Positions 1 to 39,459 of a stretch of 39,459 nt of DNA are shown one piece after another. A program made the position numbers and the translations under genes. The notes beneath the pieces are model-generated. The model worked only from the letters and a program-made list of their open reading frames with translations. It was not told where the DNA came from and ran no database searches. Position 1 is the first letter of the stretch. The number at the start of each line of letters is the position of its first letter. Source of the DNA: a virus; the IMG/VR virus record IMGVR_UViG_3300048597_000622, positions 1 to 39,459 of that record; one strand, 5' to 3'.

Positions 1-166
1 TCATCGACCGAGGACAAGCCCAACGGGCAGCTCGTTTGTAACCCCCCCTCCCAAATTCGTTGCGAGCAAAAAGGGACTTTGGCGGGCGGTCTCACCGCCT
101 TCGTCTCCAAGGTTTTGACCCTCCCCCCCCTCCATCGCCACGCCCTCGCCGCCGTCCGCGCACGCG

Positions 167-201
167 AAAAAGGGCGGGCCAGCCCGAAGGCCAGCCCGCC
201 C
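167..201 (-). terminator. Late-operon intrinsic terminator
   Basis: On the minus strand a 13-bp GC-rich stem (arms at 189-201 and 172-184, two internal G-T pairs) closes a TTCG tetraloop and is followed by five T residues (171-167). It lies just beyond the spanin gene, the last gene of the leftward late operon, and so probably ends late transcription. Positions 1-166 beyond it hold no gene I can support and no recognisable att core. Confidence 0.85.
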
Positions 202-222
202 GTCATCATCACCACCCAGCCA

Positions 223-735
223 CTAGGGCACGATCGCCGGCACCCTCTCGATCGCCAGCCGCCCGTTCTCCCAATCGATCAGCGCATCATGGTCCAGCCT
301 CAGGGCTTCGCAGCTTTCCCTAAGCGCAAGCTCATCGGCGAGAGATAGTCGCCGCTCGACTTCCGCATCAGCTGCGCCGGTGGCACCGCCGGCGCCGGGC
401 ACAGCGCCGCCTCGGGCCGCACGCTCAAGCTCCTTGATCCGCACCCGCAAAGCATCAGCAGCGCGGCCAGCATCGGCATGGCCCTTGTCGTTGGCATCGG
501 TCACCTCCTTCGCATTGCCGGCGTGCGCCACGGCCTTCGTCAGCTGGTTGGCCTTCGCCGCCCTGTTGGCCTTCGCCTGGGCGGCCTTCACCGCCGTCAG
601 CGCATCCTTCAGCCCCTGCACCTCGACGTCGCGCGCGTGAAAGCCGGCCTGCCAACGCAGCTCGCCAAAGCCCCACAGCGCCAGCAGCACGACCGCCGCC
701 ACCTTCAGCCACTGCGGCACCCGCGCCCAGGCCAT
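223..735 (-). CDS. Rz-like i-spanin
   Basis: A 170-residue protein with one N-terminal membrane helix (about residues 10-24, after a short basic lead) and a long Ala/Lys/Glu-rich helical region (about 30-105) that looks like a coiled coil, then a low-complexity Gly/Ala stretch. This is the build of Rz-type inner-membrane spanins, which with an outer-membrane lipoprotein partner disrupt the outer membrane at lysis. The start at 735 makes a TGATG overlap with the endolysin stop; an in-frame ATG at 753 is also possible. Last gene before the operon terminator. Its sequence is not diagnostic alone; position and the embedded lipoprotein frame support the call. Confidence 0.7.
   Translation of the reverse strand: MAWARVPQWLKVAAVVLLALWGFGELRWQAGFHARDVEVQGLKDALTAVKAAQAKANRAAKANQLTKAVAHAGNAKEVTDANDKGHADAGRAADALRVRIKELERAARGGAVPGAGGATGAADAEVERRLSLADELALRESCEALRLDHDALIDWENGRLAIERVPAIVP
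300..497 (-). CDS. Rz1-like o-spanin lipoprotein, embedded in Rz
   Basis: A 65-residue frame lying wholly inside the Rz-like gene in another reading frame. It starts with a short lipoprotein signal: a hydrophobic run (about residues 8-16) ends in the lipobox LCGC, with Cys19 as the likely lipidated residue. A short Pro/Ala-rich mature part follows (PAPAVPPAQ). Lambda Rz1 is likewise a small proline-rich lipoprotein nested in Rz. An alternative start is the Met at residue 7 (479). Antisense or out-of-frame ORFs are common in this GC-rich DNA, so the signal peptide and the place inside Rz are the real evidence. Confidence 0.6.
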   Translation of the reverse strand: MPTTRAMPMLAALLMLCGCGSRSLSVRPEAALCPAPAVPPAQLMRKSSGDYLSPMSLRLGKAAKP

Positions 736-1226
736 CACAATCCCTGCAGGCATCGCTTCACCTCGATCCCCCGCCGCCGGATCAGCCCGCGCAACACCAC
801 GCCATTGGCCCGGTTATACAGCGCCAGCCTGCCGCAGCCCTCGCGCCAGCGCCCGACGAGCATCAGCTGCACCGCGCTCGACCGGCAGAACGTCTTCGGC
901 CCAAGGTTCCAGGCAAACCACACCGATGCGATCAGCTGGTTGCGCCGCTCGGGCAGCCCCAGCGCCGGCACGCACCCGATCACCGCCGGGCCATAGGTGC
1001 CGAGCACCAGGCCCTGCACCAGCTCGTCGCACTCGGCGTCCGAATAGCGGCGCGGGATCTTCACCACCACGCCGTCACAGACGGTCCACGGCGCATTGCG
1101 CCCCAGCCCGTCGCGATACGGCGCACCGCGGTCCTTGCCGGCCTCGAGCGCGGTCAGCCCGGCGAGGATGACCGGCAGGGCCAGCACCAGCGCCGCCCTG
1201 GTCAGGCCGCGCGTCTCCTCGCCCAT
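735..1226 (-). CDS. SAR-type endolysin, GH24 lysozyme
   Basis: A 163-residue muramidase of the phage lysozyme family (glycoside hydrolase 24), which cleaves peptidoglycan. The N-terminus has a weakly hydrophobic Ala/Gly/Leu segment (about residues 10-27) typical of a signal-anchor-release domain, so export by the host Sec system and release from the membrane are likely. The conserved region follows: APYRD, then WTVCDG. The usual E-x8-D-x5-T spacing is not kept: the distances here are longer, so the catalytic assignment is tentative. The C-terminal part (FAWNLG, FCRS, GLIRRRGIE) matches the family pattern. The ATG at 1226 makes a TGATG overlap with the holin gene; a longer reading of this frame upstream is noise. 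Confidence 0.8.
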   Translation of the reverse strand: MGEETRGLTRAALVLALPVILAGLTALEAGKDRGAPYRDGLGRNAPWTVCDGVVVKIPRRYSDAECDELVQGLVLGTYGPAVIGCVPALGLPERRNQLIASVWFAWNLGPKTFCRSSAVQLMLVGRWREGCGRLALYNRANGVVLRGLIRRRGIEVKRCLQGL

Positions 1227-1462
1227 CACCGCCGCCGCGCGCGCCACACCCGCCAGCGCCGGCGCAGGGCCAGCACCGTCGGGCTCTGCCAGATGCGGAT
1301 CGACAACCACACGACGGTCAGCACCTGCGCGATCGGCGAGATGATCGACACCACCACCCCGGCGACGATCCCCACCGAAAGCCAGTCGAACGCGGCGCGC
1401 ACCGCCTCGGCCGGCGCCGGCGTCGCCTCGTGGCTCGCAGCCAGGAACCCGGTCATCGGCAT
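1226..1462 (-). CDS. Probable holin
   Basis: A 78-residue protein with a long hydrophobic region (about residues 22-55, enough for one long or two short helices) and a very basic Arg-rich C-terminal tail (RRRWRVWRARRR). Size, topology, charge and the place directly before the endolysin fit a holin, which sets lysis timing in the inner membrane. No family signature is recognised. It starts at 1462 in a TGATG overlap with the gene before; the Met two codons later is an alternative. Confidence 0.55.
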   Translation of the reverse strand: MPMTGFLAASHEATPAPAEAVRAAFDWLSVGIVAGVVVSIISPIAQVLTVVWLSIRIWQSPTVLALRRRWRVWRARRR

Positions 1463-1842
1463 CACGCCACCTCGAACATCGGCAGCGCCGCCGGGTCGTC
1501 GGCCGCGTCGGGCCATTCCAGCCCGACCGGCGGCGTCTCGCCAAGGTCGCGGCGCAGCGCCTGGACGATCAGGTTGCCGCGATCGTCTTTCAACAGGTCG
1601 TGCCACCCGTTGATGGTGGCAAAGGCGATCAGCCCGCCGCCCAGATCCTTGCCGCTGTCGGCGATCGTGGCGCGCCGGGCATAGAGAAACTCGCCCAGGC
1701 GCACGACCTGGTCGACCGGCGACGCCGATGCGCTCAATTCCTGCACCGCGGCGATCACCGGCGCGCTCTCCTCGAGCAGCGGCCCGAAGCGATAGACCAT
1801 GATCGCCTCGCGCGCGGCGGCAAGATTCCCGAATGTCTGCAT
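1462..1842 (-). CDS. Hypothetical phage protein between tail tip and lysis genes
   Basis: A 126-residue soluble, acidic protein with no recognised domain. It begins two bases after the stop of the large tail tip gene and ends in a TGATG overlap with the probable holin, so it is translated in the late operon. Its place after the tail tip gene suggests a tail-tip accessory or lysis-module protein, but nothing in the sequence decides. Confidence 0.65.
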   Translation of the reverse strand: MQTFGNLAAAREAIMVYRFGPLLEESAPVIAAVQELSASASPVDQVVRLGEFLYARRATIADSGKDLGGGLIAFATINGWHDLLKDDRGNLIVQALRRDLGETPPVGLEWPDAADDPAALPMFEVA

Positions 1843-1843
1843 A

Positions 1844-4330
1844 TCAGCCTCTCAGAAAACATTGGTCGTAATCGGGGACCACTGCCGAGCCTGCATAGGC
1901 CACGGTGAAGCTCACGAGCTTGCCGGCACCGGAATTAGTGAAGGTTCCCGAAACGGTGCCGGCGCCCGGCTCAAAGCTGTCGGCGTACCAGTCAGCACCG
2001 GTCGCAAAGACCGTGCCATCGGCAAGCAGCGTGGCCTGGCGGATGCCGCCGATCGATGTCGCGCCCGTCGCGCCGAAACCGCCGTCGAGCGAGACCGACT
2101 GGCCGGTGCCGAGATAGTGCCGGATCTGCTGGCCAAAGCCGACGGTGATCTGCCCGACCGCCGACGGCAGGCCAGTGATCTGCGTCGCATAATCGACCGT
2201 GTTCTGCGTCGCCAACGCGCCTTGGCCCGAAATGCCGGCGGCGATGTTCGCGCCGGTGACGTCGGCGTTGTTCGCAGGCTTGCCACCGCCGCCGACCTGC
2301 GATCCCCAATCGGCGACGTTCTGCGTCGCCAGCGCGCCCTGGCCTGCGATCGCGGCGGCTGTGTTGGCGGCGGTGACATCGGCATTGTCCGCCGGACGGC
2401 CCGATCCGCTCACGCCGCTCCATGCCAGCCCCGCCGCCGTCGTCGTCACCGGGCCGATGATCCGCCGCGCCCCGGTGAACGGCCCCAGGCGATAGCTGAC
2501 CGCGATTTCATACGCCGTCGACGGCAGCACTGCGGTGATCTCGACCCGTTCGACATTGGGCAGATAGGCACCGTTGCCGATCCAGCCCACTTCGGCCGCC
2601 TGCCCCGAAACCCACAGCCGGTATTCGATCACCACCGCGTCGATCGGCACGCTCGCTGCCGCGCCGGTGATGATCAACGCCGGCGTCACCGTCGCGCCCG
2701 ATACCAGGCCCGCGCCCGACAGGCTCCACGCCACCGCGCCCGGCTGCGGCGGCACCGGCGGCGTCGATGTGCTCGCTGTCGGCGGCGCCACCCCGGTCTG
2801 GCCCAGCGCAAAGGCGTGCTTGGCAAAGGTCTCGCTGCGCGCCGTCAACGTCACGCCAAGGCCGGCGGCGTCGATCTCGCGGTTGCCGATGATGATGTCC
2901 TGGCCGTTCAACCCGACCTCGGGCAACGCGACGCGGATGCAGTCGCCCGGGCGATAGCCGAGCCAGCGCAGCTTGAGCGGCAGCACGATGGGCCCGAACT
3001 CGCGGGCGTCCTCGATGTCATACCGCGCCAGCGTCGCCGCCTGGTCGAGGTCCTGGACCAGCGAATAGGTGATCTCGCGGCTGCGCAGCCCGCCATCGGT
3101 GGTGACGTGCGCCGCAACGGTCACCGGCGCCGCCGGGATGACCTCCCAGTCATGCGCCTCGCTGCGATAGCGCGGGACAACGCTGTTGAACCGGTCGCGC
3201 CGGCTGGTTGTCGCCGTAACCTTGACCTCGCCGATCAGATCGTCGGTTGTCACGGTCGCCAGGGCGACGCGCGGCGTTTGCACCGTACAGCTCAACATCG
3301 CGCCCAGGTGCATCGGCTTGCCGCCGCCGGCCTGCAGCATGACTTTCAAGGCCGCCCATTTGTTGTCAGCGCTGGTGATGACGCCGCCAACTTTCCAGCC
3401 ATTGGCATCGGCGACATTGGCGCCCTCGACATAGGCGCGGACATCGATGCCGGCGATCGGCGCGCCGATGCCGATGACGCGCTTGCCGTTCTGGTAGCGG
3501 CCGAGCGCAAAGGTCAGCCCGTGAAGGTACGGGTTTTCGCTATAGACGAAGGTGGTTTCGTCGTTCGATCGACATGCCCCCGATCCGCCCGGATAGGTGC
3601 TGTCGAGGCGCGGATCGTACACCGCGACGCCCTGCAGCACCCAGCGCGGTACCGGCACGCCCTGGGCATAGAATTTGCCCTTCTGGTCATAGCGCAGCGT
3701 CCACATCGCCGCCGCCAGTCCGCTCATCTTCGCCGCCGTCGTCCACCCCGGCGGCAAGGTGCCGCCCGGCGTCACGCGCAGCGCGGCCGATTCGGGCGAC
3801 GCCCCCAGCTGCTGCGTCTGGAACATCCAGGTCGCATAGGTGCCGATCGCCGCGCCGCTCGAAAATGCCACCGGCACCCGGTCGGCGGCAAAGCTCTCGA
3901 TCGCCTGCACAGGCCCGGCGCACGACAGCGCGACGACAAAGGTCTGCAGATCGGGCAGCGAATAGCCGGCGGTGTTGTGCGTCCGCCGATAGATGATGTT
4001 GCCGCCGGTCGCCGTCCGCCCGATGACATAGGGCAGGCCGGCGTCCTTGTCGGCCTTGAACCGCGTTGCCGATCCGCCCAGCAGCGGCGGCCGCGCCGTC
4101 AGTTGTGCCGCCACCGACAGCCCGGCGGCGGCCGCCGTGGCGATGCTCGCCACCGTCGCCGCCGCTGAAATGAAGCCCCCCGTGGCACTCGCCAGCGCCG
4201 CCGCCGATCCGGCGGCGGCGGCCGATGCCGTCGCGCCCAGAACGCCGGCGCTCGCCAGCGCGCCGACCCCGGTCGCCGCCAGGGCGACGACGCCGACAAT
4301 CAGCGCGGCGGTGCGCAGGCCCTTGCTCAC
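1844..4330 (-). CDS. Tail tip / host-specificity protein
   Basis: An 828-residue protein with a hydrophobic Ala/Gly-rich N-terminal region (about 4-85), a long beta-rich middle, and a C-terminal part holding two copies of a 39-residue repeat (motif GxPAxNADVTxAN followed by GQGALATQN; DNA at 2201-2284 and 2318-2401). This build and the position after the NlpC/P60-like gene match central tail tip or receptor-contact proteins of lambda-like and GTA-like tails. The start is the GTG at 4330, whose GTGA overlaps the preceding stop; a longer reading would overlap that gene. The receptor is not predictable. Confidence 0.75.
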   Translation of the reverse strand: MSKGLRTAALIVGVVALAATGVGALASAGVLGATASAAAAGSAAALASATGGFISAAATVASIATAAAAGLSVAAQLTARPPLLGGSATRFKADKDAGLPYVIGRTATGGNIIYRRTHNTAGYSLPDLQTFVVALSCAGPVQAIESFAADRVPVAFSSGAAIGTYATWMFQTQQLGASPESAALRVTPGGTLPPGWTTAAKMSGLAAAMWTLRYDQKGKFYAQGVPVPRWVLQGVAVYDPRLDSTYPGGSGACRSNDETTFVYSENPYLHGLTFALGRYQNGKRVIGIGAPIAGIDVRAYVEGANVADANGWKVGGVITSADNKWAALKVMLQAGGGKPMHLGAMLSCTVQTPRVALATVTTDDLIGEVKVTATTSRRDRFNSVVPRYRSEAHDWEVIPAAPVTVAAHVTTDGGLRSREITYSLVQDLDQAATLARYDIEDAREFGPIVLPLKLRWLGYRPGDCIRVALPEVGLNGQDIIIGNREIDAAGLGVTLTARSETFAKHAFALGQTGVAPPTASTSTPPVPPQPGAVAWSLSGAGLVSGATVTPALIITGAAASVPIDAVVIEYRLWVSGQAAEVGWIGNGAYLPNVERVEITAVLPSTAYEIAVSYRLGPFTGARRIIGPVTTTAAGLAWSGVSGSGRPADNADVTAANTAAAIAGQGALATQNVADWGSQVGGGGKPANNADVTGANIAAGISGQGALATQNTVDYATQITGLPSAVGQITVGFGQQIRHYLGTGQSVSLDGGFGATGATSIGGIRQATLLADGTVFATGADWYADSFEPGAGTVSGTFTNSGAGKLVSFTVAYAGSAVVPDYDQCFLRG

Positions 4331-4767
4331 AGAAGACGCCCAAGCACCGACCAGGCGGCGACGAATTCGATCGGCTGGCACACCGTCGCGCCCTCGGCAT
4401 CCTCGTGCCACATCAGCACCCGGCCGTTGCCCATCGCTACCGCCAGCGCGCCGAAATCGTCGACGCCGGGGATCATCAGCAAATCGCCGACAACCGTCGC
4501 TGCCGGTTCCGTCCGCGCCAGCCCCTGGCCGTCAACCGCTTCGGCCAGGGACGTAAACCCTGCCCGCGCCAGTGCCCGCCGCGCACCGAGCAGGCTCGAA
4601 TAACTCCCTGCCCGGGCGATGCGCGGCCGCAGGCCGAGCTTGCGCAGGTGAAACACCGCCATCCGCGCACAGTCGTCCTTGCCAAAGGCGAACGGCCGGC
4701 CCTGAAAGCGATCGAGCGTCGCCTGCGCGGCCGCGACGCGGCGAACCATGATTGGCTGGACTTTCAT
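4327..4767 (-). CDS. NlpC/P60-like (DUF6950-type) tail protein
   Basis: A 146-residue protein with the pattern of small phage cell-wall peptidase-like tail proteins: GRPFAFGKDDCAR near residues 23-35 holds the Cys expected at the nucleophile position, and a later GDLLMIPG stretch fits the core sheet. In GTA- and lambda-like tails this slot is taken by a peptidase that may help the tail through peptidoglycan. A conserved His after the core is not obvious, so activity is unproven. The start at 4767 makes a TGATG overlap; Met7 (4749) is an alternative. Confidence 0.6.
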   Translation of the reverse strand: MKVQPIMVRRVAAAQATLDRFQGRPFAFGKDDCARMAVFHLRKLGLRPRIARAGSYSSLLGARRALARAGFTSLAEAVDGQGLARTEPAATVVGDLLMIPGVDDFGALAVAMGNGRVLMWHEDAEGATVCQPIEFVAAWSVLGRLL

Positions 4768-5417
4768 CAGTCGAAAGCCCGTTCGAATTGCTCACCCGAA
4801 CGACCGCCGCCGAAGCTGCTGCCGAAGGTCACCGCGCCGGCCACCGGCTGCTGGCCCCAGTAAATCGTCTGCTCGATGCCGGTGATGTCGAAAAACGCCG
4901 TCTCGCCCGGCCAGATCGACTGGTGAAAGGCATCGGACAGCTTGGCGCCCTCGTCCTCGTCGAACAGGCGTTCCATGACGCTGACGACCTGGTACTCGAC
5001 GCTGCGCCCCTCGGCGCCGGCGCTGATCACCGGCACATCGACCTCGCCAGCAAAGACCAGGTAAGGGTCACCCAGCGGCGTGCCGGTGGCGCGGTCGACG
5101 GCACCCAGCCACAGCTGCACCCCGGCACCCTGCATCGCCGCGCCGGCCAGCGTGCCGGCGGCGGTGTCGTCGGGGGGAATGATGACGATGTCGAACGCCG
5201 GCGCCTCGTCGCCGACGCTATCGGTCAGCGCACTGATGGCCCCCAGCACGCCGAATGTCGGGTCCTCGCCGGTATAGGTCTCGCCGCCGAACGACACGAC
5301 GCCGCTGCCATCGAGCAGGCGCAGCGTTGCCGCCGGCAGCGCAATCCGCACCGCGCCGAAGACAATCGGATTGTCGGTCGCCAGCGCCGCCTCGAGGCCG
5401 GCCGAGAGCGCCGTCAT
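4767..5417 (-). CDS. Minor tail protein
   Basis: A 216-residue protein lying between another minor tail protein and the NlpC/P60-like protein, the place of the GTA gp13/DUF2163-type or lambda L-type tail tip components. It has alternating beta-rich segments such as VRIALPAATLRLLDGSG and a Gly/Ser-rich C-terminus. The family assignment comes mainly from gene order. It starts 28 bases after the preceding stop and ends in a TGATG overlap. Confidence 0.6.
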   Translation of the reverse strand: MTALSAGLEAALATDNPIVFGAVRIALPAATLRLLDGSGVVSFGGETYTGEDPTFGVLGAISALTDSVGDEAPAFDIVIIPPDDTAAGTLAGAAMQGAGVQLWLGAVDRATGTPLGDPYLVFAGEVDVPVISAGAEGRSVEYQVVSVMERLFDEDEGAKLSDAFHQSIWPGETAFFDITGIEQTIYWGQQPVAGAVTFGSSFGGGRSGEQFERAFD

Positions 5418-5445
5418 CGCGCGGCCTCCGGCTCGCGGTCAAACA

Positions 5446-6048
5446 TCACGCGCGCTCCGCAATGCGGAACTTGGGCCACAGGAACGGGTGCGCCTCATGG
5501 TCCCACGACAGGTTCTCAAAGGTGATCTTGCCGACAATCAACGGCGCGACCAGCTCGACCGCGCTGCCATTGTCGGGGCTGGCGCGAAGCATCGGATAGA
5601 TCGGCACCGCCATCGCGCCGGCGCTGGCGCTGGTCAGCGCCATGCACTGGTGAAGATACGACCGCGCGCCCTTGGTGACCGAAAGGAACTGCCCCTTGCG
5701 CACCTGATAGCCAAAGCCGACGCCGGAAATGTTGAGAGTCGACCCGGTCTGGCCGGCGCCGGCGATCACCGGCGACCCCGGCGACGGCGTGTTGGTGATC
5801 AGCCCGGGTTGCGGCCAGGGATAGGACGCGCCCTGCGACCGCGCCTGCAGCATCGCCACCTGCCAGTCGAGCCAGGCCGGGCCTTCGCGCACCAGTGGCA
5901 GCTCGACCGTCAGCGCCCAGCGCGACCCCAGCCGCTCGAGTCGCTGATCGACGCCCAGCCCCGTCGACGGCGCCTGGTCGACGCCCATGTCGAGAAATTC
6001 CGGCCTGGCCTTGCGCCAGTAGGGCGTCGACGGCAACGCAATGGTCAT
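5446..6048 (-). CDS. Minor tail protein, after tape measure
   Basis: A 200-residue protein directly after the tape measure gene, the slot of distal tail or lambda M-like proteins. It opens with PSTPYWRKARPEFLDMG and ends with a beta-rich KFRIAERA tail. No catalytic motif is seen. The role in the tail tip is inferred from order; I do not recognise a family with certainty. Confidence 0.6.
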   Translation of the reverse strand: MTIALPSTPYWRKARPEFLDMGVDQAPSTGLGVDQRLERLGSRWALTVELPLVREGPAWLDWQVAMLQARSQGASYPWPQPGLITNTPSPGSPVIAGAGQTGSTLNISGVGFGYQVRKGQFLSVTKGARSYLHQCMALTSASAGAMAVPIYPMLRASPDNGSAVELVAPLIVGKITFENLSWDHEAHPFLWPKFRIAERA

Positions 6049-6076
6049 TGGTTTGCTCGCCTCCGCTCGCGGGGGG

Positions 6077-8005
6077 TCATGCCAGTCTCCGCCGTGCCTG
6101 CCGCGCCCGATCGTCGGCCGCCAGCGCCTTGCCGCCCATCGCGCCGCGCACCGCGGCCTGACCCGCCGCCGCGTCGATCCGCGCCATGACGTCCTCGGTC
6201 ACCAGCGCGCCGCGCAGGTCGAATGTCTGGTAAATCGCGCCCCGGCCGCCGGCGGCGCCGCTGCCGACGCGCAGCGCATGGTTGGGGATGACGCTGCCCG
6301 ACATGCCCGGCACGACGATCTCGGGCCCGCGCTCGCCGACCAGGTACGGCACGCCACCCATCACCGGGCCGCCATCGGCACGCGCGCCCCCGAACAGCCC
6401 GCTGATGCTGCTGAACAGTGTCCCGAACGACGTGCCTTGCCTGCCGCCCGACAGGAAATTCATCAGCCCCGACTGGATCCACGCCTCGCCGATGCGCGAA
6501 AAAACGTTGATGACCTTGTCGCCCACGTCGCCGCTCTGGGTGATGATCGATGCCAGCCCGAATGCCATGTCGGCAAGAAAGGCTTCGCCGGCCGCGATCG
6601 CCTGCGGGTCGAAGATCTCCATCTGCGAAACATCGCCGACACTTGTCGCGATTTCGCCCAGCCGGGCGTCGATCGCTTCCAGATTGACCAGCGCGGCCGA
6701 TGCGTTGGCCAGCGTCGGCACGTTCGGGTCGACCTTGTCGAAGCCCACCCGCAGCTCGGCATCGGTGTAAATCCGCTTGCCCGGCTTGGTGGCCCTGGCC
6801 TTCGACCCTGGCGGCGGCCTGACCGCCACCGGCGTAACGATGCCGCCGACAACGGCGGGTGTGGTGCCGACGGTGCGGCGGGATTCCTGCGCGGCGAGCG
6901 CTGCCGAATAGCGGGCGTGCGCTTCGGTCTCCTGCGCGCGCAGCATCGCCGCACCGTTGAGGAACGATGGCAGGCCGCTCGCCTCGGCGTTCTCGCGGCG
7001 GCGCTTGGCCTCGACATATTCGCGACCATAGACCTGCACCGGTCCGCCGGCCTTGCCCAGCGCCGTCGTCCGGTCGAAGTCCGATGTGAACTGCCCCAGA
7101 AAGCCTTCGTTGGCGCGGATCTCGGCCAGGCCCTTGGCATAGGCGAGCAGGCTGGCCATGTAGCCGACCGCTTCGCCGGCAGCATTGCCCAGCGCGATGA
7201 TCGCGTCGGCGTTCTGGCCGATCGCCGTCGCCATCTGTGCGGTCATGACCTTGCCGACCGCGTCGGCCTTGTTGCCCAGCGTGTCGAGGTTGTCGATCGT
7301 CTCCTTCGACAGCTTGATGCCGAGCAGCTCGTTCGCCGCGGCCAGGTCGTTGATGCCCTTCGATCCCTCACGCAGGAACGGCAGCAACGCGACGCCGGTT
7401 TCGCCGAACAGCTTTTGCGCCGCCGCCGCCTGGCGCGCCGGGTCGGGCACTTTGGCCAACCCGTCGGCAACCTCGCCGAGCAGCACCTCGAACGGCTTCA
7501 AACGGCCGTTGCTGTCGGCGATATCGACGCCGATCGCCTTGAAACTGTCGGCGGCGGCCTTGTTGCCGTTCGCCGCCTTGCCCGTCGTCTTCTGGAAACT
7601 CTCCAGCGCGGTGTCGGCCTTGCTGACATCGACCCCGACCTTGGCGGCCCCCAGTCGGAAATCCTGGAGCGCGTCGGTGCCGATGCCCAGCGCTTCGGAC
7701 TGGTTCTTGATCGACGACGCGCTTTCGACCGCGGCCCGGCCGATCGCCAGCAACTCGCCGGGAACGCGCCCCAGCAGCGTCCCCAAAGTCGTGCCGATCG
7801 TGCTGCCGATCGTGGTGGCGAGCAGCTGGCTCTTTCTGCTGATCGACTGGCTGGTGCGCGAAAAACTGTCCTCGATCCGGTTCAATCGGTCATCGACTTG
7901 CGTCGCCGAACTTCCCATGATGCCTACAAGTTGTTCCAGTTGCGTGCGTGCGGCCTCGATGTCGGCCTTGATCGCAAGCGTCAGGGTGCGCTGGGTTTCG
8001 GCCAT
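6077..8005 (-). CDS. Tail tape measure protein
   Basis: A 642-residue protein with an N-terminal coiled coil (about 1-60), Gly/Thr-rich hydrophobic stretches, long Ala-rich helices, and a C-terminal motif common in tape measure proteins (ADGGPVMGGVPYLVGERGPE). Tape measure proteins set tail length, roughly 1.5 angstroms per residue, so a tail near 100 nm would be expected. Its start at 8005 lies only 29 bp from the divergent start of the cargo pair at 8035; in related phages the tail chaperone gene would directly precede it. Confidence 0.85.
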   Translation of the reverse strand: MAETQRTLTLAIKADIEAARTQLEQLVGIMGSSATQVDDRLNRIEDSFSRTSQSISRKSQLLATTIGSTIGTTLGTLLGRVPGELLAIGRAAVESASSIKNQSEALGIGTDALQDFRLGAAKVGVDVSKADTALESFQKTTGKAANGNKAAADSFKAIGVDIADSNGRLKPFEVLLGEVADGLAKVPDPARQAAAAQKLFGETGVALLPFLREGSKGINDLAAANELLGIKLSKETIDNLDTLGNKADAVGKVMTAQMATAIGQNADAIIALGNAAGEAVGYMASLLAYAKGLAEIRANEGFLGQFTSDFDRTTALGKAGGPVQVYGREYVEAKRRRENAEASGLPSFLNGAAMLRAQETEAHARYSAALAAQESRRTVGTTPAVVGGIVTPVAVRPPPGSKARATKPGKRIYTDAELRVGFDKVDPNVPTLANASAALVNLEAIDARLGEIATSVGDVSQMEIFDPQAIAAGEAFLADMAFGLASIITQSGDVGDKVINVFSRIGEAWIQSGLMNFLSGGRQGTSFGTLFSSISGLFGGARADGGPVMGGVPYLVGERGPEIVVPGMSGSVIPNHALRVGSGAAGGRGAIYQTFDLRGALVTEDVMARIDAAAGQAAVRGAMGGKALAADDRARQARRRLA

Positions 8006-8034
8006 GCTGCCCCCCTTCGCTGGAGAAATTGAAG

Positions 8035-8259
8035 ATGCGGAAAATCGCCTGGGTCATCGCGCTGCTCTGCAACGTCGTCGCCGTCGTTGTTGCGGCCCTT
8101 GGCTTCAAGCTGGTCGGAACGCTGGCAGGCAGCGGCAATGACGCGATGGCGAGCGGCATGGGCGTGATGATCGGCGTCGTCCCGATGATCTACGCCCTGG
8201 CGCTGTCGATAATCCCGACCTGCGCCGCGCTGTGCGTCGAATTCATTTCTCGCGACTGA
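8035..8259 (+). CDS. Small two-helix membrane protein of the KAP cargo pair
   Basis: A 74-residue protein with two clear membrane helices (about residues 4-30 and 44-68) joined by a short Gly/Ser/Asn loop. GGAG at 8022-8025 is well spaced before the ATG at 8035; the upstream TTG at 8029 is a worse start. It ends 11 bases before the start of the KAP NTPase gene, so the two are probably one operon. It lies opposite to all neighbouring tail genes. No family is recognised. Inference: it could anchor or be gated by the NTPase, or form a holin-like pore in an exclusion device. Confidence 0.65.
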   Translation: MRKIAWVIALLCNVVAVVVAALGFKLVGTLAGSGNDAMASGMGVMIGVVPMIYALALSIIPTCAALCVEFISRD

Positions 8260-8270
8260 ACAGGGGTTTT

Positions 8271-9767
8271 ATGGCCGATACGATCTATGACATTTGGGCT
8301 GGCGATAAGCTGGGCCGTCAGGAAGAGGCTGCCGAGCTCGAGGCTTTCCTCTTCCGCGAGACCGAATATCTGGCAGGTAAGAATCGCAAACAAGGATTTG
8401 TGCTGGGCCTCGACGCACCTTACGGCGAGGGCAAAAGCTGGTTCCTTGAGCGGTTCGCCAAGCAGTTAGCGTTCAATCATCCAGTCGCCCGTGTCGACGC
8501 ATGGGCGGACGATACTGGAAACGAGCCGTTGATTGCTCTCATGGCCGCTGTCGAGGATGCTCTTGAGCCTTACCTCAAGAAGAAAGAAATCAAGGATCAC
8601 TGGCGAAGAGCCAAGGGCTCATTAATTCCCGTCATCGGCAAAACGATCACCGCCGTCGCTGGCAAAGCCGTAGTGCGTTATGCTGGCGAGGAGCTTGGCG
8701 ATCACGTCAGAGACATATTGAACGATGGGGGCTCATCAGACACCGGTGCTAGTGCTTCCACCGAAGCCGGAGAAGCAGCGCTAGCCGAAATTGACAAGCT
8801 GTTCGACCGGCTCGGCGAAAGAATGCTGAGCGATTATCGCAAGAGGAAAAAGTCCACCGCAATCTTTAAGGAACGCCTCGCAAGCGTAGTTCAGGCACTC
8901 CCCGCCACCACGATGCATGCGCCGATTTACATTATCGTTGATGAACTCGACAGATGTCGTCCCAGCTATGCCATCCACATGCTCGAAGAAATTAAGCACA
9001 TCTTCGATGTTCCTGGCATTGTGTTTGTCATCGCGCTCCACGGTCAGCAGCTCGAAAGAAGCATAAAGGCAGTCTATGGCGCCGACTTTGAGTCGGACGA
9101 CTATCTTCGACGCTTTTTCTCACGCCGCTACCGTCTCTCTCGCCCTTCTGTGCTGGCACTCGCAGAGGAACTGTTCAATGATATTGGCGTCCAGACGAGC
9201 CAATTCGCCTACCCCGAATTCAGGTACGATGGACAAATCGGCTACCATACCGCCGCGAAGCTTGTTGCGACGGTGCTTGCTGCGTGGAAGGTCAATCCTC
9301 GCCAAATATATGCTGTTATGGACTGCATTCGGCTTTTCGCATCGTCGTGGAGATTCAAAGCACCTATCGAACTTGTGCTCCTGCTGAATGCGATCGTGAA
9401 TTTTGTAAGTGGCAGACCCGAACGTTGGCAGCATGGCATTCCCGAATATGGTGAGGCAATATTCAAGATCTGGGATACGAGCAAAGCTAATCCAACGTTA
9501 ACGGCCTTTACAGCTAATCAGCTTGTCGAAGTCTATATCCGAAGTATAAATGTGCCACTGCGAGAATTTGGCAACAGAGCGGAGTTAAGTCAGCCCGTTG
9601 CTTATGTACACAACCAGTTGCAACGCGAATTCATGCTGGAACACCAGTCGCGTCAGACGACTGGACAAAATTCTGTGAGCATTATTGGGTCATACGGCGA
9701 ACGTGTTGAGCGGGTCAGTAGGTTCGTTATGCCACCGAGCCCGGAGGTTCTGAGGGGGGCTGAGTGA
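8271..9767 (+). CDS. KAP-family P-loop NTPase (cargo, possible phage exclusion)
   Basis: A 498-residue NTPase. Walker A is GLDAPYGEGKS (46-56). Walker B with the KAP signature is IIVDELDRCRP (221-231). A strand VFVIALHGQQLERSI (251-265) and the YLRRFF motif (278-283) follow as in this family. KAP NTPases are named after Kidins220/ARMS and PifA; PifA of plasmid F excludes phage T7 at the membrane. Many members carry membrane helices between Walker A and B; here that interval holds only a moderately hydrophobic stretch (about 117-137), and the membrane part may be the small protein encoded just upstream. The start at 8271 follows AGGGG. The gene is visibly more AT-rich than its neighbours, and its stop is 4 bp from the stop of the convergent tail chaperone gene. 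Defence function is inferred. Confidence 0.85.
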   Translation: MADTIYDIWAGDKLGRQEEAAELEAFLFRETEYLAGKNRKQGFVLGLDAPYGEGKSWFLERFAKQLAFNHPVARVDAWADDTGNEPLIALMAAVEDALEPYLKKKEIKDHWRRAKGSLIPVIGKTITAVAGKAVVRYAGEELGDHVRDILNDGGSSDTGASASTEAGEAALAEIDKLFDRLGERMLSDYRKRKKSTAIFKERLASVVQALPATTMHAPIYIIVDELDRCRPSYAIHMLEEIKHIFDVPGIVFVIALHGQQLERSIKAVYGADFESDDYLRRFFSRRYRLSRPSVLALAEELFNDIGVQTSQFAYPEFRYDGQIGYHTAAKLVATVLAAWKVNPRQIYAVMDCIRLFASSWRFKAPIELVLLLNAIVNFVSGRPERWQHGIPEYGEAIFKIWDTSKANPTLTAFTANQLVEVYIRSINVPLREFGNRAELSQPVAYVHNQLQREFMLEHQSRQTTGQNSVSIIGSYGERVERVSRFVMPPSPEVLRGAE

Positions 9768-9771
9768 TTAT

Positions 9772-9906
9772 CTAGCGCTGATGAGTGCGTTGTCGTCGCG
9801 CCGCCTCGCGCTCATTCCATTCGGCCGCCGCCATCAGATCGTGCGGTGTCGCGGCCCAGAATTCGGATGGTGCCCAGCCCAGCCCGCCGATCGCAAACGA
9901 CTGCAT
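9772..9906 (-). CDS. Second tail assembly chaperone (short; start uncertain, possible -1 frameshift product)
   Basis: A short frame on the minus strand encodes a peptide typical of the small chaperone that follows the GTA-gp10-like gene: core FAIGGLGWAPSEFWAATP, then a charged helix. Counted from the ATG at 9906 it is 44 residues. The family-like segment begins slightly upstream (WLRR before the Met), and this frame is open without a stop back through the end of the preceding gene. So the product may start at the TTG at 9915, or be made by a -1 frameshift from the chaperone gene. Such G/GT fusions are usual just before tape measure genes. Confidence 0.6.
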   Translation of the reverse strand: MQSFAIGGLGWAPSEFWAATPHDLMAAAEWNEREAARRQRTHQR

Positions 9907-9932
9907 CCGCCGCAACCACGGCCGATCATCGT

Positions 9933-10334
9933 CTATTTCGTCGTCGGCTTCGGCGGCTGGGCTTTCCGCTCCCCCAGCGCGGTGTAACCCCCGGTCAGGG
10001 CGTTGAATAGCAGCGGGTGGATCGCCGCCCGGACCGCCAGCAGCAGGCCGCCATCCTCGGCATAGACCAGCTCGGCCGCCCGCGCCGGCTTGATCGTCGC
10101 CAGCGCCGTGTCGCGGTTGACCTTGGCCTCGGCGCGGATGGTCGCCGCGACGATGATGCCGACATGATCGAGCGACAGCCCGCCCGCTTCGATCTGGCGC
10201 ACCAGGTCGAACAGGCTGGCGCCGGTACCGGTCTCGATTTCGGCGATTGCCGCGAAACTGGGGCGCAGCCGATAGGCCACGCCCTCGAGCTCGAGATCGA
10301 CCGCGCCGATCGCCGACGGCTTGACCGCCGTCAT
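9933..10334 (-). CDS. Tail assembly chaperone, GTA gp10-like (Phage_TAC_11 type)
   Basis: A 133-residue protein matching the gene-transfer-agent gp10-like chaperones: an N-terminal beta segment (VDLELEGVAYRLRPSFAAIA) is followed by a helical body (EIETGTGASLFDLVRQI). These proteins coat the tape measure protein before the tail tube is built. The start at 10334 makes a TGATG overlap with the tail tube gene. Near its end the run CTGGGGGAG could allow a slip into the -1 frame that encodes the next chaperone. Confidence 0.75.
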   Translation of the reverse strand: MTAVKPSAIGAVDLELEGVAYRLRPSFAAIAEIETGTGASLFDLVRQIEAGGLSLDHVGIIVAATIRAEAKVNRDTALATIKPARAAELVYAEDGGLLLAVRAAIHPLLFNALTGGYTALGERKAQPPKPTTK

Positions 10335-10768
10335 CAGGCGAGCGCGTCGACAGTCGCCGCGGCCGCCGGCATCAGCATGATGTCGATCGAGCGCAGCTCG
10401 CCCTTGTTGTGGGTCTTGCTGAACTGGGTGATGACCATCGAGCATTCGAAGATCACGTCACCCGGATCGACGCCGGCGGCACCGCCCGACCGGATCTGGT
10501 ACACCTCGGCGGTGCCGCTGTCGTAGAGCGTCTGCATCCGCTGCACGCCGTTGGTGTCGGGAAAGTCCGGCCTGATCGACAGCGAAACCGACCGATCGCG
10601 CTCGGTCGGCAGATAGGTCTTGTCGGGATAGCTTTGCTTGTCGCTGGTCTCGATCGTCGACCGGCTGGTGCTGTGCGACAGGTTGCTCTGCCCCTTCGGC
10701 GCGTTGAACGTCGCGACAACGCTGCTCTGCACCCACAGCCAATCGAAACTTGCATCACTCTTTGCCAT
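10334..10768 (-). CDS. Major tail tube protein
   Basis: A 144-residue protein of tail tube size, located directly before the tail chaperones. The pattern (SDASFDWLWVQSS, YDSGTAEVYQIRS, DPGDVIFECSMVITQFS) fits TP901-1-like tail tube proteins with alternating beta strands. AAGGAG lies six bases before the ATG at 10768 and only three before the ATG at 10771, so the second ATG is preferred. Confidence 0.75.
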   Translation of the reverse strand: MAKSDASFDWLWVQSSVVATFNAPKGQSNLSHSTSRSTIETSDKQSYPDKTYLPTERDRSVSLSIRPDFPDTNGVQRMQTLYDSGTAEVYQIRSGGAAGVDPGDVIFECSMVITQFSKTHNKGELRSIDIMLMPAAAATVDALA

Positions 10769-10814
10769 CATCGTCTCCTTTCAAGGTCAATCCACGTCGA
10801 ATCGGCCGTCGACG

Positions 10815-11210
10815 TCAGTCGACGTAAAATCGGAACGTCAGCACGCGCCCGTAAAGCGGCCCGCCGGCCTCGGCCGGCACCGCGCTCGGCTGCTCCTGGA
10901 CGAAATGCGCGACCGTGAAGCTGCGCCCTGGCCCGGTCATCGCCGCCCCGGTCATCCGCACGACGACGGCATCGGCCACCGCCTCCATCGCCGCCGGCGA
11001 AAATGTCTGCGACCACACCTCGATGCCGGCGGTGTACCAGCTCGACGGGTCGCCCTTTTCCTCCGATGCCTCGGCGATGATGTCGCCGATCAGGATATGG
11101 TTGAGCGCGAGGTTCGCCGGCGGGTTCGAATGCACCGGCGCGCCAAGCGATGGCGCCGCCGCCAGCCGCGCAAAGATCGCCGCGCGGCTGGCGGCGCGAA
11201 ACCGGCTCAT
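10815..11210 (-). CDS. Tail terminator / tail completion protein (DUF3168-like)
   Basis: A 131-residue protein opening with AIFARLAAAPSLGAPVHSN and later containing HILIGDIIAEASEEKGD and a C-terminal strand VLTFRFYVD. This layout fits DUF3168/gp17-like tail completion proteins, which cap the tail tube at the head side. The order connector, gp10-like, this gene, tail tube is canonical for HK97-type phages. It starts in a short overlap with the preceding gene. Confidence 0.7.
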   Translation of the reverse strand: MSRFRAASRAAIFARLAAAPSLGAPVHSNPPANLALNHILIGDIIAEASEEKGDPSSWYTAGIEVWSQTFSPAAMEAVADAVVVRMTGAAMTGPGRSFTVAHFVQEQPSAVPAEAGGPLYGRVLTFRFYVD

Positions 11211-11809
11211 CCGCCCCCCGTCAGATTCGACCAGGCCGCAGCACGCAGGCCGCGATCATAGACCCGCAGCAGCACCGGCCCGATTTCACCGCGCGCCCAG
11301 TACCGGACCTTGCCGAAGGTGATATCGTACCGCCCCGGCGCGATCGGGCTGATCGCGCGGGTGTAGCGCACCGAGTAGCGGTTGCGGGTTCCCGAAAAGC
11401 CGGTGACCAGCGACGCGGCTGGCGGCAGGGCGCGCACGCTCGCCCGCGACCGCTGCGCCCGCTGCCCGCGACCCGCATCGAGGATGAAACCATAAAAACC
11501 GCGCTGCGCCGCGTCGCGGGTCAACAGCCCTGCCGACAACCGCAGGTCGGCGGCATCGACCTTGGTCGACAGCAGCGACACCAGCCCGCCCGCCGGCCGC
11601 CAGCGCCGTTCATAGATGCTCGGTGGCGGCCCCTTGCGGCGTGGCACCCCGGCCTTCATCCGCGCATCCAGCCGCGGCTGGAATGCTGTCAGTTCGGCAA
11701 CCATCGCCTCGCGCAACGCCACCGGCAGAATAGCGATCGTCGTCGACACCTGGGCAAAGGCCCGCGTCGCGCTGATCCGCTCGCCGCCACCTGGCACAAA
11801 TCCCGTCAC
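11207..11809 (-). CDS. HK97 gp10-like head-tail protein
   Basis: A 200-residue protein in the HK97-gp10 slot between the head closure protein and the tail terminator. The middle holds a basic stretch (GVPRRKGPPPSIYERRWR) and the C-terminal half is beta-rich and basic. It probably takes part in head-tail joining. The GTG at 11809 overlaps the preceding TGA (GTGA) and is preferred over the ATG at 11827, which would overlap more deeply. The family call depends on order. Confidence 0.6.
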   Translation of the reverse strand: MTGFVPGGGERISATRAFAQVSTTIAILPVALREAMVAELTAFQPRLDARMKAGVPRRKGPPPSIYERRWRPAGGLVSLLSTKVDAADLRLSAGLLTRDAAQRGFYGFILDAGRGQRAQRSRASVRALPPAASLVTGFSGTRNRYSVRYTRAISPIAPGRYDITFGKVRYWARGEIGPVLLRVYDRGLRAAAWSNLTGGG

Positions 11810-12132
11810 GCGGCGCGCCCTTCGCACAGCAGCACCGTCCAGGCGTGGTCGATGCTCGGCAACACGGCGCGAATGTCCATGACCTGCCCCCCGCTTGCCC
11901 AGCGCAGCCGCTGGCCGGTGTCGATCGGCCGCCGGCGGATCGTCACCCGAAACTGCACCGTCGTCGTGGCGATCGCCGCCTGCGCAGCCTCGCCGCCGCG
12001 CAACGCCTCGACCTTGGCGCGGATCGTCTTCACTGTCGTCCAGTCGCCGGTCTGCCCGCCCGAGCCATCGGCGACTGCCGGCGGGTTCTGCAGCACCAGG
12101 CGCTCGCGCAGCTCGCCGGCGTTGATCGTCAT
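11806..12132 (-). CDS. Head closure protein (SPP1 gp16-like)
   Basis: A 108-residue protein of the phage head-tail joining family: it opens INAGELRERLVLQNP, continues with GDWTTVKTIRAKVEALRGGE and has a beta core. Such proteins close the connector and stop DNA leaking from the head. Its stop overlaps the GTG of the next gene. Confidence 0.8.
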   Translation of the reverse strand: MTINAGELRERLVLQNPPAVADGSGGQTGDWTTVKTIRAKVEALRGGEAAQAAIATTTVQFRVTIRRRPIDTGQRLRWASGGQVMDIRAVLPSIDHAWTVLLCEGRAA

Positions 12133-12148
12133 CGTTGGTCGCCTGCGC

Positions 12149-12730
12149 TCATGCCAGCAACCGCCAGCGCCAGGGGTTGATCAGATCGCGAATGTCGCGC
12201 GGCAATCGCCCGGTGCCGGTGTCGGGGTCGCCGATGCCGTCGCGATCGGCGTGGAGATAGCCGGCCAGCTTGCAGATCGCCGTGACGATCGGCTCCGGCG
12301 CCAGCACAAAGCCGGCGCTGGCGTTGATCGTGATCACCGGATCGTCGGCCAGCGCCGGCCAGCTCGTCCCCGCCGCCGGGCGCACGCTGGTGACGCCGCC
12401 CTGGCTGACACGCGCCACCCATCCGGTCGTGCCGGCGGTCCAGGCGGTGACCACCTGCCCGGGCGCGGTAAAGCTGACCAGGTCGACCGAATTGACCGGC
12501 ATCGACAGCGTCAGCGATCCGGCGTCCGGCCAGCCTTCGCAGATCCCGCGCACCGTCTGCACCGCGATCGGCCGGCCCAGCCACGCCTCGATCAGCGTCC
12601 GCGCCGTGATGCCGAAGCCGAGCAGCGCCGCATCGTCGTCGCCGGCGTCGGCGCGGACATGGTTGCGCAACTGGCCCAGCGTCACCGGCTCGCTCGCCGG
12701 CTCGGCGATCGCTCGCATAATTATGCGCAT
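12149..12730 (-). CDS. Head-tail connector (gp6/Phage_connect-like)
   Basis: A 193-residue protein. Its N-terminal part (EPVTLGQLRNHVRADAGDDD) is the hallmark start of phage connector proteins of the gp6/gp15 type, followed by a helix with ITARTLIEAWLGRPI. The protein forms the ring between portal and head closure protein. It starts two bases beyond the stop of the preceding gene; a second Met (codon 5) could also serve. Confidence 0.8.
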   Translation of the reverse strand: MRIIMRAIAEPASEPVTLGQLRNHVRADAGDDDAALLGFGITARTLIEAWLGRPIAVQTVRGICEGWPDAGSLTLSMPVNSVDLVSFTAPGQVVTAWTAGTTGWVARVSQGGVTSVRPAAGTSWPALADDPVITINASAGFVLAPEPIVTAICKLAGYLHADRDGIGDPDTGTGRLPRDIRDLINPWRWRLLA

Positions 12731-12731
12731 A

Positions 12732-13103
12732 TCATGCCCCCACCGGCCCGATGCGGACCGCGACTGTCGCGACCAGCGTGCGGCCGGTGCTGGTGATGAT
12801 CGCGTTGGTCAGCTCGTAAACCCGGCGATAGACGCCGCCGCTGACCAGGCACGTCGTCACCGCGCCGGCATAGGAGGAACTGTCGGCATCCACGGTCAGC
12901 CCGCCCGCCTCGCTCGGCGTCGCGCTCCACGTCGAACTGGCGATGCTCTCGCCGGCCTCGAGGTCCCAGGCGATCGGAAAATCGATCGACGACCCCGCCG
13001 CCTTCAGAACAAACGAGCCTTGCCCAAGCCGCACCAGCGACGGCTCGATCTCGCCGACAAGGCCAACGCTGGCGAAGAAGATGATGAAAAATGGTGCGAT
13101 CAT
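12732..13103 (-). CDS. Ig-like virion protein, probable fiber adaptor
   Basis: A 123-residue protein with a short hydrophobic N-terminus (IAPFFIIFFASVGLVG) and then one beta-sandwich-like domain (GSSIDFPIAWDLEAGESIAS and VYELTNAIITSTGRTLVATV). Small proteins with this pattern occur beside phage fiber genes and are thought to join fibers to the virion. The ATG at 13103 overlaps the stop of the large fiber gene (ATGA); the longer frame upstream is a shadow. The hydrophobic start could be a signal peptide or a membrane helix, which is unusual for a virion protein. Confidence 0.55.
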   Translation of the reverse strand: MIAPFFIIFFASVGLVGEIEPSLVRLGQGSFVLKAAGSSIDFPIAWDLEAGESIASSTWSATPSEAGGLTVDADSSSYAGAVTTCLVSGGVYRRVYELTNAIITSTGRTLVATVAVRIGPVGA

Positions 13104-15778
13104 ACCCGCTCCAACACCCCGGCATCGGCCGGTGCCGACCGCGCCGTGCCGGCGAAATCGCGATCGCATTGCCCGCGGATGACGCGGCCGAGCGCCGGCG
13201 ACGCGCCGGTCAGCGTGTAATCGCCGCCGCCGGCATCGGTGCCCAGCACCGACCGGTCGCTGGTGTACCCCGGCGACAGCGCGCCGGTGTAACCCGTCAC
13301 CGACCGCGCCCCCGAATATTCGAGCGGGAAGCTCGGCGCGCCGACGCGCCGCGAGCAATCGACGTTGCCCTCGTGGCAGACGCCATAAAGCATCGACCAG
13401 GCCGCGATCATCTGCGGGCGCCAGGCATTGCCATCACCGCGCGCCGCCGAGGTCGCGGCGTCCTGGAAATCGTCGTGCTTCGTCGGCAGCCAGTCGAAGA
13501 TGTTGCCGGCGACGCGATTGACGAAGGCGTCGTTGAGCGTGTCGTTGACATCGCTCAGATTGGCGAAGTTCTGGCCGACGATGGTCGAGACAATGGCGGT
13601 GATCGACAGCGGCGCACCGCCCAAGGTCGCAGCGAGCTGGAAATTGTTGGCGGCGGTGTTGACGACGAAATAGGTCGTGCCGTTCGTCAGGCCGGTGATC
13701 GTCGGCGCGCTCAGGGTGGTATAGTATCGGACCTGGTTGCCGTTGGCGAAGCCATGCGCGGTCGACACGATGGCATTCGCCGAAACGCCGGTGTCGCCGC
13801 GCAGCAGCAGCGATCGAACCGGCGGGTCGCTGTAAAAGGTGTTGCTGCGCTCGCCGGCGAAGGTGTTGCCCTCGATGATGTTGTAACTCATCGTCATCAG
13901 CTCGTTTTCGCCGATGGCGTAAAAGGCTTCCGGCCAGGCGCCGATGCGCTCGAACAGATTGTTGAACATCGCGAAGCGCCGCACGCTCTCGTTGCGCGTG
14001 CCCGCCGTCGCCGCCGGCAGCTTGCTGACCCGCAGCACCGAGCTGCCGATCGACCGCATGTCGTTGTGCGCAAGGATCAGGTCCTCGGCCTGCCCCGGCA
14101 GCGTCGGCAACAGCCAGCCCTGATAGGCGGCGCTGGTCTGAATGGCGGCGAGGCTGGTGTCTTCGGTCCAGGGAATGAACCGGTTTTTCACCGCGCACTG
14201 AAAGACGCTGACGAAGCGCGAATGCTCGCAATTGCGCAGCAGGTTGCAGCGCTGGTTGCCGGCCGAGATGTTCGATGCGGTGCGCCACCAGCGCGTGCGC
14301 GTGATCTGCCAGTTGAACGTGCCGGCGGTCGGCACCGTGCCGCTGACCGGGGCCGTCGTGTCGGTTTCGAGACCGCTGCGACCGCGAACCAGGCAATCGT
14401 CGGCCTGCAGCGTTTCCTGCGTCGAGGTGAACATGGTCGCGCCGCCGATCTCCCACGTCAGCCGCTCGAGGCGGACGCGCTGGATGCGGTTGACGTTGCG
14501 CGAGGTCGCGACCTGCAGGATGCAGTTGGCGCGCGGGTTGCTGTCATCGGGGTCGCCGATGATGCGGATCGGGATCTCGACCGCGTTGACGCCGAAGCTG
14601 ACCGCGCCAGCGCCGGCGCCATCGGCATGCGTGCCGGGCGCCAGCACCAGCTTCATCCCGTCGATGCTCCGCGTGATCGCCGCCTGGCCATTGGCGGCGG
14701 CGAGCGTGCGATTGAACAGATAGCCCGCCTCGAGGGCTGTGTTGATGTCCTTGGGCCGCGACGCCGCCGTGACCGCCTTGGCCCCCGCCAGCGTCGTCTG
14801 CACCATGCCGGCGGCGGCAGTGGTCGTGCCGCTGACCGGATCGAGATAGGCGAACATCGCGCCATAGCGCGTGCCGGCCGGGTCATAGCCGACGACATAA
14901 GGCGCGGCGGCGTTGACCGAGCGCGCATCGGCGCGCAGCGTCGCCATGCTCCGCGTGCCGGCGGTGTCGGTCGGCCGCATTGACCCGAGCCAGGGATAGA
15001 CTTCGGCATCGCAGCGCAGCAGCCCGGCGGTCAGCGCCGTCGCGGTCGAAGGGTCGATTTCCAGCGTGTAGCAGCGCAGATTGTCGCTCATGCTGTTGTC
15101 GGTCGCCAGCGCGGTCGTCCAGGCGGTCTTGGTGGTGGTGCCATCGGTGACGGTGAACTTGACCCCGGCAACCGGCTGAAACCCGTTCGGGTGATGCGAG
15201 ACGACCAGCAGCGACACCCGGAACGTGCCATTGACCACCGCCAGCTGCGGCAGCGCCCAGCGCATGATCGGGATCGGCGCGACGATGGTCGAATTGTTGG
15301 TGACGACAATACCCGACGCCGCCGCCTCGCCGGTGCGCCACCCGGCGGCGACCGCCAGGCGCAGGTTCGTGTCGGTAGCGTAGATATGTTCGGACAGCGC
15401 GATGCGCACCCGGATCATGCCGCCGCCCAGGTCGGTTTCGTCGATGCGCGCCGCCTGCAGGACGCCGCTGACGACTTCCGCGGCAACGCGCAGCGGCTTG
15501 GTGCCGACCAGGGTCCGGTTGAGCGTGGCAGCGACCGCCTCGCCACCCGAGGGCGCGAAGCCGGCGTGCTGCGATGACAGCACCACCTTCGGCGTCGCAT
15601 CCGGCGTCAGGTCATAGGCAAGTAACGTGCCCGGCGCCGCGATGACATCGAGCCGCAACACCCAGCCATCGGCCTCGATCGAGGCGGCGACGATGTTCGA
15701 TGCCGCTTCGACCGCTGGCACGGACACGCCGCGCCGCGCGCCGATCTGCGCGACGCCGGGGACCTTGATCTCGATCAT
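13100..15778 (-). CDS. Large fiber or spike protein, parallel beta-helix type, in the head module
   Basis: An 892-residue protein. The N-terminal half is beta-rich; the middle (about 340-640) shows the irregular Asn/Gly/Val repeats of right-handed beta-helix spikes (HNDMRS, MFNNLFERIG, SYNIIEGNTF). At about 680-745 there is a domain of the type STAHGFANGNQVRYYT with YFVVNTAANNFQLA that recurs in phage fibers. It probably binds a surface polysaccharide or decorates the capsid. It lies between the capsid and connector genes, not at the tail tip. The start at 15778 is a TGATG overlap. A catalytic site cannot be assigned. Confidence 0.65.
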   Translation of the reverse strand: MIEIKVPGVAQIGARRGVSVPAVEAASNIVAASIEADGWVLRLDVIAAPGTLLAYDLTPDATPKVVLSSQHAGFAPSGGEAVAATLNRTLVGTKPLRVAAEVVSGVLQAARIDETDLGGGMIRVRIALSEHIYATDTNLRLAVAAGWRTGEAAASGIVVTNNSTIVAPIPIMRWALPQLAVVNGTFRVSLLVVSHHPNGFQPVAGVKFTVTDGTTTKTAWTTALATDNSMSDNLRCYTLEIDPSTATALTAGLLRCDAEVYPWLGSMRPTDTAGTRSMATLRADARSVNAAAPYVVGYDPAGTRYGAMFAYLDPVSGTTTAAAGMVQTTLAGAKAVTAASRPKDINTALEAGYLFNRTLAAANGQAAITRSIDGMKLVLAPGTHADGAGAGAVSFGVNAVEIPIRIIGDPDDSNPRANCILQVATSRNVNRIQRVRLERLTWEIGGATMFTSTQETLQADDCLVRGRSGLETDTTAPVSGTVPTAGTFNWQITRTRWWRTASNISAGNQRCNLLRNCEHSRFVSVFQCAVKNRFIPWTEDTSLAAIQTSAAYQGWLLPTLPGQAEDLILAHNDMRSIGSSVLRVSKLPAATAGTRNESVRRFAMFNNLFERIGAWPEAFYAIGENELMTMSYNIIEGNTFAGERSNTFYSDPPVRSLLLRGDTGVSANAIVSTAHGFANGNQVRYYTTLSAPTITGLTNGTTYFVVNTAANNFQLAATLGGAPLSITAIVSTIVGQNFANLSDVNDTLNDAFVNRVAGNIFDWLPTKHDDFQDAATSAARGDGNAWRPQMIAAWSMLYGVCHEGNVDCSRRVGAPSFPLEYSGARSVTGYTGALSPGYTSDRSVLGTDAGGGDYTLTGASPALGRVIRGQCDRDFAGTARSAPADAGVLERV

Positions 15779-16425
15779 CAGTAAAGCTCGATCACCGAAA
15801 CGCTTTGCGACCCTGCCGCCGTGACGGCGAAGATTGCCGCCGCCGTCGGCAGCGTGATCGACGCGCCGACAACCCCGGGCAACAGCGCGCCATTGGTGGG
15901 ACTGACGCCGGTCGGCCCGATCCAGACCGCCGTCGTGCCGAGCTGCTCGATCGTGACGCTCTCGCGTCCGGCCCGCGCCGCCACGATCACGCCTGGGGTC
16001 GTCGTCACCGAGGCCTGCGCCGTCGCCAGCGCGGCCGTGCCGGTGCCGATCGTGCGCAGCGGGTTAGCCGTAACGCCCAGGTCGGCGTCGGACGCATCGC
16101 GCAACGCAATCTTGAACCGGCCATTGGCCAGCGCCGCCGGCACCAGCGCGATCAGGGCCGTTAGCCGCTGCGCGATGCGCTGCAACCGGCCGTTGAGCCC
16201 GGCCGTGGCGGTATCGCTCGCCGGCGCCGTCTCGCTCGTCGCGCCGATCGCCGCGGCGGCCGGCGTGTCGAGCGCCACCGGCAATCCGGCCGCACTGGTC
16301 ACCTCGTTGGCGACCCCTTCGCCGCCCCACGTCGTCTTGTTCCGAGAAAAAATCGACCCCGAAATCAGGTCGATCGCGAATTCCTTGGCTGCATCGGCAA
16401 CCGCCGACAAAGTCCCATAGGCCAT
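15778..16425 (-). CDS. Virion structural protein, fiber-associated
   Basis: A 215-residue protein with an N-terminal helical part (MAYGTLSAVADAAKEFAIDL), an Ala/Thr-rich low-complexity middle, and a C-terminal beta domain (ESVTIEQLGTTAVWIGPTG) like those that present tips or bind neighbours. It lies upstream of the large fiber gene with a TGATG joint, so it may be the fiber base or a head fiber. No family is recognised. Confidence 0.55.
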   Translation of the reverse strand: MAYGTLSAVADAAKEFAIDLISGSIFSRNKTTWGGEGVANEVTSAAGLPVALDTPAAAAIGATSETAPASDTATAGLNGRLQRIAQRLTALIALVPAALANGRFKIALRDASDADLGVTANPLRTIGTGTAALATAQASVTTTPGVIVAARAGRESVTIEQLGTTAVWIGPTGVSPTNGALLPGVVGASITLPTAAAIFAVTAAGSQSVSVIELY

Positions 16426-16458
16426 CGTCAGCCCTCCCGATGTTGCGTGTGAAAGGGT

Positions 16459-16480
16459 GGCCGGACCCGAAGGCCCGGCC
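16459..16480 (-). terminator. Hairpin with TTCG loop between decoration and fiber genes
   Basis: A perfect 9-bp GC-rich stem (one G-T pair) closing a TTCG tetraloop on the minus strand, in the gap between the decoration-like gene and the next gene. The T run after it is short (ACCCTTTC), so it may pause transcription or protect the 3' end of the capsid/decoration message without stopping all of it. Confidence 0.5.
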
Positions 16481-16489
16481 GAAGCGGCA

Positions 16490-16930
16490 TCAGCTCGCCG
16501 GCGAATTCGCCGGGTGGCCGAGGATGGCCTTGGTGCCGACCGTGGTACCAGTCGAATGGGTGCCTCCGAACACCGGCGTCAGGCGCACATAGCGCTTGTC
16601 GCCGACATAGCCGTATTCGACCGTCGAAACGGCCGCCTTCGCAGCGACATAGGCCTCGACGATGCCGTTGGTGATCGTCGGCTCGCTGCCGGCAGCGCCG
16701 CGGACATCGCCGGTGGTGACGTTGGCAAAGGTCGTGCCATCGTCCGAATGGGTCATCGTCCATTCGATCTTGTTGGTTCCGGTGAAGGTGATGCCGCCAA
16801 CGCCGGTATCGGTAACGAAGGTCACCGATTCAAAGCCGCGCCGATCGACGGTCACCGCAGTCGGGGTGGCGGTCAGGATGGAGGGGAAATGCGGGGCCGA
16901 AATCGACACCCGCGAAACGAGATCGCGCAT
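16490..16930 (-). CDS. Probable head decoration protein
   Basis: A 146-residue, beta-rich protein (FPSILTATPTAVTVDRRGFE, VTFVTDTGVGGITFTGTNK, YVGDKRYVRLTPVFGG) directly downstream of the capsid gene. Hairpins lie on both sides of the gene, so it may be made in its own high amount. Place and size fit a decoration or stabilising protein, but no family signature is seen; another virion protein is possible. Confidence 0.5.
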   Translation of the reverse strand: MRDLVSRVSISAPHFPSILTATPTAVTVDRRGFESVTFVTDTGVGGITFTGTNKIEWTMTHSDDGTTFANVTTGDVRGAAGSEPTITNGIVEAYVAAKAAVSTVEYGYVGDKRYVRLTPVFGGTHSTGTTVGTKAILGHPANSPAS

Positions 16931-16965
16931 TTTGGTCTCCAGTTCTGGAAAGGTGGGGAAAATGT

Positions 16966-16991
16966 GCCGGCGGCGGTTTCACGCCGCCGGC
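16966..16991 (-). terminator. Hairpin after the major capsid gene
   Basis: A perfect 10-bp stem (arms 16982-16991 and 16966-16975, loop TGAAAC on the minus strand) is followed by ACATTTTCCCC. It sits in the 83-bp gap after the capsid gene. It resembles a partial terminator or a 3'-end stabiliser that would raise the capsid message relative to genes downstream. Confidence 0.55.
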
Positions 16992-17013
16992 TGCCGTGCC
17001 TCGCGGATGGGCC

Positions 17014-18300
17014 TTACGAGGTGGCGATCTTGAGAAGCTTGATCGCTTCGAAGTTGGTGATCGCCCCGCCGACGCGGCGGGTGGTGTAGAAGAACACCAC
17101 GCCGTTGGTCTTGAAGGGGTTGCGCAGCGTGCGCATGCCGATGCGCTCGACGATCGTGTACGCCTGGCGGAAATCCCCGAACGCGATCGGGAAGGCATCG
17201 GCGCCGACGCTCGGCATGTAATCCGAGAACGCCACCGGCTTGCCGAGCAGCGTCGACGGCTGGTCGACCGCGATCGACGGCTGCCACAGGAAGTTGCCCT
17301 GGCCATCCTTGAACTTGCGAACCCGCGCACTGGTCAGGTCGCTCATCAGCCAGCTGCCGTTGGCGCGATAACCCGACCGCAGCGCGTGGAACAGATCCAC
17401 GAGGCAGTCCGCCGGCGACACCGACGACGTGGGCGCCACGAAGGCGCTGGCATGACCCGACGCGATATAGCCGACTTTGCCCCAGGCATAATCGGCGTTG
17501 GCAACCGGGGTATAGCCGAGGATGCCGCGCGGCTTCTTCACGCCGTCGCCGATGATGAAGGCCTCGCCTTCCTTCTCGGCAAAGCTGATCGCCAGCTCGT
17601 CGCCATACCAGGCCTCGACATCGACGAACGCATCGTCGAGCAGCTGCTGGTTGGCGGCAGGTTCGGCGGTCAGTTCGCCCGGCGTGATCTCGATCTCGAC
17701 CAGCGTCGGGGTGGCGGTTTCGGTGCGGCTATCACGTTCGCCCGACCAGTTGGCCGCGGCGCCGCCGACGCTCTTGAACTTCTTGTAGCTGCCGCTCGAA
17801 ATCGCCATCACGTTCGACAGGCCGCGCATCGCGACGGTGGCCGCCAGGACGCGGGTGACGTTGGTATCGACCGTCGGGGTGACGAGGAAGCCGCCGTCGG
17901 GCTCGCTATAGGTCGCGCCGCGGGCCTGGGGACGATCGCCGCGCGCCATGAACGCCTTGAAGCTGTCGCGATGCTCGCGCGCTTCCGGGGTCTCGCCCGG
18001 CTGGCCGCCACCGCCGCCCAGCCGCAGCGCCGCAATGGCCTGCGCCTGTGCGTCCATCGACGCCTGCAGCTCGCCGATCACCGTGTCGAGACGGTTGACC
18101 TTGTCGGCGTCGGGCATCTTGGCGAGGAATTCGGCGCGCTGCTCGGCAACGGCCTTCTGCAGCTCGGCGAGGATCGCCTTGGGGTCGCTGGCATCGGCGC
18201 GGACGGCACCGATGATGCCCCGCGGGCGGCTGCCCGCAACGATGACGTTTGGACGCGACGCGACGAACGCCGCGGGGGCGGCGAAAATGTTCGGCTTCAT
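17014..18300 (-). CDS. HK97-type major capsid protein
   Basis: A 428-residue capsid precursor. Residues about 35-110 form a charged helical region ending in a Gly-rich linker (LRLGGGGGQPG), the delta domain that acts as a scaffold and is removed by the protease. The mature part begins near residue 115 and shows HK97-fold patterns (GGFLVTPTVDTNV, VEIEITPGELTAEP, GDGVKKPRGILGY, WLMSDLTSARVRKFKDGQGN, IAFGDFRQAYTIVER). AGGAG precedes the ATG. Protease and portal genes lie directly before it in the operon. Confidence 0.92.
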   Translation of the reverse strand: MKPNIFAAPAAFVASRPNVIVAGSRPRGIIGAVRADASDPKAILAELQKAVAEQRAEFLAKMPDADKVNRLDTVIGELQASMDAQAQAIAALRLGGGGGQPGETPEAREHRDSFKAFMARGDRPQARGATYSEPDGGFLVTPTVDTNVTRVLAATVAMRGLSNVMAISSGSYKKFKSVGGAAANWSGERDSRTETATPTLVEIEITPGELTAEPAANQQLLDDAFVDVEAWYGDELAISFAEKEGEAFIIGDGVKKPRGILGYTPVANADYAWGKVGYIASGHASAFVAPTSSVSPADCLVDLFHALRSGYRANGSWLMSDLTSARVRKFKDGQGNFLWQPSIAVDQPSTLLGKPVAFSDYMPSVGADAFPIAFGDFRQAYTIVERIGMRTLRNPFKTNGVVFFYTTRRVGGAITNFEAIKLLKIATS

Positions 18301-18335
18301 GTTGAACTCCTGTGTGGCGGGGCTGCGCCTCGGCG

Positions 18336-19250
18336 TCAGGCCCGCAGGGTTGCCAGCAGGCCGGTGGCGGCGGCGAAGGCCGCCGCGTCCCAGCCGTGAT
18401 TGCCGACAGCGCCTGGCGTGTCAGCGTCCGGGGCAGCGCCTGGCGTGCCGCGAATTTGGGAAAGGTCGGTGCCTTTGATCTTGGCGATCTTCTCGCGCGC
18501 CTGGCTGCGCGTCATGCCGCCCGAAACCAGCACGCGCTCGACGCCGCGCACCTCGTTCAGGGCGCTGGCCTTTTCGGTCACCGCCGTGTCCTCGATGACT
18601 GCGTCGGCCGGCAGCGGCGCATCGGCAAAGCCGCGCTCGATCGCCTGCGCGCCGTTCATATAGGTCTCGGCGTCGAGCCAGGCGGCGCAATCGGCCTCGC
18701 TCTGGCCCGACCGCGACGCGTACAGCCCGGCACAGGCGGCGTCGAAGGGTTCCAGCGTCTCGGCAACCTTGCGCAGGTCGTGGCGGTTGCCCATCGCCAT
18801 GACCCAGCAATTGTGGATCATCAGGAACGACGCGGTGCCGATCAGGATTTCATCGCCGGCCATGGCGATGATGCTGGCGGCCGACGCAGCGATGCCGAGC
18901 ACCTTGACCGTGATCGGCTGGGGATGGTCGCGCAGCAGGTTGTAGATCGCCAGGCCCTCGAACATGTCGCCGCCCGGGCTGTTGATCTGCACCTCGATCG
19001 GCCGCGGCCCGATGGCGCGCAGCTGGGCGGCAACCGACTTGGCCGTCACCCCGCCGCCGGTCCACCAGTCGTAACCGATGTCCTCGAAAATGGTGATGAC
19101 GTTGTCGCCGCTTTCCAGCGCGCGGATCCCGGCGCGCCAGCCCTCCCGGGCATCGTCGGGCGCAAAGCATTCGACGCCGGCCGGACGCTGCAGGTTGATC
19201 GGCGCAGGGCGAGCTTTCGCTATGACGCGGGGAAAAGCGCGATCACGCAT
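18336..19250 (-). CDS. ClpP-type head maturation protease
   Basis: A 304-residue serine protease of the ClpP fold (S14-type prohead protease). Seen: INSPGGDMFEGLAIYNLL (90-106), GIAASAASIIAMAG with the likely nucleophile Ser123, and ASFLMIHNCW with His146. It removes the delta domain of the capsid protein during maturation. The start at 19250 overlaps the end of the portal gene by 8 bases; the longer reading upstream is out-of-frame portal sequence. The C-terminal tail (about 255-304) is Ala/Pro-rich and probably disordered. Confidence 0.92.
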   Translation of the reverse strand: MRDRAFPRVIAKARPAPINLQRPAGVECFAPDDAREGWRAGIRALESGDNVITIFEDIGYDWWTGGGVTAKSVAAQLRAIGPRPIEVQINSPGGDMFEGLAIYNLLRDHPQPITVKVLGIAASAASIIAMAGDEILIGTASFLMIHNCWVMAMGNRHDLRKVAETLEPFDAACAGLYASRSGQSEADCAAWLDAETYMNGAQAIERGFADAPLPADAVIEDTAVTEKASALNEVRGVERVLVSGGMTRSQAREKIAKIKGTDLSQIRGTPGAAPDADTPGAVGNHGWDAAAFAAATGLLATLRA

Positions 19251-20529
19251 CGGCGGGGTCTCCTGTCGGTTTGTCGGCCGGATCGTCGGCAAAGGGGTCG
19301 CCGGCGTTGGTGCGCTGCGCGTTACCGCCAACGAAGGCGTTGGCACCGGCGCCGTCGGGCAGCGGCCCGGTGTCCTCGAGCGCGCGCAGCTCGTCGATCG
19401 TGTTGAGTCCCCACTGTCGGGCGATGGCATAGGCGGCGTAGCGCGTGCGGATGTCGCCGCGCACCAGCGCCGCCCGGTTGAAGCGTGGATAGAGTTGTGG
19501 CTCGTTCTCGGCGATCAGGTCGCGCGCGATCGTCTGTTCCCAGGTGGTGAGCCAGTCCTCCATGGTGAAGGACACAAAGCCTTGCGTCTTCTGCTCGCCG
19601 CCGGTGGCGCTGATATTCTTGCCGTTGGCGGTGTCGCCGGCCATGTCGGGCGGCACGCCATAGAACATGAAAACCTCGGCGCGATTGGCGGCCTGGCTCT
19701 CGATGAACTGCGCGTCGGCCATCGACAGGCCGATGCGCTCGTACTTCATCCCCTCCTCGAGGATGATCACCTTGCCGTCCATCTCGCCGCCGGCGCGGAA
19801 CTTGTCGAGGCTTTCGCGCAGCCGTGCCTGCGCGTCGCTGCTCAGCTCGCCCGGATGCTCGAGCGAGCCCGACATGCGCGCGCCGTTCTCGAAAATCGCC
19901 TTGGCGTGCTGCTGCATCGCCAGGGCAACCCCGATCGTCTCGCGCGCGCAGCTGATCGGCGAAAGCCCGGTGACCCCGTCGAGGGTATGGCCGACCAGGT
20001 GAAAGACATCGGTCTGCGGCAGCGTGATCATCGCGCCGCGCTTGGTCGTGTAGTGATAGACGAGGCTGAAATCGTCGAGCTGCTCGACGCGCACCCGGTC
20101 CGGCATCATCGGAATCAGCCCGGCGATGCGGTTGCCCGCCCGCGCCTTCATGGCATAGCCGTTGCCGCGCAGCAGCAGGTGCGCCTGCAGCTGGCGGCGG
20201 AACTGCGACGGCGTCTGCCAGCGGTTCGGCCGGCGCGTCAGCACATTCGACAGCGGATGGTCGCTGGCATCGAGCCGGTCCTCGCCGACGCGGCGTTTCA
20301 GGGCCAGCGGCATCGTCGCCACCACCCCTGAAATCAGCGTGATCGACCGATAGGCTGCCGCAACCTTCATCGCCTGCTCAGGGCCGACGAAGCCGCCGCT
20401 GCCATCGCCGCGCAGCAGCGCCTCGATTTCGGCGCTGGTGCCGGCGGTGCGATACGTCACCGATGCCTGCGGACCTGGTGCAGCCGCAGCAGCGCGCGTG
20501 ACGCTGAAATCATAGCCGAAGATCTTCAC
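19243..20529 (-). CDS. HK97-family portal protein
   Basis: A 428-residue portal. Typical stretches: AMKVAAAYRSITLISGVVATMPL near residue 55, HPLSNVLTRRPNRWQTPSQF, LLLRGNGYAMKARAGNRI, and VFMFYGVPPDMAGD. The C-terminus is acidic and Pro-rich. It forms the dodecameric ring through which DNA enters. It starts 10 bases after the terminase stop. Confidence 0.92.
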   Translation of the reverse strand: MKIFGYDFSVTRAAAAAPGPQASVTYRTAGTSAEIEALLRGDGSGGFVGPEQAMKVAAAYRSITLISGVVATMPLALKRRVGEDRLDASDHPLSNVLTRRPNRWQTPSQFRRQLQAHLLLRGNGYAMKARAGNRIAGLIPMMPDRVRVEQLDDFSLVYHYTTKRGAMITLPQTDVFHLVGHTLDGVTGLSPISCARETIGVALAMQQHAKAIFENGARMSGSLEHPGELSSDAQARLRESLDKFRAGGEMDGKVIILEEGMKYERIGLSMADAQFIESQAANRAEVFMFYGVPPDMAGDTANGKNISATGGEQKTQGFVSFTMEDWLTTWEQTIARDLIAENEPQLYPRFNRAALVRGDIRTRYAAYAIARQWGLNTIDELRALEDTGPLPDGAGANAFVGGNAQRTNAGDPFADDPADKPTGDPADA

Positions 20530-20539
20530 GCCGGGATCC

Positions 20540-22369
20540 TCATAGGATGACGATCCCCTTCTTGGCGTACACGCTCGGGGCCTTGGCCGCTGCGTTCATC
20601 GCTGCCGCTCCCGCCGCCATCGTGATCGTCACCAGCCCGTCGATGCGGCCGCGCGACCGCATCTTGTCGAACGCCCGATTGCCCATCGTGTCGACGATCG
20701 GCGCCGCGTTCGATGCGCAGGCGGTGTTGATCGGGTTGCTGTCGATCGTCACGGTGCCCTTGCGCAGCCGGTCCTCGAGCGCCTCGATGCTGATCGGCAT
20801 CGAAAGCTGTTTCTCGGCAAAGCCCATTTTCAGCCCTTGCGCGTGCGGCACCAGTTTCAGGCCGCGCCCGGCCTTCGCCTTCGGCCCCTCGTATTTCCAC
20901 ACTTCGAAGCCGATGCGCTGGCACGCCTCGATGAACTGAAACATCTTGGCGACGTCGTATGCCAGGAACTCGACTTGCTGCTCGGCCGCCAGCGCCTGGA
21001 TGAACGCCGCGACGAATTCCTTGTCGATCGACGCGCCTTCGATCACCGTCAGATGGCCGTTGTCGCGCCAGACGTCGTAGGGCATCTGGTCCTTGCGCGC
21101 CCGCTCGGTCAGGTTGGCGCTGCACGTCCAGTACCAGGTCTTGATCAGCAGATGCGTCGCGTCCGGCTCGTCGGCCGTTGGCATCGGTTGCAACCAGGCG
21201 GCCGACAGTGCGGTCAGATCATGCTTGTCGGACAGATCGAGCGTCAGGAAACACGGCAGATTGACCAGCGCCGCGGGATCTACCGGCGCCAGCGCTGCCT
21301 CCCACCAGGTCGGATCGTCCAGCCAGAAATCGACCGCCCCGGTCGGGATGCCGAAATACAGCCGCTTGACCCGGTTGGCCTCGCTCGGGTTGACCCGCGC
21401 CTTGACGACCTCGCGCCGGACGTTCTCGATCGGGAAGGTGACGTTCAACGCCGGCAGCGACTTGCGCCACACGCCCTCGTTGTCGAACACCGTCTCGCGG
21501 TCCACCACATCGACGCGGCAGATGTAAACGAACAGCGCGTCGTTGACATCGCGGCCCGTGACGATGCGCTGGGCCCGCTCCGAATAGAAAGTCCCGGTGC
21601 CCTGCGTCTGCGCCGGCGTGTTGGTCGTCGCCAGCAACAGCCCGCCGGCGGCGTTCTTCGCCAGCGCCGCCTGCCAGATATCGATCAGCGCCGTCGACGT
21701 CAGCTCGTGGACTTCGTCGACCTGGACCATCACCGGCCGCGGCCCCGAAACCTTGGTCGCGTTGCCGCTTTCGGTGCGGAACACCGAACCCGATGCGACA
21801 TGCTCGATCTTGTGGGCATTGTCGCCCTGCCCGGAAACCTTGAACTTGCCCTCGGCCTCGAGGCTGACGCCCTCGTCCTCGCCCGGAATCGTGCCGCGCA
21901 CCATCGCAGCGGCGTCGGCCATCGTCACCATCGCGGTCGCATCGCGCGGCCCGGTGACGACAACCTGGGCGCGCTTGTAACCGAACCCGCCCATCACCAG
22001 CAGCGCCGTCGCCGCCAGCCAGGGCGACTTGCCCTGCCCCTTGCCGGTCTCGATGTAACCCTCGTCGAACCGGCGGCGGACATTGCCTTCCGGGTCGCGC
22101 TTCATCCAGCCGAACAGACTGCCGGTGCAGAACAGCATCCAGTCGAGCAGCGCGAACGGGTCACCCGCCCGCGGCCCGTCGGTGATCGTGAAGTTCGCCG
22201 GATAGGCGTCAATGATCCGCTCGGCTTCCTCGGGTACCCAGATCAGCCCGCGCTCGTGGCCGCGCTCGATGTCCGCCAGGTGCCGCGACGCTGCCGCAAT
22301 CTCGAGCTCGCCGGCGACGATCGCGCCGGAAACGATGGCCCGGGCGAACGCCGATGTCCGGTCGGTCAC
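20540..22369 (-). CDS. Terminase large subunit
   Basis: A 609-residue packaging motor. ATPase motifs: Walker A ETGKGQGKS (107-115) and Walker B VMVQVDEVHEL (213-223; Asp218, Glu219). The nuclease domain begins near LTLDLSDKHD (375-384), with Asp378 as a likely metal ligand. This is the HK97/P27-associated Terminase_1 type. The GTG at 22369 overlaps the stop of the small subunit (GTGA); upstream codons in this frame are shadow. An HNH gene nearby suits HK97-like cos packaging, where an HNH protein helps cutting. Confidence 0.93.
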   Translation of the reverse strand: MTDRTSAFARAIVSGAIVAGELEIAAASRHLADIERGHERGLIWVPEEAERIIDAYPANFTITDGPRAGDPFALLDWMLFCTGSLFGWMKRDPEGNVRRRFDEGYIETGKGQGKSPWLAATALLVMGGFGYKRAQVVVTGPRDATAMVTMADAAAMVRGTIPGEDEGVSLEAEGKFKVSGQGDNAHKIEHVASGSVFRTESGNATKVSGPRPVMVQVDEVHELTSTALIDIWQAALAKNAAGGLLLATTNTPAQTQGTGTFYSERAQRIVTGRDVNDALFVYICRVDVVDRETVFDNEGVWRKSLPALNVTFPIENVRREVVKARVNPSEANRVKRLYFGIPTGAVDFWLDDPTWWEAALAPVDPAALVNLPCFLTLDLSDKHDLTALSAAWLQPMPTADEPDATHLLIKTWYWTCSANLTERARKDQMPYDVWRDNGHLTVIEGASIDKEFVAAFIQALAAEQQVEFLAYDVAKMFQFIEACQRIGFEVWKYEGPKAKAGRGLKLVPHAQGLKMGFAEKQLSMPISIEALEDRLRKGTVTIDSNPINTACASNAAPIVDTMGNRAFDKMRSRGRIDGLVTITMAAGAAAMNAAAKAPSVYAKKGIVIL

Positions 22370-22791
22370 AGATTGACGCCGCCGGTACCGCTGCCGCGCT
22401 TGCCCGCCACCTTGCCGCCGGTGGCGCGCTTGCGCGGAGAAAGCGTCAGCTCCGATTCGAGCGCGGTGCAAAGCTCGCCCTGCTTGTTCATGATGGACAG
22501 CGCCGGGTGCTGCATCTTGGCCTTGGTCTTCGGCGCCTCGATGATCGGGCCATCCTTCGCGACCTGGCGCGCGGCATTCTCGTAAATCGCCCGCGCCATC
22601 ACCAGCCGCGAGATCGCGTGGCCGTTGACGTCCGCCAGCTTGTTCTGCGCGCGCAGCTCGGCGACGATCTCGTTCCAGTCGGCCTGGGCGGACGCCGCAT
22701 CGCGCGAATCGCCGAACAGTGCCGACCAGTCAGGTTCGTCGAGGCCGCGGGTTTCCGGGCAAAGCGCCATTGCGTTGCCCTCCATCGTCAA
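22366..22791 (-). CDS. Terminase small subunit (P27-like)
   Basis: A 141-residue protein directly before the large terminase gene. It shows the P27-type layout: an N-terminal WSALFGDSRDAASAQADWNEI stretch split over helices, ISRLVMARAIYENAA, and GPIIEAPKTKAKMQHPALSI before a basic Gly-rich tail. It binds the packaging site and loads the motor. Met8 (22770) is an alternative start. Confidence 0.82.
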   Translation of the reverse strand: MTMEGNAMALCPETRGLDEPDWSALFGDSRDAASAQADWNEIVAELRAQNKLADVNGHAISRLVMARAIYENAARQVAKDGPIIEAPKTKAKMQHPALSIMNKQGELCTALESELTLSPRKRATGGKVAGKRGSGTGGVNL

Positions 22792-22794
22792 GAA

Positions 22795-22863
22795 TGGAGC
22801 GGCCGGGAGGAGTCGAACCTCCCCGAACGGGGTGGTTACCCGTCTGCCCCGTCGGCCGGCCGC
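22795..22863 (-). tRNA. tRNA-like element (short D-arm, non-standard anticodon loop)
   Basis: On the minus strand a 7-bp acceptor stem (GCGGCCG with CGGCCGC), a perfect 5-bp T-arm with loop TTCGACT, a 5-bp anticodon-type stem with loop TAACCAC, and an encoded CCA after discriminator T can be drawn. The D region is only about 13 nt, the total is 69 nt, and the anticodon loop lacks T33 (A there). A formal anticodon would be ACC (Gly), but decoding is doubtful. The stop codon of the Mom-like gene (TAA, 22836-22838) lies in the anticodon loop. It may be a degenerate tRNA, a processing signal or a tRNA mimic. Confidence 0.5.
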
Positions 22864-23552
22864 GAAACCTTCGGGAACGGATATTCCCGCAACAATGCCA
22901 GGCGGTGAAACCGGCCCCGCATGAAGTAAATGTATCGGTGCTGGCGAAATCTGTTCTTTGTCGCCCGGTGCAAATTGTCTTTCAGATGCCTGCCGCGATT
23001 GTTGGGATGCGTCCGCAACGTCGACAACAGCATCTTGTGATAGGTCTCGCCGTCAAGTTCGAAGAACTCGGTAACGTGACTGCCGAAATATCGGAACCCC
23101 GCCGCCTGATAGACGACGCCATTGAGCCCGCACCGGCTGTCGGCAAAGCTCTGCACCGCGACCACCCCCGGCCGCAACCGCGCGATCGCGCGAAGGCAAT
23201 AGGCGATCGCCCGACTTTCGGTGTTACGCGGACAGGCGTCGTCGACCCACATCCGGTTGAGCTCGAGCAGCGCGCGGTAATCGGCGACGCGGACAATGCG
23301 CAGCGAGCCCTTGGGATTGATCGGCCACCCAAACTGCAGCACGCCGAGCAGCTCGCCGCCGACGAATAGCCCGAAGTTGAAGATCGTGTTGTTGACGAAC
23401 CGGCGGCTGTAGTGCCGGGCGACGATGATTGCCCTGGCGGTTGCGACCGGGATTAGCGCAACGTGAAAGGCATCGGTGCCGAAACCGACAACCTTGCCTT
23501 CGTCGCTGCGGCGGAATGCCGGCGCTGCGCCAGTAGCGTCTAAATCCTTCAT
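22836..23552 (-). CDS. mom: Mom-family DNA adenine-modification protein
   Basis: A 238-residue protein matching the GNAT-like Mom family. Phage Mu Mom converts adenine to a methylcarbamoyl form in its DNA and so protects it from host restriction enzymes. Seen: RHYS (46-49), FGLFVGGELLGVLQFGWPIN (60-79), ELNRMWV (97-103), NTESRAIAY (110-118), QSFADSRCGLNGVVYQAAGF (134-153) and YHKML (171-175), then a basic tail RATKNRFRQHRYIYF. It lies between the HNH gene and the terminase genes, so it is expressed late, before packaging. No Com-like regulator is adjacent. Its last codons run into the tRNA-like element. Confidence 0.85.
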   Translation of the reverse strand: MKDLDATGAAPAFRRSDEGKVVGFGTDAFHVALIPVATARAIIVARHYSRRFVNNTIFNFGLFVGGELLGVLQFGWPINPKGSLRIVRVADYRALLELNRMWVDDACPRNTESRAIAYCLRAIARLRPGVVAVQSFADSRCGLNGVVYQAAGFRYFGSHVTEFFELDGETYHKMLLSTLRTHPNNRGRHLKDNLHRATKNRFRQHRYIYFMRGRFHRLALLREYPFPKVSRPADGADG

Positions 23553-23671
23553 GCCGGATGCCGTTCAAAACCCTGCCCGGGTTCGGGCGCGGGGACTGCG
23601 GACAGCGCGCGCTGCCCAAGGTGCGGGTTCCGGCCCGCGGTTCGGGGTGTGTCCAGCACCCCGGCCCCCCG

Positions 23672-24547
23672 CTATGCAGCGGGAGGATTATTCTTCGATC
23701 GATTCCACGGATGCGCGGGATCCATTGGCCGGCCATCGCCGCCGGCGCCTGCTGGCTTCTCCGGACGGTTCCGCTGCGCCCCGCGCGCGTCGTGGCACGG
23801 CTTGCACAACGATCTGTGGTTCTTCGGGTCGCCCCACAGCTTGCCGTCGAATTCGTCGGCCGCATTCTTGAACGGCTTGATGTGATCGAGCACCGTCGCC
23901 GGCACCTTGACCTTGCGCTCGTCCCAGCAGAACCGGCACCACGGCTCGCGCGCCAGCTGCTGGTCGCGCAGCACGGCATGGCTGCGCCCGTCGCTGCCCT
24001 TGCCATAGCCGCGCTTCTGGGCGCTCTCCCTCGGCCCTGCAGGCGCGCCGGCGGAGCGCGGGGCGGCCACTGGCGCCATCAACCCCGCCATCGCGTCCTG
24101 GGCCTCGCTGTACCAGCGGTGGACCCAGCGTACCTCGATGCCTTCGGCGCGCGCGCCCTCGATCGCCGCCGCCTTGCCGGGATCGAGCAGCACGATCTTC
24201 GCCGCCAGCACGCGCGACCAGTGATCGCGTTGCCACTGGGCCGGTGCCGGACTGATCAGCCAGGCGCCGGCCACCTCGCCCGAGGCCTTGGCCAGCGCGG
24301 CGAGCATTTCGTTGCGCCGGCCCAGCGCCGGCACGATCCACTTGCCGGTGTCCGCCGTCGCCGGCAGACCGGAAATCTCGGTGATGATCGCCGCAAGGTC
24401 GATGATCACCTCGCCTGGCGCCGCGTTGGCGGCGACGAAGCAGGCAGCGCCGTTCCCCGGCGGCCCGACAACCACCGTCACCGGCACGGCAGGATTCGGC
24501 AGCCAGGTCGGATAGGCGGCGTTCGGATGGTTGTTGGCGCCGCTCAA
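23672..24547 (-). CDS. Degenerate P-loop domain fused to HNH endonuclease
   Basis: A 291-residue two-part protein. Residues about 20-145 look like a phage P-loop kinase/ATPase (VTVVVGPPGNGAACFV, then GEVIIDLAAII), but Walker A lacks its Lys and Ser/Thr, so NTP hydrolysis is unlikely. Residues 195-260 are an HNH nuclease: Cys204/Cys207, DHI (221-223), Asn243, Cys248/Cys251-His252. HNH proteins next to the terminase take part in cos cleavage in HK97-like phages. The start is a TTG at 24547 whose TTGA overlaps the stop of the small gene before it. Confidence 0.8.
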   Translation of the reverse strand: MSGANNHPNAAYPTWLPNPAVPVTVVVGPPGNGAACFVAANAAPGEVIIDLAAIITEISGLPATADTGKWIVPALGRRNEMLAALAKASGEVAGAWLISPAPAQWQRDHWSRVLAAKIVLLDPGKAAAIEGARAEGIEVRWVHRWYSEAQDAMAGLMAPVAAPRSAGAPAGPRESAQKRGYGKGSDGRSHAVLRDQQLAREPWCRFCWDERKVKVPATVLDHIKPFKNAADEFDGKLWGDPKNHRSLCKPCHDARGAQRNRPEKPAGAGGDGRPMDPAHPWNRSKNNPPAA

Positions 24548-24642
24548 TGCGCGAGGCCGAGCAGCTGCACGACCAGGCCGACGACCAGGACGACAACGGC
24601 GGGAAATTCGGGCGGGATCGGCGCGAAAGTGGCGAGGCTCAT
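24544..24642 (-). CDS. Small membrane peptide
   Basis: A 32-residue peptide with one hydrophobic helix (about residues 15-30, Val/Leu-rich). GGGGAGGA lies before the ATG at 24642, and its stop overlaps the TTG start of the HNH gene, so it is probably translated. The function is unknown; it could also serve mainly to couple translation of the gene after it. Confidence 0.45.
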   Translation of the reverse strand: MSLATFAPIPPEFPAVVVLVVGLVVQLLGLAH

Positions 24643-24875
24643 TCGTCCTCCCCTTTCAGGTCGCGTTCGGTTTCCAGACGGAAGCGCTCGGCCTCGGCAT
24701 CGTCGCGGACGCGTACCAGGTCATCGACAACCGCGATGCCGTCATCGTACGCCACGGCGGCGAGCGCCTCGCGCCGTGACTGGAACTCGGCCAGTTCGAC
24801 GACAGGCGCGCCGGCAATCTGCGCCAGCGCCTGGCCGAGGATGCGGGCGCTTTCGTCGCGCCAGTCGCCGGTCAA
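24639..24875 (-). CDS. Hypothetical phage protein
   Basis: A 78-residue protein with a charged, helix-rich sequence (AEFQSRREALAAVAYDDG, then VRVRDDAEAERFRLETERD). The TTG at 24875 overlaps the stop of the preceding gene (TTGA), and the stop overlaps the ATG of the membrane peptide gene. No domain is recognised. Confidence 0.55.
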   Translation of the reverse strand: MTGDWRDESARILGQALAQIAGAPVVELAEFQSRREALAAVAYDDGIAVVDDLVRVRDDAEAERFRLETERDLKGEDE

Positions 24876-25042
24876 AGTCCGTCCGTCGCCAAGGCCAGCG
24901 CCAGCCCACGCGCCTTGCGCGCCGCGGCGTCCTTGGCCTCGTGGAACGCCTCGGGGTCGCTGCGCAGCTGGCAGATGCGATTGATCATCTCGGCGATCTC
25001 GGTCGCGCGCTGTGCATAGCTCCGGCGAGAAGCATCGGCCAT
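24872..25042 (-). CDS. First gene of the late operon, hypothetical
   Basis: A 56-residue helical protein (RRSYAQRATEIAEMINRICQ, then FHEAKDAAARKARGLALA). A GGGAGGG stretch precedes the ATG at 25042. It is the first leftward gene after the intergenic region, so the late promoter should lie just upstream. The function is unknown. Confidence 0.55.
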   Translation of the reverse strand: MADASRRSYAQRATEIAEMINRICQLRSDPEAFHEAKDAAARKARGLALALATDGL

Positions 25043-25125
25043 TGCCTCGCCCTCCCGTTCCTGAAATGTCGGGTGGGGATGATCGACGAGCGTGCGGCCC
25101 GCTCGCAATCCTACCCCTGGCTGGT

Positions 25126-25154
25126 TGCTTACCCGAAACGCGCCCATTTGGCAA
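25126..25154 (-). promoter_or_regulatory. Candidate late-operon promoter
   Basis: Minus strand: TTGCCA (25154-25149), a 17-base spacer and TAAGCA (25131-25126), about 85 bases before the first late gene. The match to the consensus is modest and late phage promoters often need an activator, so this is only a candidate. Confidence 0.25.
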
Positions 25155-25194
25155 CACGGGTGTGCCGCCTGCGCTCTATCGATACACACCACTA

Positions 25195-25209
25195 GGCACG
25201 TTCCGTGCC
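25195..25209. promoter_or_regulatory. Inverted repeat GGCACG-TTC-CGTGCC
   Basis: A perfect 6-bp inverted repeat with a 3-base centre, between the late operon and the cargo island. It could be an operator for either side. Read leftward it also gives GG-N10-GC spacing as in a sigma-54 promoter, but the palindrome itself creates that. Confidence 0.35.
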
Positions 25210-25216
25210 AACTCCT

Positions 25217-25380
25217 GTTTTTCCGAAAATCCGACAATGCCTGTCTGGTCGGCTTACGTAGGCGTTTTACAGAATGTAAACTCCAGGCATGCCGCATGCC
25301 GGGTCGAACCGACTTTGGTATAGGCTGGCGTATCGACCTTCGGCGGGGGGTGCGTACCAATCCAAGCGATCATGTGGGCG
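25217..25380 (+). repeat. Direct repeat, copy 1 (upstream of the PEP-CTERM gene)
   Basis: About 165 bp repeated, with divergence, at 26388-26554. Two blocks are identical: 25299-25320 with 26472-26493, and 25349-25380 with 26523-26554. The copies are 1,173-1,174 bp apart, in the same orientation, and each ends roughly 145-210 bp before a plus-strand gene. They fit duplicated upstream regulatory regions or a duplication scar. The rest of 25043-25523 holds only the sites listed here. Confidence 0.8.
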
Positions 25381-25455
25381 GCAAGCTTTACACTTTCGAA
25401 GCCGTTGCGAAACCTGAGCGCCGTATTTTCAACGATTTGACTGTATTTTGCCACT

Positions 25456-25471
25456 TGGCACAGTCCTTGCT
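25456..25471 (+). promoter_or_regulatory. Sigma-54 promoter of the PEP-CTERM gene
   Basis: TGGCAC-AGTCC-TTGCT is a full match to the -24/-12 element (TGGCAC-N5-TTGCW). Transcription would start near 25482, about 40 bases before the ATG at 25524. Sigma-54 promoters controlled by PrsK/PrsR-type systems are known before PEP-CTERM genes in other bacteria. No enhancer-binding activator is encoded in this window. Confidence 0.8.
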
Positions 25472-25523
25472 GGGTGTTCACCGAAGGCTGCTTATTTGGG
25501 TAGCCGGAGGTGGAGATTAGACA

Positions 25524-26285
25524 ATGAAGACTCTCGTTCTTCTTGGTGTCGCGGCCGCGATGGCCGCAGTGGCAGTCCCGGCAAGCGCCACCACGGTGCT
25601 GTTTGCTCAGTACAAGCAGCTGCCGAACAGCGCGAACACGGTGCGTTGGGTCAAGAGCGGCGCCACTGGTACGTTGTCGAACGTGCCGAACAGCAATGCG
25701 AACCCCTGGACCCTCGTCAATTTCAACTTCGCGAGCACCTTGCTGGCAACCTCGCTTGGCGACGTCACGGCGCGGATGACGCTCAGTGCTGCAAGCGCTG
25801 GCAATGCGCAGACGACGGTCATCATCCCGGGCCCCGGTGGTCTCAGCATTGTTACCCAGGCCGTCAACAACGGGTCGTTCAGTTTCTCGACCTCACAGGA
25901 CGTCACATTGGGCAACACCTTCTATGCTGCCGGTTCCAATCTGTTGTCGGGTTCGTTCACCGGCGTCATTTCGGGCTTCGTCGGCCAGAGCGGTTCGCTG
26001 GCTTCGCTGTCGGTGTCGTCGTTCACGTCTGACTTCGTAACCTTCACTCCGGGTTCGACCTTCGACTTCTCGATTGCGCTTTCGAACGTCACCGGTGGAA
26101 TCGGTCATGCGCCGAATTCGGTGCTCAACGGCTTTACCACGCCGACGACCGGTTCGTTCAACTCGGATCCGGGTCCGACCGCCAACGCCATTCCGGAACC
26201 CGAAGTCTGGGGTCTGATGGTTATCGGTTTCGGCCTGGTCGGTGTGCAAACCCGCCGTCGCAGCCGCCGGTTCGTTACGGTCTGA
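25524..26285 (+). CDS. Secreted PEP-CTERM (PEPxxWA-type) protein
   Basis: A 253-residue exported protein. Residues 1-22 are a Sec signal ending in VPASA. The mature part is Ser/Thr/Asn/Gly-rich and beta-like. The C-terminus is a classical sorting tail: PEPEVW (224-229), a hydrophobic helix (GLMVIGFGLVGV), then Arg-rich TRRRSRR. Such proteins are cut and anchored or released by a host exosortase (EpsH/XrtA type) and are linked to exopolysaccharide and the cell surface. GGAG lies 8 bases before the ATG. A strong terminator follows, so the gene is a single-gene unit. It is very unusual inside a prophage. Confidence 0.9.
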   Translation: MKTLVLLGVAAAMAAVAVPASATTVLFAQYKQLPNSANTVRWVKSGATGTLSNVPNSNANPWTLVNFNFASTLLATSLGDVTARMTLSAASAGNAQTTVIIPGPGGLSIVTQAVNNGSFSFSTSQDVTLGNTFYAAGSNLLSGSFTGVISGFVGQSGSLASLSVSSFTSDFVTFTPGSTFDFSIALSNVTGGIGHAPNSVLNGFTTPTTGSFNSDPGPTANAIPEPEVWGLMVIGFGLVGVQTRRRSRRFVTV

Positions 26286-26302
26286 TCGACCTGATGAAAT
26301 TG

Positions 26303-26338
26303 GCCCACCTGTGCGACCGCACAGGTGGGCTTTTTTTT
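26303..26338 (+). terminator. Intrinsic terminator of the PEP-CTERM gene
   Basis: A perfect 12-bp stem (arms GCCCACCTGTGC and GCACAGGTGGGC) with loop GACC, followed by eight T residues. It lies 17 bases after the stop codon and isolates the PEP-CTERM gene from the kinase genes downstream. Confidence 0.95.
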
Positions 26339-26387
26339 GTCCGGCGATGAGCGCCGGACAGCTTCAGCCACATTGGTCAAACAATGC

Positions 26388-26554
26388 CGCTTTTCTCGGA
26401 AATCTGACAAATCCTGTCGGGTCGGCATTCGCAGACGATTTGCATGATATAAACTCCTGGCATGCCGCATTCCGGGTCGAACCGACTTTGGTAGCGGCTG
26501 GCATGTCGACCTTCGGCGGGGTGGTGCGTACCAATCCAAGCGATCATGTGGGCG
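26388..26554 (+). repeat. Direct repeat, copy 2 (upstream of the histidine kinase gene)
   Basis: The second copy of the repeat described at 25217-25380, here between the terminator and the kinase gene. It contains TATAAACTCC where copy 1 has TGTAAACTCC. It lacks the sigma-54 element, which lies outside the repeated part of copy 1. The remaining bases to 26762 hold no further gene. Confidence 0.8.
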
Positions 26555-26762
26555 CATTTCTCAGTTGTCGGCCGCGCATGTCGCCAACCACCACATTGGT
26601 TGCGCGAGCGACATTCGGCACCCCTTCCGATACGGGTCGACGACCAACACACGCTGCGTTAAACGGCGACGCATTCCGCACCGGAGTGATCTGGACCGGC
26701 GAAATCGCAACCGCTTTGTATGACGCGACAAGGCAGCAGTCCCGGATTAAGAGGTCCGAAGG

Positions 26763-28430
26763 ATGCTGAAAGAAAACCTTGCATTTAACCGCGCCGATCG
26801 CATCAGCGCGGTGGGGCGTGCGACACTCGCTGTAACGACGTTTGCCGCTGCGCTGGTCGATACGCCGCAACCGGCGGTGTTCGCACCCTATGTCATTGGC
26901 ATTCTAACCGCCTATGCCCTTGTTTCGATAGCGATCGCCGCCGTTATATGGAAGCGGCCGTTGTCAAAGCCGCCGATCGGGCATTGGGTTCACGTTATCG
27001 ACCTGATGGTTTTCGCTGCGTTGGTTTATCTTACTGGCGGTGTCGCCAGCCCCTTTTTCCCCGTGTATCTTTTCGCCATTTTGTCCGCGACGTTGCGGTG
27101 GGATTGGCGCGGCGCACTCGGCACCAGCGCCGCCATCATTGTGCTGTTCGTTCCCACCGCCTTCTTCGATACTGCCGGGCTCGATCCCGGTCGCGACGAT
27201 GTCCTACGTTTTGTCGTCCGCATCGGTCAGATTATCGTCGTAGGCGGGCTGCTCGTCTATATCGGGCTACAGCGCGAGCGCTATTGGCAGGAACTGCTCT
27301 TGCTGTCCCGGCCGGTCGACGCACCGGCCGGGCCGGTTGCCGATGTCATTGACACCTGTCTTGATCATGTTCGCGACTTTTTCGGGGTCTCCAGCGCGCT
27401 GTTTCTGTGGGAAATGCGCGACGAGCCCGGCTGGCGGATCGCCAGACGCGGTGAGGGCCCCGCGCTTTCTGCATTACCTACACCGGCTTGGTCAGGGCCG
27501 GTGTTTGATACTCTCACAGGATCAACTTTCGACTTTCGGGCTGGCGCTGGCGACTGCCGCCGATATGCCAGCGACGGCGAGTTAGTCACCGTTCCACACC
27601 CGCTACTCGATCCCGCACTGGCCGAGGCGTGGGGTGTCGATGAGGCTGTGATCGCATCGATCAGCAGCGACGCACTGTCCGGCTGGCTGGTGATCCCAAA
27701 GCGGGTCACGGAAGTAGATCTTTATTTGGCGCGCGCACTTTCGGTGCAATTGGCAGCCGCAGTCGATAATGCCGTGGCGACCGAAACTTGGTTGGCGGCA
27801 GCAGCGAGCGAAGAACGAGTTCGCGTTGCGCATGACCTGCACGACGGCATCCTGCAATTCCTGACCGGCCTCGCGCTTCAGCTCCGGCTGATAGAACGTC
27901 AGGTCACGACCGATCCTGAGGGCGTTCTGCAACGTATCCACACGGTAACCTCCGCGCTGCGACAGGAACAACAGGACCTTCGTCGCTTTGTCGAAGGCAT
28001 TCGACCCCATCGTGCGCCAATCCCCGATGTCGGTCAGCCACTTTCCGACCTGGTACCCATGCTGGCCGAGCAGTGGGATATCGGCATCAACGTCGAAATC
28101 ACCAACGAACCCCCGGCCAACCTTGCTGCCGAGGTCCGGCTCATCGTGCGAGAGAGCGTCGCCAATGCCGTGCGCCACGGCAAGGCGCGTCGCATGAAAA
28201 TATGCAGCAAGACCGACGATGCCGGTTACCACCTGTCCGTCGACGATGACGGCGGCGGATTCGGAACGGACGGCAGATTTACCGTTGCGATGCTGCGTGA
28301 TAGCGGAACCGGACCAGTTTCGATTCTGGACCGGGTAGAACGGCTCGGCGCTGCCTTGATGCTAGACACGAGTAATCGAGGATCGCGCTTGGAGATGTTT
28401 TTTCCCCGTATCGGCAACACCCCGGCATGA
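26763..28430 (+). CDS. Membrane histidine kinase, NarL-type (HisKA_3)
   Basis: A 555-residue sensor kinase. The N-terminal part has about six membrane helices (about 17-170). Residues about 190-340 form a GAF-like domain. The dimerisation and phosphoacceptor box is ERVRVAHDLHDGILQ, with His360 the likely phosphorylated residue. The ATPase domain shows VRESVANAVRHGKA (N box) and DDDGGGFG (G box). It autophosphorylates and passes phosphate to the regulator encoded by the next gene (ATGA overlap). It probably senses a signal in or near the membrane. Nothing marks it as phage-specific; it looks host-derived. Confidence 0.92.
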   Translation: MLKENLAFNRADRISAVGRATLAVTTFAAALVDTPQPAVFAPYVIGILTAYALVSIAIAAVIWKRPLSKPPIGHWVHVIDLMVFAALVYLTGGVASPFFPVYLFAILSATLRWDWRGALGTSAAIIVLFVPTAFFDTAGLDPGRDDVLRFVVRIGQIIVVGGLLVYIGLQRERYWQELLLLSRPVDAPAGPVADVIDTCLDHVRDFFGVSSALFLWEMRDEPGWRIARRGEGPALSALPTPAWSGPVFDTLTGSTFDFRAGAGDCRRYASDGELVTVPHPLLDPALAEAWGVDEAVIASISSDALSGWLVIPKRVTEVDLYLARALSVQLAAAVDNAVATETWLAAAASEERVRVAHDLHDGILQFLTGLALQLRLIERQVTTDPEGVLQRIHTVTSALRQEQQDLRRFVEGIRPHRAPIPDVGQPLSDLVPMLAEQWDIGINVEITNEPPANLAAEVRLIVRESVANAVRHGKARRMKICSKTDDAGYHLSVDDDGGGFGTDGRFTVAMLRDSGTGPVSILDRVERLGAALMLDTSNRGSRLEMFFPRIGNTPA

Positions 28431-29059
28431 CCCGGCTCATTCTCGCCGACGATCATCCGATCGTTCTCGAAGGGCTGGCGTCACTGCTTCTGGCCGAAGG
28501 CTTTGAAATCGTGGCACGATGCAGGAGCGGCAATGCCGCAGTAGATGCGATTGCAGCGCACGACCCCGATATAGCAGTCCTCGACATCGAAATGCCCGGC
28601 GCAACAGGGCTACAAATTCTGCGCGATATCAGGGCGCGCGGCGACCGGCGCCCCAAGGTCATCATTCTTACGGCCAGCCTCGATCGGGCCCAGATTGTCG
28701 AAGCCGTCGAACTCGAGGCCGACGGGCTGGTCCTTAAGGAGCTTGTCGCGGACCGCATCGTCGAGTGCATCGAGCAGGTTGCGGCTGGTGTGCAATGGAT
28801 CGACAACGACGCCTTGAAGCGCGTCATTGCCGATCTGGCCCGGCGCGACGCACGGGCCGCCGCGACCCGGCCCCTTTCGGCGCGCGAGAACGAGGTGGCC
28901 CGGCTTGCCGCACGCGGCTTGCGAAACCGCGAAATCGCCGAAACGTTGGGACTGACGGAAAGTACTGTCAAAATGCACATGGGCAACGCCTTCGATAAAC
29001 TGGGCGTTGCCAGCCGAGCCGAAATGGCTGCGCTCGCGCGTGATCTCGGCCTGGCTTAA
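28427..29059 (+). CDS. NarL/FixJ-type response regulator
   Basis: A 210-residue regulator. The receiver domain has Asp8/Asp9 (LADDHP), the phospho-acceptor Asp in VLDIEMPG (about residue 52) and Lys104 in VLKE. The C-terminal LuxR-type HTH reads LSARENEVARLAARGLRNREI, split at its turn, then TLGLTESTVKMHM. It starts in an ATGA overlap with the kinase. This class lacks the AAA+ domain needed to activate sigma-54, so it cannot itself drive the PEP-CTERM promoter; it may act on the repeats. Positions 29060-29176 after it hold nothing I recognise. Confidence 0.92.
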   Translation: MTRLILADDHPIVLEGLASLLLAEGFEIVARCRSGNAAVDAIAAHDPDIAVLDIEMPGATGLQILRDIRARGDRRPKVIILTASLDRAQIVEAVELEADGLVLKELVADRIVECIEQVAAGVQWIDNDALKRVIADLARRDARAAATRPLSARENEVARLAARGLRNREIAETLGLTESTVKMHMGNAFDKLGVASRAEMAALARDLGLA

Positions 29060-29176
29060 TTTGGTTCGGAGAAACAGTTCGAAAGAGTCGATCGCATTGA
29101 TCCGTAGTTTTGCAAGCGGTTGGTATCGGCTTCGTCCGAAAGCAGACCTTCGCTGGTGGGCCTGCGAACGATAGCT

Positions 29177-29806
29177 TCAGAGCCTATAAAATGCCGTCAG
29201 ACGGTCGAGACAGATGATTACTGCCATCATGCCCGTGCGCCGTGTCCAGATGCCCACCCTATCCTCGCGGGGGTCGATTTCCTGCGCCAGCTGGTCGTGG
29301 ATCGCCATCGCGTCGAAGCCGCCGGCGAGCGTACCCAGATCGGCCCGCGCCGCCTGCCAGGCGCGCCAGGCGTCCATCTGGCGTAGCGTCGAAGGCATCG
29401 CCGGATTGTGGGTGCCATCGCCGCCGCCGGTGCTGACGATGCCATATTGCGACACCAGCCGCGGCCCGAAGCCGCTGCGCTCCCAATCGCTGCGGTACCG
29501 GTCGCCGGCGTCGAACTGGCGCTCGTCGATCTTGCCGGCGGCGAACCAGCGTTCGAGGTTGCGCGTCGACAGGTTGCGGCGGACGTAGCGCGCCTCGGGC
29601 TTGAGAGGATCCTTGATCCGCGTCGACCGAAATACCCCCTTGGCCAGCTGCTCGGGCGGCGGAATGCCGGCATCGAGATCGGCGGCCTTGGCCTCACGAA
29701 CGGCGCGCTTGCGTATGGCGGCGGCGGCGCGCTGCACCTCACTTGTCGGCGTCGCCGGCGCGGCTGGTGCCACCGCCGTGTTGGACCGCCTCCGCCGCCG
29801 TGCCAT
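29177..29806 (-). CDS. DUF6456-like phage regulatory protein
   Basis: A 209-residue protein. A basic N-terminus (MARRRRRS) and a charged helix come first. The region LERWFAAGKIDERQFDAGDR followed by YRSDWERSGFGPRL matches the pattern of DUF6456-type proteins of alphaproteobacterial phages and hosts, and the C-terminal helix (GMMAVIICLDRLTAFYRL) completes it. Members often carry an HTH and are thought to regulate transcription; no HTH is seen here. It is the first phage gene after the cargo island and points leftward. Confidence 0.6.
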   Translation of the reverse strand: MARRRRRSNTAVAPAAPATPTSEVQRAAAAIRKRAVREAKAADLDAGIPPPEQLAKGVFRSTRIKDPLKPEARYVRRNLSTRNLERWFAAGKIDERQFDAGDRYRSDWERSGFGPRLVSQYGIVSTGGGDGTHNPAMPSTLRQMDAWRAWQAARADLGTLAGGFDAMAIHDQLAQEIDPREDRVGIWTRRTGMMAVIICLDRLTAFYRL

Positions 29807-29942
29807 TGTCGTCCCCTGTCGAAAGAGTGATTCAATTATTCCGGTTGGAGTTTTCAGGCAAAGAATCGGCGCTGCCCGCGGTGCCGCCGTTTCGGTTGCG
29901 GTTCACCCCCGCGTCATTCGGTTCCGTGTTATTGTTCCGGAA

Positions 29943-30296
29943 ATGATCGACGCGCCTCCCGCCATCCTCTGCCAGGCCCCGCGCGCCGTCGATGGCGACA
30001 CGATCCGCTGCGCCAACCTTCCGGTCCGCGTGCGGCTGCTCGGCATCGATGCTCCCGAGCTTCCCGGCCATTGCCGCCCCGGCCGTCAGTGCACGCCCGG
30101 CGACGGCGCCGCCAGCACTCGCGCCCTGGCGGCGCTTCTGGCGCGCGGCGCGGTGTGGGTACAACCGGCCGGCCACGACCATTATGGCCGGATCCTTGCC
30201 CGGGTGCAGGCCGGCGGTATCGACACGAGTTGCCGGATGATCGCCACTGGCGCCGCCGTGCCGCGATACAGCCAGATCGGGTGCGCGGTCATTTAG
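29943..30296 (+). CDS. SNase-like thermonuclease
   Basis: A 117-residue nuclease of the staphylococcal nuclease fold. Seen: VDGDTIRC (16-23), VRVRLLGIDAPE (28-39), YGRILA (81-86). Arg31, Glu39 and Arg83 match the catalytic Arg-Glu-Arg set. It has no signal peptide, and the C-terminal helices of the usual fold are short or absent. It may degrade nucleic acid in the cell or recycle nucleotides. Start chosen at the Met just before conserved sequence; its last four bases overlap the end of the convergent replication gene. Confidence 0.8.
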   Translation: MIDAPPAILCQAPRAVDGDTIRCANLPVRVRLLGIDAPELPGHCRPGRQCTPGDGAASTRALAALLARGAVWVQPAGHDHYGRILARVQAGGIDTSCRMIATGAAVPRYSQIGCAVI

Positions 30297-31432
30297 GCCG
30301 ACGCCTCGACGACAACCCGCACTGGTGCGCCGCCGGCCGCGCCGCGCAGCTCGCCCGCGTAATTGGTCGCCACCCAATCGGCGACGAAGGCACTGGACGT
30401 GATCGCCAGCAGCTCGTCGCCGCGCCAGTCGAAGCGCAGCGGGTCGATCCACTGCCGAGCCGCCGCTTCGCCGATCCGCGCCCGGATTCGGTTTCGCAGA
30501 TTCTGCACCGGGTCGGGTTCGTCGGGGTCAGTTGCCTGGCTTTCACGAGCTGCTGGCGCCGCTGCCGGTACCACAGCCCCGAATTCGCCGTCGAGCAGCC
30601 GCGCCAGCAGGTTGAGCTCGCGGGCGTGGCCGACGTCGAACAGGGCGTCGAACGTCGCCCAAAGGTCATCCTGCCCGACAGCATTCTTTCGTCGGAACCG
30701 CCCAGCCTTGAAGCCGCGCTCGATCGTGTCGATGCTCATCAGCACCTTGCCCAGCCCCTGCGCCTCGATCGCCCGCGCCACCCCGACGCGTCGCGCCGGG
30801 TTGCGCGTCACCGGCCCCGGCAGGCCGGCCCGGTCGCGCCAGGCATCCCAGTGGGCGAACACCTGGTCGACCGGCTCGAGCTGGCGCCCCGCGGGGGGTG
30901 GTGACGGCGGCCGAGGTTCCGGCGCCACTGGCACCGGTTCAGGCACCGGTCCCCGAAACCCAGAAAGTCCGGCTTCGCGCGCACCCGCCTGTGGTGAGTG
31001 GTGATTGGTCTCTGGTACTGATACTTCTTTAGACCCGTGCAAAGGTTGCACGCCCGGCGTGCAAACAGTGCGCGCCACTGGTGCAAAGTCTGCACCGGAC
31101 GCCTGCAAAACCGGATTGGGCGAAAGCCCGCGTTTCGCTGGCACGATCGGGTGCACCATCGTTGTCGAAACCTCGCCAATCTCGCCGGCCTCCCGGCTGA
31201 TATGGCCGCTCTCGACCAGCACCCGCAGCGCGTATCGGATGGCGCGGATGCTAAGGCTGCTGCGTTTGGCGATGGCCGCCGGGCCAAGGTCGCTGCGCCC
31301 GCCGCGATGCTCCCGCGCGTCATCGGCGAGGATGGAGAGAACGGACCGCTCGCTTGGGCGCGGCCGGCGCGGAACACCGGCATCGGTAACGCTGACGATC
31401 TGGTTAGCCAGCTTGATGAGGACATTGCTCAT
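30293..31432 (-). CDS. Replication initiator with wHTH and DnaA-N-like domain
   Basis: A 379-residue protein. Residues about 25-105 form a winged HTH (SDLGPAAIAKRSSLSIRAIR followed by YALRVLVESGHIS). The middle is Pro-rich and disordered (about 150-200). The C-terminal 65 residues (NLRNRIRARIGEAAARQWID, then ITSSAFVADWVATNYAGEL) look like domain I of DnaA, which binds helicase or helicase-loading proteins. No P-loop is present. This fits a phage initiator that binds the origin with its HTH and recruits host replication proteins. It starts in an ATGA overlap with the next gene upstream. Confidence 0.7.
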   Translation of the reverse strand: MSNVLIKLANQIVSVTDAGVPRRPRPSERSVLSILADDAREHRGGRSDLGPAAIAKRSSLSIRAIRYALRVLVESGHISREAGEIGEVSTTMVHPIVPAKRGLSPNPVLQASGADFAPVARTVCTPGVQPLHGSKEVSVPETNHHSPQAGAREAGLSGFRGPVPEPVPVAPEPRPPSPPPAGRQLEPVDQVFAHWDAWRDRAGLPGPVTRNPARRVGVARAIEAQGLGKVLMSIDTIERGFKAGRFRRKNAVGQDDLWATFDALFDVGHARELNLLARLLDGEFGAVVPAAAPAARESQATDPDEPDPVQNLRNRIRARIGEAAARQWIDPLRFDWRGDELLAITSSAFVADWVATNYAGELRGAAGGAPVRVVVEASA

Positions 31433-31959
31433 GAAAACGACTGTCCGGTCAGCGTCGGCGGTGGCAGCCGGTTAAAGCGCTCGCCGTCGCGGTCGATCAC
31501 GTCGGGCACCGGCACCAGCTTGGCCATCGCCGCCAGAAAGCGGTCGTTGGCGCGCACCGCCGCCGATCGTGCCGCGCGGTCGGCGCCGTCGTCGTCGATC
31601 GGCGCCAGATGCCTGACATCGACAGGCCGGCCACAGCGCAGCGCCAGGTCGGGCCCGCGTCGCGGCGGCGGCCGGCCAGCAAGCGCTGTGGATGAGGCCG
31701 AACCTGACGCCGCCGCGAGCCGGCGCCGGCCAAGATCGGTCAGCGCCAGGATGCGCGTGTTGCAATCGGGGTAATCGGCGGTGATGACGCCATGCTCGAT
31801 CGCCTCTCGTACCAGCCGCGACGCGCTCGATGGCTCGCGAAACCCCAGCGTCTCGCCGATCAGGTCGTTGTGTGGATGCGGGGCTCCGCTGGAGATGGCG
31901 CGGTCGATCAGCGCCAGCAGCCGCAATTCGTTTGTGATTCGCACCCTGCCCCCGCTCAC
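31429..31959 (-). CDS. Winged-helix DNA-binding protein
   Basis: A 176-residue protein. Residues about 8-80 look like a winged HTH (ELRLLALIDRAISSGAPHPH, later REPSSASRLVREAIEHGVIT and LTDLGRRRLAAA). The C-terminal half is Arg/Pro-rich and ends in a short conserved-looking helix. It is translationally coupled to the replication gene (ATGA) and may assist origin binding or regulate the operon. Confidence 0.6.
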   Translation of the reverse strand: MSGGRVRITNELRLLALIDRAISSGAPHPHNDLIGETLGFREPSSASRLVREAIEHGVITADYPDCNTRILALTDLGRRRLAAASGSASSTALAGRPPPRRGPDLALRCGRPVDVRHLAPIDDDGADRAARSAAVRANDRFLAAMAKLVPVPDVIDRDGERFNRLPPPTLTGQSFS

Positions 31960-32480
31960 CGGCGCTGCTTCTTTGCCGCCCGCGCTGCGCGGCGCAGATC
32001 GGCGGTCTTTTCATCGGCCTGGTCGCACGCTCGCAATGCGTCGTCGGCCTCGCTCGGGTCGAACTTGCCATCAGCCGCAGCGCGGGCGAGCCCGGCGCCG
32101 GCCTCGAGAAACCCGGCCACCGCCAGACCAAGCCGCACATCATCGGCGGCGGTCTCGTCGTCGCTGGCAATCATTCCGATCGACGCGAGGCCGTGGCTGG
32201 CGCCGGCGGCTCCGAGCACCGCCCAGATCGACATCAGCTCGCTGCCCGATGCCTGGCGACGCTCGAGCGGGTCGCGGTGGATCAGCTTGCCCATCCGGTT
32301 GTCGCCGATGCCGGCGCGCACCGCGAGCTGCTCGATCGTCATCACCCGCCGCACCTTGCAAAAAATGCGCACCGTGTCGGCCAGGTCGTCCATGAACCGG
32401 GTGGGCGAAACGATCTGCAGGTTCCGCCCTGTTGCGCCGTCGTGTTCGGCCGCATCGTGGGGCAATGGTCGCACTGTCAT
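31956..32480 (-). CDS. HTH protein, first gene of the leftward replication operon
   Basis: A 174-residue protein with a helix-turn-helix near residues 40-75 (VRRVMTIEQLAVRAGIGDNR, then MGKLIHRDP) and a helical C-terminal half (AVAGFLEAGAGLARAAADGK). CII-like or other early regulators in phages have this layout. It overlaps the next gene by four bases and starts opposite the 32570 gene. Confidence 0.6.
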   Translation of the reverse strand: MTVRPLPHDAAEHDGATGRNLQIVSPTRFMDDLADTVRIFCKVRRVMTIEQLAVRAGIGDNRMGKLIHRDPLERRQASGSELMSIWAVLGAAGASHGLASIGMIASDDETAADDVRLGLAVAGFLEAGAGLARAAADGKFDPSEADDALRACDQADEKTADLRRAARAAKKQRR

Positions 32481-32499
32481 GTCAGCACCCCCCGGCTTT

Positions 32500-32527
32500 G
32501 GGGCAGGCGATTGAAACCGCCTGCCCC
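32500..32527. promoter_or_regulatory. Hairpin in the divergent region 32481-32569
   Basis: A perfect 10-bp inverted repeat (GGGGCAGGCG with CGCCTGCCCC) around an 8-base loop, between the divergent starts at 32480 and 32570. It may be a regulator site or a structured leader. No clear -35/-10 pair was found. Confidence 0.4.
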
Positions 32528-32569
32528 GCCGCTATCGTCGTGGTTCCACGCACCGACGAAAGGCTGACG

Positions 32570-32818
32570 ATGTTCGAAGATTGGGAAATGGACGGCGGCA
32601 ACATCAAACTGTTTCCGGTGACGGGTTACAGCACGGCGGTGGCGCCCATGACCGCGATGATCCGAATTCAATTCGCGCGCAGCGACGATCAGCTGCAAAC
32701 CGGCGCAACCGAAGCGGTTCAGCTGGGAATGACCGCTGCGGTAGCGCGCGAGCTTGCCGCGGCGTTTCTCGACATGGCAGACCGGATCGACCTGCAACCG
32801 ACAAGCTCCAGGGAGTGA
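32570..32818 (+). CDS. Hypothetical phage protein
   Basis: An 82-residue acidic protein. It opens MFEDWEMDGGNIKLFPVTGY and ends in a helix (AAVARELAAAFLDMADRIDL), a pattern seen in small phage proteins of unknown role. GAAAGG lies before the ATG at 32570. Its stop overlaps an ATG at 32818 (TGATG). Confidence 0.55.
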   Translation: MFEDWEMDGGNIKLFPVTGYSTAVAPMTAMIRIQFARSDDQLQTGATEAVQLGMTAAVARELAAAFLDMADRIDLQPTSSRE

Positions 32819-33123
32819 TGGCGCCAGCGGGCTCAAGCGGCATGGCTGGGTCCGCTGCCATGATGTGGGTTGCCGCGCAGACGTTGCCGCTTCTTGATAG
32901 TGCTTCGACTGCCGAACGGCTGGCCCGGCTCGTCGAGCACTTCGCGAGTCAGGGCGCGGATTTCGTGCTTGTGGTCCTGCGTCATGCGGGCTGGACGGAT
33001 CGGGCCGCTGCGACACTCTGGTTCAGGTCGGCGGCATTCAATGCGCCCCCGCTGAACTTTTCCAGCTTCAACGCCAGCGGCGCCGAGCACGCCTCGATGC
33101 CGTTCTCGATTTGGGAGAGATAG
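32818..33123 (+). CDS. Possible coupled small protein, antisense to the HTH gene
   Basis: A 101-residue frame coupled by TGATG to the preceding gene. Residues about 15-65 read like real protein (MWVAAQTLPLLDSAS, then RLARLVEHFASQGADFVLVV). The last third overlaps the opposite-strand HTH gene by 142 bases and may be readthrough of antisense sequence. Function unknown. Confidence 0.35.
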   Translation: MAPAGSSGMAGSAAMMWVAAQTLPLLDSASTAERLARLVEHFASQGADFVLVVLRHAGWTDRAAATLWFRSAAFNAPPLNFSSFNASGAEHASMPFSIWER

Positions 33124-33200
33124 CCCTTGGTCACGCCCAAAGCGTCGCCCAGCTGCTCGAGCGTCAGCTGCCGCGATTTCCGAAACGCCCGAATCTTCAT
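32982..33200 (-). CDS. Cro/CI-like HTH regulator (leftward)
   Basis: A 72-residue XRE-type DNA-binding protein: KIRAFRKSRQLTLEQLGDAL followed by GVTKGYLSQIENG, then a short C-terminal part. It binds DNA through the second helix of the HTH (TKGYLSQIE). It has no dimerisation or protease domain. The -10 of its promoter ends seven bases before the ATG, so the message would be leaderless. It is one of two divergent regulators of the switch; which one keeps lysogeny is not clear. Confidence 0.8.
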   Translation of the reverse strand: MKIRAFRKSRQLTLEQLGDALGVTKGYLSQIENGIEACSAPLALKLEKFSGGALNAADLNQSVAAARSVQPA

Positions 33201-33207
33201 GCCGTCT

Positions 33208-33235
33208 AGTTTAGATAAACTAAACCAAGCGTCAA
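33208..33235 (-). promoter_or_regulatory. Promoter of the leftward HTH gene, leaderless
   Basis: Minus strand TTGACG (33235-33230), 16-base spacer, TAAACT (33213-33208). Seven bases separate the -10 from the ATG at 33200, so transcription would begin at or next to the start codon, as in lambda PRM. The -10 lies beside and inside operator O1. Confidence 0.65.
33209..33225. promoter_or_regulatory. Operator O1
   Basis: GTTTAGATAAACTAAAC, one of three 17-bp sites sharing GTTTRGAWWARCYAAAC. A perfect TAGTTTA-GA-TAAACTA palindrome (33207-33222) overlaps it. It overlaps the -10 and spacer of the leftward promoter, so binding would repress that gene. Confidence 0.7.
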
Positions 33236-33294
33236 GCCCTCGGGTTTCGCCTGAGCATAACGACCGACAAGCCACACACTCTTACAATTCGGGA

Positions 33295-33630
33295 ATGGTA
33301 GACGTCCAACACGACTGGTTCATTCGCGAGTGGTCGCAGGCCCTCGGTAAACGCCAGTCGGACTTCGTCCGCGACCTGGAATGGAATAAAAGCCGCGCCA
33401 GCCTGCTGTGGAACGGCGGCCAGCCGTATACGCGCGATATCGTCAACGAGGTTGCCGCCTATCTGAAGATCTTGCCGTTCGAACTGCTGATGCACCCCAA
33501 CGACGCGATGGCAGTGCGCCGGATGCGCCAGTCGGCCCAGCAGATTGCCGGTTGGCAACTGGCCGCCGATGTTTCACGATCGTGGGACATGACAGGAAGC
33601 ACGCCGCCGGACTTCACACCAGCAAAGTGA
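33295..33630 (+). CDS. HTH regulator of the lysis-lysogeny switch (rightward)
   Basis: A 111-residue protein. HDWFIREWSQALGKRQSDFV then LEWNKSRASLLWNGGQPYTR is an XRE-like HTH seen in many sphingomonad prophages, followed by YLKILPFELLMHPNDAMAVR. It lacks a C-terminal oligomerisation domain. TACAAT (33283-33288) ends six bases before the ATG, so this message may be leaderless too. It faces the other HTH gene across 94 bp. Candidate repressor or Cro. Confidence 0.75.
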   Translation: MVDVQHDWFIREWSQALGKRQSDFVRDLEWNKSRASLLWNGGQPYTRDIVNEVAAYLKILPFELLMHPNDAMAVRRMRQSAQQIAGWQLAADVSRSWDMTGSTPPDFTPAK

Positions 33631-33639
33631 CCGATGGCA

Positions 33640-33656
33640 GTTTAGAATAGCCAAAC
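33640..33656. promoter_or_regulatory. Operator O2
   Basis: GTTTAGAATAGCCAAAC. It lies just after the HTH gene and 34 bp from O3 (start to start), close to three helical turns, so two dimers could bind on one face of the DNA. Confidence 0.65.
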
Positions 33657-33663
33657 AATCTGA

Positions 33664-33691
33664 TTGACGCGGGGTTTGGAATAGCTAAACT
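33664..33691 (+). promoter_or_regulatory. Promoter of the rightward early operon
   Basis: TTGACG (33664-33669), 16-base spacer, TAAACT (33686-33691): the same -35, spacer length and -10 as the leftward promoter at 33208-33235. O3 fills the spacer and reaches into the -10, so a bound repressor would block the operon that starts at 33755. Confidence 0.65.
33674..33690. promoter_or_regulatory. Operator O3
   Basis: GTTTGGAATAGCTAAAC, the third copy of the 17-bp operator. It overlaps the spacer and -10 of the rightward early promoter. Confidence 0.7.
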
Positions 33692-33754
33692 CCACGCCAA
33701 CGCCGCCGACTCGTCCGATCCCCGGGCGACTTCGCGCGGCGGGGGATAGTGCCG

Positions 33755-34114
33755 ATGTCGGCTCGAATTACCCTGTTGCGCGGCGCGCTGGCGCAACTGC
33801 TCGATGTCACCAGGCCAATCGCGCGTCACAGTGCCGCCGGCGATCGGGCCCTCCGCACCGCCGAAAGCGCCCTGGCCGCCACGGCCTTTGCCGCGCCCGG
33901 CGCGTTTCCGGCACAGGTCAGCACCAGCTCCGGCGCGATCGTCACCCTGCATGGCATTGCACACGGCCGCCTGATCGGCAGCTGGATCGACCGTGACGGG
34001 CTGCAGCTGAACGACTGGGCGATCGACGGCACACTGTTCGGCCCCGAAGATCCCGATGATTTCGACCTGGTCATGCCCGAAGACGCGCCTCTGCTCGCCG
34101 CGGTGCCGACATGA
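33755..34114 (+). CDS. Hypothetical early protein
   Basis: A 119-residue protein. The N-terminal half is Ala/Arg-rich and helical; the C-terminal half is acidic (GPEDPDDFDLVMPEDAPLLA). GGGGG lies before the ATG at 33755; a GTG two codons upstream is an alternative. It overlaps the next gene by four bases. It is the first gene after the O3-controlled promoter, a place often used for early host-takeover proteins, but no domain is seen. Confidence 0.55.
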   Translation: MSARITLLRGALAQLLDVTRPIARHSAAGDRALRTAESALAATAFAAPGAFPAQVSTSSGAIVTLHGIAHGRLIGSWIDRDGLQLNDWAIDGTLFGPEDPDDFDLVMPEDAPLLAAVPT

Positions 34115-34899
34115 TGCGCGTTCCCGATGGATCGATCACCGAAGGCAAGCTGGTTGGCGAAGAAAACCGGCTAACCCGGCGCGCTCTGACAATCGAGCAG
34201 GTGTTTGCCGACCTTCACCGCGTGCTGGGGCATTCCGCCGGCACGACAAAAACCGCGCGCGTTGCCGACCTGGCGAGTTCGCTCGAAATTGGCCAGTCGA
34301 CTTTGTCGAACACGCTTTGCCGGGTTGTGCCGGTCGGCGACATCCTGCTGGTCGCGCTTTATGGCGACGAACCCGCCAATGCCCTGCACCCTGACTGGGC
34401 CGCTGAGCCCGAGGACTGGGGCCCAATCACGCCCTGGGGAGCAGCGGGCGCCCCAGTTGCCGCCGCGCCTGCGCAAATTCAGGCCGAAACGCCGCTTTCT
34501 GAAATCCCGAATTCCGTCGCCGCGCCGGCCGCCCCTGCGCCACCCCCCCCGTTGGCGCCAGTTGCCCCGGTGGTCGATCAGCCCGTGACGACGGAGCCGG
34601 AGGCGGTGCGTCCCACGCCGCCTCCGGCAGTAAAGCCGACGGCGTCGCCGATCGACGCCCCCGCCCCGGCGCCGCCGGCGATCGATGCCAATGCCATCGC
34701 CGAAAAGGTCACGCCGCTTCTCCACAACCCGGTCGCGGCCGCCGTCGATCTGCTCCGCGACCAGCGCGAGCTGGCCCAGGCCGCGACCGAAGCGGCGGCT
34801 CGGTCGCTGACGCTGGCGCGTGAGCAATGGGAAAGCCTCGCCGCCCACCAGGGCAGGATCGAAACCGCGATCGAGGTCCTCGAAGGCCTGTCTGCATGA
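34111..34899 (+). CDS. Early protein with HTH-like start, Pro-rich linker and coiled-coil end
   Basis: A 262-residue protein in three parts. Residues about 20-95 look like a DNA-binding domain (LTIEQVFADLHRVLG, then LASSLEIGQSTLSNTLCRVV). Residues about 110-195 are a Pro/Ala-rich linker. The C-terminal 65 residues are a helical coiled coil (LLRDQRELAQAATEAAARSL). A transcription or replication accessory role is possible. It begins in an ATGA overlap. Confidence 0.6.
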   Translation: MMRVPDGSITEGKLVGEENRLTRRALTIEQVFADLHRVLGHSAGTTKTARVADLASSLEIGQSTLSNTLCRVVPVGDILLVALYGDEPANALHPDWAAEPEDWGPITPWGAAGAPVAAAPAQIQAETPLSEIPNSVAAPAAPAPPPPLAPVAPVVDQPVTTEPEAVRPTPPPAVKPTASPIDAPAPAPPAIDANAIAEKVTPLLHNPVAAAVDLLRDQRELAQAATEAAARSLTLAREQWESLAAHQGRIETAIEVLEGLSA

Positions 34900-35012
34900 T
34901 CGGCCCTCGCCTGCGCGTCATGGCGCAAAATGTTGTTCTCGCTGTTGCGTTGCTTACCGCCGGCGCGGTGTTGTTCGTCGTCATGCCCGTGATCCTCGGT
35001 ACCGGCCAATGA
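34896..35012 (+). CDS. Small single-helix membrane protein
   Basis: A 38-residue protein with one hydrophobic helix (about residues 11-34). It is coupled on both sides by four-base ATGA overlaps, which supports translation. Function unknown. Confidence 0.5.
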   Translation: MIGPRLRVMAQNVVLAVALLTAGAVLFVVMPVILGTGQ

Positions 35013-35233
35013 ACCCGGCACTGCGGCACGATGCCGAACAGCGCCGCGCCGTCGAACGCGAGGCCGTCGCCGCGCCCACCGCCGCCGCGCGCGCCGAAGA
35101 CAGCGCCCGGCTGCGCCAGGTCGAACGCGAGCTCGGTCTCGGCCTCGCCCGCCAGTGTCTCGTCTGCCGGCAATGGGTGTCGCTGCAAAACTGGCCTGAT
35201 GAGGGCGCGCTGTGCGGCGCCTGCTCCGAATGA
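35009..35233 (+). CDS. Small zinc-ribbon protein
   Basis: A 74-residue protein. A charged helix (about 10-50, Arg/Glu/Ala-rich) precedes a C-terminal zinc ribbon with two Cys pairs, CLVC and CGAC, 18 residues apart. It may bind nucleic acid or protein. It starts in an ATGA overlap. Confidence 0.6.
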   Translation: MNPALRHDAEQRRAVEREAVAAPTAAARAEDSARLRQVERELGLGLARQCLVCRQWVSLQNWPDEGALCGACSE

Positions 35234-35249
35234 TCGAAAGGAAAGATCG

Positions 35250-35441
35250 ATGAGCGTTTCGATGTTCAAGCCCCGCGACCAGCAACAGCCGCGCCCGCCA
35301 GAACCGCGCCTGCAACCCGCCCCGGTGCATCGCGAACCCTGGTACCTCCGCTTCTGGCCGATGGTCGGCGCCGGTATGGCATTCGGCGGCGCACTGGCGC
35401 TGATCGCCTATGGCCTCGGCCACGCCCTTGCGGTGTGGTGA
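35250..35441 (+). CDS. Small membrane protein with Pro-rich head
   Basis: A 63-residue protein with a Pro/Gln-rich N-terminal part (residues 8-30) and one C-terminal membrane helix (about 38-60). GAAAGGAAAG precedes the ATG at 35250. Early phage membrane peptides can block superinfection, but nothing here proves that. Confidence 0.55.
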
Positions 35442-35545
35442 TGGAAGCGCTTTGCCCGACGCTGATCCACCCAGCGCGTCGGCAAGCGCAGCGCCGAACA
35501 CAGCGCCACACCCCTCCGGTTCCCGCGAAAGGCCGAAAGCCATGA
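35441..35545 (+). CDS. Possible basic 34-residue peptide
   Basis: An ATG in a TGATG overlap opens a 34-residue frame rich in Arg, Gln and Pro, ending in an ATGA overlap with the GapR-like gene. The two overlaps support translation, but the sequence resembles nothing known and could be only a coupling leader. Confidence 0.3.
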
Positions 35546-35784
35546 ATGAAAACGTGTCGGCCGAGCAGCTGCGGCTGTTCATCGAGCGGATCGAGACGCT
35601 CGAGGAAGAAAAGGCCGGCATCGGCCAGGACATCAAGGACGTCTATGCCGAAGCCAAGGGCACCGGGTTCGACACGAAAACGATGAAGGCGATCGTCCGG
35701 CTGCGCAAGATGGAGGCTGCAGCACGCGCCGAGGCCGAAGCACTGCTCGATACCTACAAGACGGCGCTTGGGCTGGTGGATTGA
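35542..35784 (+). CDS. GapR-family (DUF2312) DNA-binding protein
   Basis: An 80-residue helical protein with the DUF2312 pattern: [20 protein letters not shown], then [20 protein letters not shown] and [20 protein letters not shown]. Caulobacter GapR is a nucleoid protein that clamps overtwisted DNA ahead of replication forks and RNA polymerase and aids topoisomerases. A phage copy could help replication of phage DNA or compete with the host protein. It starts at 35542; its stop overlaps the next ATG (TGATG). Confidence 0.9.
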
Positions 35785-36410
35785 TGTCGATCACTGTCTC
35801 GCCTGGCTTCCCCCTGGCCTGGCCCGCCGGCCGGCCCCGCACGCGCCAGCGCAAGCCCGCCTTGTTCCGCGACCCCACCACCGCAAGCGGCCGCCTGACA
35901 CTGACCAAGGCCCGAGCCCGCCTCATCGATCAATTCCAGCTGATGACCCGCGTCGGACAAATCCAGCGCGTCGACAGCATCATCCTGTCTACCAACATCC
36001 GCTACACCGCCGCCGGCACGCGCGATCAGAACGTGTCGCGCAAGGATCCCGATGACCCGGGTGTCGCCGTCTATTTCAACCTCGATGATCGCCCGCACAT
36101 GCTCGCCTGCGATCGCTGGGATACGGTCGCCGACAACATCGCCGCGATCGCCGCGCATATCGAGGCACTGCGCGGCCAGGAACGCTGGGGTGTTGCCGAT
36201 CTCGCCCAGGCCTTCGCCGGCCACACCGCCCTGCCACCGCCCGAACAATGGTGGCAGGTCCTCGGCGTCGCCGAGAACGCCAGCCTGGTATTGATCGAGC
36301 AGGCCTATCGCGATGCCGCCAAAAAAGCCCACCCCGACGCCGGCGGCAGTGACGCCGCCATGGCCCGCCTCAATGCCGCCCGCGATGCTGGAAAACGCGC
36401 CAGGCCATGA
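35784..36410 (+). CDS. J-domain protein (DnaJ-like cochaperone)
   Basis: A 208-residue protein. The first 125 residues are a phage-type domain of unknown role (FPLAWPAGRPRTRQRKPALF, then AVYFNLDDRPHMLACDRW). The C-terminal 55 residues are a J-domain (QWWQVLGVAENASLVLIEQA, then YRDAAKKAHPDAGG) with the HPD motif at 183-185 that stimulates Hsp70 ATPase. There is no G/F-rich or zinc region. It probably recruits host DnaK for phage replication or assembly. Confidence 0.85.
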   Translation: MSITVSPGFPLAWPAGRPRTRQRKPALFRDPTTASGRLTLTKARARLIDQFQLMTRVGQIQRVDSIILSTNIRYTAAGTRDQNVSRKDPDDPGVAVYFNLDDRPHMLACDRWDTVADNIAAIAAHIEALRGQERWGVADLAQAFAGHTALPPPEQWWQVLGVAENASLVLIEQAYRDAAKKAHPDAGGSDAAMARLNAARDAGKRARP

Positions 36411-36697
36411 CCCGCCGTGCCTCCGCCACCGTTGCCCTGCCGCGCACGCCGGCGCGCGAGCGCTTCGTCGCCATCGTCGAGGCCGCGCGCGATCGCGCTG
36501 CCGAACGCGGCCTGGCACCCCGCGCCGTCTATCTCACGGCCGAAGATGCGCGCGAAATCGGCCTGCGCCTCGAATATGATCCACCCCGCGTCCTCGGCAT
36601 CGAAATCCGACCGGTAAAGGGCAAGGGCAGCAGCCGCCTCTACACCAAACACGGCCTGGCCTTCGGCCTGGGCGGCATCCGGGAGAAGGTGAAGTGA
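36407..36697 (+). CDS. Hypothetical early protein
   Basis: A 96-residue basic protein (ATVALPRTPARERFVAIVEA, later RLEYDPPRVLGIEIRPVKGK). It overlaps both neighbours by four bases. No family is recognised. Confidence 0.6.
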   Translation: MTRRASATVALPRTPARERFVAIVEAARDRAAERGLAPRAVYLTAEDAREIGLRLEYDPPRVLGIEIRPVKGKGSSRLYTKHGLAFGLGGIREKVK

Positions 36698-37032
36698 CCC
36701 CCGGCGCCTATCTTGCCCTGCGCCGCGGTGCCGCTGGCCTGTCGCCGGCGGACGTCGACTCGATGATTCCTGGCTGGGTTGCAGGCACGATGGCCGAGAT
36801 CGAGGCCCTTCAAAGCAGGATGCCCGCGTCGCTGCTCGAGGTGCTTGAAGGCACCTTTCCCTTCGATCCGATTATCGCCCGCCGCCTCGGCGAAGGCAGC
36901 GAAGCCCGCGTCTGCCACGGCTGCGGCTGCTCCCAAATGGACGCCTGCTGGGACGAGGAACGCGGCGGCTGCTGCTGGGTCGCCCGCAACCTGTGCAGCG
37001 ACTGCCAGGGCAAGGGCGTGCTGGCATCATGA
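36694..37032 (+). CDS. Cys-rich HTH-like protein
   Basis: A 112-residue protein. The first part (GAYLALRRGAAGLSPADVDS) resembles the start of an HTH. The end has a cluster of Cys residues (CHGCGCSQMDAC, CCW, CSDC) that probably binds zinc. Proteins of this type are common in sphingomonad prophages, role unknown. The GTG start at 36694 overlaps the preceding stop (GTGA). Confidence 0.65.
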   Translation: MTPGAYLALRRGAAGLSPADVDSMIPGWVAGTMAEIEALQSRMPASLLEVLEGTFPFDPIIARRLGEGSEARVCHGCGCSQMDACWDEERGGCCWVARNLCSDCQGKGVLAS

Positions 37033-37106
37033 ACGCCGCACCCGACGGACAGTGCGACCAGGCCGGAACCGAAGATTGCGGTTGCGAATGCGGGAGCCTC
37101 GGATGA
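37029..37106 (+). CDS. Possible 25-residue Cys-containing peptide
   Basis: A short frame linked by ATGA overlaps on both sides. It contains CDQ and a CGCEC cluster and is acidic. Translation is plausible from the coupling; its function is unknown. Confidence 0.35.
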   Translation: MNAAPDGQCDQAGTEDCGCECGSLG

Positions 37107-37606
37107 CCCGCGCCACCCATTATTGGCGTCTTCACGCCCGCCTCCCCGAACGCCACCGCGAACCGTGGATCGTCACCGCCCGCGGCAAGATGAACAGCAT
37201 CGAGATCCAGTTCGCCGACGGCGTGAAGCACATTGTCAGCCGCAACGCAGTCCGCCGCCTACCGGCTCTTGCCGAAGGGGTCGGCGTCGATCCAGTCGCC
37301 GATCCCGCCCGGCCGGCGGTACCAGCCGCGCCATTGCCCCCGGCGCGTCCGCAGGATCAGTTTGCTGGCGTCGGGCATCACGGTGGCGGCCCAGTGCTGC
37401 GCCTCGCGCCCGTTGCGGGACCCCTGTCCGTCGATCCGAAGTCCGGCATCGTTCCAAAGCTCGACGCGGTAAATAGTCATGTCCTTGCACCTGTCCTCAG
37501 CATCGCTGGCGCCGATTTAGCGGCCGAACGGAGCGATGATGCTTGTCCGTTTCCGGACAGGAAAAGGCCCGTGGTCGCCCAAGAAGACCGCCGCTTTGCC
37601 GTGTGA
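37103..37606 (+). CDS. Hypothetical early protein, long tail overlapping an antisense gene
   Basis: A 167-residue frame. The first 55 residues (HYWRLHARLPERHREP, then MNSIEIQFADGVKHIVSRNA) look like a conserved small phage protein. From about residue 60 it is Pro/Ala-rich and lies opposite the 37259-37480 gene, so the tail may be an accident of lost stop codons. It starts in an ATGA overlap. Confidence 0.5.
   Translation: MTRATHYWRLHARLPERHREPWIVTARGKMNSIEIQFADGVKHIVSRNAVRRLPALAEGVGVDPVADPARPAVPAAPLPPARPQDQFAGVGHHGGGPVLRLAPVAGPLSVDPKSGIVPKLDAVNSHVLAPVLSIAGADLAAERSDDACPFPDRKRPVVAQEDRRFAV
37259..37480 (-). CDS. Small hypothetical protein on the opposite strand
   Basis: A 73-residue frame that reads like a genuine protein (MTIYRVELWNDAGLRIDG, then HWAATVMPDASKLILRTRRG and GWYRRPGGIGDWIDADPF): well-mixed and rich in Trp and aromatic residues. 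It lies inside the plus-strand gene 37103-37606, whose matching part is low-complexity. This frame is the more protein-like of the two in the shared stretch. Confidence 0.5.
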   Translation of the reverse strand: MTIYRVELWNDAGLRIDGQGSRNGREAQHWAATVMPDASKLILRTRRGQWRGWYRRPGGIGDWIDADPFGKSR

Positions 37607-37844
37607 TCACGTCTCGATGCCTGGCGGCGGCACGGCGATCGTCTGCACGCCGACGCGCCGCTGCCGCTGCGGCAACCGCGAGACCCGACTCTGCGATTGG
37701 AAAATGCCGGCGAAGAGAAGCGGCACCTGCGACGCGCCACTGTGCCCGAGCTGCTCGACGTCGCCGGCGCCTGGCAAGGATCTGTGCGCAAAGCACGCCG
37801 CCGATTGGCGGCAATGGCGCGCCGGTACCGAGGCGCGCCGATGA
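37536..37844 (+). CDS. Zinc-binding phage protein
   Basis: A 102-residue protein with a Cys-rich core (CRCGNRETRLCDWKMPAKRS, then CDAPLCPSC and LCAKHAADW), a pattern that recurs in alphaproteobacterial prophages and suggests two zinc sites. Role unknown. It overlaps the preceding gene by 71 bases and the next by four. Confidence 0.65.
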   Translation: MMLVRFRTGKGPWSPKKTAALPCDHVSMPGGGTAIVCTPTRRCRCGNRETRLCDWKMPAKRSGTCDAPLCPSCSTSPAPGKDLCAKHAADWRQWRAGTEARR

Positions 37845-38350
37845 TCCCGACCCCCTTCACCGACATCCGCCGCCTGACCCGCGCGTCGGCGATGAAGGGC
37901 TTGCGCTGCCACCTTGAGCCGGAACACACTCAGGCACTCGTCACCCACCCCCGCGTCCAGGCGCTGCTCGCCGAACTCGAAGCCGAGGAAACCGCACGAT
38001 GGCTCGCCGCCCAGGCCCCCCCGATCGACGACAGCCCGCCCTTGCCCTTGTTGCCCCCGGTGCGCCAATCCTCACCCCCGCCCAGGCCGACGCCGAGCGC
38101 GGCCGCCGCGCCCGCCTCGTCCGCCTTGACCCCTTTTACCTCGATTGGCGCGCCGATCGCGGCGTCTACTGCGTTGCCTGGTATGACGCCGGGGCTCGTT
38201 CAAGACGCCGCGTCATCACAAGTGTCGGAGCTGGCGAAGGCCTTGACCCGCCAATCGAAGCACGACAGGCGCTCGCGGCTCACTTTGCCGCCTACGCCCG
38301 CCCCGCCGCGCCCCAGGTCACGACCGAGGCTGGTGTCAGCGGAATCCTGA
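37841..38350 (+). CDS. Hypothetical protein overlapping the integrase start
   Basis: A 169-residue frame starting in an ATGA overlap. The first 55 residues (FTDIRRLTRASAMKGLRCHL, then TQALVTHPRVQALLAELEAE) look real. The rest is Pro/Ser/Ala-rich and overlaps the integrase in another frame for 352 bases, so the C-terminal two thirds may be unselected. Confidence 0.45.
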   Translation: MIPTPFTDIRRLTRASAMKGLRCHLEPEHTQALVTHPRVQALLAELEAEETARWLAAQAPPIDDSPPLPLLPPVRQSSPPPRPTPSAAAAPASSALTPFTSIGAPIAASTALPGMTPGLVQDAASSQVSELAKALTRQSKHDRRSRLTLPPTPAPPRPRSRPRLVSAES

Positions 38351-39459
38351 GCCGGTACCTGTCGGAACACTGCGCCAAGCTGCGCGCGCCCCAGCTGCCC
38401 GCCGGCGCCGCCGTCCACCTCGAGGCCTTCTTCGCCGATCAGCGCCGAACCGGCGCGCTGCCGGCGTTCGTCGCCGTCGCCGATATCAACGCGCGCGTCG
38501 TCCAGCGCTACATCGCCTGGCGCCAGCGCGCCGGCGTCGTCGGGGAAACCATCAACCGCGAACTGTCGCCGCTGCGCGGCGCGCTCAACTGGGCATGGAA
38601 GGAAGAAATCATCCAGGCACGGCCGTTCATCGGATCAGTGCCCGAAGACAAATGTTCCGGCCCTCGCGATCTCGAATGGAACCACGAACAGATCGCCGCC
38701 ATCCTCGAAGCCGCCTGGTCGGACCAATGGCGCCACCACCTGCACCTGTTCACGATCGTCAGCCTTTCGACGCATTTCCGCACCGAGGCGATCCTCGAAT
38801 GCAACCTCGATCAGCAGCTGAAGGGCAACCGCTTCCACTCGTTGCGCCCGGGCGAGAAACAGACCCGCAAGCGCCGGTCGACTGTGCCGGTGGTGCCGAC
38901 CCTGGCCGAATGGCTCGAAGGTCGCAGCGGCAAGCTGATCCGCTTTCGCGTGCCGATCGCCGAGAAGAAATGGGCCGACCCCAAGGTGCCCGAATGGCAC
39001 GAGCGCGAAACCTTCTCGATCAAGACAGGATTTGCCGGCGTCATCGTGTCGGCCGGCCTGGCGCACCCCTCGCTGGGTCTGGTCGAGCCGCTGCGCGACG
39101 CCCGCGGTGACCAGGTGATTCGGCATTTCAAGCGCCCTGACCCGAAGACCGGCAGGATCCCCGAACCCGAGCCACAGTGGCGCCCGATCGGCTCGCCGAA
39201 CACGCTGCGCCACTCGCTGCACACCTATCTGCAGACGAAGGGCGTCCCCCAGGCCCAGATCGACATGGCCGCCGGCCACAGTAGCGAAAAGGGGTCAGGC
39301 AAGAATTACACCCACCTGCGCCCCGACTATCTCCGCGAATTCGCCGCCGCCATCGAAGCCTATTGGCAGGACATGGACGCCCTCACAAATGTGCATCGTC
39401 GGACCCAACTCGGACCCAAGATCATCCACCTGCCAACCGCTCGCCCGAAATCGGCCTGA
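37999..39459 (+). CDS. int: Tyrosine recombinase (phage integrase)
   Basis: A 486-residue integrase. The N-terminal part (LDPFYLDWRADRGVYCVAWY) is the arm-site or leading domain typical of alphaproteobacterial prophages. A SAM-like core-binding domain follows (about 105-210). The catalytic domain shows Arg261 (HFRTEAIL), NTLRHSLHTYL (Arg404, with Asn at the usual first His), GHSS and Tyr437 (KNYTHLRP). It inserts and excises the prophage at att sites, which are not in view. It is the last gene of the rightward early operon. The start at 37999 lies inside the preceding frame. Confidence 0.92.
   Translation: MARRPGPPDRRQPALALVAPGAPILTPAQADAERGRRARLVRLDPFYLDWRADRGVYCVAWYDAGARSRRRVITSVGAGEGLDPPIEARQALAAHFAAYARPAAPQVTTEAGVSGILSRYLSEHCAKLRAPQLPAGAAVHLEAFFADQRRTGALPAFVAVADINARVVQRYIAWRQRAGVVGETINRELSPLRGALNWAWKEEIIQARPFIGSVPEDKCSGPRDLEWNHEQIAAILEAAWSDQWRHHLHLFTIVSLSTHFRTEAILECNLDQQLKGNRFHSLRPGEKQTRKRRSTVPVVPTLAEWLEGRSGKLIRFRVPIAEKKWADPKVPEWHERETFSIKTGFAGVIVSAGLAHPSLGLVEPLRDARGDQVIRHFKRPDPKTGRIPEPEPQWRPIGSPNTLRHSLHTYLQTKGVPQAQIDMAAGHSSEKGSGKNYTHLRPDYLREFAAAIEAYWQDMDALTNVHRRTQLGPKIIHLPTARPKSA

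Follow-up and report, generated by a model that had tools for sequence, protein, structure and literature searches.

The window, as we call the whole stretch of DNA analysed here, comprises the 39,459 bp of an IMG/VR virus record. To judge by its gene content the phage is temperate, since it encodes an integrase and a CII-like protein. Inside its tail module two genes lie on the plus strand, antisense to the tail genes and wedged between a tail assembly chaperone gene (Phage_TAC_6, PF09550) and the tape-measure gene (phrog_8462). A first-pass annotation made from the letters of the sequence had described this arrangement correctly: a 74-residue membrane protein and a KAP-family NTPase, with 29 bp before and 4 bp after the pair, in a phage able to form lysogens. 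The features are given below, with reference to two related phages, L002 and L021.

6077–8005, minus strand: tape-measure protein gene (phrog_8462, 5e-23; 71% identity with L002)
8035–8259, plus strand: gene for a small membrane protein of 74 aa with two helices, antisense to the tail genes (ATG at 8035, stop at 8259)
8260–8270, plus strand: intergenic gap of 11 bp containing a Shine-Dalgarno-like AGGGG; left edge of the KAP insertion (sequence; comparison with the L002 junction)
8271–9767, plus strand: KAP P-loop NTPase gene, 498 aa, acquired single-gene moron of PDC-S20 type (ATG at 8271, stop at 9767; KAP_NTPase 1.1e-28; PDC-S20 1.6e-71)
9768–9771, no strand: right edge of the insertion, 4 bp between the convergent stops of the KAP and chaperone genes (sequence; comparison with the L002 and L021 junctions)
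9772–9915, minus strand: tail assembly chaperone Phage_TAC_6 (PF09550, 3.5e-8)
9933–10445, minus strand: upstream tail gene (weak match to the phrog_2115 tail protein, 0.0011; 72% identity with L002)
31956–32480, minus strand: CII-like protein, temperate marker
37999–39459, plus strand: tyrosine integrase, temperate marker

The tape-measure gene starts at 8005, 29 bp from the membrane gene; the two plus-strand ORFs are 11 bp apart, and the KAP gene ends 4 bp from the chaperone stop. The gene at 9933–10445 is probably a second chaperone, in a position like that of gp10 in GTA. A scan of positions 7800–10000 gave nothing terminator-like where KAP ends and, with a simple sigma-70 consensus, no good plus-strand promoter before the membrane gene. 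At the 5' end of the tape-measure gene no extra synonymous constraint hinting at an embedded promoter was observed (3/15 codons vs 31.5% overall, P 0.25). Late antisense transcription might plausibly silence the two genes, and they may be expressed in the lysogen, as had been proposed from their orientation.

Elsewhere in the window, a tRNA-Gly gene (22795–22863, minus strand) adjoins a Mom-like DNA-modification gene (22836–23552, minus strand; phrog_1384, 4e-55), and a single ORF at 23672–24547 matches the family of small terminase subunits as well as that of HNH endonucleases. A 555-aa plus-strand ORF with almost no family match (26763–28430) adjoins one of 210 aa that gave sigma-factor-like and HTH matches. 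At 30293–31432 a 379-aa protein is encoded whose C-terminus matches the DnaA N-terminal domain and which also gave weak replication-initiator matches.

The membrane gene and the gap behind it

AlphaFold2 predicted the membrane protein as two helices, spanning residues 2–31 and 37–73. In L002, whose tape measure is 71% identical to that of the window, a homologue with 66% identity occupies the equivalent position and strand. The pair gave a dN/dS of about 0.46, indicating mild purifying selection in this one comparison, and the GC3 of the window gene (0.84) is native to the phage. Because of this homologue, the dN/dS, the native GC3 and the two predicted helices, the ORF is not a chance one. 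L021, whose major tail protein is 75% identical to that of the window, carries a two-helix gene of 64 aa at the corresponding place and strand. Its product is weakly similar to the window protein (6 of 1000 shuffles reached the observed similarity; z for the transmembrane similarity about 3–4), and the L002 and L021 proteins were compared in the same way, with 1 of 1000 shuffles reaching the observed value.

Searches of phages, plasmids and IMG/VR for relatives of the membrane protein returned L002 only, and the L021 version used as query matched nothing but itself. Among more distant tape-measure relatives (L004, L005, L008–L011 and Caulobacter phage Kronos) no comparable antisense membrane gene was present at the junction. 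Since L002 keeps the two-helix antisense gene without KAP, and L021 keeps one with HNH cargo instead, the membrane gene appears to be a resident of this phage lineage, independent of KAP. The searches brought up only three phages with this type of tail, of which two are short fragments, so that the residency rests on L002 and more weakly on L021.

Small size and two helices would also suit a holin or lysis regulator, a role compatible with any reading of the KAP gene. We consider it rather unlikely for this protein: lysis-type genes are found elsewhere, with an endolysin at 735–1544 and a weak spanin-like match at 223–753, and the gene runs antisense to the late genes, the wrong orientation for being expressed late in the lytic cycle.

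The site that separates the membrane gene from the chaperone gene was found in three states. In L002 it is empty and the stop codon of the membrane gene reaches directly into the chaperone gene; in the window it holds KAP; and in L021 it holds three ORFs, all behind the two-helix gene: one for a NUMOD4/HNH homing endonuclease, one of 126 aa and one of 49 aa. These three states among the window, L002 and L021 point to the gap as an insertion hotspot in the tail module. The homing-endonuclease gene of L021 lies at 3900–4517 and the 126-aa ORF, whose family is unknown, at 3523–3903, both in the hotspot that KAP occupies in the window. The 49-aa ORF, which has no Pfam match, looks ribbon-helix-helix-like by eye, and we take it to be so.

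The KAP gene is missing at the corresponding site of L002 and L021, and its GC content is 52.8%, compared to 67% for the rest of the genome; it thus combines the two marks of a moron, absence from the relatives' site and foreign composition. The 3' end of the window's chaperone gene is unlike that of L002, as if it had been rewritten by the KAP insertion. The difference in GC3 between the membrane gene (0.84) and KAP (0.57) agrees with separate histories. Taken from these comparisons, the two genes appear to be neighbours by insertion and not a conserved two-part system.

The KAP NTPase and its relatives

The assignment to the KAP family, already made in the first-pass annotation, was confirmed by a KAP_NTPase (PF07693) match of 100.8 bits (gathering cut-off 20), with Walker A (GLDAPYGEGKS) at residues 46–56 and Walker B (DELDRCRP) at 224–231, in agreement with its account of both motifs. 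In an alignment of 49 rows, the window KAP and 48 relatives, residues G52, G54, K55, D224, E225, D227 and R228 are invariant, and the window protein keeps all of them. The best match among PADLOC models was PDC-S20 (1.6e-71, 240 bits, positions 14–341 of 464); the PifA and QatA models matched more weakly. All 49 members of the alignment matched the PDC-S20 HMM, and the PifA HMM likewise matched 49/49. A literature search found no paper naming PDC-S20 and no published test of it.

No transmembrane helix was predicted in the window KAP, in which no 19-residue segment exceeds a mean hydropathy of 1.54. The AlphaFold2 model (pLDDT 85, pTM 0.82) has a long helical insertion at residues 105–208, where some membrane-bound KAPs have transmembrane helices. 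Such helices inserted in the P-loop domain are a feature of only part of the KAP family, and their absence is therefore no obstacle to membership. A sequence search for solved structures returned no relative, but a fold search with the model did: RdrA was closest (Z 17.9 over 300 residues), far ahead of BrxC (12.9) and ORC proteins (about 12). Absences from the fold library were not counted as evidence.

The foreign composition, together with the lack of a clear promoter or terminator of its own in the window, would also fit a gene that was recently trapped, is barely expressed and has no current role. The long intact ORF with all invariant residues and the Shine-Dalgarno-like stretch right before the KAP ATG make this improbable.

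For the relatives of KAP we assembled 92 loci, 79 from a profile scan of IMG/VR and 13 from phages and plasmids; a search of the genome contigs database gave no relative of either KAP or the tape measure. A small hydrophobic ORF on the same strand was present upstream of KAP in 9/92 loci, compared to 13/92 for the antisense control, and downstream in 10/92, compared to 9/92 on the control strand. A homologue of the window membrane protein was found in none of the 92. Three prophages (L030, L031 and L042) share a block of about 1.55 kb with 77–87% identity, and their flanks are unrelated. Besides KAP itself, the block comprises some 70 bp ahead of the gene with a GAGTC..GACTC palindrome and some 60 bp behind it with a terminator-like hairpin; it is listed here as a feature of these loci.

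L030, L031 and L042, around 3900–5470: self-contained KAP moron (77–87% identity)

The block is a single-gene moron, and KAP moves between phages alone. The palindrome of these relatives is not present in the window.

A cargo operon with a dedicated membrane partner, as first annotated, would be a true two-component system in which the membrane protein acts as effector or anchor and KAP as sensor NTPase, both having been acquired together as one operon. The genes are on the same strand, 11 bp apart and likely co-transcribed. As the window KAP lacks the transmembrane helices that some KAPs carry, such as Tmn (PMC11846954), a membrane partner is conceivable. However, L002 has the membrane gene without KAP and L021 a counterpart of it, small membrane ORFs are not enriched beside KAP, the mobile unit elsewhere is KAP alone, and the composition of the two genes differs. 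The co-occurrence check suggested with the annotation found no conserved pairing (0/92), and by that standard, set in the annotation itself, the pair hypothesis fails. We rejected a conserved pair of membrane protein and KAP on three grounds, namely no partner enrichment, no homologue in 92 loci and a KAP-only mobile unit, and we give the two-component system little credence.

The KAP relatives occupy several phage sites. In L031, KAP lies at the junction of chaperone (TAC) and tape measure, in a different tail type and co-directional with the late genes; in L030 it lies between the tape measure and the distal tail, and in L042 ahead of the gene for the small terminase. A phrog_52 tail gene, which we take to be P2 D-like, converges on KAP from a distance of about 65 bp or less in 10 of the 82 non-redundant loci (L064, L072, L079, L085, L088, L090, L091, L093, L099 and L107). 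The side of this gene is a second recurrent KAP site, distinct from the A-Q hotspot of Rousset et al. Other neighbours of the relatives are integrases and repressors, and some relatives are found on plasmids, away from known defence genes. The GC content of KAP is below that of its flanks in 96% of the loci. In the tree, the window KAP stands separate from L030 and L031, on a long branch whose exact place is unsure; the tape-measure region therefore seems to have been reached at least twice. Altogether, KAP NTPases are single-gene cargo recurring at the moron sites of many prophages.

The recurrence in tail modules (window, L030, L031, and beside tail gene D in 10/82), along with the AAA+- and ORC-like fold neighbours, might suggest that KAP serves the phage itself and not defence, either in tail assembly, as an AAA+ chaperone or unfoldase, or as a replication or partition ATPase. 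It is, however, missing at the corresponding site of the close tail relatives L002 and L021 and antisense to the tail operon, and its relatives occur on plasmids, beside integrases or repressors and with unrelated tails. Such a service is doubtful.

A proposed reading and comparison with known systems

We favour, with somewhat better than even confidence, a reading in two layers: a resident membrane moron and, behind it, a separately acquired single-gene KAP moron for exclusion or abortive infection. The first layer would be the two-helix membrane gene, antisense to the late genes and kept by the phage lineage. From its position and topology, its product is most likely a prophage-made superinfection-exclusion protein of the inner membrane, similar to HK97 gp15. 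The second layer would be the KAP gene, inserted between the stops of the membrane gene and the chaperone gene. As the window copy has neither the palindrome of its relatives nor a terminator-like site, KAP is probably carried on the transcript of the resident gene in the lysogen, with its own ribosome-binding site.

For the KAP protein we predict an AAA+-like ATPase that forms rings, like RdrA and, it appears, QatA; most likely it senses a product of the incoming phage and then aborts or excludes the infection, in the manner of PifA. An ATPase ring made in the lysogen and detecting an incoming phage is favoured because of the RdrA fold, the QatA rings, the PDC-S20 match and the behaviour of PifA. 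Defence by KAP alone is by this analogy its likeliest function. The exclusion or abortive system of the first-pass annotation was thus a reasonable guess for KAP, but not for a pair.

Several points speak against the favoured reading: PDC-S20 is a database candidate only, the simple sigma-70 scan gave no good plus-strand promoter before the membrane gene, the membrane protein has no sequence kinship with HK97 gp15, some KAP relatives are plasmid-borne and not near known defence genes, and the tail lineage is represented by three phages, two of them short fragments. A further candidate reading, to which we attach a low probability, holds that the antisense, lysogen-expressed membrane gene is a docking site, which would make the place a defence hotspot of the tail module with a built-in promoter; single-gene defence genes would land behind the membrane gene and use its promoter in place of their own, which they would lose, and would come to function together with the membrane protein.

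Telling a chance neighbour from a real partner decides what to clone and test. The comparisons point to a hotspot for insertions within the tail module of one temperate phage lineage, and to KAP having arrived at the chaperone/tape-measure junction at least twice independently (window and L031). If KAP protects lysogens, it would provide a natural, compact and testable member of a widespread candidate defence family.

Among known systems, the window KAP resembles PDC-S20, a single-gene candidate defence system of KAP type in PADLOC, both in its HMM match and in being a single gene. PifA of the F plasmid is a KAP-family NTPase that senses T7 proteins and aborts infection (PMC8594841). The kinship to it claimed at first exists as a distant similarity (2.4e-14), whose match covers only positions 32–318 of 720 in the profile and is not full-length for the 498-aa window protein. 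QatA, a DNA-binding KAP protein that forms a heptamer or octamer (PMC13279940), is similar in its KAP motifs, but the NCBIfam QatA model scored 32.7 bits, far from its cut-off of 600, and the neighbours of the window KAP are tail genes, with no QatB, QatC or QatD beside it. The nearest solved fold belongs to RdrA, the RADAR ring ATPase, with the similarity limited to the ATPase part; RdrA is an ATPase of about 800 aa, and tail genes stand where its RdrB deaminase neighbour would be. Tmn has two transmembrane domains within the protein, whereas the window KAP has no transmembrane segment.

HK97 gp15 is a small membrane superinfection-exclusion protein (PMC10883804) encoded by a moron between the tail chaperones and the tape measure, and the window membrane gene shares this position and the membrane nature of the product. 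The HK97 gene is, however, co-directional with the late genes and encodes one hydrophobic segment, while the window gene is antisense and encodes two helices; their sequence score is at the level of shuffled sequences (9.0 vs a shuffled mean of 9.4). HK97 gene 23 is a ‘reverse moron’ in the late region of that phage, and antisense morons in late operons are therefore not new; the position of the locus is unusual but not unprecedented. At prophage anti-phage hotspots, such as the A-Q region of P2, the phage sites are fixed and the accessory genes vary (PMC9122126). Compared to these, the hotspot of the window is set within the tail module and follows an antisense resident gene.
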